This document shows, piece by piece, positions 1-64,000 of a stretch of DNA of 64,000 nucleotides. The notes below the pieces were generated by a model. That model saw only the letters and a list, made by a program, of their open reading frames with translations. It was not told the DNA's origin and did no database searches. The DNA comes from Neopestalotiopsis rosae. Lineage: Eukaryota > Ascomycota > Sordariomycetes > Amphisphaeriales > Sporocadaceae. The translations under genes and the position numbers were made by a program. The stretch lies in the NCBI GenBank assembly GCA_023078685.1, contig JALGAS010000011.1, forward strand, positions 372,001 to 436,000, read 5' to 3'. Every line of letters starts with the position of its first letter. Within the stretch, counting starts at the first letter, position 1.

Positions 1-1870
1 GAGTCCCATACCCATAAACCGGCGTAACTGTTCTCCTTTGCCCAGTTAGCGTTGAGCCGATACTACTGGGACCAGACAGAGAAGGTCAATTGGGTATGTA
101 ATAGGAAAAACAACTCAACTGGATCACTTACGTACAAGTGGCAGCTCATGCGTTAGCAAGCTAAAAAAGAGCTCTGACGAGAGAGGGAAGGAAAAAAAAA
201 AAAGAGGAACGGAAGACCCCTAAAACACAGAGTCGACCACTTGGACCGCGCCGCCGGAGACGCACACACCAATCAGTGGTCTTGCGACGGAGCCCAGCCT
301 TTCTCCAAGTGTACCCTGGTCCCTGCAACCGTGCAACGCTGCCATGCTCCGGGTACCTCCCGTGGGGCCAAGAATTGAGCCTAGACAAATGTCACTTTTC
401 ATTCCGCATTACCGACATCAGAACCCAGAAATTTTTTCTCTCTGCTCGTCTATGTGACTTTTCATTTTTTTTTCCCTCTTGCCGTCGATCACTCCAGCAC
501 CCAAACCCAATGAGCCACGTACAGTACATCTTCTACTGCTCGCATACAGTGTTGCTCATCATAGAACTAAGGTACGAAGTAGTCTGTGTGGTAGGGACGA
601 TTCGGCTCTTCCTTACGCGTGCCTTCCCACCCTTCTCAGCGCATCTGCCGCAGCCTTGACACATCCTTGACGTCGTCGTCCTGTTTCGTTGACTTTTATC
701 GGCGGGCGCCTGTTTTTCTTTTCTCGCAGACCCCTTTCTTGTCTCATGTCACACTAGGCGCCAGTGACACTTTTTCTCCCTCGGAGGGATATGTACATTT
801 TTCAGAAGGACTTTGTGATTTCTTCTTTGATGATCTCGCTCTTCTCCAATCTTCAACAAATCCCTCGACAAATCCCTCGAGGTCTTGTCCGAGATCCCAA
901 AAGCAGGGACCACTGCTGCTACACTATAGACCTCCACACGATAGAATGGACCCGATGCACTATGCTAGAAATGATGAATCCATCCAGTACGTACAGATCA
1001 TACTCGACCCATAGAGCTAAGATGTTAGCCAAGGTCTCGTTCGACTATGACACTAAGTTACGGGGCTACTGTACTGGGAAGTGCTTTTCTTCTGCTGCCT
1101 CCCATATTGCCTCGCTGCTATTCGTCGCTCACTTTTGCGCACTGTTCAACCTTTGGCACACCCTTCTGCTTTTTTTTTTTCTCTCTTCCCTTCGTCTAAG
1201 ACGTCGGGCCCAAGACGTAGTAGTGTAGAGGTACTAGGTCCTACGCCGCCGCCGCACTCTAGTATTCGTTCCTCTCCCTTCCCTCCTCCCAAGCCTGCAC
1301 TTTTTTTTTTTCCTTCCTTGCCCATCGTCCAAAGAGAAAGAAGAAAAAAAGTCTGTGTCTTGCCATCATATGCTTGTACATACTGTATTCCTATCCCCTC
1401 CATCCCGTCCCATCATCATCCTTTCCCGTCCCCATTGAACACAAACCACCCACCCTTCACTTCCCATTACATTGCCCTTGCGTGTATTGCATCTCTTCCT
1501 GTCCACCGCCTTTCCCGCTCTCTCCATCACTCACCCACCCTTGCACTAATACTTCCCATCGGGTCGTTGTTATTGTTTGTTGTTACTGTAGCATACTATC
1601 TCTCAGAATCATCATCACAAGAAATTCAAAAAGCGTGTACTGTCTGTTCTGTCTGTTGGCGTGCCTAGATCAAACTCGATCGCTGCTTTATTCCGTTCTG
1701 CAGCTGTGCCACAGATTTGATACATACAAACAGGGGATCGTCCGCCCTGCATCACTTACACGAGAGGAGGAAAAAAAAAGTTCCCAAAAGCACTACTTTT
1801 CTCTCTCTCTTTTATTACACGACCCGACCCGACCCGACACTCAAATATATCTATCTGCCATTCCCTCACC
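1..1870. other. CT-rich upstream region, no gene seen
   Basis: This 1.9 kb stretch has long pyrimidine-rich runs and poly-T/poly-A tracts (for example near 200, 470, 1170, 1300 and 1770) and a small GACCC tandem repeat near 1821-1836. Open frames here are low in complexity and lack domain character. It is most simply the promoter and a long CT-rich 5' leader of the gene starting at 1871. Confidence 0.5.
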
Positions 1871-3190
1871 ATGCCTTACGACACTCGCCGTAAATCGCTG
1901 TCCCTGTCCTCTCTAGGAATACACGTACCTACATCCAAGGCTTCCAAGTTAGCCTCATCAACAAACAGCACCAAGGCAGTAGGCAGCATGTCACCCAAGT
2001 CACCCAGGTCGAGCTCGTCGTCGGAAGACGATGCGACCCGGCCCAGCAAGAAGGCCAAGCGATCGCACGACAGCTCTGAGAAATCATCAAAGTCGGCATC
2101 CTCGAAAGCGTCAAAGCCCACGAGCTATGAAACAACGCCACCGCCCTCGCCGGGCATGCACATGTCCATTGAGGACGACGATTCCGAGTCCATGGCGCTA
2201 GCTGAGATGAAGAAGATTGATCTGTCTGCAGTCAATGACGAAATTGTCGAGGCCGTCATTGTGCGCCTGCAAGAGACGAGGAATCGCCCTCATTTGGTCA
2301 AGGAACTCGCCACCATCCTCATGAGCCAGGTCAAAATAGTGCAACAGTAAGTCCCGAAACCAACAAATGCCCCAATCCGAGGTACCATCGTTCCAATTGT
2401 TCAGTGCGCTTACTATCTTTACAGATCCGCGAACCCGTGTGCGATCATTTCGTCCCGTCTCTCCGGCTACCTCAAGCGCTCCTGTTGGTCTGCTTCTTCG
2501 CCCTGCCCACTGGCTAAGGAGCTGGAGACTGTTCACCCGAGAAGAACCTACTTCTACCTTACCGTGTGCCCTCACCAACCCCTACCCGATGCTTCGACTC
2601 AGCTGGCACAGCGTGCCATCGCGACGCCTTCCTTGTCGGGTTCGACTTCCGCGTCCGAAGATGCCGAGAGTGCCGACAACGACCGGAGGAGAGAGCTGAG
2701 CCTCTCGCCCGAAGTCGATCTGTCGTCGCCCGAGTTTGACGATATGGAAGAGGACGTTCCAATGCCCGGCACACCCATGGGCTCGGTATCGCTGTCGCGC
2801 AGCCGCCCCGCGCCTATTTTGTCAAAGCAAAAGGATGAGCCGCCGCTGGAGAAGGACGAGAGAGAGTTTACACAGACGGCCGACGGACTGCAAAAGAGGA
2901 AACTCAGTGGCAGTCTGCTGTCCGTCAACCCTGTTGACCACATTGACATGTATGACGGCATGCAGAACGACTTGCTGTTTGGCGAACCAAGAGGCCTGAG
3001 CTTGGCCCCAAGTCTGCTACCACACATGGCATACATGACCAGCCCGGCAATGCGCCCAGTCATGGCCACGCCAGCAAAGAAAGATGGGGAGGCAGAAGGC
3101 TGGTCCAAGCTTGATGCCATGTTGGACTGGGACAGAAACCCCGAGACTATTGAGCTCGACGAGCTCGACTGCCTTCTCGATGAGTTTTAA
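1871..3190 (+). CDS. GDS1-like winged-helix nuclear protein
   Basis: Two exons, 1871-2346 and 2425-3190, encode about 413 residues; the 78 bp intron has a GTAAGT donor and TTTACAG acceptor and keeps frame. The N-terminus is basic and serine-rich with a KKAKR nuclear-localisation-like cluster near residue 60. Residues about 115-200, spanning the intron, form the conserved block (VKELATILMSQVK, then SSRLSGYLKRSCW and HPRRTYFYLT). I read this as the winged-helix fold of the GDS1 family, which in yeast is linked to nuclear control of mitochondrial function. The C-terminal half is acidic, low in complexity and ends in an acidic LDELDCLLDEF tail suggestive of an activation region. The start is the first ATG after a long CT-rich leader. 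A role in transcription is inferred; family placement is from memory. Confidence 0.8.
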
Positions 3191-3919
3191 AGGGTCTTAA
3201 GTGGCCAGACCAAAACATTATGTACGATGCGACGTTGATGGCGTTCAGAATGCGAGGCGCTCGGTACCGTCGTGTGCCTTGCGCTTCCTCCTTTTTATTT
3301 GCTTTATTTGCTATTTTTCATCGGGTTGCACAGGAGTTGCGGGCGCTGGGACTAAACGTCCCCTGGGAAAATGAATGGGTTGCTTTTATTCAATGCGGTT
3401 GGCCAAGATCTTATTCAAAGAAGGACAATCGTTCTCGTGGTGTGGAGCCACAATGCATCGTCTCCTGGCAGCAAAATAGCTGGGGGATGAGATAGATGGA
3501 GTGGAAATTGTCTGGAGATGTATGGAGAGTGTCGAATGTCGTCACCACATCAGACTTGGGTCTAAATCAAGATCAAAAAATTGTACCGATATATTGGGAA
3601 AAACGGATCTGGTTCATTCGGGTTAGAGACACACAAAAGACCTGTACACATAGAACTTGGTCACGAACAAACGACCTGCGCGGCTAGAGCGCTAGAACAC
3701 TGGCGGAATTACAAAAAGCCAAGAGTGCACAGCAACACATGAGGAGCTCTCCCCTAAAATGAAAAACAAGAAGAAAATTCCACTTTCATAAATCATTAGT
3801 TTTGTTTCTTTTGCATTGTGACTTGATTAATGGAACGAATTTTGCCCTCGTGATACATGTTGATACATGGCTACTCTGTACAGTGACGGATCTAGCCCAA
3901 GCCCTTGGTTTTCTCTGCA
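3191..3919. other. Intergenic, convergent 3' ends
   Basis: AT-rich sequence between the convergent winged-helix and methyltransferase genes. Probably 3' UTRs; nothing else seen. Confidence 0.5.
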
Positions 3920-5413
3920 TTACTTGGACTTTGGCGTCAGTATCGACGAGCCCACATCCCACCATTTAGACCGACTTGCTGCTTCCTGAGACTCTCCTGC
4001 AGGCTTCTTCTCGCCAGCGGCAGTCGGAGGCTGTGTAACATCCTCGCGCACCCTCAGCTCAATCCAAAAGTGCGTGCCAAACTTGAACCAGCCGGGCCTC
4101 TCCATGTCGACCACCTCGAGCGCGGGCATTTTCCTCTGCGCGTCCTCGACAATGGCCTCGATATCGCGGTTCCACCAGCACCCGAAGCGCTCAAAGTGGC
4201 CCGAGGCGCTGCGGTCGAGCAGGCCGTTGACCAGGTCCCACCAGCTCCGGCCGTGCTCGAGCAGGATGATGCGGCCAGTGCTGGGGCGCACGACGTGGGC
4301 CATGTTCTCGAGGAGGCGCGTCGGGTCGCGCACGCTGCAGAGGCCAAAGGTCTGGATCACGGTGTCGTAATATTGTTGTCCGTCTTGGACCGCGGGTCCC
4401 ACCTTGCGCGATAGTCGGGGCAGCTCGTCCTGCGCGTCGCCCTTGAGGATCCTCAGCTTGCCGTCCAGCAGGGTCAGGCAAAGACGCTTGTCATCGTCGG
4501 GCTGCGCGAGCGCCGCGAATGAAGGCTTCTTGACCGGCAGGATCTCGGGACCGTGCGGGACCACGGTGCGGAGGCGCTCTAGACCGATATCGAGCATGTC
4601 CTCGCTGATATCTACGCCGGTGAAGCTGTCGACCTCGCGCACGTCGGCCATGTTGGAGCGGCCCCAGCCGCTCTTTTCGAGCAGGTCGCGGTTCCGCTCG
4701 CTGCGCGAGACAAGGGCGGCGGTGAGGGCGCCCCAGTCGTAGAACTCGAGGTTGCGGCCCGTGCCCATGGCGACCTCGAGGACGTGGCCCCGGGCCTCGG
4801 CGCCCAGCCGGCGGCGCAGCTTGGTGATGCCGTACCGGTGCTCCGACTTGTCGAGGTGCAGGTCGAACTCGAGCGGGCTCTGGATGCCCGGCCGCCCCGT
4901 CGGCACTGCCGGCTCGTGCCCCGTGCAGTACACGGGCGCCGGCTGCAGGTTGAGCCACACAAAGGACGCCGTGAAGGAGCCTAGGCACAGCGCCGCGGCT
5001 CCGGCTCCAAACAGGGCGATCCAGCGCGTCCGTACCAGCTCCGCTATGCTGAACTTGCGTGGTGGCGGTGGCGGTGTGGAGTGACCTCGTGCGCTCTCGC
5101 CGCCGCCGCCGCTGCTGCTACCGTCCTTGCCATGGTTCTCCGAAGTTGGTTCGGATGTATTCGGCGTCCTAGGTGACGATGGTTGAGCTACAGGTTCAAT
5201 CTTGGCGGAAGAAGATTTGAATGGCAGTGGTTTTGCCTTGCCGCGGACAGCAGATTTTGGGGCCGTTGATCGCCTGCCCGACCCGGACGACGCTGTCCGT
5301 ATCAATGGGGAGCTTATGCGCATAGGTGCCGTCCTCCATAGACATTGCGGACCTGCTCCTGGTCGGACTTGTGCCACCCTCGGCGCGCATTGCGCCACCA
5401 ATCGTGAGGCCAT
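3920..5413 (-). CDS. OMS1-like mitochondrial SAM-dependent methyltransferase
   Basis: Single exon, 497 residues. The first 40 residues are rich in Arg, Ser and Ala without acidic residues, as in a mitochondrial presequence. A Pro/Ser/Gly-rich linker follows. One membrane segment lies at about residues 131-154 (WIALFGAGAAALCLGSFTAS). The methyltransferase fold follows: motif I VLEVAMGTGRN at about 211-221, an acidic FTGVDIS strand, and a late RPSTGRIILLEHGRS motif typical of UbiE-type enzymes. This single-anchor plan matches yeast Oms1, an inner-membrane protein with a methyltransferase-like domain linked to cytochrome oxidase biogenesis. The substrate cannot be read from sequence. The coding region is GC-rich. 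COQ5-like function is an alternative, but COQ5 lacks this long linker and anchor. Confidence 0.82.
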   Translation of the reverse strand: MASRLVAQCAPRVAQVRPGAGPQCLWRTAPMRISSPLIRTASSGSGRRSTAPKSAVRGKAKPLPFKSSSAKIEPVAQPSSPRTPNTSEPTSENHGKDGSSSGGGGESARGHSTPPPPPRKFSIAELVRTRWIALFGAGAAALCLGSFTASFVWLNLQPAPVYCTGHEPAVPTGRPGIQSPLEFDLHLDKSEHRYGITKLRRRLGAEARGHVLEVAMGTGRNLEFYDWGALTAALVSRSERNRDLLEKSGWGRSNMADVREVDSFTGVDISEDMLDIGLERLRTVVPHGPEILPVKKPSFAALAQPDDDKRLCLTLLDGKLRILKGDAQDELPRLSRKVGPAVQDGQQYYDTVIQTFGLCSVRDPTRLLENMAHVVRPSTGRIILLEHGRSWWDLVNGLLDRSASGHFERFGCWWNRDIEAIVEDAQRKMPALEVVDMERPGWFKFGTHFWIELRVREDVTQPPTAAGEKKPAGESQEAASRSKWWDVGSSILTPKSK

Positions 5414-6630
5414 GATACCGAGAAAGGCAGCGGGCCGGCCCTCACACCACGTATCCCAATACGTACGTCACGAGGAAAGCAGATAGGGTGGCCGCCCAGT
5501 CACAGCCGCGTCTGCAAGGCTGTAATACCGACTAGGTACCCGACTTGGTCCCTGTCCGGTCGCTGGTGGTTGGAAGCTACCACAATGATCCCCAGCCTTG
5601 CCAGCCCCCCGTCAGCTCTCGTTTCTGCCTTTTCTGATCCGCCAATTGGCTCGGTAGTATGGGCAGATCTGACGCCAGACGACCAAAGGAAATCTTTCTT
5701 CTCAACCCCCTGACCACAACTGACGTAAGGTCGCCCCCGATCGAGTCAGACCTCGTCAAAGAAGCGGCGATCGACAAGAGCTTTGCATTAGCCGTCGGAT
5801 TTGGGGTTAAATTATGGATAGAATGTGACGCAATACCGGGGGTGGTGGAATCGAGAAAGATCGATTACTTCCCCCTCAATTGTTTTGCGGAGAGAGAGAA
5901 AGAAAGAAAGGGAGAAATGCTGTGACGTCTAGAGGCTCTTTGCCATGCCTCTTCTGTGCCTAGCCGTGTGTATACGTTGCTGGTTGTAGATCTTTTTAGA
6001 TCCTGCACACGTGGGGATGAACGCCTTTTTTCGGTTGCAGTCGCTTGTTAACGTGCAGTGGTTGCGCTGGCTGCCGCTGCTGCTTCGGATCCAGTGAACA
6101 AAAAAAGAGCGTTGGAACATTTTAGTGGGGCCCTGCATCGTTGGAAGGGAGTTCTTTTAGCGCCACTTCCTTGTATGCCCCGGATATTCACGAAAGGGCC
6201 CGCATATGCCATACTACTATGTAGGGAATCTGCAACCAGCGCAGCCGAACACTACTGTGTATGTACTTGAGGGCTGGACAGGACCCTTCAAGTGTCGTTA
6301 TGAGTAGCACAGAGTTGACGGACGGGATCATGTTGTGAGCTGAAGGGAGAAACATGGGGTTACTTTTTCTTGTCTTTTTTATTGGGCTTCTCTATCGATA
6401 CAATTGGCATGCAATTCTGCGTCATCTTGCATAAAACGATGGTTGGGCATCTCGACTAACATTGGATCCTAATGAGAAAATGTGGTTATATTTTCTAGTG
6501 CCTCTGAGAGATGTCTTCTATGCTACTAGTGTTTCTGGCTTCACGTCTGCGTATATTCACGGACAATGAAGCCATATCTGTAGTCTTCCTCTTCCCGATG
6601 ATTGACCTCCTTGCCACATGGAATAACAAT
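5414..6630. other. Intergenic region without recognised gene
   Basis: Promoter side of the OMS1-like gene, followed by about 1 kb with only short frames lacking domain character. No RNA gene recognised. Confidence 0.4.
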
Positions 6631-6639
6631 CTAGGCTCT

Positions 6640-6785
6640 TGTAAGATATAAAATTAAATTAAACTCGTCGCATAATCGTAAAATATAAATTGAATCTAAT
6701 AAAGTATTATCAAATTTTAGAATAAGATAAAAGTTTATCGAAAAAATACTAAAAAGAAAATATTATATATATTTTATATATAGGC
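6640..6785. repeat. Short AT-rich island
   Basis: About 145 bp of almost pure A/T with many TpA steps, including a TATATA run near 6764-6782, in otherwise mixed sequence. It ends abruptly at a GC-rich block (GGCCTTTATCGAAAGGGCG near 6783). This looks like a heavily mutated (RIP-like) relic or an insertion scar; no terminal repeats were found. Confidence 0.4.
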
Positions 6786-7322
6786 CTTTATCGAAAGGGC
6801 GTTTGCGCTAGGCGCTTGCGCAATCAAGGCCAGATATTCCGACGAGTCGTAATTGTTGTTCTGAAAGCATAGACGTACGTCGAGTCGGGGGAAACAGAGT
6901 ACTTACAGCATTGAGGCCCGGGTGACGAGGGCCATTGGCATGAAGGCCAGCCAGACGGCCGTTCAGGAAAGAACGGTAGGCGTCACGCTCCTCCTTGTTC
7001 TCCTTCTTGGCGGCCGTAAGGTTGTGCTCAGCACGGTGAGCCTTCTCGCTGCCTCAAAGGCCACGGCGAGGCGCAGGGAAGCGGCGGCGACGCGATATGG
7101 GCGCACGTCGTTGCTTAACGCACCGTTTGCGTCACACTCATAGGTGTCAAGGTTGACGCCTTCTGCCTGCCCTTTTATAGTACAGGGCAGGCATTGCGCC
7201 GGGCGCAAGTCGCCAAAGGCATACCGTTTGGTATTGGACATGTCCGATGATGGCTCGAGAGCCAATATACAATCATCAAAAACTCCTTTCGGAATTTGAA
7301 CCCAATCAGGAATAAAGTCCAA
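6783..7322 (-). pseudogene. Broken gene-like fragment next to AT island
   Basis: On the minus strand a coding-looking stretch (from about 7055 down to 6907) reads EKAHRAEHNLTAAKKEN and then RSFLNGRLAGLH. It meets a canonical GTAAGT donor at 6906, a 46 bp intron ending CTTTCAG, and a second piece beginning NNNYDSSEYLALIAQAP, which runs into the AT-rich island and stops there. The upstream part lies in another frame (an open frame from 7322), so a frameshift or missed intron is needed. I do not recognise the family. The abrupt end at the island suggests the 3' part was truncated by an insertion or RIP. It may instead be a small lineage-specific gene. Confidence 0.3.
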
Positions 7323-7636
7323 TTAATATTGGTGACTGGCGTGGTCATGGTGAGCGTGATATAATGCCATCATAAGCGTACGAGGGAAGTGTGGAAGTAC
7401 ACTCGAGCTCGGAACATCAGCACATACTTCGATCGGTTATGGTATGATCTCGTTCTCAAAGAGAAGACAGCCGGCGTAGGGCGCCGTAAAGCTGGCCGCC
7501 AGACGATGCTATCTTGTACAAGTGCTATTGTCGAAGAAACTAAACATAGACTTATGTTAGCAACGGAACAATGGCACTAAATGCGATTGAATAATAATAG
7601 CAAACAAGTTCTCATTTATGGATATGATCGATATCT
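7323..7636. other. Intergenic, nothing recognised
   Basis: No conserved frame or repeat seen. Confidence 0.4.
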
Positions 7637-8563
7637 TCAAGTCTTCATGAAACGGCTTCTGACATGTTCAGCGAATGTTGCTGGTAGCTTCACATTGTGG
7701 AACTGGATTGGATTCTGCAAATCCCAGCACCCTCTCAGCGCAAGACGACTCCATGCCAGGTAAGTATGATCCGAAATTCTCTGTCTGCTTCCGTCCTTTT
7801 CCAGCAAAGCGAGTCTCTGCTCCAGGTCATCAGAGTTACCTCGACAAACCAGCTGGACTGCAATGCCTCCTTCTTTTTCGTAGACAGCAACGAGTTCTTC
7901 AAGAGAGTTATACCCTGACTGGAACTGAAATACGCCTCCACGACCCTCTTGGACGCCTTCACCATTCAGCAGAAGCTCGATTGTCCAAGCCGCCGCGTCA
8001 TCCATTGCCGTCCAGGGGATCTTTCTCTTGTGCATAAAACCCCAGTAGTATGCTCTCGCCACGTCTCCATCTCGCTGTGGCTCCTCAAAACTTCCCGTGC
8101 CTTCCGTGAGGAGATACTCGGCAAAAGAACCGTTGATGATGTAGACGGGACGGATCGAGCTCGTCAACGCGGCATGATCGCGAAAGGCAATCAGACTATC
8201 GTAAATGGTGAAATCGCCATATTAGATCTGGGTCCAGTTACTCGTCCATGTTGGCGCCACAAAGATACCAACGTGCGCGCGCTCGGCCGCGCGGAGGAGG
8301 AGCAGGGCCCCGTCGAGATAGAGCACGGGGTCGGTCGAATAGGCGCATATCACGGCGTCCACCCCTCCAGCCAAAGCTCGCTCCATGGCCGGGATGTCAT
8401 AGTAGGAAGAGCTCACTATAAATGATTCCAAGGATGCGTGGAGGGCAGGTGGCAGTTTGGCGGGATCCCGTCCGAGTCCGCGAACACGTAAGCCACGACC
8501 TAGGGCGGCTTCAGCGAGTCGCTGGCCCAAGTTTCCTGTGATTCCGACAATAAGAATAAGCAT
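7637..8563 (-). pseudogene. NmrA-like NAD(P)-binding reductase with in-frame stop
   Basis: The minus-strand frame starts at the ATG at 8563 and ends at 7637, 309 codons, the usual size of NmrA/isoflavone-reductase-like proteins. The start reads MLILIVGITGNLGQ, a Rossmann GxxGxxG nucleotide-binding motif, followed by RGLRVRGLGRDP, which suits NADP binding. One TAA at 8224-8222 replaces codon 114. Both sides are in the same frame and together make a normal-length protein, and no GT-AG intron of sensible size can remove the stop. This is therefore best read as a recent nonsense allele. A sequencing error or readthrough remain possible; the TAA-T context does not favour readthrough. It lies upstream of the acetyltransferase at 9501, so the two could have been part of a small metabolic cluster. 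Confidence 0.7.
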
Positions 8564-9500
8564 CGTGCTGAGAGTTGCCACTGAGAAGACTGGTCATCAA
8601 CAAAGCACAACCTGATTCAAGGTTGGCATGATATTTGCAATCATATATATAGATTCATGTAGCGGCATACAGGAATCAGTCGGTATGATCATTGCTCCGG
8701 CCATGGTTAGCTGACAAGTTCAAGTTGTATGCCACGTATTTCGCGTGTTCGTATTGCAATCGCCTTGGCACAAAAGATCAATGCTAGTGGTGTTGATGTT
8801 TATTAAGTTTCGCTATCGCTGTAGGCTCTATCATGCATAGGCCGCGGAACGCGCGGGTACATGTATTTGAGATCCGAGAAAGCCGCACGAACCTATAAGT
8901 GCCGGAGCAATTACGGTCATAGCTAATGTAGCAGCTTTATGTGACAGTATAAACGTGAAATGAAATATAAACCTAGTCTGATTTTATTTGAAATCAATTA
9001 GAATGTGACCATAACCTACGTTAGAATAAGGGAACGAGGAAAGAAATTCATATTCCGTCACGCCATCACTTAATGATAACCCAAACCAGCCAAACCCTCT
9101 CATACATCTTTTTGATTATAATATCTCATATCGTTGAATGCATTCTCATGAATTCAACATATAAACCAGCTGTAAAGACTTTTGCTCTTGAAATCATATC
9201 ACAAGCCATTACCGTACAGAAGCCACTCTGTAGCGCTTAGCCAGCTGACTATTTGAGCTAGGATCGCGCGCCGCGGGTTGCCGTGAAACACGAACCATTT
9301 GCGGCGCAGGATTCGAAGTCAGCCAAGGGGCATCAGCCAAACAGACCAACAACAATGCTGCAGCAGCCGTATAGGGGATCCTGCGTAAGCAATCAAATTT
9401 ACAATATTTTCGCGTCATGGCTATACATATTGCTTGACAACATCTTTTCTCCTTGACTTCATATAATTCTTGTAGCCCGTAGTCCTACTCAAAGTTAAAA
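8564..9500. other. Divergent intergenic region
   Basis: Separates the NmrA-like gene (minus) from the acetyltransferase (plus). AT-rich. A 69-codon minus-strand frame at 9209-9418 has no domain character. No other feature seen. Confidence 0.45.
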
Positions 9501-11150
9501 ATGTCTTTTCTCAAAGGCAAGACGTCAAGGCGGGACGATTCGTCTGCCATATTGCGTCCTGTCGGCCCGCAGTAGGTGCCTCGGCCCGTCAAACGCAGAA
9601 CGAGATCAATATTGACCAGAACAAGGGAGGCTTACCAGGCTGCAGCACATTTGCTTGAGCATTATTTTGCAGCTGGCATGACATGCCGGTACACAACGCC
9701 GCAACACCTGGCTGTCGAGCAAGAGTCCTCATCCCTGGAAGATGTGTTTGAGCAAGCCCTCGCACGAACCGTCCTAGAACATCCGCTATTGCAGGTTGGC
9801 CTGATCAACGAAGATTCAAAGCAACCGTCGTTCATAAAACTCGCTTCTATCGATTTTCGCAATCATGTTACTTGGCAGACGGTTGACGGCGCCTCGACTA
9901 CCCAAGATGACCACCTCCTTCGCGTCTTGCATGAGCAGCACGACAAGCCTTTCGAGAGACTCGACCAGCAGCCTCTTTGGAGAGTGGTCTTGCTCAGCGA
10001 TTCCGCAAATGGGTTCATTGATATCTTCTTCGCATGGAACCACACCATGGCGGATGCAATGAGTGCGAAAATATTCCACCAGACCTTGCAGGAAAAGCTC
10101 CGTCTTTCTCCCTCCGACACGCCGTCCATTGCCTTGGAGGACCATATTCTAAAGCTGCCAGAAACGATCAAAGTAAGCCCAACACTGGCCGATCTAATGA
10201 ACCTCCAGCTATCGGCCAAGTTCGTGGTGTCCGAGCTGTGGAAGGACATGCGACCAGCGTTTATGAATACGGAAGCAGACTACAAAGCCAATTGGGCACC
10301 GATAAAGAGGAAACCAAACAAGACGCGCATTCAGCTGGTCAATATTGCAGCCGATACTCTGAGTGCAGTTTTGCGAAGATGCAAACAGAACAAAACCACC
10401 CTTACCGCGCTGCTAGATGTGCTGGTCCTGGCCGCCTTTGCCAAGCGACTGTCAGCACAACAAGCGGTCGCGTTCGAGACGGGCATCGTGGTCGACATGC
10501 GCCGCTTCATGACTTCTTTGCCATCCGGCCACCAGGACCTTGAGCCGAGCCGGCTTATGGGAAACTACCTCGGTTACCACCAGCACAAGTTCACGAAAGA
10601 AGTGGTCGCCAAGGTGCGCGCCGACTGTGAGAACCAAGTCGGCCAGGATAGCAGCAGCCCCGGAGAAGCAACCACAACTGACGACCTCGAGCAGGATGTG
10701 TGGCGCATCTGCCGCGAGGTTACCGGGGGTCTCGGTGAGAAACTCGCGTCGGGAATGAAGGACGACATGATGGCCCTGTTCAAGTTCGTGCCAGACTGGA
10801 GGAAATACTTCGACGACGCCGTCACCAAGCCACGGAATATTGCCTTCGAACTCAGTAATCTCGGCGTCTTGGACGGCGCGCCGAACAAGTCCAAAACAGG
10901 CGAGCCGCAATCGGCCGAGCAGGATTTATCATGGACAATCACCCAGGCCATTTTCACCCAGAGTGCTTCAGCCCATGGACCCGCCTACATTCTTAACCCC
11001 ATGTCTGTAAAGGGCGGCAGTTTGATCGTTTCTTGCGTGTGGCAAGATAAAATAATTGACGAGACAGTTGCCGTAGGCGTGGTAAATGATCTACAGGTTT
11101 GGCTGCAAGATATCGGAGGGGAGAGGCCTTTGAGCGTCGGCGAATTCTAG
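9501..11150 (+). CDS. Alcohol acetyltransferase / condensation-type acyltransferase
   Basis: Two exons, 9501-9571 and 9620-11150, about 533 residues. The proposed 48 bp intron (GTAGGT donor, GACCAG acceptor) is a multiple of three and removes an in-frame TAG at 9573. It joins MSFLKGK...ILRPVGP to EAYQAAAHLL, restoring the N-terminal pattern usual in this family. The acyltransferase HxxxD motif is HTMAD at about residues 165-169, preceded by DIFFAWN. A second family block is VVDMRRFM...SRLMGNYLG. The protein fits the AATase family (PF07247), CoA-dependent acyltransferases acting on small alcohols or secondary metabolites. No signal peptide or membrane segment seen, so probably cytosolic. The substrate is unknown. 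If the intron is not used, translation would have to start downstream of the TAG. Confidence 0.8.
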
Positions 11151-12270
11151 TCGTCTTGTTTGTTGTCAACATCGGGGCATCAAACTTAGCAAGCTTCTGT
11201 ATTCGACCCTCCTCTCCTCTAAAGGAGATGCATTCACATTGGATTCATATGAATGATTGCCGCCTTCGCCACAGACTAAGTCTTCCTCTCGCCAGTAATG
11301 AACTGTCGGAACGCATGAAACATCCTGAACGCCATTTCTTATATAATTCGACAGATTGGGGCCCTTCTGTCGTGGGAGCACCGGCATATTCACTGCAATT
11401 TTAGCATCGCCAAAGGAAACATGGGCACTTCAATCAACCTTGGCATTCCCACACCATAATTATGTGCTACGTCAAAATTATTGTACAAGGTCCAGCTTGA
11501 GGCACAGACCATGCGCGGCACGAGTCGATCATCTTACCTGTCTCCTTGCAGATCGCCAGCGAGGGCACACCGCGCCAGACCGTGATTGGCCACGGAGTGG
11601 ATATTGTGCCTTCTTCCATCGCGGTGCACTGAATGAGAAGAACTTTACACACGCATACTACAAATGTCAGGTGCCTGCATATATTGACATTTTGGAGGAG
11701 CCCAAACGATCAGGAAGAGTGAGAAACATGGCATTGTTTCTCAATGTTTTTGATAGTATCGTATTAATCTCAATTATTCTCTTTTTGAGTTATTATCACA
11801 GTCATGTCTATACAGCAGATCAATCCGAGCCATTGATTTTCAAGGTTTCTTTCCTCACCTTGTTACATTCTGATTGGTAGATTATACCTTAGCATACATG
11901 CTGGCTTATCAAACATCCTGGAGGCTGGTCTGCAAATGCACGTCAGCTTACAATACTACCTGGGCTTCAAGACATACGTACTCATGTCCAGAAACAGGAG
12001 CGAAAGGTCTTATTCTACTATCGTGGGTGCATCACATTGGCTGGAACTCTGGGATTTCAGAGGTGGCATACGCGTACTACCGCCCAGCCGCTCCGTCATA
12101 GTCCTGCAGCCTGCTACCCCACCCCGCGCCTTGTAAGTGACACACGATTGACACCTGGAGGCAAAGTCGATTTTATAGTCATTGTTAGCGAAGGAGGTGG
12201 ATAAGATAATGCCCTGTCGCGGATTTCCATTTACTTCACTTGAGCTTCGTCCATTGTTCAAACTCCATTG
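11151..12270. other. Intergenic region without recognised gene
   Basis: 1.1 kb with only short unconvincing frames. Probably the acetyltransferase 3' end and the promoter of the GFA-family gene. Confidence 0.45.
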
Positions 12271-13377
12271 ATGATAGATTCTCTCGACATGGCAGACCCG
12301 GAAGATTCCCAAAACAAGAAGACCCTGGCCTTGAGTGCCAAGTGCCACTGCGGCTTCGCTTCCCTCAGCGTAGAGATTCCCACAAGCGCAGTACCGCTCA
12401 AGTCGTCCATTTGCAGCTGCGATTCGTGCCGCAGAGTGACAGCTCAGCTGTTTGCAACGCACGTTGCCGTTCCCACTTCGGTCCCGCTTCCCGACATATC
12501 TCATCTTACGTCGTACCCTTCCTCGGCGTCGCTGACCCGTGTCTTTTGTCCGCGATGCGGCGGCAGCGTGCTGTGTCGTGACTCGTCGTTGGAGGGGAGA
12601 TTCTGGTTCACCGGAGGCGGGCTCGAAGGCCCCGTTGATGGGATTCTGGACCGTCAGGTCGTGTGGGCCAATGACACCGTTGACGGAGGTGGTGTCATAT
12701 GGCTGCCCGAGAAGAATAATGCTGGGAATGTCATCCAGCACTATGGTGCGCAGCGGGGAAGCGAGGTGGTTGACGTGGAAGCCATGCAGCGCAACTTTGC
12801 AGAGGCCGAGAAGTCTTCCTCATCGGCGGCGCAACCAGAGGCTGACGACCAACGAGAGGACAGACTTCAGGTCAGCTGCCACTGCGGCGCATTCCAGTGC
12901 TACATAACCAGACCCGACCCCGAGACCCCGGGACCAACGCCCGGGCACGGGAAATGGTGGCTCCCCGAGGGCAAAGGCCGCCGATACTGGGCCGGTCTGG
13001 ACGCCTGCCGCTCGTGCCGCAAGGCGACGGGATATGAGATCAACTCGTGGGCCTACGTGCCGGCACACAACTTTCGCAACCCGGATGCAGACGGCACACC
13101 GCTCGACCCGATGACGCACCCGGCGCTACGCCACTACGAGAGCTCTCCGGGAGTCCAGCGCGACTTTTGCGCCACGTGTGGTGCGTCTGTGTTTTTCCGA
13201 AAGCTTTCGCGGGACCCGCAGGTCTTTGACATTGGCGTCGGTCTGCTGCGCGGTCGCGGAGCGCGGGCTGAGGACTGGCTTCAGTGGAATGAGCTCGAGT
13301 TTGCAGAGTTTGCGCTGGATCAGGAATTTGCATCAGGGATCGCGGAAAAGATGAAGTCTTATAAGGCGGCACAGTAG
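12271..13377 (+). CDS. Tandem CENP-V/GFA (DUF636) zinc-binding protein
   Basis: Single exon, about 368 residues from the ATG at 12271; the ATG at 12289 is an alternative. Two copies of the GFA fold are visible. The first has CHCG, then CSCDSCRR, then FCPRCGG; the second (after about residue 195) has CHCG, ACRSCRK and FCATCGA. These cysteine sets match the two zinc sites of the CENP-V/GFA superfamily (PF04828), first described for bacterial glutathione-dependent formaldehyde-activating enzyme. Fungal members are mostly uncharacterised, so formaldehyde metabolism should not be assumed. A charged, Ala/Ser-rich linker joins the repeats. No targeting signal seen. The two copies differ clearly, so the duplication is old. 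Confidence 0.88.
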   Translation: MIDSLDMADPEDSQNKKTLALSAKCHCGFASLSVEIPTSAVPLKSSICSCDSCRRVTAQLFATHVAVPTSVPLPDISHLTSYPSSASLTRVFCPRCGGSVLCRDSSLEGRFWFTGGGLEGPVDGILDRQVVWANDTVDGGGVIWLPEKNNAGNVIQHYGAQRGSEVVDVEAMQRNFAEAEKSSSSAAQPEADDQREDRLQVSCHCGAFQCYITRPDPETPGPTPGHGKWWLPEGKGRRYWAGLDACRSCRKATGYEINSWAYVPAHNFRNPDADGTPLDPMTHPALRHYESSPGVQRDFCATCGASVFFRKLSRDPQVFDIGVGLLRGRGARAEDWLQWNELEFAEFALDQEFASGIAEKMKSYKAAQ

Positions 13378-14256
13378 TTTGAGAGACTGGAAACAATTAT
13401 TGCGGCGCTGTCGATATGAGTTGATGTGCTATCGTGGCTAAATATAGCTGAATCTGACTTATTTGCATAAACTCCTGTGAACTCGAAATCGGTCTTCGAC
13501 GTAAATAACCTCATTCTATTTAACATACTCGAATCTGTTTCATATATACTACAGTCTATCTCAAAAACTAATACGCCCGTATAAAATTGGTCATGGTGTC
13601 GTATCGCCAGCCATAAGTATACTTCCGAGGAGTTTGCTCATCTCCCAAGGCTGGAGCAATGAAAGTCAGAGGAGCCGGCGCCAACACGCATAAACACGCA
13701 TAATGGGTTGGATATTATAATATAAATATCATGATCGTTTTTGATTATAGAGTAACTGTATTTTAAGAATGTTCGAGGCGATGCTGATCTTGGGTTGGAT
13801 GTGAAGAGGGTGGTTGAGGTATATTACCCCCCGTAGTTCGTACTTGACCGATGCATCACTCTTTTGACCATAACTCATCATTGACCACCAATGATGACCC
13901 CTCCCTTTCATGCCTGGCGGATCAATAACATATCCCTTGCAGCTCCATGCAACCCACCTGGTTTGCTTCTGCGTCAGGCCAAGCAAGGGCAATTCAGCTA
14001 CCTGTAGGGCTACGCCTCTGTCGAGCGCCTTGACCGCAACCAACAGTCTCCAACTGGCGATGAATACGGCCAGACTCAGGGTCACTGCACCTGCTGTCCG
14101 CCAATTCTGAATGTAAAACCAACAAACTACGTGATACGATCCTGTGACCCAACAGAAGGCTACGTCCACGTCTAGAAACCCCCGCCTCACCGCAATCTTA
14201 GCAATCTAAGGTCGATTTTCCGTCCTCAACGCATTTCGTCCTAAGCGTATTTCACC
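13378..14256. other. Intergenic, with one membrane-like open frame
   Basis: A minus-strand open frame of 153 codons (13729-14190) includes one hydrophobic stretch (TLSLAVFIASWRLLVAV) and several Trp, but has no ATG start and no recognised family. It may be a gene remnant. The rest is AT-rich promoter sequence of the methyltransferase. Confidence 0.35.
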
Positions 14257-15350
14257 ATGGCTGAGAAGGCAATTAAACAATACGAGCATGACTATTTCCT
14301 CGAGGGCAGCGAGGAGTCAAGCCGGCTGTCAAATCAACATGGGATCATCAAGGATGCTATGGGCCGCCTTGTGCTGGCACCTATCAATCTCTCAGTGGCT
14401 CCATTGAAGATTCTGGATTCTGGAACTGCTGACGGTCAGTGTGCCCATAGACCTCAAGGCATGAACGTGTCCTATCCTATGCCATCATCAATCTCCGCTT
14501 GGGGGGAGCACAAGTGCTAGACCAGCCGGGCCGGTGCCTTTTCACCATGCACAAGTGAGGAGGAGCATCAGAACTTGGTTTCAGTGCACTTACCATGAAA
14601 TAGGCACATGGATTCGGGATTTAGCAGCCTCGACCGCACCTGTCCGCCATGAGTTCTACGGGACCGACATCAACCCAGCAGAGTTCCCTACTGAGGTGTC
14701 TGATGGCACAACATACCGAGCTCAGGATATCAACCAGCCATGGCCCGAGGATTGGAAAGAGCTGTTTGATCTTGTGCACCAACGTCTGGTCTTGGTCGGC
14801 AGTGGATCGAAGCAGAACGAAGCTCTTCAGTCCATCGCTCGCCTTGTCAAACCTGGCGGTTGGATTCAGCTTATCGAAGCTACGAACTGCCACCCGGCTG
14901 CTGTGTGCGGACCAAAGATGCATGCCTTCATTGACTTGACGATCTCCGTATTTCAAGAGATGGGAGCTGACCTCAAGGTGGGCGAAAATCTGCCGCTATG
15001 GCTTGAAAAGGCTGGTTTCACCGACATTGAACACCTCGATCTCGAGATGAAGATGGGTGCTCAGAACCCCGACAAGGAGCTTGCTCGTAGAGGAGTTTTC
15101 TTAATGAGCATTGCCACCCGCGGTTTGACACAATTTGCGAAGAGTGAGTAATACCTTTCCGGAATTGTGTCTCTTCAATGTTTAGATGACTGCAATACTG
15201 ATGCTCAGAAACATAATAGCTTTCCCTCCTGGAAGATGCAGTCTCTCTATAGAGCAGCTTGATTCTCTTCCTGAGGAACTGGATGAAGAGCTAAAGACAA
15301 TTGGGGGACTTTATCCAGTGAGCGTCGTTTGGGGCCGCAAGGCTACTTGA
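14257..15350 (+). CDS. UMTA/LaeA-like SAM-dependent methyltransferase
   Basis: Three exons: 14257-14434, 14604-15143 and 15220-15350, giving about 282 residues. Intron 1 (169 bp, GTCAGT...ATAG) splits the SAM-binding motif I, which on joining reads LDSGTADGTWIRDLA, the hallmark of this fungal family. Intron 2 (76 bp, GTGAGT...AATAG) leads to a last exon ending VVWGRKAT. A better-looking CAG at 15208 would give an early stop. Other motifs are YGTDINPAEFP (motif II), FDLVHQRLV and RLVKPGGWIQLIE. The N-terminal EHDYFLEGSEESSRLSNQH block is typical of UMTA methyltransferases, relatives of LaeA and of small-molecule methyltransferases such as GliN. The substrate cannot be told. The start context is CACCATGG. 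No clustered biosynthetic core enzyme is present here. Confidence 0.85.
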
Positions 15351-17513
15351 GAAGAACTCTGCTAGCATAGTACAACATCATGACCTATCCCTGTGTTGCT
15401 TCGCAGACCTTGGCGAGTATGAATAACTTTGCTAAAGACTTTCGACATTTTCATGTTACTTAAATATCAGATCGGCCATGGTGTGGGAGTGATACGGCAG
15501 CTGACCTGTTCTGGGAACAAGACTGAAAGCTATATGCTTGCAAGGCCAATTTGGACCTGCTTGCAGCAAGACTTTGAAATACAACTCACAGAAAGACCGA
15601 GTTGTGGTGAGTTTCTTCTACTGAGATTTCAGTTGTGAATATAGCACTAACTTTATGCGTTGGCTACCGCGAAATCTGGACAATCCGAGACCATGAGACT
15701 AAAGTAAGCTGACAGTTAAAAACAACTCCCAGCAAGTCCTACAGAAACCATGCCTTGGTTTGCTGAGAAGTTCAGTTGCCGCTGACTATTCAATCAGGAA
15801 GTGGAGGAATCAGTGCTTCGTGTTGTCGTCGCAGCGGGCGGGGTGGATCTTGGAATAGTAGTCCTATGGGGTTGTAGTGGTTTCAGGCGTGCAAGCTGTT
15901 GGCAGGTAGTGTGTCTCATCACGCGCAAGTTTGTTGGTCGCTGGAGTTGGAGAAAATGCGGCTTTGAACTGCGAAGAAAGTTATATGATCGGACAGAAAA
16001 GCGTGTGAAGGTACCGATTTGCAGTTAGCCGACGTCTACTCGGCTGTCTGAGCCAAGCAGAGCCATTCATTCTTGGCAGAAGATTCATCGCGGGCAGTGA
16101 GTGACAGGCTGCAGGCTAGAGGGTTGAAAGGCTATCATGGTATGTGGCTACGACCCATGTCAGTTTTCGTTTTTGGCACAAGTATGGAGACCGTAGCTAT
16201 TGTGGCGACTCGCATAAAGGCAGGGGGCGTGAGTTTACTTCTGTCGAATGAAATCTTGCTCCATAGGCGACGTATCTGCAGTGTGATGCTTCTGTCGCAT
16301 GGGGCTAGAATCTATCGAAGAAGTGCAAAAAGAGCTCAGCAGACACTGGCTGGTTGAACTGCACATTCTCGTCGCAAAATGCTAATGTTTGTAGCTTCGG
16401 CGAACGGGTCAACGGTGAATGGCCTTCCACGGAGTACACTTAGTATGGTCGTATGGTCGAAGGTTGGAGAGATTCTCGATGCACGATAAAGAGCTCCAAG
16501 GTGTGCGTAGAATCGTCGAGCACATTCTAGTTGTCTACGTGCATAGAATAACATACCGTAAGAACTCAGCCTTTGATCAGAAGGGACGTTTTCAACAGAG
16601 TTCCAGGAATTGATCTACGCAGTGATGTTTGATGTCCGGATCCCAGGAACGCCTCATGGCGTCACAACCAAAGTTCAGATGAAGGCAGGAGCGATTGATT
16701 GGATGATGATCACGCACAAATTGCGCGTGGCGCTTCCAGCGAGTGACAAAGCATTAAGAACAGCGTAGCACAATGAAAGGATCGTACAACAAAGGAAGGT
16801 TTGGAAGGCCTCTGGAAGTCGATTATACTGAATCGATGGAGTGGGGAAACTATAGATTATCCATGGCAATAGGTTCGGGTGCACTGGGCAATTGACAGAG
16901 TTTACCTTGGTTCTACATGATCGGGTGATCGTCCCGGGCGTTTGCTGATAAGCCTATCTCGTACTTGGCAAGTACCGCAGATACGTCAGATCATGTTAGC
17001 TTGATGAGGTGAGACACGTGTAGAAACAACGAGTGAGATGATGAAAGGTGGTTGCCACCATCGAAGGACAAGGCAATAAAAGAGCCAGCCAGAATCGCAT
17101 GGTAAGGTACCTTCTGTAAGCAATTGGCAAGTACGGCTGCAAGACAAGACAATGAGAAAGGCACGATCGATGACGCTAAAGCGCACCGGTTTGAACTCCA
17201 GTGCCATTTGCCCTTGTCGGGCGCTCTAGTATCTCAAATCGAGGTTCTAGAAGGCATGGAATGAAATCTAAAGACACGAGTATTCAGGTACTGAACGGGG
17301 AGATTTCAACAAGAGTTCGGAAAGCTCCTAAAGCCAGTCACCACTGACAGTCTGAATGATTGAGGGGAGTCGTTGTACTGTCTAGGACTCTAAGGTACAA
17401 CATTTTTTAGTGATCTGGCAGTTGCCTCTGTTGTATCGTTATTATTAGTTGAGCGTAGCTACTGTAGATGATCCGATGTAACCTTTCCCGCACAAAAGGC
17501 GCAGTGCATTGAT
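15351..17513. other. Long intergenic region, no gene recognised
   Basis: 2.2 kb in which every open frame is short and lacks motifs. No terminal inverted repeats or transposase fragments were seen. It could hold a decayed sequence or an unrecognised RNA. Confidence 0.4.
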
Positions 17514-17568
17514 GCGCTAAACTACGCGCAATCCGCGCATCCACGCTAAAGTACGCACAATCCGCGCA
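17514..17568 (+). promoter_or_regulatory. 26-bp direct repeat upstream of metallothionein
   Basis: Two 26 bp copies, 17514-17539 and 17543-17568, match at 23 of 26 positions and share the core CAATCCGCGCA. They sit about 230-280 bp before the metallothionein ATG and 80-130 bp before its TATA box. Position and duplication suggest a transcription-factor site, possibly metal-responsive; that role is inferred. Confidence 0.5.
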
Positions 17569-17648
17569 GAGGGAAACCGGCACTTTGATTGGATCGCATG
17601 ACGTTGTGGAGTTCCAAGGGATCAGCTGCGACTCAGGGTCTCATTGGA

Positions 17649-17656
17649 TATATAAG
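17649..17656 (+). promoter_or_regulatory. TATA box of metallothionein gene
   Basis: TATATAAG lies 147 bp upstream of the metallothionein ATG. It is followed by a CT-rich start region and a long A/C-rich leader that contains no ATG, as in highly expressed inducible fungal genes. Confidence 0.65.
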
Positions 17657-17795
17657 GGACAGGACCCTTCTTCTCTTCTCCCAGATTATTACTATCCCCA
17701 ATCACAACATCAAGCAACAATCTGACAAGATCAAAGTCAAGACTTCTCTCTACAAACCTTAAACCACAAACCCAAATCACAAATCAACCATCAAA

Positions 17796-18024
17796 ATGAA
17801 GGGTGACTGCGGATGCTCCGGCTCCTCCAGCTGTAAGCTCTTGAACCCCTCCTTCTTATCATCTGCCTTTTTACCCCGCCGCCAACAACTACCCCGCCTT
17901 GGCAATACGGGAAGAAGATACCAAATCACACAACAAGACAATCATCAGTTGTACTGACATTACCCTTTCTTTCACAGGCACTTGCAGCTCTGGAAACTGC
18001 TCCTGCTCCGGCTGCGGCAAATAA
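17796..18024 (+). CDS. cmt: Copper metallothionein (27 residues, spliced)
   Basis: Two tiny exons, 17796-17832 and 17978-18024, encode 27 residues. The 145 bp intron (GTAAGC donor, TTTCACAG acceptor) splits a cysteine codon. Exon 1 reads MKGDCGCSGSSS and exon 2 ends CSCSGCGK. Seven cysteines in C-x-C, C-x-C, C-x-C and a final C arrangement match the Neurospora crassa copper metallothionein almost residue for residue; the spacing between the second and third pairs is one residue longer. The protein should bind a cluster of Cu(I) ions in the cytosol and buffer copper. There are no aromatic residues, as expected. The gene has its own TATA box and an upstream direct repeat. It is easily missed because each exon is under 50 nt. 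Confidence 0.93.
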
Positions 18025-19730
18025 GCCAATCACAACCACATCTTTCGAAGCATAGCTTCGCCTCATCGCATCATCACTGGCAGTAGACAAGACAATTGTT
18101 CTGCTGTCAACTCCTCTCGGCAACAGTTTTACGCAACAACATGTGCTAGATTATGGACGGGTGTCGATCGAGGATCAGGTGGAGGGAGGGTGTTTCATTA
18201 GAAAGACGTAGTTCTTTGAGAATACAACACACAATTGTGATCGTTTAGCATTATCGTTCTTGCCAAATCAAATGTGACCATGATCTTTCACCCAAATCGT
18301 CTTGTTCCTGTCCAAATGGCAACTATCAAAATCGACACCAGGGACAGAAAGACACATGCATTACCGCTTCAGTCCTCGAGTCCATGTCCATGCAAACTCT
18401 CTGCTCAATATGATCCAAGAGGTACATGTGGCACCTGCAGCCCTGAACTGTATTATCGCCATGTGCTAATCCGTCCACCAAGCTAGCTGATAGACAGCCA
18501 ACGCGACCGCCTGCAATAATTGGTATCGGCATTTAAGAACCACAACCAGCCGCGGCTGAAATGTAACGACATGTGTTGAATATGTAGGCAGCCTGGCGTT
18601 GACTAAGGTGCCTTACAATCAACATGGAAGAACATATCCTCACACGTGACAATCGAACGACGATTAAAAGCTCGAGTACATTACGTACCTGAGTCAGTCA
18701 AGAGCGCTACCTGATTAGAAGAAGCCTTTGGGCCGCGCTGCACCTGGCACCGCTTGTTGCGCACGTTCGCCAAAGAGCCAACTGAGGCGTCTCCTACGTT
18801 TCAAGTACAACTGCCTCGGTCGTGTCCATAAAGACGTAGATGACGCATTGCCAACTGCAAGAACGAAGAATCCCGAAGCTATGAGCTAATATTGACAATC
18901 AATTTGGTTGGCAAGGCAAGAAAGATCACAGATTTCAATGTCGTAAGGTCAGAATCGGGTCCAGCTCTAAACGCGGTCGGTCTCGGACGCAGTAGGTTCG
19001 GTGCAAGTGTCGTCAGAACTACGATGCACAAAGTGTTACATCTGCATGTGGCCGGTATCCAATTACCTCACAAGTTAACACCGTTTGACCATATTGAAGA
19101 AGTGAGCTCAATGCTCAGCTCTGCCCACTCTGGGCCAGGATTTTGGTCCAGAAAGAGCATATTGCAGAATGTAAATGCAAGTGATGCAAACCTTTTGGGA
19201 CGGGAGAGACTCGACAAGTGGACATGCGACTTGGCACCCACAGATCTGATGTCGTTCACCGTTGCATCCATACATCATATTATACATATGTACATACGGA
19301 CCTATGTACCATACCGCCTTCTCTCTTAACGTGACCTGACCTGACCTGACCTGATCAGCAGATGCAAGAACTACATATGGAAGCAACCACCCTCAACGCT
19401 TGCCAGATCAGGCTAAGCATTAGGAGGTGAAGGCACACTTTGCACTTTTTGTAATTGTTTTTTCCCCCAAATCTCTCCGGACGACAATATTTTTTTCATC
19501 CAATGTGATCAAGTTGGACAAGTCATTAAGTGGTTCCTTCGTGGGTCCCTTTTCTGGGCCGCTATTATGGAGTAAATTACGCGGCGAACAACCAGCGATT
19601 CCTAGACTAAATGCCCGGCCGAATCTGGCATTCCAGGGCACCCAGGACTATACCAAGGTTAAAAAAAAGAAAAGCAGTGAAAAGTTCAGTGAAATTACGC
19701 GAAACATGAGATTCTGAAGCCGCCGCGCCA
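18025..19730. other. Intergenic region
   Basis: Metallothionein 3' UTR, then about 1.5 kb without a recognised gene. A short ACCTG tandem repeat occurs at about 19332-19354. Nothing else seen. Confidence 0.45.
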
Positions 19731-21077
19731 ATGACGGATCCGGCGAGATACTGGCCGGGCGGCGTCCCTTCGGAAGTTCGTTTCCACCCAACTCCCATTC
19801 GTGGGTCTTTGAGAAACGAGATCAAAGGTTGGCAACTTTTTCTCAAGGTGAGTCTCAAGAAGAAGGAGAGTGAGACACATAGCGATGGGAGAGTTTGCGT
19901 TATACTCTCCCTCGAGTCATGTTCCCTCCGATCCTACATTACAGAAACCCAATAACCGCCCATGACAAATTAACTAACTTTGTCTTGCAACAAAAAGGAG
20001 AATGCCGTCGGCCGTGGGACAGGGGAGACAGACAGCACATTTGAAGTGCGCCAGAGGCGGAAGCTCATGCAGAGGTGGGCTTCCATGAGCCAGTCGGACC
20101 GCGACGCTTATCAGAACCGCGCCCCATGCAGAGCCGGGGACTCGTGGTACCCCGAGGTGCTCCGGAGCCGATCCTCTTCCGCCTCTTACTCTTCGGACCT
20201 GAGCCTGAACAATGGGCAAAGTCAATCGGCGGCCGCTGCCGCAGCAGAGAATGTCCGGCTCCTCAACCTCGTTGCACCGCTGCCCCTAGGCCCCCGGAAC
20301 CGGGCCCTTTGGACCAAACTGCGCATCATGCTGTACAATCTCGACGGAGACGATGGCACCGTATTCCAGTGGCAGGACGACGACGAAAAGATCGCTTACT
20401 GCGTGCCCAACGACGCTGACCCGAACCTGCTTACGTCGGCGACTTTTCTCAAGTGGTGTTATATTGAAAATGCCAACTTTGATTGCATGGCCATGACACG
20501 GAGCGGCACCGTTATTCTGCACCGGCGCCGTAGTACCGTGGTGCTGATTGACCAGGAGGCCCTCGACACTGGCCTGATCTTGCTGTGCCGTCTGGCCAAT
20601 AACGGACAGGTACTGGCCGAAGGGAGGGTCTGGCCGCTGAGCATGAAGGTTGCGTACGCGAAGATGACCATTATGGGCTGGTCTGTTGACGAGGTGCTCG
20701 ACTCTGACACATTCAGAAATCCTTATAGACTAAGGTAAGTCTTGACCCTGCACGAGTCGGAGACATACACTGCTTCGATCCAGTCTCACTGAGACCAAAT
20801 GCTAACCTCCCATAGCTCGAATATGGAGGAGCCATTACTTGACATTCTCGACGCCAAGGCATCATATATTAACCAGCCAGACATTGATCTATGGATGGAA
20901 GCCATTGAGAGATGTGCCCCGGGCTACCTAGAGTTGGAGGATGAAAACGACGGTATGGTCGAAGATTATGACCATGACAACTTCAGGACCAACGAAGAGT
21001 TGCGGCATCTCCCTTGGAACGATGAGCACGAAGAGATGGGGCACACTTCCTGGAACGATGAGTGCGATGAGTTCTGA
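19731..21077 (+). CDS. Uncharacterised protein with HMG-box-like N-terminus
   Basis: Three exons, 19731-19847, 19998-20734 and 20816-21077, about 371 residues; all junctions are in frame (GTGAGT/AAAAAG and GTAAGT/CATAG). Joining exons 1 and 2 gives GWQLFLKENA followed about 20 residues later by RRKLMQRWASMSQSDRDAYQ, the hydrophobic and basic pattern of an HMG-box helix pair. A polyalanine and serine linker follows. The central part (about 120-285) is a compact mixed region with WTKLRIMLYNLDGDDG and VILHRRRSTVVLIDQEALD; I do not recognise it. The C-terminus is strongly acidic and carries a short repeat, PWNDEHEE and SWNDECDE. DNA binding is inferred from the HMG-like segment only. Confidence 0.65.
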
Positions 21078-21847
21078 TTGGGGCCATGTGTGCGCGCGGG
21101 CCGAGCCATTCTGAGTACAATGGCTACTGGTCGATTCGAGAGCATTTCCAGGAGTCTTGGGCGCAGTCTAGCGACTGCATAGAATGTATGCATATGGGAA
21201 AGAGAAAAGTATATCCTTTCCCTTCACTATAGATCCGGTAAATAAATAAAGTCATGAACATAATGTACTACGATGTCTTACATTGATTTGCAAATGAAAA
21301 GAAAGCTGTAACTATATGGGTGATTCACAACCTAGGGCAGTATGGAACTGATGCCGGCAACAATCATGAAAGAATCTTTATCACACGATATGTTACCGTC
21401 ACAAGTCGGTGGGCAAGTCTCCATAGCCAAATCCTTGTATCATTTGAATACTGACTGATACTTGGCCTGGTCTTGTGTATAATGTTAGTAGTTCATTTTG
21501 CTCAATGTGACCACTTATCCGCCCAGCTATGTACTAAGCGCGAGCTCACAATATTCGCTATGAACCGAACGATTTGTCACAACAGTAACAACATTGAGTT
21601 CTGAACAAAGGCAGCAAAAGTACTCATATCTAATATTTATTTATCAACGCACGGGTGTCTATTTTTAAACGATCTTGGCGAAGCAATTGGGCCATATATC
21701 AGTGGGATGCCCCCTCTATTCCCTAATTACAAGTCAAAGTGGCAGTAAAAGCCCTTTGACCAAACTGCCAGAGCGTGCTGCTAAGCCACAACTCATGCAA
21801 CACGATTAGCATCTGGGCTTGCCAGTAGTCGTCCGATCTGGACCACT
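21078..21847. other. Convergent intergenic region
   Basis: AT-rich 3' ends of the HMG-like gene and of argininosuccinate synthase. No other feature seen. Confidence 0.45.
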
Positions 21848-23490
21848 CTATCGGGTCAAGGGCTCGCCCTGCTTAATCTTGGCAGCACCGTACTTCTCCA
21901 GACGGATGGCCTGGATGGCAATGAAACCACTGGTGTCCTCGGGGCTGAAACCCTCAAGGGTGTCCATGCTGGCCTGCTCCTCACTGTACAGGTTGCTCTC
22001 GGGTGCGGATCGGGAAAGGACGTGAGCGGCTCCCTTGTAGACCATCATGTTGACGGTACCGTGGACGTGCTTCTGGCTGAACTCGATGGAGTTCTCGAGC
22101 AGCTCACGCTCAGGGGAGAAGTACATGCCTGAGCCATGTTAGTTCGAACACTTTTCGCAGAGCAACATGAGGGTTGATCATACCGTTGTAGAGGCACTGC
22201 GACCACTGGTTGCCAATGTAGGCCATGATTTGCCTGACCTTGGAGTCGACAGTCATGCCCTCGATATCGACGTGTGCAAGACGGAGCACAGTCAATGCAG
22301 GAGAGTCGTAGGCTCCACGGCTCTTGAGGCCGATGAAGCGAGACTCAACAATATCAATTCTTCCAACACCGTTGCGGCCAGCAATGTCGTTCAAGGCCTT
22401 GAAAAGCTCAAGAGATCCGGTGACGGTCTCACCACCCTCAACCTGCAGCTTAACGGGGATTCCACCACGGAATTCGACGGAGAACTTGGTGGGGACATCG
22501 GGGGCGTCGAGGGGATCTGGAATTCACTCTGATTAGCTCATACGACACTGGAAAGGCAGGAACCGAAGGACAGGTCTGAGAGAACGTACCGACAGTTCGG
22601 GTCCAGACATCCTTGGGTGCAGGCACATCGGGCTTCTCAAGGATACCACTCTCGTAGCTGCAGTGAGCCAGGTTATCGTCCTGAGACCAGGGGGCCTTGG
22701 GAGTGGACGAGACGGGGATGGCGTTCTCGGCAGCAAACTTCAGGAGATCCTGGCGACCGGCGAAACGGTTGAAGAAGGCGGGAATCCTCCAAGGGGCGAT
22801 AACCTGAAGGCTGGGGTCGCATGCCTTCCAGGCAAGCTCGAATCTGACTTGGTCGTTGCCCTTGCCAGTGCAGCCGTGGCTGAGAACCTTGCAGTTGTAC
22901 TTGTGGGCAACCCGGACTTGAGCGCGGGCAATGACGGGGCGGGCCAGACTGGTTCCGAGAAGGTATCGGTCCTCGTAGATGGCATTGCACTGGATGGCGG
23001 GGAAGATGAGCTCATCGACAAACTCCTGCTGGAGGTTCTCAATAATCATGCGCTCGGCACCGAGAGCGAGAGCCTTCTTCTCGACCTCGGCGAAGTCTTC
23101 CTGCTGACCGACGTCGGCAAGGAAAGCCTGGAAGCGATCTAGGTCAGTGTTGGACCGAAATTCGAGTTAGACGGTGAGAAACTCACGACGACGGTGTAGC
23201 CCTGTAGCAAAAAGATCACATTAGCATGCCAATTGACGTCATATTAGATCTAGGAATGAGCTCATACCTCGAGAATCAACCATTTGAGGATGGTCGAAGT
23301 GTCAAGACCTGGGTAACGTCAGTAATCGAGGGTTGCGGTTGCTATGGGACCAGCCAGAGGTGTCTGTTTGGCTGATAAGAGAGGGAAGGCATACCGCCAG
23401 AGTAGGCGCTGTGCAGACGCTGTTAGCTCATTGAATCCGGTCTCAATTCTTGGATTCAACATACAGGCAGACTCGTTTGTCAGCAGACAT
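21848..23490 (-). CDS. arg1: Argininosuccinate synthase
   Basis: Catalyses ATP-dependent joining of citrulline and aspartate to argininosuccinate in arginine synthesis, in the cytosol. Seven exons on the minus strand: 23465-23490, 23395-23408, 23268-23308, 23187-23201, 22590-23127, 22184-22516 and 21848-22128. They total 1248 nt, 415 residues, the normal fungal length. After splicing the N-terminus reads LAYSGGLDTSTILKWL, the ATP-pyrophosphatase loop, then VVAFLADVGQ. Later hallmarks are SHGCTGKGNDQVRFEL, NDIAGRNGVGRIDIVE and SRFIGLKSRG. All phases agree. The two exons of 14 and 15 nt are notable; the first encodes most of the ATP loop and lies between introns of 56 and 86 bp, which suggests ordered splicing. 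No sign of damage. Confidence 0.95.
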
Positions 23491-24308
23491 GATGGATATG
23501 GTTTGTTTATTGGGGGTATCGGTATTGTGGAATGAAGCAAACGAAATGTCGGGCGGCGGGGGAATTTTTCTTGAGGATTTTTAAATACGCAGATGTTTGA
23601 GTCAAAAGAAAGGCCGCGATCGGCAGACTTTCGTTGGCCCTGATTCACAAACTTTCTGACTGGCCAATGGCACTATCCATGGATCCTTACTGGCAGGGCT
23701 GGCGAGATACAGGCTGGCACGCATTAAAAGAGTGGAGAAGGTGCCATGTTAGACAACCAAGCTATACCGCATTTAAAGACGCATGTAACCTGGAAATGTA
23801 CGGTATGTCGAGTCTTCTAATGTCTATGGTCATCTAGATACCAGGCCAAGGGCTCAATCAAGTCTGTTTGACGTCAACAAGTGTCCAAGTGAATGTGGAT
23901 GGAAGATGAATCTTTTGATACAAGGAAGTTGGCGGGGGCAACCAGCAGCTTGAGCTTGAGCTTCTTATCGGAGCTAATCAGCTTCTTATCATTGCGAGGG
24001 GTCCCAGTTTGCTAGCCAGCCTGGCTTGGGACCATCTCTTATCATAACGTAAAAGTCTATACTACTGCTCAATTCCATCGTCTCCATTCATACAAAGAAG
24101 CCCCAAAGGACCAATACCTTCAACTGAACAGCGATATCTATGAAAATTTCTACTTGACAACTGTGCCACGTGCGGGACTTCTCTCTAGAAAGAAGGGACC
24201 TACGAAGCGAGAGACTCATTAGCTAATGCTTCACAGACGGTGGTCGTTATTGGACCAGTCAAGGAGGCAATCTTTCCATGACAGGCGAGACTCAGGAAAT
24301 GAGAACGA
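23491..24308. other. Intergenic region
   Basis: Promoter side of arg1 and 3' side of the thioesterase. Holds GAGCTTGAGCTT-type short repeats near 23950 and GATAA/TTATC motifs near 23965-24040. No gene seen. Confidence 0.45.
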
Positions 24309-25237
24309 TCAGTCAACTTCATCCAGGTTGACTCCCTCTGGTGGCGTGTAAGGCTCTCCTGTCTGCGACTTCCAGGCTTGCGTGACATATCTGCACCGGG
24401 TAGGTTAGAGACCATACGACATACTTGACAGAGCATTCTGACTTACTTGGTATGGCTTCCCCGCGCAGCAAGTTCACCTTTGCTATTTCTAAAGGTAATC
24501 GATGTGTACGCAAGTGTCTTGCCAACTGTCAATCGTATCAGTATCTGCATGACAAAATGAAACAGAGCAGCCTACTCTTGTCGCACACCGCGGTGGCTGA
24601 AAGCTTTTCTCCGATTTTGCCTCCGCTGCTCAAGTATGTGACTGAAAAACTGTCAGATCAGAATACAGCGAGAAGAAATCGGGAAGGCATCACCATTGAG
24701 ATCTGTCGAGACGCCCGTGGCATACAATCCCATAGAGGCGACAGCAAGCGATCCGCCCAAGTCGACCATGCTAGCAATCGTACCTCCATGAATGATTTTC
24801 AGCCGGTTCTTGAAGCATGATTAGTCTCCAAAATGGCAAGCGTCTCTTGCAGCTGATGTACGAACCGTATGGTCCTTGGTTATGTCCAACTCAAAGTCCA
24901 CTCTACCGCGCTCGGCATTGATTACCCTCAGCTGCTCGTATTAGCAAGGTCGGGTACACTGAACACTCAAGACAGAAACTCACATGAGGCCCAAGAAGTC
25001 TACATCATCCATACAGCACTGTCAGCTTCACCTATACCGGAGAATTCGTGGCGGAAGGCGACAATATCTCGATATTTGGCTCATTGGCAACTAACCTCGG
25101 CTCCAGACCGGACTCGGCCATGAACGACTTCAAGACCTGAGAGCGTAGAATCAGTCAATGATTCGATGCATAAGAGGAAGGACCCTTTCAGAACTTACGC
25201 CCTTGACGAATTTGACTGGCGTTGCTTTTTGAGACAT
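24309..25237 (-). CDS. PaaI/ACOT13-type hotdog thioesterase
   Basis: Eight short exons on the minus strand: 25199-25237, 25096-25136, 24984-24999, 24866-24931, 24694-24808, 24576-24641, 24447-24525 and 24309-24390. They total 504 nt and 167 residues with every phase consistent. The joined protein shows the hotdog signature LKIIHGGTIASMVDLGGSLA, then GVSTDLNVTYL and KIGKTLAYTSITF, ending in ARGSHTKY. This is the 4HBT/PaaI pattern of acyl-CoA thioesterase 13 (Them2). HGG plus the following Asp is the usual active-site region. It should hydrolyse acyl-CoA esters; the exact substrate and the mitochondrial or cytosolic site are unknown. Exon 3 is only 16 nt. The region looks non-coding without splicing because introns interrupt it about every 60 nt. 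Confidence 0.85.
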
Positions 25238-25722
25238 GGCAGGCAACTGTTTGACTATATTTATCAATGACTAGAAGGGAAGATGAGTGCAAGCATGTTT
25301 AAACGCAAGGTGATGTTGAAATGCGCTGCGACCCTGAGCCAATGAACACTAGCGGAACGAATGAACGAATGCCCCCAGACGCGACTACCCATAGGCCCTG
25401 TCTTTGGCCCGATTTGACCCGCTAAACGACATATCCCAGTGGTCGCGCTTCATTAGTCCATGAGCGTTGGACCCCTGTCAATCTCTGAAAGTTCAAAGAA
25501 AATATAGTGGAGCCCAAGCAGAAAAAGTAGAAGAAGAAATGCAACCTTCCATCTGCAGGATTATCTGTCATACGAACACACTGCTAGCCGCCGTCCAAGT
25601 ATCTGACGAGTAGGCGGTCAGCGCTATCCTCTCGCTTGATTCCAGAGCATTCTTCTTGGCCGCGGTGTCGCACGAGCTGAGAGGTTTCTCGAACTCCACG
25701 TGTCGGTTCTTTGCAATCAGAA
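25238..25722. promoter_or_regulatory. Divergent promoter region
   Basis: 485 bp between the divergent thioesterase and RRM-protein genes. No gene seen; probably holds both promoters. Confidence 0.5.
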
Positions 25723-27633
25723 ATGGCCGGGGATTCAGCCGCGAAAACAACATTGCAACCCGACAGTGAAGGATATACCCGCCTACATATCACGCCGCTC
25801 GATGCCGATCTTCTCAAAGTTGTAGTTCCCGCCGCAGTCTTGCCGCAGGCCCGCAACATTTCCTATCACACTCTCGAGACCTTGCCCGAGAAGCGATACG
25901 GCTTTGTCGAGTTGCCCCTTGCCGACGCTGATAAGCTACGCAAGAAGCTCAACGGAGCGACACTCAGAGGCGCCAAGGTGCGCATTGAACAAGCACGTCC
26001 TGCGTCGATACATCAACCCAACGACGACGCCATGGCAAAGGACGAAGTCAAGGACAAGAAGTCCAAAAAGGATAAGAAGGACAAGAAGCCCTCCAAAGAG
26101 AAGAAGGATAGGATTAAGAAGTGCAAGCTGGAGAGCGAGGAAGTCGAGGGTGTCGTGATCGAGGACCGCAAGATCAAGCGTGGCTGGACCGTCACCGAGA
26201 GCGACAAGATCCAGGAGAAGCGCAGGGACAAGGATAGAAAGAGCAAGGACGCCGATGGCAAGAAAGAGAAGAAACTCAAGAAGAGAGAGGTCAAGTCCAA
26301 GTACACGGACGCCCCCGAGTGTCTGTTCAAGCAGAAATTGCCAGAACCCCCAACCAAAACCAAGAAGACCACCGACGACGATGACGACGAGGATGCGCCA
26401 AAACGGAAGAAGAGAAAGGGCGCCAACCAGATCGTGGTGCATGAGTTTGAAAAGACGCACAAGTATCCGACATTCTTGAAGTCGAGCGGAGCAACGACGG
26501 AGTCCAAGCCTTTGACCTTTGAGGACGGCAAGGGCTGGGTAGATGAGGAGGGCAACGTTGTGGATAATCAGAAGATTACAAGGCCTTCATTTGCAAACGT
26601 CAAGGTCGAAGCGAGGTCCAAACGAGTCGCTAAACCGGCGCCAGTGGAAGACGACGATACCAGCAGCAGTGGCTCATCCTCAGACTCGGATAGTGATTCA
26701 GATGATGCTGCAAAGCCGACTGCGTCGAAGCAGGAATCTAAGACGACGCCGGTCCAGCAAGATGACGATACAACAAGCAGTAGCGGGTCCTCGGAGGCGG
26801 ACTCGTCCGACGACGATTCCTCGGACGAGAAACCAGCGGCGCAAGTCCCCATCACAAAAGGAAAAGCAGCAGCAGCCCCCGGCACCCTCAAGAGAAGTGC
26901 TCCTTCGGCCGATAACTCCGACGACACAAGTAGCAGCGGCTCGTCATCTGAGGATGAATCTGACCTAGACGAGTCTCCAGTGAAGCAAAAGGTCAAAAAG
27001 CTCAAGGTTGATACGAAAGCCCCGGCTAGTCCCCTACCCGCAGCCAAGATCGATTCAGCACGTCCAAAATCCTCTGGCTCAGCTACCAGTCTCACAATCC
27101 AGATCCCACCTGTGACACCAGCAGCTACCAAGGTGCATCCACTCGAGGCTCTCTACAAGCGGCCCGCTGGCGAAGAAGCCGCACCGGATGCTGGCTTTAG
27201 CTTTTTTGGAAACAATGACGACGACATTGAGGAAGACGCAGACGATGCTGCTGCTCCCAGCAGCCAGGTCCCCATGACACCATTCAGCAAGCAAGATTTT
27301 GAGTTCAGAAATATCCGCAGTGCCGCCCCTACACCCGATACTGCTCATCCTAGTCGATCTTACAATCTATGGCCACGTGGTGGAGAAGACGACATTGCCG
27401 AGGAGGATGAGGAAGAGGAGGACGGCGAGGATGAAGATGCCGGCGAGGACACGGCCATGACTGACGCCACCAACGCTGGAGCTTCTGAGAAGTCTAGTTC
27501 CAAAAGCGAGTTCCAAAATTGGTTCTGGGAGCATCGTGGCGATCTCAACCGGTCGTGGAAGAAGCGCAGAAAGACAGCAAGCAAGGAAAAGCGCAACCGG
27601 GAGAACCGTGCCCGCGCAGCGAGAGCCATCTAG
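25723..27633 (+). CDS. Acidic nucleolar-type RRM protein (Nop8/SRP40-like)
   Basis: Single exon, 636 residues from the ATG at 25723. Residues about 20-95 resemble an RRM fold: LHITPLDADLL (beta 1), then RYGFVELPLADADKLRKKLNG (RNP1-like strand and helix) and AKVRIEQARP. A long lysine-rich region (about 105-250) follows, with several nuclear-localisation-type clusters. The middle has three similar acidic serine blocks, each beginning with two or three acidic residues followed by TSSSGSS or TTSSSGSS, which are likely casein-kinase-2 substrates as in SRP40/Nopp140 proteins. The C-terminus has an acidic run and then a basic SWKKRRKTASKEKRNRENR tail. The plan fits a nucleolar ribosome-biogenesis factor such as Nop8. 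Assignment is by composition and the RRM, so the exact orthologue is uncertain. Confidence 0.75.
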   Translation: MAGDSAAKTTLQPDSEGYTRLHITPLDADLLKVVVPAAVLPQARNISYHTLETLPEKRYGFVELPLADADKLRKKLNGATLRGAKVRIEQARPASIHQPNDDAMAKDEVKDKKSKKDKKDKKPSKEKKDRIKKCKLESEEVEGVVIEDRKIKRGWTVTESDKIQEKRRDKDRKSKDADGKKEKKLKKREVKSKYTDAPECLFKQKLPEPPTKTKKTTDDDDDEDAPKRKKRKGANQIVVHEFEKTHKYPTFLKSSGATTESKPLTFEDGKGWVDEEGNVVDNQKITRPSFANVKVEARSKRVAKPAPVEDDDTSSSGSSSDSDSDSDDAAKPTASKQESKTTPVQQDDDTTSSSGSSEADSSDDDSSDEKPAAQVPITKGKAAAAPGTLKRSAPSADNSDDTSSSGSSSEDESDLDESPVKQKVKKLKVDTKAPASPLPAAKIDSARPKSSGSATSLTIQIPPVTPAATKVHPLEALYKRPAGEEAAPDAGFSFFGNNDDDIEEDADDAAAPSSQVPMTPFSKQDFEFRNIRSAAPTPDTAHPSRSYNLWPRGGEDDIAEEDEEEEDGEDEDAGEDTAMTDATNAGASEKSSSKSEFQNWFWEHRGDLNRSWKKRRKTASKEKRNRENRARAARAI

Positions 27634-28112
27634 ATTTTTAAATCCATAGCGTTCATCAAGATAGATATCACGAATCATGTCGACGATCATAATCACTTCA
27701 CTTTCACATCATGTCAAGACCAGGTGATATTTTCATGAACTGTTGGTCATTCTCAGCCTATGGTATGTCAGATCGCCCGCAACGTCCGCCTCCTCTGAAC
27801 ACTATCCTTTTGACTTCCCGAAATGTTCCATCCTGTTCTTTTTTCTAGGCAAGACTTTCCAGTCAAGGGTGAGCCAGTTGCAAGAGAAGATTGTCGTGAC
27901 ACATGTTTTCTTTTGCAAAGAACCGTCCCCGAGCTTTCTACTGTCTAGACACCACGATCGGATGCGCCTCACTCTGTCTGCCAAAAAAGTAAACCATTGC
28001 TGCAATACGTCTCGAAGCTTCCTGAAAACGTTCTTTTTCTTGTTTTTTCTCATCTTACGTCGGGGGATTTGCACAACTTTTGGATCCTCTTTTGGAGAAA
28101 ACAACGGGTTGA
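27634..28112. other. Intergenic, CT-rich
   Basis: 3' end of the RRM-protein gene and pyrimidine-rich sequence. No gene recognised. Confidence 0.4.
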
Positions 28113-28440
28113 ACGCCGCTTTTTGAGAGGGTATCATGGTTGCAACGCCGAAAGCATGCCAAAACTACTCCTCTTCTTCTCGATTTTTCTGGCATTTTCT
28201 GTTGGACAAGCGAAATGTGAAAGACAAAATGTATGCCGCGCTTTGGGGGTATCATTGCCGCAACGCCGAAAACAAAGCAATTGCTGGAAAACTTTTCTTC
28301 TTCTGCCGCATTCTGAAAGTCTTGGTGAAGAGCGAAAGAAACAAACTGTACGCCGTATGGGTATCTTTGCCGAAAAAATGCCTGAGGAACGAATCATGGC
28401 TCGAAGGAAACAACTTTTTTTTGTGCGGTTTTATGTTTTC
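28113..28440. repeat. Diverged ~117-bp tandem repeat
   Basis: Units start at about 28113, 28233 and 28350. Each opens with A(C/T)GCCG, a GGGTATC block and GCCGAAA, and the first two end with GCGAAA...ACAAA(A/C)TGT. The third is partial and more diverged. It lies between two convergent genes. By-eye alignment only. Confidence 0.5.
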
Positions 28441-29041
28441 CAAATGTTTTTGTGTTGCCGTGGGGCAATATTGAAGGTATGAGGCGTAAATGCATCGCAA
28501 GACAAGAGACATCAGAAATCTCCAAGGCAGAAAAGCGATCAAACGCCCAGTGTGTGTTCAAGGCAGAGCGCGAAATGGGTATCTCAAAAGCAGAGAAACA
28601 AAAGGGCAGCGACATGGTCTCGTTGTTTTCAAGCTTCATCCTGTTGCTGTCCCGGTATATAGCTGCGAGGACGTGGCGAAATGCAAGACTAGAGAAAGGA
28701 TGCCGCCGAAGAACGAGAAGCTGATGAGCCAATCTTTCTCATCCTGAATCGAGTCGCGAGTCGAAAAAAGTGAAACCATGAAAAGAAGTCAGTCGTCGAA
28801 AGCAGAATAGACACCGCAAGAGAGGCGATGGCGGAAATGGAGTCGCAAGTCCGTGAAAACAAGAATCGCCCGAAGAGACAAATGCAGGAATGATGCAATG
28901 TTCAGAGCATCTTCTCCAAACTTGTCCCAGCCCATTGCTCATGAGCAGGGAAGCATAACCGAAGAAAAGGGACGAATTCTCTCTAGTATAGCGAGCTTCT
29001 TGCAAAGCTGTGAGAGCCTACTAGACAAGCAGGAAAACAAA
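28441..29041. other. Intergenic, purine-rich
   Basis: AAG/GAA-rich sequence on the plus strand downstream of the membrane-protein gene. Short frames lack motifs. Confidence 0.4.
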
Positions 29042-31420
29042 TCAGTCGCGAGAGATGCGAGACATGCGACAGCTTGCTGTGCGCATGGACGAACGAGCAG
29101 TACCGGACTCGCTGCGCTCCTCAATCGGAGTCATGGCGTAAAAGCCAAAGTTCGTATCACGCGGATGAACAGCAGCAGTGGAGTAAGGTCTCGAAGAGGT
29201 ATCAAGGTCGCCGTCGTGCAAATAAGCGTCGCTCGATCTCGGGGTGTGGACGAACTTGCCGGCATCGTAGTCGGGTTCGTGGAACTGGGTAGAGACAGGA
29301 TGAGAGCCGAGGGCTTCGTCGCGGCGGCCGAGGGAGGCTTGAGATAGATTGCGCTTCATCATGGGCTGAGGAATCGAAGCCTGGGAGAGATCACGCTCTA
29401 TAGCCTGAGGGATGGAAAAGTCGGCTGCATGGTGGGCCGAGACACTCGAAGTAGCTCCATGAAAATCGAATGGAGATGACGAGATGATCTGTGGCGATGT
29501 GTTTGCCTTGGTGTGGGGAGTACGAACAGGCGAGGAGGGCATCGATTGATCATCGGAGGACAAGTCAACCACGGCAGAGGAGTGAGGCAGGTACAGTTTC
29601 GCTGCGGCAGGGAGCGATATGATCGACATTCGCTCAGCTGATAGAACTGATCCATAGTCTGAGTCAAGCTGGGGGGCAGATCCAGGCGTCGATGAGCTCT
29701 TTGAAGTAGGAGAGACACGCTTCTTAGAGCTGTCAAGTTCGTGGATATCAGAACGACCGCTGTGATACGTGAGACCAGACGAGAAGCTGTGGGTAGGAGA
29801 CGACTCGTCACAGTGGCCAACGAGAGAGTCGGAGATGGCGATACTAATGCCACTTGTATCAACATCATCGTTCTGGGCGATGCGCTGTTCGGCACGATCA
29901 AGGTCCTCGGTTAGGTCATTGTAAGCAGGAACGCCTGTGCGGATGGTGGGGTTTCGGCTTCGAGTAACCAGGACCTGCTGACTGTAGATAGAAGGTAGAG
30001 TTGCGGGAGTCGGAAGGTTCTGGTTGTTCTGATTGTCTCTTCCCACAGCAGCCTCGAGTTCATGTGCCAGCTGCATGGGCTCGTTCGTGGGACGCGAAAA
30101 GTTGCGAGTACCCATTGGCTGCAATTCGATCAAGTCGTCGCCTCGCTGCTGAGAGCGATGGCCTCGAACGATGCGAGTACTCGTACGACGAGCATGCAGC
30201 ATGGCAAACGCGAAACTGAATGTAACGAAGAAAAGAACCGAGAGAATGAGCCAGATGAGAACATCGACCGAAGCATCCTGGTTGTAACTTGAACCAGTGG
30301 CAATGGTAGTAACGGCGGCAACTGTTGAAGTGTAGCTCAACTCGGCAAAAGCGACCAACAACCAGTACATGATTTGATCAGATGTCGCGTCGAGTATGAA
30401 AGCCTGGATGCGAGGGCCTTGAAATTTCAGGATCGTACGGTTGGAGATACGGCGAGCATAGCAGGCGACGAACAGCAGTCCAAAAATCAGAAATGCGACA
30501 AGGGAAACACCGAGACCTCGAAGTGCGCCTTGATCATACTGTTCCTCCTCATCAGAGTTGTATGCCAAGATAGAACAACAAACAATGACGATTGTGTAGG
30601 AAGCCTGAGCGCAAATTGCGGAAACCCAGAACATTGCAGTGATCTTGCCAGGACTGAGACTGAAAACTTGATTGACCAGTCCCTTCTTTCCATCACCGTT
30701 GTTGCCATTTCCACCAAAGCCCGGCCAGCCAAAGTTACGGGTGCGGCTTGTCGAGTCTCCGGTAGTCGGCGGAGTAGCATGGATGACCGTCGTAGTACCA
30801 AAGGATTCGATAACCTCTGGACTCTCGTCTCGAGCAGGATCCCTGGGCATGTGCGCCTCTCCAATCGGGGAGATAACATTGGGAACAGTGACACCCAAGG
30901 AAGTTCGGTTACCGCGACGAGTTGGAGGGCGCGGGGCGACGAGGCCGCGTGAGCTACCATGCTCCTCGCTGACGTTTGTGCTGCTCTGCTCTGCTGCGCT
31001 ATCGGGGGCAGAGTTGTTGTTGTTGACAGCAGCATTGTTCTTCGAGTAGGCCTCGATTGAGTCTCGATGATCCTCGAAGAAACCAGAGAGACCCGGGCCA
31101 GCACCGTCCTCGCGCCGAAAGTTGTATGGCCTACCAATGGTAGGCCGCTCGGGTGCAGCCTCAGACTGACTAAAGAAGGAACCAATGGTTCCTCCCAGGT
31201 CACGGGAGAGGCTGGCGAGAAGGCCGCCCTTCTTCTCCGCCTGGCGCTTTGCGCGCGCCTCTGCGTCAGCCTGCGCAGAGTACTCCCGCAGGCTGGGAAT
31301 ACCCAGCGCAGCCCGGGCCTCTGCGCCATCGTCGTCGAGACGCTCGTATGGAGCGTCTCGCCGACGCTCCCTGCCCAAGGGAGTGGGCGAGCTGGGGCCG
31401 GCGAGCGTGCCCGAAGACAT
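29042..31420 (-). CDS. Fungal multi-pass membrane protein with disordered tail
   Basis: Single coding exon, about 792 residues from the ATG at 31420. The open frame extends about 30 codons further upstream, but that part crosses the 5'UTR intron acceptor. The N-terminal 250 residues are polar and low in complexity. Four hydrophobic segments follow between about residues 250 and 430: FWVSAICAQASYTIVIVCCSI, GLGVSLVAFLIFGLLFVACY, WLLVAFAELSYTSTVAAV and VLIWLILSVLFFVTFSFAFA. An arginine-rich ARRTSTRIVRGHRSQQR motif sits just after the last segment. The remaining 340 residues are Ser/Pro-rich and look disordered and phosphorylatable. I do not recognise the family; it could be a fungal plasma-membrane or vacuolar regulator. 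Function unknown. Confidence 0.8.
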   Translation of the reverse strand: MSSGTLAGPSSPTPLGRERRRDAPYERLDDDGAEARAALGIPSLREYSAQADAEARAKRQAEKKGGLLASLSRDLGGTIGSFFSQSEAAPERPTIGRPYNFRREDGAGPGLSGFFEDHRDSIEAYSKNNAAVNNNNSAPDSAAEQSSTNVSEEHGSSRGLVAPRPPTRRGNRTSLGVTVPNVISPIGEAHMPRDPARDESPEVIESFGTTTVIHATPPTTGDSTSRTRNFGWPGFGGNGNNGDGKKGLVNQVFSLSPGKITAMFWVSAICAQASYTIVIVCCSILAYNSDEEEQYDQGALRGLGVSLVAFLIFGLLFVACYARRISNRTILKFQGPRIQAFILDATSDQIMYWLLVAFAELSYTSTVAAVTTIATGSSYNQDASVDVLIWLILSVLFFVTFSFAFAMLHARRTSTRIVRGHRSQQRGDDLIELQPMGTRNFSRPTNEPMQLAHELEAAVGRDNQNNQNLPTPATLPSIYSQQVLVTRSRNPTIRTGVPAYNDLTEDLDRAEQRIAQNDDVDTSGISIAISDSLVGHCDESSPTHSFSSGLTYHSGRSDIHELDSSKKRVSPTSKSSSTPGSAPQLDSDYGSVLSAERMSIISLPAAAKLYLPHSSAVVDLSSDDQSMPSSPVRTPHTKANTSPQIISSSPFDFHGATSSVSAHHAADFSIPQAIERDLSQASIPQPMMKRNLSQASLGRRDEALGSHPVSTQFHEPDYDAGKFVHTPRSSDAYLHDGDLDTSSRPYSTAAVHPRDTNFGFYAMTPIEERSESGTARSSMRTASCRMSRISRD

Positions 31421-31433
31421 TTCGATTTGGTTC

Positions 31434-31853
31434 CTACGCGCGCAATTATTAGAACTTTTCGAGAAAATTATTATTGATAGATTGCGTTTATCGAAATCGA
31501 AAAAAAGCAAATCGAGAAAAAATAGACCGAGAGAGGAGAACGAGAGAAAACAGAACGAAAGAGAGCAGAACGAGAAAAAATAGAACGAGAGAAAGCAGAA
31601 CGAGAAAGAGCAGAACGAGAGAAATGCAAAATCAGAAGACTAGGGTGTTCGGACGCAAGCCTGCGAGCAAGCAGACGGCGATGGTGCTGCTTGAGAAGAG
31701 ACGGGGTGAAGTTGGCGGCGGTGGTGTTTGTGAGTGTGGGCGGGTGCGGCGAGCGAGCAAACGCGACTCCATCACCGACTGACCAGTTTTCTTGATGCGC
31801 TTGATCCGATAGTGTAGGTAATAGAGACGAGATAAAAGAACATGTGTACTTAC
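31434..31853 (-). other. Probable 5'UTR intron of membrane-protein gene
   Basis: A GTAAGT donor at 31853-31848 and an acceptor CGCGCGTAG at 31434, only 13 bp before the ATG, outline a 420 bp intron in the 5' leader on the minus strand. Upstream of the donor is a CA/CC-rich stretch typical of a fungal leader. The intron contains a 15-bp tandem repeat. Confidence 0.55.
31505..31626. repeat. 15-bp tandem repeat (AGAACGAGAGAAAGC)
   Basis: About eight imperfect copies of a purine-rich 15-mer, AGAACGAGAGAAAGC and variants, lie inside the proposed 5'UTR intron of the membrane-protein gene. The array is polypurine on the plus strand and polypyrimidine on the transcribed strand. Confidence 0.75.
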
Positions 31854-34048
31854 TTGTCTCCTGATGCCGTCGTGGTGTTGGCAAAATTGCCAAGGCGCGT
31901 GATGATGGTTGTGGTGGTGGTGCCGTGGGCGAGGTCGATGGTGATGATGATGCTTGGGAAAGAACTGGAAAGGTGAGTCAGTGAGCTGGCAGAATTAAAT
32001 ATTGGAAGCTGCACTGGAATTTGGCTGCAGCTGGAGAACGGACTAATCGAGGAAGGCAGCTTGACTGAAGCTATCGTGGAGCTTGCTGGCGCGTGAGTGG
32101 CCGAAATCTCACGATGCCTCCACGCGCGGGTCCGGGCAAGTGGCTAGGAGCGCAGCTAAGAGAGGGGCACAATCAAAGCGAGAAGGCGCGTAAGTAGTGA
32201 TAATAGGATTGTCCTGTAGATGTTGTGAATAGGTCGTCGTCTACGTGTAGATCTAAGTGCTAATAATGATGGTGGCGAACGGTGAGGACAAGAGATCGTG
32301 ATGAAGTTGTGGAGTTTGTATGGACCATAGTGGTGTTGCTGTTTCGTCGGCACACAACACGGTGCAAGATACCCGGAGCGCTCACTGGGAGCACACAGAT
32401 GGGACGAAAGAGAGTGCGTCGGCCACAGAAACCTGGGAAAAGTCAAGAGGAATTTCGCCGTCGACGTGACAATAGGAAACTAAGGCGTTTCTCAGATCAA
32501 GTGCTGGCCTGGCAACTACAGGCGTTCACAAACCCGAACTCATCGTGCTATGAAACTGGCTATTGGACCACTATGCAGACATGAATCCATGGCAGTTTGA
32601 GACGAGTATGGCAGAAAAAGTATACATTCTTGATCAGGAGCATCGAAGAGTCGGATGCATGTTGCTATGGACTCGCCTTGCTTTCGAAGTACCATAGATA
32701 CACTGTGTTGTTCTCAATCTGAACAGTTCACATGTGCATGATTGATTTTCAAGCGTGAAAGAGTAGGTATGTATTGAGAGATCACTTTGGAACCCAAAGA
32801 ATGTCACAGATGCTCTTGTTGCTTCGTGATCCGCGTGAAGTTCCGTCAACTCTATATCAATGAGCCGTTGCTGGATGTCACGTATTCTCTGGGCGTTCTA
32901 ACCACCATAATTGCGTTCCAGCCGTACTCCTGTATGGTTCATTCTCAATATACAATTTTCTGTCGTGAACGGCAATGCACTGGTGCACATTTTGGCCTGT
33001 TTTTCTTTTCTTTTTGGCTACGTTTTTAACACTGCGAAATTCCACCATCGGCGTCAAGCTCAGGGAACACACTTTGATAAAGAATTGGTTTTAGAATGTG
33101 CCAAAAATTTCGTCATGGCATTTGATTTTCATCTCGTCGCAGTTTATTTATCCTGATCGATCCTTCATAGCTAACATCAGGAGACTACTGTGGAGACGAA
33201 ACCGCAAGATTTGTGTGGTTCTGGTGAGTATCTTTACCACAACGATCACGTTACGATGCCATGTTCGTTCTGAGGCCAAAAGTCCAAAAAGGGCAAATGT
33301 TGGAACCACAGTGTGAAGTGCAATTCTCAGCTTGCTTGCCAGGCAAGTCTGAGTGTGTTTGATCTGTGCTACTCATTGACACAATCTTTAGGAACCAAGA
33401 AGAAAGGCCACTGTGGTCCCGCTACTAGACGAGGTCATCTCACATCGAAAGTAATCAGAACTAGGAAATGAGTTCGTATAGGCACAATCTGAAGCCGTTT
33501 ACATAATCCGATGTTGCCATGTCAGCCCGCTCTGCGACCCAAGGAGCCAAAATCTCGGCCTTTACTACCTGGTGACCGTCATTGTGAGCTGGCCCCAGAA
33601 CACCTTGCTTTCTTGAAACCTGAATTATGAGTACGGACAAAGACGAGTCAATGCTAGAGGGTTACCTATAGACCGCTCTGCAACCACAGAATCGTTCACA
33701 TCTAAAGTCTCGCTTTAGCGACAATCAAATGCCAAAGAACAACTTCGCAACTTGTTCGACTTGTCAGTATTTGCTTCCTATATCTCATCAGAACATTTCC
33801 CAACAAAGCTACGTCCCCCATTAGTATCAAGAGAAATGACTGAAGGACTGGTCTGAGTTGGTCGACGCTGTATTATCCTGACTAGGTTGCTCAAACATGC
33901 CCCAATGTAGATTGTGCAATGTATTAGCTATTGTAGTTTTCCGCATCAGTTGCAATGATAGAAGAGTGCAAAAACACCGCGACAACGCGCCTCTGCACAA
34001 TTAAGAAGTAATGATTATTGAAGAAGCAGATCGACAGATTGAAGTACG
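31854..34048. other. Intergenic region without recognised gene
   Basis: 2.2 kb holding the promoter and CA-rich leader of the membrane-protein gene near 31860-32150. The rest has no convincing frame, RNA gene or repeat. Confidence 0.45.
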
Positions 34049-36491
34049 TCAAATCTGAGCTGTGGCTGAGGCACGAATATCGCTAAAGCTAAACCCGAGA
34101 TCAAGCTGAAGATCTCCTTGCGGCACACGCCACTCCTGTTCCTCGACGCTCCAAAAGCTGATATCTCTCCTCATCAAAGTGAAAGTCACGGGGACCGACT
34201 GCCCAGCCTCGAGCTTGACCTTTTCAAATCCGCGTAGGACGGATCGCGGGGTACTGCCGGCAGGGGCACCACCGTCTTGTCCCGTTGGCAGGGACACGTA
34301 GAGCTGCGGGACGGCAGCCCCTGCCACGCTGCCCGTGTTGCTGATGGTAGTGGTGACATTGAGGACACCCGCCCACAGCTCAGAGTTACCTCCGGGCGTT
34401 GAGCTTGTCGCTGGGCTGGGGAGGGACGAGAGATTTTGTGCAACCCAGACAATTTGGGCATCTACGGACATGTCGAATGTGGTATAACTCAACCCATGCC
34501 CAAAGCTGTACAAGGGTGTAATATTGTGAGCGTCAAAGTGCCGATAGTCAATAAATAGACCTTCGGTAAAATCTTCTTGCCAAGCATCCGAGTTCAATGC
34601 ATCCGGGCCCGTAATGTTGACAATCGGAAAGTCATAGTCGGACTCGTTCTTGGGAATGGTGTATGGCAGGTGACCAGAAGGGTTGATGTCGCCCCAAAGA
34701 ACGTCGACAATGGAATTGCCAGCCTGCTCGCCAGGGTAGTGCGCCGCAACGACGGCGGCCACCTTGTCGTCCCAGGGCAGGGTGTTGACGCCGGCAGAAT
34801 GTGTCACGACCACGGTGCGATTCGAGCCACACAACGTGGCAACATTCTCCACTGCCAGCGTAGAGTTCCAGTCGTTCTCCAGAGAGATGCGGTCCCACCC
34901 TTCACTGGCAAATGTCTTGAGGAACACAACACAGACATCGGGCAGAGGGAAGATGCTGGTGAGGTTGTTGCCGGCGAGCAGGTCGTTGTTGGTGATGTAC
35001 TGCGTGCGGAAGCCGTCGCGGAAGCCGCGCTCGCGAACGGCGCGCAGCGGTGATACCAGGTCGCTGGTACGTCCAGCGCCTGAACCGCCGCCGACAGCCA
35101 GAGTCCCGTATTCGGCTCCAAGAGGTCGCGATGGATCCGTGATGGACCCGATAAAGTAGAGGCCGTCCGAGGTATCTGGAGCATCATTGCCGAATACGGC
35201 GACGTTTGTGACGTTCTTCATGGGTAGAATTGATTGCTCATTCTTGAGCAGCACCGTGCCTGCCGCCGCAATCTCCCGTACCAAAGCCACATGGTCGCCC
35301 CGTACATCTCTCGCAGCAGGAATGGCGGGGTTGAGTGCCGCCAAACCGTAGGAAACATAGTAGAGCCAGATGTTTGTCGGATCGACGGTGGGGAAATCTT
35401 GGTCCTGGCCCAGCAAGTAATACGGCGTCATAATACGAACAACCATATCGTCCAGACGCGCCTCGGTCACACTTCCATTGTTGATCGCGGTGGTTAAGTT
35501 GGCTCCAAACCATGACGGTATTTCGTGAAAGGGAATATCGGTGAGGTTCAAGCTTTGCGTCTCGGCTATGTCCATTGGACCCGGCATGGTCATGTCCAGG
35601 CCGGCATTCACAGAGTCAACGCCGGAATGTGTCGCAAACCAATCGGACATGACGTAGCCCTGGAAGCCCAGCTCATCTTTCAAAATCTGATTCAAGGTAC
35701 GGTCATGCGCGCAGCTATAAGTCTCATTTAGGCGATTGTAACTGCACATGATGGATGAAGTTCCAGCCTTGACCGAGTTGGCAAAAGGCCAAAGGTACAG
35801 CTCGTGAAGTGTGCGGTCGTCGATGTTGGCGGAGATGGCAGCTGTTTCGGTCCCATTTGTGAAGACATTAGACCGCTCGGTTTCCTGCTCGTTTCCAATG
35901 TAGTGCTTCGCGCACGCTTGCACGCCTGCATCCTGATGGCCGCGAATGGTCTCCTCCATAGCGACGCCAGAGAGATAGGGGTCCACGGCGAACCCTTCCC
36001 AATTGCGTCCGCCCAGTGGGTGCCGCCCCAAAGGCCCAGCGACTGGTCTAATTTGCGTCAGCAAGATATCATTCGGTCATTGGTTTCGCATTCTCAACTC
36101 ACCCCAGAATAACATGAGAGCCCTTTGCACGGAACTCCTCTCCCATGGCAAGCCCGCGAGCATATATAAGATCTCTATCCCATGTCGCACCCGTAGTTAC
36201 ACCTGCCGGGAACAAGGTGGCGAGATCAGCGACACGTATGCCAGCAGGACCATCGTGAAGACAGAGACCGGAAAAGTTCAATCGGGGAATAGGAGCAATA
36301 TTTCCATCGCAAGGGCCTAGGACCCAGCCGGTGGCCATGAAAGCCTTCTCGGTCAGGTTCAGCTGAGCAGTGAACTCGGTGGCTAGTTGACGAGCTTCAT
36401 CCCATGATCTACTGATGCCGGTGTTGTTGGGAGAGACGGCCGAGGCACCCAGCAGCGGCCAGAGGGCCAGCAATATCGTACGAGAAAGCAT
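34049..36491 (-). CDS. Secreted GH3 beta-glucosidase
   Basis: Hydrolyses terminal beta-glucosyl residues of cellobiose-type or other beta-glucosides outside the cell. Two exons, 36103-36491 and 34049-36047, about 795 residues; the 55 bp intron has a GTGAGT donor and AATTAG acceptor. A signal peptide is clear (MLSRTILLALWPLLGASA). GH3 hallmarks run in order: LCLHDGPAGIRVAD, GRNWEGFAVDPYLSG, CAKHYIGNEQE and the nucleophile motif GYVMSDWFATHSG, with Asp in SDW. The second GH3 domain follows (VAVFGNDAPDT and a LPYTIPKNESDY block). A fibronectin-III-like C-terminal domain ends the protein. Several N-x-S/T sites fit secretion. Length is normal for fungal GH3 of this subfamily. Confidence 0.93.
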
Positions 36492-39400
36492 GGTTGACGT
36501 ACAGGCTTCACGCGTAGGCGCTATATGTTCGAGCCTGCGATACTAGGAATGAGACCGTGGACGCTCGTTCTTATGCCCAAGTCATCTTGGGTGAACGGCA
36601 CGGACCGAGGTAATACCATCAAGGCCAAGTGAATGACGTGAAGTTGAATCAAGCTCAGATCACGATGGTCGTTGAAATTTCGGGTAATCTACAAACGAGT
36701 CTTGATGCGGGGATTGTATCCTTCTGACCTTCCAGTTACGATCGGTACAAGTTTTCCGCATCATAATAATGTCCTTCATGAGAAAGCCGCACAATAGGCA
36801 ACTTGTGCCGCCCGAAATTTTCGGGTTCCGACTACGATTTTCGGATTATGACTTGGATGCTCGGGTTGTGGGAGATCTGTGCAACCGGCAATAGTATATA
36901 AGATTGTGATTCCACGTTGTCTTGCGGCTAGATTATGTTGCAGTCCTGCTTGCTTGCATGCAGAATGCGGGGATAGTTCATGTTCGTCCCATTTGACTCC
37001 AAGATCTTTCCCTATAAAAGTGACGCTATAGTCAATAAACAAGGGCAGAACGCGGGGACGGCACCTTTGATAGGCTCGCCTGTGGAGAGAGACCCCAAAG
37101 ACCCTTGAGTCCGGCAAGGGACATCGGGCCTACTATTATGTACGAAGCATCGTCATCGTCCCGAGAGTCATGTTATGAGCCTCAACATGACTTATCTAAG
37201 CGCTCTTTTCCACAGCTTCACGTGGCTTCTCTACCGGACAAGTTGACTGATTGCCGCGGTATTGGTGGAATGTGTGTATTGTGATGCCGGCAGACTAAAA
37301 ATGAGTATTCCTACAGTCCGGACATTCTCGCGTAATCCCAAATTTGTTTTTTATGCAGAATTGTTTCAATTGATTCGAACGCGTGAAAAATTACCTACCT
37401 AGATAGCAAGTCTTGCATGAGGTGCACCCCATTAAACCAGTCAGGCATGCAGGTCAACATGAATCAAAGACAGTAGGGTTCTTTTTCCTACATGTATGCA
37501 GTCAAACTTGAATATAAAATGTTAACTCAAGAACGCGGGAATCTTTACACAAATCCTGAATGCCAATGATTCTTTGTTGGATGCGACCATCGCGATGCTT
37601 CGAATTAGCTTGGCAATTGTCCATGTGACATCCCAGCGAGTGTTCGCCCCAGATGACATTACCACACCCATCTTGGCTTGCTCGCCAGTTATGGGCAACA
37701 GTAATAGATCGATATGTTATTGCCATAGTGGTCCGCATCATTCGGAATGAAGCTGGCGGAGGTGACCCTGTGTCGCGACATCCGTCAACCAGGGGAAACA
37801 ACCATTCGAGCTCGGTCCCTGATGCAAATAATCTAATTGTGTCCGACTATCGACATAGGTATCATCTCATTTTCGCCATCAAGCATTCCGAGCCTGTCAC
37901 CAATTGGCCATAAAACTCAGACAATAGATCGCACGACCGTGCAGCTACCACGCGTATGTGGGAAGCCGAAAGCTTGTCGACCTTGACTTGACGCAATTAT
38001 TCGAGACTGCCGTCGGCTCAACGCCAGTGGTAGCAAGCCAGCCCTCAATTTCGATCGCTGCTACAGTGTAGGTCAATTGTTACGTATGACCTCCAAGCAG
38101 CTTCACCTTGGCTGCCAATTGTGTTGTGAACCGCGCCGTCGAAGGCGAGAGGAGATCGCCAACGAGTCTTGACTTTTTCTACAGACTGGACGCATTTGAA
38201 CAGCCAGCGACTTCAATCATATAACAAACTCGGTCAATCGAGCCTCGCTTTACCGATTTCACTCTATTCTAGATCACTAAAAACGCAAGACGGACTTGAG
38301 TCGACAGCGGGTGAGGTATTGAGCACACGTTAAAAGCTCACACCCACCTCTACTATTTCTATCAATCCGAAATGAAGGGCATGACTTCCACGCGGTTCTT
38401 GGATTTCCCACGAAGCAAAAACATGCGAGAGCCATTATATATCGTCTGAGTCTGTCGACATATGTACCGACCGTTGGCTCTCGCACTCGACTATTCCGAT
38501 GATTATCAAACGAATAACATCATTGGTCCGCTATCTTTCCATGAAACATCCCCAGAAAGGCAGGTGATTTTAATTTAGACTTAATTTAGCGATTTTCATG
38601 CCTCTGCTACGATGCATCCTGTCATTGATAACATCGCGCCGCCTGCGCAGCCGTCATTGGACCCCTCGGTCGATGCCAAGTAGCCGAGCTGCACGGAAGT
38701 CAGTTACAAGCATGGAATCTTCATGTTCTCCTGAACTATAGTTCCTCCTCACACCCCGATATAACTTCTCTCTCAGATTAGTTGCTACTAAAATACTTTC
38801 TATAACTCCGACACGTAAACCGAGCTCGGATTCGCATCGACACTGCCCGCCAAGCTGCCCGGTGACAATGAAGAACGAGAGACTCGGTGTTTCCAGGTTT
38901 CGACATTACATACATGCCAGCAAACAGATGCTCCATAGCATACGTGATGACGAGATCGACGTCCTTGGCGCTATCATAGGGCGCTTTGCGGGCAACACGG
39001 CATTTGGCGGAGCTGGTCATGGATTGAGCCTGTACTGTTTCAAGCCGACTATTGCGCGACGCTTCTACCAGGAGAGTCTTTCTGTGACACAATCAATTCG
39101 TTGTGGCGAGAACGGCACACTCAATGACAAGAAACTTTGGTCTTTTGAAAGAGTCTGTGTTTTCCCTTCAATCGGGATAGTGCAGGATACAAGTAATAGG
39201 CATTGAGCCGAAGCGCACACTGCAGATCACAATGAGACTAGACTCTGACTCGAGTGGTACTATAGCGTCGGATTGTTCGCGTTGTTCGCATAAATTGGTC
39301 CGTGTTGGGGTGCACGTTCCTATAACAGCCTATCAGACGTGGTTCCGAGCTGGGCAAGTTAGCGACCTATGAGATGCCTTTGCGAGGGGCATATGCACTT

Positions 39401-39831
39401 TATACCAGTCCCCGAGCAATTGCCATGTCCATCCTTGTTAGGCTGCCAGAAAGCAACACAGCCAAGTCGAAAACAATCAATGTCAGTACCACGGGTAGCA
39501 GGGAACACGGCTCTATACCTGCCTAACTGCCATGGACTGCCTAATAGCTGAGCCATGATTCGCCGATGCATCCGTCTTGATTCTAAGCCTCCCTGCATCG
39601 CCCCTGGAAGATCTACTCTAATTGCGGGGTGCTAAGGAACACTGCCGGGCGAGTAGGAGTAGAGCAGTTGGTAAAGCTCGGTTTCGAATAACAGTCTATA
39701 ATATTTCTAGATGATATTGTTCTGTAGACGTACAAGTATTTAAAGACACAGCGACCCCGTTGAGTTTTATATCTATTATTATCAACAATCCAAATCAGTC
39801 TTTGTCACCCATTCTGATACCAATATTCAAG
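36492..39831. other. Long intergenic region without recognised gene
   Basis: 3.3 kb between the beta-glucosidase and peroxygenase promoters. Open frames (for example 38862-39206) are short and lack motifs. No tRNA, repeat or transposon recognised. Confidence 0.45.
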
Positions 39832-40782
39832 ATGCGCTTTCAATTATTGCTCGCAAGTTTGCCTCTGGCCTTGGCCAGCGTGCCCGATACTGTCCATGAC
39901 TGGCACCCGCCAGTCGATGGTGATTGTGCGGAGCCCCTTTCTGCCACTACTATACATCAACTAATCAATTATTGCTTCTAGTCCGTGGACCATGTCCCAT
40001 GATGAACACCTTGGCCAACCACGGCTTCCTCCCCCGAGACGGCAGCAACATCACCAAGGACACCGCCATCTCCGCCCTGGGCAACGGCCTCAACTTTGAC
40101 GCCGAGCTCGCCGGCATCATGTGGGAGCAGGCCATCATCGCCAACCCCGTCGCCAACTCGAGCTTCTTCACTCTCGACCACCTCAACCGCCACAATGTTC
40201 TCGAGCACGACGCCTCCATCTCGCGCACCGACGCCTACTTTGGCAACAACCACGTCTTTAACCAGACCGTCTTTGACACTTCGCGCAAGTACTGGACCAC
40301 GGAGATGATGGGTCCCCAGGCGTTGGCAAACTCCAAGCTCTTCCGTCAGATCGAGAGCCGCTCGACCAACCCGGAATACGTCTTCACCACCCACACGGAG
40401 CCCTTCAGTCTTGGTGAGATGGCGGCGCCGTTCATTGTCTTTGGAGACATGGAGACTGAGCTTGTCAACCGAACTCTTGTGACTTACTTCTTTGGTACGA
40501 TTATTCCATCTAAAGCACACCACAAATTTACGACCAGCGAAGCTAATTCATTTGACTGTATCTACAGAGAACGAGAGACTCCCCTCCGAGCTCGGATGGT
40601 CCAAGAAGGTTGATGCCATTACTCTCGAGCAGATCAGCAGAATGTCCGAAATTATTGCCAACGCCACCAGCCTCTTCACCCCAATCAACGATACCACCAC
40701 TACTACCACCACCATGACTACCGAGAAGCGCCGAGATCTCCACGCTGGACCCGGTATCCGCGTGATGCGCAAGATGTTCTAA
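39832..40782 (+). CDS. Secreted heme-thiolate chloroperoxidase/peroxygenase
   Basis: Three exons, 39832-39919, 39982-40494 and 40568-40782, about 271 residues; introns of 62 and 73 bp (GTGATT/TTCTAG and GTACGA/CTACAG) are in frame. A signal peptide is present (MRFQLLLASLPLALAS). The first intron sits just before the heme-ligand motif: joined exons read VRGPCPMMNTLANHG, with Cys34 as the likely axial thiolate. EHDASISR at about 104-111 is the magnesium-binding block typical of the chloroperoxidase/short unspecific-peroxygenase family (PF01328). Such enzymes use hydrogen peroxide to halogenate or oxygenate organic substrates. Several N-glycosylation sites are visible. The C-terminus has a threonine run and a basic GIRVMRKMF tail. 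The substrate is unknown. Confidence 0.92.
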
Positions 40783-41620
40783 GAGAAATTCATACATTGA
40801 CGATGGAGGAGGTTAATGGGACCAAGTCCATCTCGAAGGGGGACGGGGGCTGATGGTGCTAGGATGCAGTCGTTTATTGTAAATAAATTCTTGTTCTTTC
40901 AAAAAGACGTAGATTGAAACATTACAAACAAGGAAGATGAACGTCGAACATATTGGCGGCGTGTGTGAACCTTGCGCTGTTTCGATTGAACATATACGTC
41001 ATGCGACGCTGATTGATGTCGGTGCAAGTCTTTGCTCCTCCCGACATGCTAGCCAGCTTGTAGGCTGCATGGCCAGTAAGTGTAGTCCGATTGGTTGCGC
41101 GAGCCTGTACACTTGCACATAGAGGAGGGGACCTGAATCTAACTTCACGACGGATTCGTGAGCATGTATATAGTGACATTACTCGAAAAATAATGACTAC
41201 CTGAATAATCACAGATAGTCAATTATATAAACAAGATAATTAAACATCCTTTTTGTATGTTACCTGAGGCTTGAGTGTACTACAAGTGATCCAGAATTCG
41301 AAGAGATCTACAACTCTGACGGACCGCGACCTACCACGCCGGTCTGGGTACGACTCACTATCAAAGGACATCATTCAGATACAAAGTATGCGAGTGTTCA
41401 CGGAAGAAAACCTTCACGCAGAAATCAGAAGCGATGGGGTCGTCATGTGTTTCCAATTAAGAGACACTACTTGTGACTTGCTATAACGTATCGTAAGGTA
41501 CGTGTGCTAGCTTGAGAGATTGTGCTCATTTGGTATCTCGATGGAAAAAGAGCAGAATGCCTCATCCGCTGTGCGTCCTTACACCATGGAGGCATGAATC
41601 AACCCGCGCTCACAATGCTC
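40783..41620. other. Convergent intergenic region
   Basis: 3' ends of the peroxygenase and SANT-like genes. No gene seen. Confidence 0.45.
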
Positions 41621-42123
41621 TCAATCATTCTTAGCGAACTCGCCGACGCCCTCAAATTCGTCCTGGTCGTGAAGGATGCCGTCAACCCGACGAAATCGGC
41701 GTCTCTTGGCAGGAGCATGATCACCAACAGCATCAAAAGCGGCGGTGGCAACGGAAGCAGCGCCACGCTTACGAGGTCCCTTGGTGGTCTTGTCCTTGCT
41801 CTCAGGGTCGACAGTCTGGTCCTTGCCCTCGGGGTTGATGTCCTTCATGAACTGGGCCTTGACCTTCTCGAACTGGGCTCTACAGGTCATGATGGTCAGC
41901 TCGTGGTTCTTACCCTTGCAACATAACGGGTGCCAGTAGTGATGGGAGTGAGAACGTACCTAAAAGCTCTGGGAGTCTTATCGGGGAATCGAGTAGCCAG
42001 GATGGCGGCAACGTTGTCCCAGTTGATGCCGACCAATTTGTTGGCATCGAAGAGAGCGGCAAGGACCACGTCGAGGCGATCCTCGGCGCTCCAAAGAGGT
42101 CTGCCATTGGTATTGGTGCTCAT
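41621..42123 (-). CDS. Small SANT/Myb-like DNA-binding protein
   Basis: Two exons on the minus strand, 41960-42123 and 41621-41879, encode about 140 residues; the 80 bp intron has a GTACGT donor and CTGTAG acceptor. The first 65 residues form a three-helix Myb/SANT-like unit: RPLWSAEDRLDVVLAALF, then GINWDNVAAILATRFPDKT and PRAFRAQFEKVK, with Trp in the first two helices. The rest is charged, with a basic nuclear-localisation-like cluster (PAKRRRFRR). This is a common type of small fungal chromatin or transcription protein; the target is unknown. The gene lies alone. Confidence 0.75.
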
Positions 42124-43259
42124 TGTGATCTCCACCGTGACGTTGGATTTCTGTTACTGCGGCCTGCCTGTCAGTCTATTGAACTGTGGTAAGGAATGTG
42201 TGACGCTATCGCGAAAGGTTTCAAGGTAGTAGAGACTTGAAGGCATGAGTGTAGGGGAGACGGCGACAAGAAAGACTCAGAAGTCTGTGAGAACTCTCTT
42301 CAGGGAATTATGCCAGCTACTTACCAGGACAGGAGTCAGTGAGGAATGTGAGAGATACGCAGCGTGTTTGCTGCTGACGGCTGTGGCTGCTTGGATGAGT
42401 TGGAAGTGGTTGAGAAGCTTGGAAGATGTGGTTGCTTGTTCTGCTTGCAAGAACCACTTGATTGAACTGCAATGCTGAATTTGCTCAAACAATGTGGTTG
42501 AGGGAAACAAACTCGAATCTTGGCCGGAGGTGTTGAAACAACCCAGTAGGCCTCTCAAACGGATTAAATAGTTAATCTGGGCACTCGCGTCTAGGAATGA
42601 TACTCGGGTAGCCGACAAGTAGACTCTGATTGTCTAATGAACAATCACATTGATGTCACGACGACGACGACCTTCACGATCGAGTGACTTCTCCAAGAGA
42701 ATGAGACAAATACTATGCGCCTTCCTTCCGATTTCGCTGGAGCGCTTCAGGTTCGTTCCGTTTACCTCAACCTTAGACGAGGAGCACTATATGAGCAAAA
42801 ATGTGCAGAATAAGTGCTTGTCAGTCTCCCGATTCATTGCGTCGACAATATTTTTGCTTCTTGTGAGTATCATCCTGCTTCTAGCAAGCATATTGATCTT
42901 CCATTCGAGCGTGTTGATCACAAGAATCCACCGTCGGTCGATTCTGTTCATTGTGATGACAATAACACCGTGCTAAAACGTTCACTCCTCAGATCAAGGC
43001 CAGATTAGGGAGTCCGTCGTGGCAATCTACAAAATGCCATTTATCTTTACATCTAGCTATTAATATACGCCTTTGGCGAATCCAAATAAACTTTCTAGCA
43101 CGACAATGACTTTCCTGATAATGGGAGCTTAGACCAGCGAAGTTGTGCATGTGAATCCGGACAAGACCATCAGTCCCGACGGACAAGACAATACTGTGGC
43201 CGGCTCTATTGTGTGTGAGCCCTGGGCCTGTATAAAGCGAAAAGGGCGCATTACAGGTA
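42124..43259. other. Intergenic region
   Basis: Promoter and leader of the SANT-like gene, then sequence without a recognised gene. Confidence 0.4.
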
Positions 43260-43790
43260 AGCCGGTGCGGACGAGGAGAGATAGACAAAGACAACTGGCA
43301 AGTACAAAATGTTTGTCGTACTGGGCTAGGGCGCATTCCGGGTAGGCGCACGCGGCCAGGAGAGACTAAGGGAATGAGCTCAAGTTCACGACGATGAATC
43401 ATGGATGTGACCGGCAAGGGTGTGCTCGAGGGAAGCGTGCGTGGCCAGGACTGAACAAAGGAACGAGCTGGAGCTGGCGAGTACGATTGATGCCATCATT
43501 GGCAAGGGCGCGTTCAAGGTAAGCGGATGCGGCGAGCAGGTAATGAGCCAGAGCTGGCGAGCACGAATAACCGTTTCAGTTGGCAAGGGCGCGTTCGTGG
43601 TAAGCGCGTCGTCAGTAAAGAAAGGGAAATGGGCTGAAGCTGGCGAGTACGGAAATAACTGGCAGGGCGAGTTCGAGGTAAGCGGATGCGGCAAGTAGAT
43701 GATGAATCAAAGCTGGCGAGCACGAATGACTGTTTCAATTGGGGAGAGCGCGTTCGTGGTAAGCGGGTCTAGTCAACAATGGACAGAGAG
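43260..43790. repeat. 85-90 bp minisatellite, about six units
   Basis: Units begin at about 43291, 43381, 43467, 43553, 43638 and 43712. The later ones share GCTGGCGAG(C/T)ACGA, then GGCAAGGGCGCGTTC and GGTAAGCG, followed by a variable AAGGGAATGAGC-like stretch. The first two are more diverged. Each later unit contains a GGTAAGC sequence that looks like a splice donor. No protein is encoded. Confidence 0.75.
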
Positions 43791-46700
43791 AGGCTGAAAG
43801 GCGGTAATCACGAAAAAGGTCAGTATACGTGTTATAGCCTTTTGTGTTTTCGTCTGAAGGCAGGTACGGATAAACACTCTATTACCTGTCGCTACGGTCC
43901 AGCTTGCAGCGAAATTCGATCGCATGTATATAATTGTCTCTGAGAGCATTCTCATAGTCTCCCAATGATAAAAAATCGGCGTCCCCAAGCATTCCCTTTA
44001 TGGTGTTCATGCTTGTGATACTCATGTCTGAAAATTCAACATCGCTTGGACAAAGATATCGGACATCGTGACAGAACCAATTGTAACAATGACTTGGACA
44101 GAATCCCCTTCGATGCTGTTAAGCAAGGCACATCATTGACCTTTGCAATTGCAGGCCCAAGGCAGAGAGTCTCTGATTAGAAGATATCCATTGATCCGAG
44201 GCATGCTTGATTAGTATTGGGTGTGGTGGCAGATTTAGAGTTGCAGGGGCCTAGCTCCGAGTGCCAATTGCGCAATACCCAGGTTTGTTGGAAGCACGTA
44301 ACAAGAAATAACAAGAAGCGTGAGAAACGTCTTCGGCTGAAGTGGGAAACGGCGAGTATTTCGTTTTTTCAAGCACGCTCTTTTCTTGTGGGACACATAT
44401 GCTTTACAATTTGGGCAATCCGCCTCCTTGCATGAGACAAATCCAGCCCTCTCATCAGCCGCTGTTGTCACTTCAGGACTGCCAAGACGGAGATAGTCCG
44501 GAACTATCTCCGTAAGTTTTTGCGATAAGTTTGAATCAAGTCTGGGGTTTCAGTGGGCTCGCCTCAGCATTTCTTCAGTTTTTGGGGCCATTTCAGAGGC
44601 GAAACCTGACACAGGCACAACGAACCAGGCCCCAGAAGCTGACTCGCCAATGCTGCTGGGGCTCGTGGGGGGCCTAACTCTGGGAATTCCAGTGGGTCAT
44701 TATTAAGGATATTGGGTTTGTCGGTGTCTCGGGTCGCTCAGAACTCCGTTGACAAGCTTTTTGTATCTGCATTGTTGCGCAGATCTACATGGTCATAGTT
44801 TGTTTGCCAGTATTTTCTCGAGAACGCGGTGTAATCGTTGGACAAGTGCTTATTGATCAAGTGCTACTTTAGTAATGCAAAGCAAAACTTGAAGTCGCCG
44901 AGCATCAATTGACGGCCAATTGGCGTCTTGGCCGAGCGCCGAGCTTGGGACGTTGCATGCGCTGCTTGGCTCTGGGTACGTAATAGACAAAATAGACAGC
45001 GTCACAAGGACCTGGTGACAGCTTGTGTGCTGGTGGTGGTCAGCGTCGCTGGTATAGCTTGCACCGCAGGCTATCGTCTATAGCAGCTTTTCCCAGACGC
45101 ATCGGAGCTACCCTTTGTGAATCTTGCTGTCATTGCTTTGGGCTACGATACGCTATCGTGTCCGGCAGATAGACCATTCGAGCAGCGCACGCGATTGCCG
45201 GCCTCAGATTGGTTCTGGCATCAGAATGATCGACATTCACGTGATTGGCGTTTGAGCGTACACCGCATACCGGAGGTAGCAATGAGCTCAAGTAAACTGG
45301 CTTCCGGCGGATATTCCGTGTAGGATGAGATGGCAAGCGCGGCATGCTTGCCGTTCGCTACATAGTGCTCCCTCAAAGTCTTGCTCAGCGACGCGACAGG
45401 ATATTGATGGTGGTAATGGTGGTGTCAGTCAGTGAAGGGAGGGGTCTTCTTCGGTACTTTTCTCGAAACATGGGAAAGCGACTGGCGGGCTGAGCCAGGC
45501 ACAAACGGGGCCTTGCTCCGTAGTTCTTCCCAAAGGGTCGGATGGATACGTGCGTCGTGAACGAATTGAAGGTTGCGTTGCGTCTTCCAGCTACACAGTA
45601 CATGCGCATCGTGGGGCAGCAGATAGGAGGCGGATGCTAATCTGAAAAATGAACCTCCACTCCACCGGATGCCCCGTCGAGCTGCGGACCAGACAAGGCT
45701 TCCCAGTGGTTCCTTTTGCCTTTTTTGCAGGAGATTCCTCCGTGCTTTGAAATGAGAAATGTTGAAGATAGAAGCTAAAGCCCAAGGCCCGAGAAGTGCC
45801 CCACGACGCCCACGCAAGGCGACGCCCACTTTCCTCTGGGCCCGTAAGCCTAGTGCCATACTGAGGCCCCTTCCCCTTTCCAGCTAACGTTGTCGCTTGT
45901 CGTTGTTTCCGGCGATATTCCGAAACTTCTGGTCCTCCAGGCCTTTTACCTGACATTGCCCATTGGCGGGACCGTAAGGGCGGCTAGGATAGGCTAGCTG
46001 CATGTCTGTGATCATTTAATGGTTTATGGTTCGCTTCAATGTGCTCAAAAGCGTGCCGTTTTAGCGGTCAAACCAAATACGTATATGCATGTGTTGGTTT
46101 GCTTCCCTTTCTATCAAGTGTGTATATACTCGGTGTATGGGTCACAGCAGCCTGCTCTGGTGACACGCGAGGATTGGTCACGTCGAGTATATGACGAGGC
46201 CACGGCAGGGCAACCTTGGGTGTCTATGCAGCGACTGGTGTTGCACAGCTGGGTAGATGGTGACCAGTGGTGGAGCGTTGAATCGTTTGTGGCATAGAAA
46301 TCCGAGCGAATCTTCACGAATGTTATCTGATCGCAGTGTAAGACCTTGGAGAAGACAGCCAATTGGGGACTTTTCTCGTAAAACTACATGCATATGCCAG
46401 ACTCATAGTGCTTCCGGGCTCGATCCGAACTCATTAGGAATGTTCCACCCTTGGCACCGACCCTAGTCGAGGACGCCATCACGGCATCCTTCCCGTATGA
46501 AATATCTGTGAGATGATTGCCAATGTGTCTCTACTCGGCCAGTAGTCAAGGAGATTGCTATCGTGTTCCTCGTCCATACACAACGGGACTCAAGCTCAAT
46601 CACTATGAATCAGTATGATCTCGCGGCAGTCGAACAAATAAACTCGGCCCGCTTATTGGTATACTATGTACGATTTCTCTGAAACTGGTTCTCGGCTAGG

Positions 46701-47575
46701 CGTCCCGGCAGCTATTTGGGCACTCCCCTGTCCCGGCGTGACTCTTAAGTGCACTGATTCCGCTCGAAAACGCTAGTAAACTCTGTACACTAGGAGTGTG
46801 GTGGGGGTGGACTGCAGGCTGTCGTCCACTTGTACGTAGCGGGCTGGCGCACGCAGTGGGCGCAAAAGCCTGCAGACGGCCGCTGGGTCATCGCCATGGT
46901 GCCCGCCCAGACACTAGCAGGGGCTGTCAACTTCCTAGAACATTGCCGTTACCAGGTACCTGTAGATTCATGGTGGGGTTCCGACAGCTTAGTCGCCCCT
47001 GTTTACTTTTTTTCTTCTCTTCTAATCCGTCTTCCATGTCGACACGACTGCAGGGGAGGGGAGACTGAGAAAAAAAAATATTGACACAATAATCTATTGA
47101 TTGGTAATACTCAAGAAGCTACCCTGCAACTTTTCGCGGTAACGCCCTTCGAGCCTGTGACAAAGTCCGTTTGCGGTCCACACCTCAATTCAGTACATAC
47201 ATGTGTTGACGCAGGGCATTGAGCTTATAGCTCTTTCCACCTCTTCTTTCCCTTCTTCTACTACACTTCTCTTGGACCGACCGTCAAGGGTTCTTTTTCA
47301 AACTCACCTTGTTTGAATCCAGGGACTTGGTCGGATCTTTCAGAAGCACTATTTTTGTATTCTTTAATTTACGTGCAGCGAACGGCAGTTTAAAGCCATT
47401 GAGGGCGACTTTGAAAGGCTCCCCGCCCTCCTCCCACTTGTTCGACTGTGCCGATCAAACGCCCATGCAGGCTCGATAATCCTGTGGCGTTAGTATATAA
47501 TCTCACCGCATATACACGGAAAGGAAAAAAGAAGAGGACGAAATAAACCTGTGCGACGACCAACCACCGAACACC
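43791..47575. other. Long intergenic region upstream of ABC transporter
   Basis: 3.8 kb. The only structured items seen are the 27 bp perfect hairpin at 44487-44513 and a coding-like fragment near 46805-46970. The last 400 bp is CT-rich and likely the transporter promoter and leader. No intact gene recognised. Confidence 0.45.
44487..44513. repeat. Perfect inverted repeat, 11-bp arms
   Basis: ACGGAGATAGT, spacer CCGGA, then ACTATCTCCGT: perfect 11 bp arms with a 5 nt loop. It could be a transposon-end relic or a dyad binding site. No second copy was found nearby. Confidence 0.6.
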
Positions 47576-50500
47576 ATGGCGGAGAAAGACGTAGAAAAGG
47601 AATACCTGGCGGGTGTCACAGAAAACACCAATGTCGCATCCGAGTCCACGCCCGCGACTGCCAGTGCGGCCCAGGATGCTCGCCCGGCGTCATCCTCCTC
47701 CTCATCGCGCTCTAGTGCTAGTTCCACGGATATAGAAGAGGGGATCCAACAGGCTCGACAGAACAACCCCAAGGGAACCTCCAATCCCCACACTGGAGTC
47801 TCCGTGTCGCAGGCCCAGGCCGACTTTGCTGAATTGCAACGAACAATCTCTGGAAGGTCGAGAACCAGTCGCAGACAAAGCCAAGGCAGCCATGCTCAAG
47901 CTGATGTCGAAAAGGGTACATCTGCAGTTGCAGATTCGCCTTCTTCCATTTCCACCGAGGAGGTATTTGATTTGGAAAATGCTCTGCGCGGAGGCCTAGC
48001 TGCTGAGCAGGAGGCTGGAATCAAGCCCAAGCACATTGGTGTGTACTGGGATGGCTTGACCGTGAAGGGCATGGGCGGCATGGAGAACTTTGTGCAGACC
48101 TTCCCTGATGCGTTTGTCAGCTTCTTCGACTACTATCATCCCCTAAAGCGCCTCCTCGGCCTTGGTCCCAAGATGAACGAGGTCACCATTCTGGACAACT
48201 TCCGCGGTGTCATCAACCCCGGCGAGATGATCTTGGTGCTGGGCCAGCCTGGCTCTGGCTGCACAAGTTTCCTGAAGACCATTGCAAACCAGCGATCCGG
48301 CTACACTGGCATCGAAGGCGATGTCTTGTATGGCCCCTTCACCGCCAAGGAATTCGACCATTACCGAGGTGAGGCCGTCTACAACCAGGAAGACGATATT
48401 CACCATGCCACTCTTACGGTCGAGCAGACCCTGGGCTTTGCACTGGATGTCAAGACACCCAAGAAATTGCCCGCTGGTACGACCAAGGCCAAGTTCAAGG
48501 AGGACGTCATCTCCATGCTCTTGAAGATGTTCAACATTGAGCACACGAGACACACCGTGGTGGGCAACGCCTTGGTCCGAGGTGTGTCTGGAGGAGAGAG
48601 AAAGCGTGTCTCTATTGCAGAAATGATGATCACCAATGCTTGTATTCTTTCGTGGGACAACAGTACCAGAGGTCTTGACGCAAGTACAGCGCTTGACTTC
48701 ATCAAGTCTCTCCGTGTACAGACCAACCTGTACCAGACTGCTACCTTTGTCTCTCTCTACCAGGCATCAGAGAACATCTACCGACAGTTTGACAAGGTCC
48801 TGGTCATTGACTCGGGTAAGCAGGTCTACTTTGGACCCACAGCTGAGGCGAGAGGTTATTTCGAGAGCCTGGGATTTGCGCGCAAGCCTCGTCAAACCAC
48901 GCCCGACTATCTGACCGGCTGCACCGACGAGTTCGAACGAGAATACGCAGATGGATACTCGCCCGAGAATGCACCACACAGTCCCGAGACCCTGCAAGAG
49001 GCTTTCCAGAAATCTTCCTTCACTGAGAGGCTCAACACTGAGATGTCTCAGTACAAGACTCGCCTCGACGAAGAAACCGCCAAGCACGAAGACTTCAGGG
49101 CCGCCGTCCGCGAAAGCAAGCGAAGTGGCGCTAAGCGCTCCGTGTACAACGTCGGTTTCCACCAGCAGGTATGGGCATTGATGAAGCGCCAGGCTGCTCT
49201 CAAGTTGCAGGATCGCCTTGCACTCATCCTTGCCTGGTTCCGCAGTGTCCTCATTGCAATCGTTCTCGGCACGCTCTACCTCAACCTCCAACAAACCTCA
49301 GCCAGTGCTTTCAGCAAAGGTGGTCTTCTGTTCGTCTCGCTCCTCTTCAACGCGTTTGAAGCTTTCTCCGAATTGGCCGGTGTCATGACAGGTCGCTCGA
49401 TTGTGAACAAACACAAAGCCTACACCTTTCATACACCGTCAGCCCTATGGATTGCTCAAATCTTTGTTGATACGGCGTTTTCGGCAGCGCGAGTCTTGGT
49501 CTTTAGTATAATTGTCTACTTCATGACCAACCTGACTCGAACTGCTGGTGCATTCTTCACCTTCTACTTGCTCATCATGGTCGGAAACATTGCAATGACA
49601 CTCTTCTTCCGTATCATTGGTTGTCTCAGTCCTGACTTTGACTACGCCATCAAGTCCGCTGTTGTCGTTATCACATTGTTCATCATCACTTCTGGCTACT
49701 TGATTGCGTACCAGTCTCAGCAAGTATGGTTGAGATGGATTTACTATATCAACGCACTTGGTCTGGCTTTTGCTAGTCTCATGGCCAATGAGTTCAAGTC
49801 CAACGAGCTCGAGTGTACGGCTGACTCTTTGATCCCTTCCGGCCCTGGCTATGGTGATATTAACCATCAAGTTTGTACTCTTGCTGGATCTGTCGCCGGT
49901 ACTACAGAGGTTAGCGGTGCTGCTTACATCACGCAAGGCTTTTCGTACCGCCCATCCGATCTCTGGAGAAACTTTGGTATCATTATGGCTCTCATCGTCT
50001 TCTTCCTCATCATGAACGTGGTGCTGGGCGAGTACATTACTTTTGGTGAAGGTGGCAATACATTCAAGGTCTTCTCCAAGCCAAATGAAGAGAGAAAGAA
50101 GCTCAATGAGACTCTCACCAACAAGAGGCTGCAGCGCCAGAAATCGAGAAAAACTGAAGACGAATCCGCGCTGTCCATTGAATCGAAGAGCGTCTTGACT
50201 TGGGAGAACCTCAACTACGATGTGCCTGTTCCCGGTGGCACTCGCCGACTTTTGGACAATGTCTTTGGTTATGTGAAGCCTGGCGAACTGACCGCCTTGA
50301 TGGGTTCGTCGGGAGCTGGCAAGACCACGCTTTTGGATGTTTTGGCAGGACGCAAGAACATTGGTGTCATCCATGGTGATATCCTGGTCGACGGTGCCAA
50401 GCCTGGCAAGGAGTTCCAGCGATCCACCTCGTACGCCGAACAGCTTGATATGCACGACCCTACCCAGACTGTACGTGAAGCGCTTCGCTTCTCTGCCGAC

Positions 50501-52131
50501 CTGAGACAGCCCATGGAGACACCTCAAGAGGAAAAGTACGCCTACGTCGAGGAGATTATTGGGCTTCTTGAGATGGAGCATATCGCCGATGCGATTATTG
50601 GATTCCCCGAAGCCGGTCTCACCGTCGAACAGCGAAAGCGAGTGACCATTGGTGTCGAACTGGCTGCCAAGCCTCAGCTCCTCCTGTTCTTGGATGAACC
50701 TACATCTGGTCTTGACTCGCAGAGTGCTTTCAACATTGTCCGTTTCCTGAAGAAGCTTGCTGCTGCAGGTCAAGCCATTCTTTGCACCATTCATCAACCC
50801 AACGCCGCCCTCTTTGAGAACTTTGATCGACTCTTGCTTCTGCAACGTGGTGGCCAGACTGTCTACTTTGGAGACATTGGTAAGGACGCTGTTGTCCTTA
50901 GAGACTATCTGAAGCGCCACGGTGCCGTCGCAGGCGAGACCGACAATGTTGCCGAATTCATGCTCGATGCCGTTGGTGCTGGAAGTGCCCCGCGCATTGG
51001 CGACAAGGACTGGGCGGATATCTGGCGTGACAGCCCTGAGCTGGCAAATGTCAAGGATACCATCTCCCAGCTCAAGGAGTCTCGTGCCGGTCAAGTTGAT
51101 GTCGACCCAGCCCTGCAGCGAGAATTCGCCTCCAGCCTCTCGCACCAGCTCAAGATTGTCATCCACAGAACCAACTTGTCCTTCTGGCGTACCCCCAACT
51201 ACGGATTCACTCGTGTCTTCAACCACTTTGTCATTGCCCTGATCACTGGTCTTGCTTTCCTCAAGCTTGACGATTCTCGATCGTCTTTGCAATACAAGGT
51301 TTTCGTCATGTTCCAGGTTACTGTCTTGCCTGCACTGGTCATCACGCAAGTCGAGGTTCTATTCCATATGAAGCGTGCCATCTTCTTCCGTGAACAGTCA
51401 TCCAAGATGTACAGCACCTTTACCTTTGCGGTCTCCATGATCCTTGGCGAGATGCCCTACTCCATCTTGTGCGCAGTTCTGTTCTTCATCCCCCTGTATT
51501 ACCTCCCAGGATTCCAGACGGACAGCACCCGTGCCGGTTACCAATTCTTCATGATTCTTATCACTGAGCTTTTCTCGGTCACCCTCGGCCAGCTTCTCGC
51601 AACCATGACGCCCTCGGCTTTCATTTCGAGTCAGTTTGATCCGTTCGTCATCATCACTTTTGCTCTCTTCTGTGGCGTCACCATTCCCGCACCGCAAATG
51701 CCCACTGGATGGCGTGTCTGGCTGTACCAGCTGGACCCCTTCACGCGTCTTATTGGTGGTATGGTCACGACGGCTCTCTACGAGCTTCCTGTGACCTGCG
51801 CAGATAGCGAATACAACGCTTTCACCGCACCCGATGGTCAGACGTGCGGCGAATACATGGATGCATTCTTCTCCGCTGGTGGTGTCGGTTACATCCGAGA
51901 CAACGCCACCAGCGCTTGCGAGTACTGCGCCTACAAGATTGGCAACCAGTTCTACGAGCCTCTCGGCTTCTACTACTACAACCGCTGGAGAGATCTGGGA
52001 ATTTTCCTGGCATTTGTAGGATCGAACATTATTCTGATCTTGCTTGGAGTAAGTTATATCACCACATACTACACGCACACACAAACTAATCATCACTGCA
52101 GAGCCGTTTCCTCAACTTCAACCGTAGATGA
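47576..52131 (+). CDS. PDR-type (ABCG) multidrug ABC transporter
   Basis: ATP-driven plasma-membrane exporter of the pleiotropic drug resistance family, relatives of Pdr5/Cdr1. Exon 1 is 47576-52048 and exon 2 is 52102-52131, a 30-nt last exon giving the end GSRFLNFNRR; total 1500 residues. The order is (NBD-TMD) twice, as in PDR proteins. NBD1 has the degenerate Walker A GQPGSGCTS (Cys instead of Lys, about residue 222), signature VSGGERKRVS and the altered Walker B ILSWDNSTRGLDA. NBD2 has a normal Walker A GSSGAGKTT (about 909), the altered signature LTVEQRKRVT and Walker B LLFLDEPTSGLDS. This asymmetry is normal for the family. Two six-helix domains follow the NBDs. The N-terminal 130 residues are Ser-rich and probably phosphorylated. 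The start context is CACCATGG. Substrates unknown; azoles and plant toxins are typical. Confidence 0.95.
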
Positions 52132-52808
52132 TCTCGGAATGCAGATCTACTCATTTCAGTTACCATTTTTTGCACAGCAATTTCTCAAATTGCGGAGGCA
52201 TAACCCTTTTAGACTTGAACATTTTGCTTTTCGACGGTTGACCAGCGTTCAAGAGAGATAGATACCTCATAGAAAGGACAGGCGCTTTGTAGATACCAAA
52301 AGTCCCACAGATATAATAAATTAATGACCCGATGCCACATAACCACAAGTATGACAGTTGAACTGATGTCTGAGACTCCCACCATACAGACGGCGAGAGC
52401 TCATGCAAAACTCTGATAGAGACTAATACCCGTCGATTGAATAATAATACTGAACGCTGCCTTCGACATCAATGGGGAACAAAGCCAGGCCGGGCTATGA
52501 AGCAGCACGGCCCCGGTTGTCACACCTTGCCAGTGTCCAACAAGCCCATTTGCCGATTAGCAACTCATGGGGAGTTCTTGCTGACATCGAAGACAATTGT
52601 CCCCTCTCAAGCGCACAGTGGATTTGTAGGTAGGGGGAAATTATGTCAGACTTCAGATGAGATTGAGAACTTGATTGCATCAAACGAGTTCGCCATATCA
52701 CTTTGATGGGCACTAAGTGACTTCAATTGTGCAATACCCTGCAACTACAAATGTGGCCGAAATCGAATGCTTTCTGTCTCACTTGTTTCTATTTATCAGT
52801 GCCCTTGC
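52132..52808. other. Convergent intergenic region
   Basis: Separates the transporter 3' end from the kinase-HET gene 3' end. No gene seen. Confidence 0.5.
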
Positions 52809-55800
52809 TCATACTAAAGTGACCCACGAAATCTCATCGTCCATTTGATCTGGCAGTAAAGAAGCCACGCCAACTCTCTCGTAAGCACTCGAATCATCAT
52901 AAGGATAGATGATCAGTACGTGTACTCGTGGTTGTACTCCGTCCTTTCCAACTTTGTCGCGTCCAACAACTACACAGCGTAAATGCGCTCCCCCAAAGTC
53001 ATCCGCCGCATCAAACGAAACCTGTTGAAGCCATTCCGCCTCGGAGAACCTCAGTCTGCGAGCAGGCGCTTCAAAGTCGGCCCAGGCTGAGGCCGAAGGC
53101 TGACTTTCGATTGAGATATGTGGGGTTGCCTCTGTAAGTCTAGAGTGTAAGAACGGACCCTTGAAGTCGCCGGTCGCCCACTCAATGCCGTCAAATTCGA
53201 GGTCCATATATTTGATGGGGCCGTTCTTGGAAAGCCACGACCAGCTTGGCACGCGGTCTGGCCCATACGATTCGATAGGCACCATTCTCCGGTCGCTATC
53301 GGATTGCCAGAGTAGCCCTCGACCAAGATAAATGGCGAAAAGTCCGTAAGCTGCAACAGTGTCGAATGCGCGTGCCAGTCGTCGTTCAAGACCTCTAATG
53401 GCCATGCTCCTGTCTGAGATGATTGAGAAATCCAGGTAAGAGTACCTCTCGTACATGTCTTGAACCAGCATTTGTCTTCCACCCCGATGACACTTTAGAG
53501 CCAATCTTGGGAAATTGGAATCGCCCATGAAGGTAGCACGCGCACTATTGTTTTGTTAGTGTGGCCAAACAATGTCAATACGACGCTCACTTGTACTTAC
53601 TTCTTGAGCCGTGTCAATGTCTCACAGTGAATACCCTCGCCGCATTCCCAGTAAATCTGGTTTGAGCTGAAGTGAATTGAGCGACGTGATAGAATCCTTT
53701 CCTGAAAAGCCCAGCCACGACTAGAGAGGGGACTGAGCTCAACGTCGCTGTGAAAGTTGTCGATGGCGCGACATACATACAACGATCTGCCATTACCTAC
53801 TGTTACTTCTACACAGGGACGTTGCGGACGTGACACAAGAAACCCGTCGTCGTCGGATCTTGCGGAAGTGGCGGCGATTGTGAAGTATGCACCGCTAAAA
53901 GCCTGCTCCATTTGAAGTAATTCGTGGTTCCGGTCTTCACTGTCATGAAGAATGCAGAGTCTGTCGATCCAGATGTATCTCAGCCCAATACTTCGAACCA
54001 GAGTGATAGCATCTCTTAATGTCTTTGGAAGCTGTTCCAACTCGATTGATGTTCTCACTTCCTCGAGATTTGATGTCGTCGCCCATATCGACGGATGTCG
54101 GCCCCAGCAGTGGCTCACGGCTGCGTATCGCTCATACTTTATGAACGACGATGTATCGACAAGTCTGATGTTGTCGTTGACGACATCAAGCAGGCGCGTA
54201 GGTAAGGTGCTTAGATCCACATCGTGTTCATTCCGACGGCACACATCATGATTTGAATCACACATCCGAATGAGTTGCCCTAAAAGCTCGAACTGGGCGA
54301 TGCTCCCTACAACAGGCAATTGAGGGAGTCCCAGTTTTGTTCCACGAAGAACATCCGAGCCTGCAATGTCAACGCCCTTATTACGAAGAAGTAGATATAT
54401 TTTTCGGCTTACCTGGTTCCGAGTAGACCGACAGCAAATCGGGGCCATCAATCATGGTAATAGTTGCATCCTCCTGCGATAAGACGATAATTGAAGGCAA
54501 CTCTATGCCAGTTGACCTCAATGCTTCCAGTAGTAGCTGACACAGATCACACGAGTGTGACTTGTTTTCAAGCTCTGAAACACTATACTCACCAGCAAAT
54601 ATCGAATCAGGGTCAATTTTTGTGCAACCTGTGCATAATCGAGAATGCCTGGTCTGCTGCGATGGTTTCACGCTATTCCAGTCGACAGTCTTGAAATAAG
54701 TGACGGCAAAAGCGCTGTCTGGTGACGAGTGCCATGCATCTGTTGGCCGATTTGATTGCTAGATAAAACGAACGTTATAAGTAAAACTTCATAAATTTGA
54801 TTGAAAAAATGGCTCACTGTCTAGTTGATAGCTGTTAGTCGCAACGGCGCTTGCAATGGCTGGCTTGGTGTAACTCACTTGATGTGCTGAAGCTACAATA
54901 TTTGAGCTCAATTTGGCGACCAAGCTCCATTCGCCAGTAGATCTCCTAATACTGACTATCCGATCGGGCAGGTTCACTTCTGGGGATGGCTCTTGCCGGG
55001 CACTCGTACCTCTTGTAACATCTCGTCTGCCAGGTACTTCTAACAGTTTGGATCTGGTGGGTATGTGCTGTTGTCGTGCTCGAATAGTATCGGAAGGATA
55101 CTCCAGGTCAAGTGGTATAAGATAGGTTCCGGATAATTGGCAGTTTCTCTGAACTTCTGCCATCTCTTTGCAGAGAACAGCTGCAATTTCGCGGTGGTCT
55201 GCGGAGCTCACGTAGTTTTCTGAAACAGCGACTACCAGCAGCCGCCTCTCCACTAAGCTCAAGATATCCATGTAGGCAGTGTTGTCGTTGTTGTTGTCCT
55301 GCAGCTGCTTCTTCATGACTCGGATACAGGATATCACGTAGGAATGAACTCTATATGGCGTGTTTCCTTCCCAGTCGCCAGGCTCCCAGAAGTGAGTCGT
55401 AGAGGACTTGAAAGTGTCCAGAGCATGATTTCCATAAACCAGCCACAGCAGCAGCTCCAAAGTAACACAGCCCATCGACCACATGTCGTATTGGCGTGAG
55501 CGCGCGTCAGGTTTTGAGTGCGTGGAGTCCATCTCTGGTGGCTCATAGCGAGATGTCCCGGATGACGTCAAGGTCGCCATCCCTTGCCTGTATTTTGTGT
55601 TCTGTTCTTTTGCATGAAATGCTGCGAGACCAAGGTCTGCAATCTGCAGAGTTCCGTGGCCGTTTCCGTCTCGAAACCAGAGAATATTCTCAGGCTTCAA
55701 ATCGCCGTGACGACAATTGCTTTCGTGGAGCTCATTGAGAGCTGAAAATATCCCTCCGACTTGTCGAAGAATCCAATGGAGGCTCGTTGTGTCATAGCGT

Positions 55801-58800
55801 TGACTCTCATGACCGGTCCAAAAATCTCTTAGATTACCCCCGTCTGCCCATGGAAAGACAAGACATCGATCCTCTGCTATATGGTACGCCGCAACTGGTT
55901 TGATGAGATGGGGTGATTCATATTCACATAACGCGCGAAGATTCCTTGCCTCTCTATCAAAGAACTCAGCAAGATCTTCACCATGTTTGGCTTTCTTGAT
56001 TGCGACAGACACCATGCCGGTTTTTGAGTCCTGTATCTTTCAGTATTCCTCCTAAATATCACGTAGGTGGTGTTCAAGAACTTACTGGAGTTACTTGTGG
56101 TACATGTGCTTTGTGAATTTCAACTCGAGAAACTTCACCAAAGAATCCACGTGCAGGTTTGTGCACCTTTGGAAGCTCCAGGTACGGCAAGATGGTTTTC
56201 GGATGAAGCTGGTAATGGAATGGATCGCCCGCAAATACCGGCGCAAGAAATGAACACTGCCAATGGTCGAAAAGACGTCGATCATTCCGCTCCCATCGAT
56301 TGAAAAAGCGGAACTGCCTTTCATCGCCAGCACTGGTGGCGGTCCCATAGTAAGTACCATTGTCATCTATATGGAACTCGATTGGCAGGAACTTGTCAAC
56401 GACATCGTTGGAATAAAAGTCGTTGAGCCAGGAACTGAGTTTCTCCGTTTCCTTGGTGATCAGAGCCAAGATCAAGAAGAGCCTCCGTGCATCCTGAAGA
56501 ACGAATTCGATGAGTGTACGCTTGTTGAGAATTTCACCATCATCGTTATGATTGATGATCTTAGTCACATTTTCTCGAGTCACAAATGTCTCCAATCGGT
56601 CGCATGGTAGGAACTGGCCGGTTCTCAAGCAGTTGTCCATCAACGCGTCATCCACATCATCCGCTAGTCTCCGCAAGATATCAGCGGCGGAGATTTGTTC
56701 GGCTCGCTTTATCACATCTAGAATGAGGTGAGCTTGGAAACGTTTCTTTCCCCATTCCCATTAATCTTGTTGACATACCTTGTATTACGAGGCGTTTCTG
56801 GGATAGCTCGGTAGCTTCTTCGGTTAAATCTAGTGCCCAGAGAACTCCCTCAAGATTCTCCATAATGATACCTGTTTTCGTATGTTTTGGACCGAGCAAT
56901 GTTTCAGTCAGTGTCAGACACTGGAGATACAGCTCTCTTGCCTCTTCGAATCGTCCTTCTCTGAAGAGAGAATCCGACAAAGCTTGAAGACAATCTCGGG
57001 TAAGCATATCTTCTGGGCCATTGAGCCTCGTTGATATGTCAAGGTGTTGCCGGAGCACGTCTCCCTCAAAGTCATTCGCCCGCTGGCGAATATTCTCCTC
57101 AAAAACCAGCTTCCAATTAATATGCTCGAATTCATCTTCTTCTGGAGTGCTATAGTCCGAGTCATACGCATCCGGATATGGCGGCACCAGAGGAAACCAT
57201 TCCCCGTCCCGCCAGGTGCCCACCGGGACGCCACCATCGTTCTGCAACTCGCTTCTCTGGGAACTGAGGCTGTCTCTATCCTCGAGATACTGGATATACA
57301 TCAAGCTGAGTTGTTTCAGATCTTCCGCAATGTGTCTCAGTAATTCGTTCCTCAGATCTTCCGAACGGCGGTCGTCTATGACCGCAGTAGGTACCCCTTG
57401 CTTGTCGGGCAGAAGTATACGAGCAAGAATACCAGGAATTGTGTTACAAATCGGACATGTGTATTCTGGTCGTAGATGTCTGACTTCGCACAGGGCCATA
57501 AAGGTCTCGAGGCTTGGACCATCGCTGTTATCCGGGTGATGGTCCTCAATATGCTTCTCGACCGCAGACTCATCCTCGAACCATTGTGACTCATGAGAAT
57601 CTTGGCAATGCCACCTAGTTGGCAAATGTATCGTACTCGGCCAGTCAGAAGAGTGTTCTTTATCTATATGTGCCTTCCAATCGTCGAATCGAGCGAACAA
57701 TTGAGGTGGTCTGGCACAATCTTCCGACAGACATGCGTAAAGACGTAAGTCCTGCTTCACATGATTTCTAGAATTGTTATTCATTTTAGCAAATGCACGA
57801 GATTGATGAAAACTCACTTCCACCGGCTCTTTTATTTCATATTCAGCCTTTTCATAACGCCTGCAGCAATATGGGCAAATTGCGTCTCTTGCACCTTCTT
57901 CGATTTTCGGAGGTTTCGGGTAGTGCAATTCCCCGGGCGAATGACTCGATGTGTGAGATTTTGTTGGATAGAAATGGGTCTTGTTGAACCTTTGTATCAC
58001 AGACTGAGATTCTGGTCTGCTAGGGTTTGTGTCAGACTGAGGAGTAGCCAGCGCCTTTTTGAAGCTTTGAGTCGCGTGCGGCGTGAACTCCTTCTGTGCA
58101 GCTGACGCTCTTCCGCCGTCAAGAGGTTCTTTTAGAATTGGCTTAAATACTCGAGACTTAGTGCCCATGTTGGGAGTCGGACTCTCTTCTCGATTTGTGA
58201 GATCTTGCTTCTTCGCTACGTGGCTCCTAGTGTAGATGATGCCGAAGTGTCGAAATGTTAGGGAGCTAGCCAGCTGTGCACACAAGGATAGCGCCGCTCC
58301 ATGATGGCCGTTCAAGGTTTGACGATAGACCAAGCGAAGCTGAAGATTTCTGTAGATCTCCTCCTCTAGGGTACCGTCAGTTTTCTGGTCTATGAAGGCG
58401 CTAATGCGTTGGATCAGGGTACTGGCGGAGGACTGTTGGATGGCAATGCCGAGCCGCAAAAGCGAGTCAATTGCAGCTTCCAATATCTTGAGCGACTCGA
58501 CAAGTAGAGAGGAGAGATGATTTTCAGGTTCTTCCCCCATCTGGCTAACTATGGAACTTAGTGGATCATCTCTTTCATGTTTGTCTGCTTGAGTCTCCAA
58601 GCCCACAACTGTGCAAGGATTGATGTCAGTATAGTCAGATATTGGAGAACCATAGTTTGAGTGCGTGAAGCTGACTTCGTTCCAAATTGGTCTTCACTAT
58701 CTGCAGAAAGTGTAGAACCAGATCACGCAGTGAATCACTGTACATCAGGCTTGCGTCCAGTGACAGACTTGGCTTTGCGTATACATTCGAGTTATGCACC

Positions 58801-59003
58801 CATTGGTCGAACTGCTGACCCAGGATGGTGACCACGGCAAGACTTTGTGCATCTTGAATTTCGATGATGCGACGGAAAAAAAGGTCGCATTCGTGTGTCT
58901 GCCTGCGGATGTCCATGTCATTTGAGGGCTCAAACAAGACGACGATGAAGGCAAATTGACTCGAAATGATAGAGTGATGCGGTTCAGACGCATCGGAACA
59001 CAT
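52809..59003 (-). CDS. C2H2/TPR - protein kinase - HET fusion protein
   Basis: Seven exons on the minus strand: 58676-59003, 56779-58608, 56086-56717, 54879-56030, 54413-54758, 53601-54360 and 52809-53544. They total 5784 nt, about 1927 residues, with every phase consistent. Residues about 354-520 form a fungal C2H2-like zinc region (ICPYCCRRY, HVKQDLRLYACLSEDC, WKAHIDKEH, CPICNTIPG). About 655-720 is TPR-like. The kinase follows: glycine loop ARGFFGEVSRV (about 908), VAIKK, catalytic HGDLKPEN (1038), metal-binding DLG (1062) and a PPE motif (1094), so it looks active. A CTGC/CDLC cysteine pair (1356-1387) leads into the HET domain: YAAVSHCWG (1508), YIWIDRLCILHD and RGWAFQERILSRRSIHF. HET domains trigger incompatibility cell death. 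The exon 3-4 junction splits the kinase domain, so it is secure; the kinase-HET join (120 bp intron 54759-54878) is the least certain. Confidence 0.8.
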
Positions 59004-59579
59004 GCACACTTAAATTTGCTTCCAGTGAATTGTCAAAGCACATCGTGCGTTAGGGTAGTTCAAGAAGCTACTATGTATGGATTGTCATTGACCGTAGGGT
59101 AACACTTTCGACGAAAGTGACATGCACACGCGCGTGCTGATGGAATGATACGTGGCGACCCCGCAATGGATCTCGAGCTGTGAATGTTCAGGTGGTGTGG
59201 CGCACCCCAATCGGAACAATAGTTTCATATCTATGCCTGAGCTGATATCAATGCATGAATTATTAGTGTGTGCCCGACATACCTAGGCGAGATTGAAACA
59301 TAGAGCCCCGTCATCTGGGTGCAAAAAGGCACAAGGCTGTCTGTCTGCCCCGTCTACTGCTACACATTTCCCAGCTGAAGGATGGTAACTTTTTCAAAAT
59401 TGCACTTCAGCTGAATGAACAGACACTGCCGAGTAATCTGTGCAGACACATTCTGTTGTAGAAGCTCATGATCTCTTCACTGTGCAGCGCTGGATCATCG
59501 GGTCACGTACACATCGTTGAAAAGAGCCGGTGGAGACTCTGGGTGTGTCTGACCTGGACCACTGTCTGGAGCAGTCACC
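59004..59579. promoter_or_regulatory. Shared divergent promoter of kinase-HET and protease genes
   Basis: 576 bp separate the kinase-HET ATG (59003, minus) from the protease ATG (59580, plus). No gene lies between, so the two probably share control elements and may be co-expressed. Confidence 0.6.
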
Positions 59580-62500
59580 ATGCCCGCCATCAAAGATTCC
59601 GCGCAGTGGCAACTCCTGGTTCGAATTTTGCCTTTCTTCAATTCGGATCTTGCCTGGACGGCGGCAAATCGTCAAAGCAAAGATGAGATAGTCGTCGCGG
59701 ACTATGCCAAGCTTATCAAGGGTGAACTTGCGACCATCAAGGTGTTTGCACGTGTAGAGCAAGTGCTTGATGAGTCCATATACGACGAATTCGTCACGAG
59801 CACTGAATCACTACTTTCGACACTGGAGGTACTTCTTAATGACAGAATACTGCATCCACAGGTGAGCCAGGACAGCCCCCATACACCAAAATTTCCTAAG
59901 CAGCACATTGTATATTTTGATTGATTGTGTTACTAGGTGGCGATTGATGACTATGCAATCGACCTCCGTCGCCGGTGCCCGAAGCTCATAGCGCTTGATA
60001 GGCTAGCAATACCTACATCGGATTTTGAACAGTTTGTCTACCTAGAACAAGATGCCCCGTCCTTCAAGAGAGTCTATTTCAGCATAAGAACTTTCATTGA
60101 AGCCATGCCAGCCCCGTCCAATGCGACTACGACAGGAAAACGTCAGGCCTCATTTGATCTCAGTAAGCCCCAGCTAAAGAGTCGGATCGATCAATCTTTC
60201 AGAGCTCAAGCATCAGCGCTGCTACAGTCTCTGATAAAACAAGTCGAGCGGTGCGAAATGGAAAATCCGAATCACCGGGCCATGCTGCAGCTAGATCACA
60301 GGAAATGTGATATTGCACCTATGCCGGTCGTGGGCCAATCGGAGTTTCGCCTCTTGCTGTCAGAGTGTCAGGACAACTCGAATCACAACATCTGGCGACA
60401 AACAGATTGCACTGTATCATTAACAACCAATGAACTGTATTTGAAACCTAATTTGGATTTTGAATTTACCAATATTCCCGCTGATACCGATTACAGAGAC
60501 GAAATACCCGAGGATGCAGACCAGTGTCAAATTGACAATCTGTGCCAGAACGCCGCCATAGCTCACGAAAACGATCAGCTGTTTAGGATTTCACTACTCA
60601 ATGGCGAGCTATATGACGTATCAGAAGCCGAGATTCCGGACCCCGGTGGTACTGGGACGATATCGTTACACGATCTTTTTGACCGTGGCATATTGAGAAA
60701 TCGCTACTGTTTCCCTCCGAACGACAAGAAAATGCTAGCGTGTACACTTGCACAAGCACTCTTGAACTTCTACGATAGCTCATGGATAGAGCAAGTCTGG
60801 ACACTGAAAAGCATTTCATTCTTGCATTCCACTGATCACAAAGTCTGCGACGTTCATCGACCATACATGGCTTGTTCGATCGCTGCGGATATCGCATCTC
60901 TAAAGACTTTGGATGAATCTCACAAATACCCTCTGATATTTTCTTTCGGCAACCTGTTGTTGGAGTTGGAGACTGGGGAGGAGACACAGCGAAAACGTAA
61001 TAAGAAAGGGAGGCTCAGCCTCTGGGAGGCCCTGAGCCAATTTTGCAAGACATCGAGCAAGCACCAACTGAGCCATGGCTACGGAAAAGCGCTGGAGGCT
61101 TGCGTCAACTTTGAGAAGTATCATGCACTAGAGCTAAGGGACAACCCTGACACGACTGAAGCCGAAGTCATACTCAAGTATATCGTGCATCAGCTTGAGG
61201 ATGATATACATATATCTGACCAAAAGAAATCCGAGTCTCGCAATTTAGACCTCAAAATGAAAGACTCTGGTACACTGGTTCCACAGAGCCTCTCATCCGC
61301 AATGCCGGCGAATACCTCGTTCTCGAACGCAGCAAAGTTCCGCGGAAACACTGTTCAAATTCCCGCGCATGAAAATTTAGGGGGCACGGCGGTGATGTTT
61401 GATTCACTCGCTGGCGAAGAGTACGTATAACCCTTGATCTCATTGCTGGGGAACGTGGTTGTTGCCAATACTTCATTTCACAATCTGATTGTAGTCACTG
61501 ACCCAAGTGATGAGCTTTTGGTCGCAAACGTCTGGATTGAAATCACCATCTGGATGCTAATTTCTCAAAGGCATGCTGGTGTAGAAAAAGAGTTTTGGAA
61601 CAACCATAAAGTATTTTATGAAGAATACATAAAACCGAAAGCGCAAATGCGCGGAAGACATAGCCGCAGGATTCGAATTGCAGTGCTCGATACCGGCATT
61701 GACAGATATGACTCGTCCGTCAGAGGGCAAATTGACGCCATCACCGATGAACGATGGAAACGTGCTCTGGAGGATATCAAGCGGAATCGGGCGGGGGATA
61801 AACCAAAAAAAGATGCATGCAGTCCGATCAAAGAGATTAAGAATTTCGTGGAAGCCAGCAGTTCTACCACAGATAGCTGTGGCCATGGAACAACCATGGT
61901 TGGTTTGCTACTTCGTGTGGCGCCCGATGTGGATGTCTATGTCGCAAAGGTGGCCGAGAGTCTGCAGTCTGCAGATACAGCCGCTGTTGCAAAGGTGAGC
62001 ATGCATTGATCACCTGAGTAATGTGATGCTGATAAAAGCCAACATCACAGGCAATCGAATGGGCAGTCGAAAATGAAGTTGACATCCTAAGCATGTCGTT
62101 CGGTACGAGGGGTTTAGATAGCGTTATTGAACGCGCTCTTAACAACATACCGTATCCCGTCATCATGTTCGCAGCAGCATCAAATGGTGGAACGGGCATA
62201 CCAACTGCATACCCCGCCTTTGACTACAGAGTCATTTCTGTCCACGCATTATCCGGTAATGGCGCTGAGGGCAGCATGAATCCAACTACAGAAGCCAATT
62301 CTGATGCTTTTGGAACCCTCGGGTACGGTGTGAAAACCACATGGAAAGATAGAACTCGTTTCGTAAATGGTACTTCGTACGCGACACCAATTGCTGCCGG
62401 CATCGTGGCGAATTACCTCGAATGGGTCAACCATGTAGCCAAGGATGCAAGTCTTGGGGTGAAAGAGCGGGAGGCGGAGCAGTGGAAGTCTAAAAACACC

Positions 62501-62656
62501 ATTCACGCAGTCCTCAGGCATCTAATGTCGCACAGAAAGCACAAACTAGACTTCATCATGCCGTGGTTACTCTGGCAGCCGAAAATGAAAGACCCTGACA
62601 AGCACGTGATTAGCACGCTTAGGAATCATTGGAGGGTCTCTCCATCTCTAGAGTAG
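59580..62656 (+). CDS. HeLo/DUF7580-like plus subtilisin (S8) protease
   Basis: Proposed exons: 59580-59861, 59937-61424, 61515-61994 and 62051-62656, about 951 residues. The N-terminal 150 residues are helical and resemble fungal HeLo-like or prion-inhibition domains. Residues about 150-560 look like DUF7580 (YPLIFSFGNLLLELETGEE, then LSHGYGKALEACVNFEKYH). The S8 protease has all key residues: Asp649 in IAVLDTG, His714 in CGHGTTMVG, Asn795 in AAASNGG and Ser859 in NGTSYATPIAAG. It should be an active intracellular serine protease, since no signal peptide is present. The intron after exon 2 is awkward: the stronger acceptor at 61494 would shift the frame, whereas the GAG acceptor at 61514 keeps it. 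The other two introns are clean. It is divergent from the kinase-HET gene and tail-to-tail with the gasdermin-like gene, as expected for a HET-Q2-like activator. Confidence 0.78.
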
Positions 62657-62762
62657 ACATAAAAGCTTCTGAGCGCAAATTCCTCCCCTTTAATGTACAT
62701 CTTAAGTATTACTAAAAAGGGAAAAGAAATTGCAAGTTCGGATTAGATAAACAATAACCCAA

Positions 62763-63839
62763 TCAGAAATTTCCAGGAATTATCCACTTCTCATCGCCGT
62801 CCTGAACAGACGCGTATTCTTCGCCTTCATCCAGTAAATCGTCAACAGCGTAATCATTTTCCAACCCAATAGCCTCCACATTGGGCTCGTTGATGTTCAT
62901 TCCACCATCCATCATACTCGCACCCTTCCTGGAAAGCTTGTGTTCCCAGCGTCCCATCTTGTACAGGATCTTTCGGACTCGAAAAGCCAGAACAAAGGGT
63001 GTCGAGTTACCAAAGGCCTCCCCCCTGTTTCGTGCCTTTTTGAATTCAAGAATTTTCTGCACATCGGCTCCGGGAAGCTGTAACCCAAGTGCACCTCCGC
63101 CCTCAATCGAAGCTGTCTTCTTGAGGCTGGCGCCATAGGCGACCTTAAGGCCCGTGACCATGTACAGCGCTGGTGGAGACTCCTTGTCGTAGCCGGCGAG
63201 ATAGCTCTGAATAGAGGCTAGCTTCATACTATCATCGACGAAAGCTTGTAGGGCCTCAAACTCAAAAGTGATCAAGGTGTTGACCGACAGGGCGTCTTGG
63301 GAGTGGCGCTCGAAGATCAAACCCGTTTCGATGCCGACCGGCAGACCTAGTGCAGCGAACATAGTGGCCCAGATGCCGAGGCGACCGCTCAACAGCTCCC
63401 CGCGAGTGGCGCGAAACCCTTGCTTGATGTCGGGAGTGAAAATGTCGGCCGAAGAAATATTCATGCGGTCCTTGCGGTTGATAGCTATAAGCTCATCGCC
63501 GAGCGGGTCCCTCAGAATGTCGCCTAGGAAGAGGGCTGGAGATAGAGTTGTACTCTGTGCTGAAGCTTCCATATTCTCCACGACGCCTATTGGAGTAGAG
63601 GGTACCGCTGTATCGGTCTCAGTCGGCTCCTCGGAGGTTAGAGGTGCTTCATCATCCCGTGCAGACTGGTTTCCAATAGTGACATCCTCAATCTGCTCTG
63701 CATCATTGTCTGCGGGGTTAGCGACCACCTCTTGGCTGTTATTTGCGGACGCTTCAGGCAACGCAGCGATCAAGTGCTTCCAAAAATAGGGCGGCGCGCG
63801 CGTAGTATAGCCAGGAGTGACAATATAGGTCTTGCCCAT
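62763..63839 (-). CDS. Gasdermin-like pore-forming protein (HET-Q1/RCD-1 type), putative
   Basis: Single exon, 358 residues, no signal peptide. Fungal gasdermins form membrane pores and kill the cell after proteolytic removal of a short C-terminal segment. Residues about 1-30 and 102-295 form the likely pore-forming domain: FLGDILRDPLGDE, a GRLGIWATMFAALGLPVG block, FEFEALQAF and LYMVTGLKVAYGASL. These match my memory of the fungal gasdermin pattern, but no alignment was possible. Residues about 31-101 are an acidic, Ser/Thr/Glu-rich insertion near the N-terminus. The last 60 residues (about 298-358) are a separate tail, acidic after residue 325, as in the inhibitory tails of this family. The gene ends 106 bp from the S8 protease gene on the opposite strand, the arrangement known for fungal gasdermin-protease pairs. 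Identity rests on pattern and context together. Confidence 0.6.
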   Translation of the reverse strand: MGKTYIVTPGYTTRAPPYFWKHLIAALPEASANNSQEVVANPADNDAEQIEDVTIGNQSARDDEAPLTSEEPTETDTAVPSTPIGVVENMEASAQSTTLSPALFLGDILRDPLGDELIAINRKDRMNISSADIFTPDIKQGFRATRGELLSGRLGIWATMFAALGLPVGIETGLIFERHSQDALSVNTLITFEFEALQAFVDDSMKLASIQSYLAGYDKESPPALYMVTGLKVAYGASLKKTASIEGGGALGLQLPGADVQKILEFKKARNRGEAFGNSTPFVLAFRVRKILYKMGRWEHKLSRKGASMMDGGMNINEPNVEAIGLENDYAVDDLLDEGEEYASVQDGDEKWIIPGNF

Positions 63840-64000
63840 GATGGAGTATAAGGTGCAAATTCGTCAGATGGACGATTTTAAAGCTAATGATCACTCCCTG
63901 ATGGCAAAAAGAATTTTTTTGAGGTCGAGGCTCTCAATGCCTTGCCGCGTAAGACGAGGGGTACCGCCATGATGTAACACAGACCCAAGTGCGGCTGAAC
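63840..64000. other. Promoter side of gasdermin-like gene
   Basis: 161 bp to the window end. AT-rich near the gene; no other feature seen. Confidence 0.4.

Follow-up and report, generated by a model that had tools for sequence, protein, structure and literature searches.

Clusters of two genes, one for a gasdermin and one for a protease, are described as the rule in fungi and account for ~80% of fungal gasdermins (PMC10197012; PMC12881547; in excerpt, as are all papers cited here). In HET-Q1/HET-Q2 of Podospora anserina, an S8 protease removes a short inhibitory C-terminal tail from the gasdermin, and HET-Q2-like (Q2L) proteases have been described as fused to repeats, NLRs or 'kinase-like domains', with two- or three-gene clusters mentioned in general terms (PMC12881547; PMC10197012). 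RCD-1 gasdermins act through the meeting of two allelic variants, not through proteolysis, and in het-S/nwd2-type pairs the genes for a receptor and an executioner lie side by side (PMC12881547). Some Sordariales NLRs carry zinc fingers or kinases as additional domains, the zinc finger being C-terminal in 52 of the 57 NLRs that have one (PMC12258605). What controls the proteases activating fungal gasdermins is named as a matter for future research (PMC12881547).

Here we analyzed a locus of Neopestalotiopsis rosae (assembly GCA_023078685.1, contig JALGAS010000011.1) located at 52809..63839 of the window, that is, of the whole 64,000-nt stretch studied (372,001-436,000 of the forward strand). 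GT-AG gene models and Pfam matches bore out the original prediction of three adjacent genes at this place. A protease beside a gasdermin is already established, and the third gene, which encodes a partner with an N-terminal module (N-module), is the new element. Such a partner is not described in the excerpts of PMC12881547, PMC10197012, PMC12258605 and PMC9815663, and the name DUF7580, that of a domain carried by the protease, is absent from the papers of the literature collection searched. From the sequence of this one genome, we consider it probable that the three genes form a regulated-cell-death unit, in which the N-module partner would control an MLKL-like DUF7580 fused to an S8 protease that frees the gasdermin. 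The features of the locus are as follows.

52809..58916, minus strand: third gene (partner or trigger) with N-module, TPR, kinase and HET parts; 7 exons, 1898 aa (GT-AG gene model, Pfam)
53699..54127, minus strand: HET domain (Pfam HET, E 2e-27)
55446..56009, minus strand: protein kinase domain with K913, D1011 (HGD) and D1033 (DLG) present (Pfam Pkinase, E 3.4e-24)
56795..56983, minus strand: TPR repeats (Pfam TPR_12, E 3.8e-15)
57257..58916, minus strand: N-module, residues 1-531, a helical region and a CPYC/H...H zinc-finger-like region (pairwise BLAST, alignment)
58917..59579, no strand: intergenic stretch of 663 bp between the divergent starts of the third gene and the protease gene (gene models)
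59580..62656, plus strand: DUF7580-S8 protease gene; 4 exons, 952 aa (gene model, Pfam)
60186..61211, plus strand: DUF7580 domain, read as a putative MLKL-like pseudokinase C-lobe (Pfam, E 8.3e-47; weak profile match to MLKL in the PDB; hhalign against kinase)
61668..62431, plus strand: S8 protease domain (Pfam PF00082)
62763..63839, minus strand: gasdermin gene including the stop codon, coding part 62766-63839; single exon, 358 aa (profile against PDB RCD-1, Foldseek)
62766..62909, minus strand: C-terminal gasdermin tail, residues 311-358, candidate inhibitory tail (alignment)
62910..62924, minus strand: GASMM, residues 306-310, candidate cleavage site or hinge (alignment columns)

The gasdermin and the DUF7580-S8 protease

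The check set for the original prediction, that the 358-residue protein might turn out not to be a gasdermin, was run, and both profile and structure matched RCD-1. The best PDB match of a profile built from the window gasdermin and 12 of the 14 relatives found (all but P0005, a 200-aa piece, and P0011) was RCD-1-2 (E 2.3e-7), and at E <= 1 it matched solely RCD-1 chains; as a single sequence, the window protein matched PDB RCD-1 at E 0.018. Confidence in its AF2 model is low overall (mean pLDDT 56; 119/358 residues at 70 or above and 181/358 below 50), and Foldseek placed RCD-1-2 at the top (E 1.1e-7), with gasdermins making up 15 of 15 matches at E <= 0.001. By sequence family and predicted pore-domain fold, the protein thus belongs to the fungal gasdermins, with the same fold and family as RCD-1 of Neurospora crassa (PDB 8jyx, 8jyy, 8jyz), of which a paralogue at another locus of the genome (C10, below) is a close relative (E 1e-40). 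Unlike RCD-1, with its encounter of allelic variants, the window gasdermin adjoins an S8 protease gene, towards which it is oriented tail-to-tail.

The separate C-terminal tail that had been claimed is present after residue 310. A307-M310 are invariant in all 13 aligned gasdermin rows and could mark a cleavage site or a hinge. The tail itself is variable apart from a terminal W(I/V/M)(V/I/L) motif (W352 in 12/13 rows), and the model, of low confidence in this part, predicts short strands at residues 342-347 and 350-355. The arrangement resembles HET-Q1/HET-Q2 and the Q2L clusters in the neighbouring S8 protease gene and in the short gasdermin tail, which is inhibitory there and a candidate for that role here. 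An IMG/VR scan for gasdermin relatives retrieved none among 17 pattern matches. On the other flank of the gasdermin gene are frames resembling, by eye, a HET-type WD40 receptor.

The protease gene had been predicted to encode a HeLo/DUF7580-S8 protein with complete catalytic residues. DUF7580 and S8 were found by Pfam, the latter as matches split over two exons (E 1.1e-4 and 9.2e-12), and the active site is complete: D650 (61689-61691), H715 (61884-61886), N796 (62183-62185) and S860 (62375-62377). The HeLo part was not supported, as no Pfam HeLo was found in the three exons scanned (exons 2 to 4), and the protein start lacks a strongly hydrophobic helix (best 17-residue hydrophobicity mean 1.0). 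With its intact catalytic residues and its gene clustered with a gasdermin gene, the protein is a putative Q2L-type activator; it differs from HET-Q2 and the Q2L proteases in carrying DUF7580 and in having a homologous partner gene at three loci. A search for relatives of the window protease found none.

DUF7580-S8 genes occur three times in the genome, each time with a gasdermin and an N-module gene (3/3 places found). Of the 17 DUF7580 stretches, three show S8 similarity, and these are the three with a gasdermin. The window locus (C3) and the locus C12 share order and orientation, the protease gene converging on the gasdermin gene and the partner gene diverging, while at C10 these genes stand in a different order. 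The S8 part at C10 is diverged (phmmer to the window S8, E 4.5e-6 and 0.0025) and gave no Pfam match in the single S8 frame scanned. A fourth gasdermin of the genome adjoins a NACHT-ankyrin gene, and its 10-kb stretch contains neither a DUF7580-S8 nor an N-module gene.

DUF7580 and the MLKL pseudokinase lobe

In necroptosis, RIPK3 phosphorylates MLKL. When the DUF7580 profile was compared with the PDB, the top four hits were MLKL, each weak (E 0.009-0.058), and 38 of the 40 hits were protein kinases, 26 of them IRAK4 constructs. The profile runs collinear with the C-lobe of MLKL. Aligned by hhalign to a six-sequence kinase profile, DUF7580 reached a probability of 72, against 0.1% for HET and S8 single-sequence controls, and EQV of DUF7580 faced the kinase HGD. 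The N-module profile had no kinase among its 3 PDB hits. A single-sequence fold of DUF7580 had a pLDDT of 34, too low for a fold search. With an MLKL match that is weak by itself, these comparisons are consistent with DUF7580 being a pseudokinase, which in part we infer. The likeness to the MLKL/RIPK3 switch extends to the gene next door, which encodes a kinase with its key residues. Unlike MLKL, the window protein joins its pseudokinase-like lobe to a protease, with a gasdermin as pore former, and no N-terminal 4HB/HeLo membrane domain was found on it in the exons and start region described above.

The third gene and its pairing with DUF7580

The third gene had been taken for a kinase-HET fusion. 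Kinase and HET domains were both found by Pfam, but the description was incomplete in that it missed the N-module (~530 residues) and the TPRs. The gene model predicts one fused gene: in the kinase frame, no ATG precedes the stretch resembling other kinase-HET genes, and a 61-bp GTATGT...CTAG intron links the N-module/TPR half to the kinase-HET half. The layout of an effector with a partner in the neighbouring gene resembles het-S/nwd2, from which the window partner differs in having no NACHT or NB-ARC in the five frames scanned (exons 1 to 4 and 6; E <= 1). As in Sordariales NLRs, there are a zinc-finger-like region and a kinase, but here the module is N-terminal and paired with DUF7580. Relatives of the third gene in other fungi carry kinase or NB-ARC domains; a narrow search found no homologue in the species with the closest gasdermin relatives.

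The original prediction also held that the kinase-HET protein is the third component, a sensor or switch above the protease in a would-be kinase-protease-pore cascade, and set co-occurrence of the three genes in related genomes as a check. Within this genome such co-occurrence is lacking for kinase-HET but present for the N-module gene: a third gene recurs at 3/3 DUF7580-S8/gasdermin loci found, and what it shares is the N-module (53.5 bits over 403 aa to C12 and 41.2 bits over 172 aa to C10, pairwise BLAST). Kinase-HET was rejected as the conserved element because no frame of at least 30 aa in the third genes of C12 and C10 matched the window kinase or HET parts; Pfam on these genes covered one C12 frame and three C10 frames. 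By sequence comparison, it is the N-module of the third gene that is conserved, and kinase-HET is a variable payload, so that kinase activity cannot be a general requirement. The missing HET matches also argue against an allorecognition locus for heterokaryon incompatibility, in which the HET part would kill by itself (TIR-like), the gasdermin would be a parallel killer and linkage would reflect selection for a polymorphic incompatibility cluster, not one cascade; we regard this as quite improbable. HET genes are in any case very frequent in the genome (150 scored matches of 350 candidates), and the closeness of one means little by itself, since one would lie within 6.7 kb by chance in 4-9% of cases.

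The N-module is repeatedly found near DUF7580. It was detected near 12 of the 17 DUF7580 places, head-to-head in 10 of these 12. Three of the 12 paired places had been used to build the N-module profile, which leaves 9/14 places independent of it, and 122 kb of control DNA yielded no profile match below E 0.01. Two N-modules were also used for blind searches of the whole genome, in which 7 of the 10 non-query places (E <= 0.01) were within 6 kb of a DUF7580 place and 7 of the 15 non-query DUF7580 places were reached (P ~ 2e-15). The neighbourhood is therefore far beyond chance. Three N-module places are without a DUF7580 place within 10 kb, and 5/17 DUF7580 places are without an N-module match better than E 0.3. 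The similarity matrices of the partners are correlated across all 12 pairs (Mantel Pearson r 0.75, p 1e-4; double-centred 0.77, p 1e-4; Spearman 0.50, p 2e-4; raw-score Spearman 0.43, p 9e-4), and r was 0.84 for the 11 pairs without L015. Neighbouring genes that were duplicated together could show such a correlation without any functional link.

These results bear on a simpler explanation, namely an ordinary two-gene cluster in which the DUF7580-S8 protease would itself be the sensor that cuts the gasdermin, with the third gene an unrelated immune-type neighbour in a HET- and receptor-rich region. The prevalence of two-gene clusters among fungal gasdermins, the abundance of HET genes and the WD40 receptor-like frames beyond the gasdermin speak in its favour; the homologous N-module gene at all three DUF7580-S8 loci, and the co-diverging neighbourhood at 12/17 places, speak against it, and we find it unlikely. 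The head-to-head arrangement also speaks for a transcriptional role, in which the zinc-finger-like region of the third protein would bind DNA and control the shared 663-bp promoter. C2H2 fingers do occur in two N-module genes, one at C3:146 kb (E 3e-13) and the other, as a weak match (E 0.002), at C11:5.70 Mb, but the window kinase and the kinase or NB-ARC domains of relatives in other fungi point to signalling proteins; we hold this explanation to be very improbable.

Other payloads were also considered. By eye, the third gene of C10 seemed to have an NB-ARC, which was not supported (1.7% against one NB-ARC). The N-module gene at C10:5.60 Mb matched the window kinase by phmmer (E 8e-4) and has an HGDIKAES motif by eye; its kinase is a lead at most, because Pfam found nothing at E 0.1 in the frame. 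Kinase-HET pairs are present elsewhere at C14:3.277 Mb, where the 10-kb stretch holds no gasdermin match, and at C12:1.308 Mb, ~18 kb from the C12 gasdermin. Three further kinase-HET pairs are suggested by neighbouring coordinates alone.

Proposed order of events

Under the three-part unit that we favour, the product of the third gene would be a sensing and signalling partner acting through its N-module on the DUF7580 part of the protease-gene product. DUF7580, as an MLKL-like pseudokinase lobe, would keep the fused S8 protease inactive; once relieved, the protease would cut the gasdermin near the end of the pore domain, taking off the 48-residue tail, and the freed gasdermin would perforate the membrane. 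We infer which way the signal runs, that the products make physical contact, that the gasdermin is cut and where, and that the cell is killed. The partner gene, head-to-head with that of the DUF7580 protein, is a concrete candidate controller of a gasdermin-activating protease. The putative trigger and the protease are members of a gene pair that recurs in the genome, which suggests a necroptosis-like switch wired to a pyroptosis-like pore. If DUF7580 is indeed an MLKL-like pseudokinase, the logic of necroptosis and that of pyroptosis would be joined in one small gene cluster, and the nine further DUF7580/N-module pairs would be candidate death systems. In evolution, the role of executioner may have passed to the protease and gasdermin at the three gasdermin loci, with the N-module partner kept. 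A strongly hydrophobic start helix, a further likeness to MLKL, is found in 6/9 of the other N-module-paired DUF7580 genes, and the products of these six may themselves be executioners.

A bolder reading, which we hold tentatively and think doubtful, is that the kinase of the third protein phosphorylates DUF7580 as RIPK3 does MLKL, releasing the fused protease to act on the gasdermin. More generally, DUF7580 and the N-module would form a widespread fungal executioner/partner pair with payloads exchangeable on both sides, and both lytic death programmes of animals would therefore have one modular root, still being recombined in fungi.

Organization of the three-gene locus

The three genes occupy the last 11 kb of the window, a segment of contig C3 in a 17-contig source genome of 53.8 Mb. 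Gene models were built by hand from open reading frames and GT-AG introns:

58916 to 52809, minus strand: third gene, 7 exons, 1898 aa
59580 to 62656, plus strand: protease gene, 4 exons, 952 aa
63839 to 62763, minus strand: gasdermin gene, single exon, 358 aa

The third gene and the protease gene are head-to-head with 663 bp between them, and the protease and gasdermin genes are tail-to-tail across a gap of 106 bp. Pfam searches retrieved TPR_12 (E 3.8e-15), Pkinase (3.4e-24) and HET (2e-27) in the third gene, and the key kinase residues K913, D1011 (HGD) and D1033 (DLG) are kept. The protease gene carries DUF7580 (8.3e-47) and a Peptidase_S8 domain split over two exons (1.1e-4 and 9.2e-12); for both genes the scan covered most exons. 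These models and domains bear out the three adjacent genes of the original prediction, and the complete S8 catalytic set it had claimed was found at D650, H715, N796 and S860.

Pfam gave no domain above cut-off in the 358-aa protein, and the sequence alone matched RCD-1-2 with an E-value of 0.018. A 13-row profile (A3), built from the window gasdermin and 12 of its 14 retrieved relatives, matched only RCD-1 chains in the PDB at E ≤ 1 (best, RCD-1-2, 2.3e-7), and with two paralogues from the same genome added (A1) the best RCD-1 match was 3.3e-18. The AlphaFold2 model from A1 was weak overall (mean pLDDT 56; ≥70 in 119 of 358 residues); a Foldseek search of the PDB with this model gave 15 matches at E ≤ 0.001, every one a gasdermin, with RCD-1-2 at the top (1.1e-7). 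By profile and model the protein is a gasdermin, and the possibility raised with the original prediction, that it is something else, is contradicted by the RCD-1-2 matches.

Residues 307-310 (ASMM), just past the gasdermin core, are invariant in 13/13 rows and represent a candidate cut site or hinge. The tail behind them, a candidate inhibitor, is variable except for W352 (12/13 rows), within a W(I/V/M)(V/I/L) motif near the end. HET-Q1 is described as losing about 5 kDa from its C-terminus (PMC12881547, in excerpt), and the 48-residue tail of the window gasdermin would also be about 5 kDa by size. The window gasdermin has relatives in Hyaloscypha and Nemania at 54-56% identity; a search for the third gene, confined to proteins close to it in length and with words in common with its first 500 residues, retrieved none from these species.

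Directly left of the locus, an intact long plus-strand frame (47501-52261) is by eye a PDR-type ABC transporter. About 3-8 kb past the right end of the window, long plus-strand frames (C3 stretch L008, 3922-8549) resemble by eye a HET-type N-terminus, a NACHT-like ATPase and WD40 repeats, and may represent a second immune-type receptor near the gasdermin gene.

Related loci and the conserved partner module

Searching the genome with the window gasdermin retrieved two further gasdermins, at C12:1.290 Mb and C10:2.409 Mb, each with a DUF7580-S8 protease gene nearby. DUF7580 was identified by Pfam at both (2e-32 and 1.2e-23, respectively). S8 was detected by Pfam at the C12 locus (1.7e-10) and at the C10 locus only by phmmer with the window S8 (4.5e-6 and 0.0025), this locus being absent among the 19 places listed in the genome-wide Pfam S8 search. 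Both loci also contain a homologue of the N-terminal part of the third gene (53.5 bits over 403 residues at C12; 41.2 bits over 172 residues at C10). Gene order and orientation at C12 are those of the window, and the C10 locus has the same three genes rearranged.

By sequence, the conserved third element of these loci is an N-module of about 530 residues. Its first part looks helical and the part after it shows a zinc-finger-like CPxC...H...H spacing; 20 columns are invariant among five sequences, one of them truncated. The kinase-HET architecture had originally been predicted as the third component; it is the N-module that recurs instead, and no kinase was found in the C12 and C10 partners. 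HET genes are abundant in this genome (350 candidates, 150 of them scored), which puts the probability of a HET neighbour arising by chance at 4-9%.

The domains behind the N-module differ. The window gene has TPR-kinase-HET and the gene at C3:146 kb C2H2 fingers. A kinase is possible at C10:5.60 Mb, where phmmer gave E 8e-4 and an HGDIKAES motif was noted by eye, with no match in Pfam. Among the frames scanned, no payload was recognised in the C12 third gene and only weak zinc-finger matches in that at C10:2.41 Mb. N-module relatives in databases carry PF00931, which we take to be NB-ARC, in Annulohypoxylon, a kinase in Fusarium xylarioides and NPHP3_N, a NACHT-type domain, in Neopestalotiopsis; one kinase-HET protein from Pleosporales is by eye without the N-module. 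Fungal NLRs are already reported to carry zinc fingers and kinases as additional domains (PMC12258605, in excerpt).

A separate kinase-HET gene lies at C12:1308031-1310343 (stretch L028), about 11 kb from the C12 third gene. A 2348-aa database protein (P0017) starts with an N-module; the neighbour frames of a DUF7580 gene without N-module (L021, C10:5920001-5930000, 4302-9281) resemble by eye its C-terminal helicase part, and adjacent genes may have been wrongly joined in the annotation of P0017.

Pairing of the N-module with DUF7580

Pfam located at least 17 DUF7580 places in the genome, and the surrounding DNA, roughly 10 kb or more per place, was searched with an N-module profile. An N-module gene was found near 12 of the 17; the window, C12 and C10:2.40 Mb contributed to the profile, and the pairings at nine of the remaining 14 places are independent of it. 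No N-module gene was found at L013, L014, L017 (only E 0.37), L019 or L021, and a 122-kb control set from this genome gave no N-module match passing E 0.01 (two marginal, 0.011 and 0.78). Frame positions place ten of the 12 pairs head-to-head; the exceptions are C10:2.40 Mb (tail-to-tail) and C10:5.60 Mb (tandem). Whole-genome searches with two N-modules, blind to DUF7580 (E ≤ 0.01, query loci excluded), retrieved ten places, of which seven have a DUF7580 place no more than 6 kb away and three do not; this corresponds to 7/15 non-query DUF7580 places against 0.2% expected for each (P ~2e-15, places taken as independent). Similarity matrices of the partners correlate across all 12 pairs (Pearson 0.75, p 1e-4; double-centred 0.77, p 1e-4; ranks 0.50, p 2e-4; raw-score rank 0.43, p 9e-4). 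Their sequences thus indicate that N-module and DUF7580 are a pair that travels together; the correlation shows joint travel and not interaction, because joint duplication would yield the same result.

When a profile of 15 DUF7580 sequences from this genome was compared with all PDB chains, the four top-ranking matches were to the MLKL pseudokinase (E 0.009 to 0.058). At E ≤ 10, 38 of 40 matches were protein kinases (4 MLKL, 26 IRAK4 constructs, 8 others), the remaining two being nsp3 chains; the N-module profile gave three hits, no kinase among them. The alignment with MLKL is collinear as far as a motif that we take to be that of the F-helix, and it shows no catalytic loop retained in DUF7580. 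Profile-profile comparison of DUF7580 with the window kinase and five others gave a probability of 72, compared with 0.1 for HET and S8, both single-sequence controls. We read DUF7580 as a probable kinase-like pseudo-lobe whose nearest counterpart is MLKL; taken alone, this match is weak.

Of the nine other DUF7580 genes paired with an N-module, six begin with a strongly hydrophobic helix, as in MSGFEVLGVVLG, and two lack it (one start not found); the window protease is also without it. At the unpaired place L019, the frame preceding DUF7580 is HeLo by Pfam (4e-26). In L012 (C10:5596001-5606000), an N-module gene is followed by a possible kinase frame, and the same strand holds one DUF7580 frame plus a further long frame. 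The nearest counterparts of its N-module and of its DUF7580 are both those of the C10 gasdermin locus, and searches for S8 and gasdermin gave no match in L012.

Proposed mechanism and the fourth gasdermin

Around 80% of fungal gasdermins are reported to be clustered with proteases, 63% with S8 (PMC10197012, in excerpt). PMC12881547 (in excerpt) mentions two- or three-gene gasdermin clusters in general terms and possible fusion of the linked protease domains to kinase-like domains. Linkage of protease and gasdermin is already known, and the addition here is the N-module partner; neither this partner nor its pairing with MLKL-like DUF7580 was found in the literature searched, the primary 2022 paper lying outside it. 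A database search for protease relatives returned none, and all evidence is sequence from one genome.

We propose that the N-module protein would act on the pseudokinase-like DUF7580, which would hold the fused S8 protease, and that the protease would free the gasdermin. By analogy with RIPK3, which phosphorylates MLKL (PMC12881547, in excerpt), the kinase of the window partner could phosphorylate DUF7580. The kinase-protease-pore cascade originally predicted is plausible but took the wrong part as the constant one; the other two partners gave no kinase match, which makes kinase action an unlikely general mechanism.

S8 similarity was present in three of the 17 DUF7580 stretches, namely the three gasdermin loci. 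A fourth, divergent gasdermin-like gene at C6:0.323 Mb was reached weakly via a relative (E 1e-3; profile E 4e-9). N-module, DUF7580 and S8 had no match in the 10-kb stretch around it, and its neighbour, encoded on the other strand, is a NACHT_N-NACHT-ankyrin gene (L024, C6:318001-328000, 373-5523); this gasdermin is possibly controlled without a fused S8 protease.
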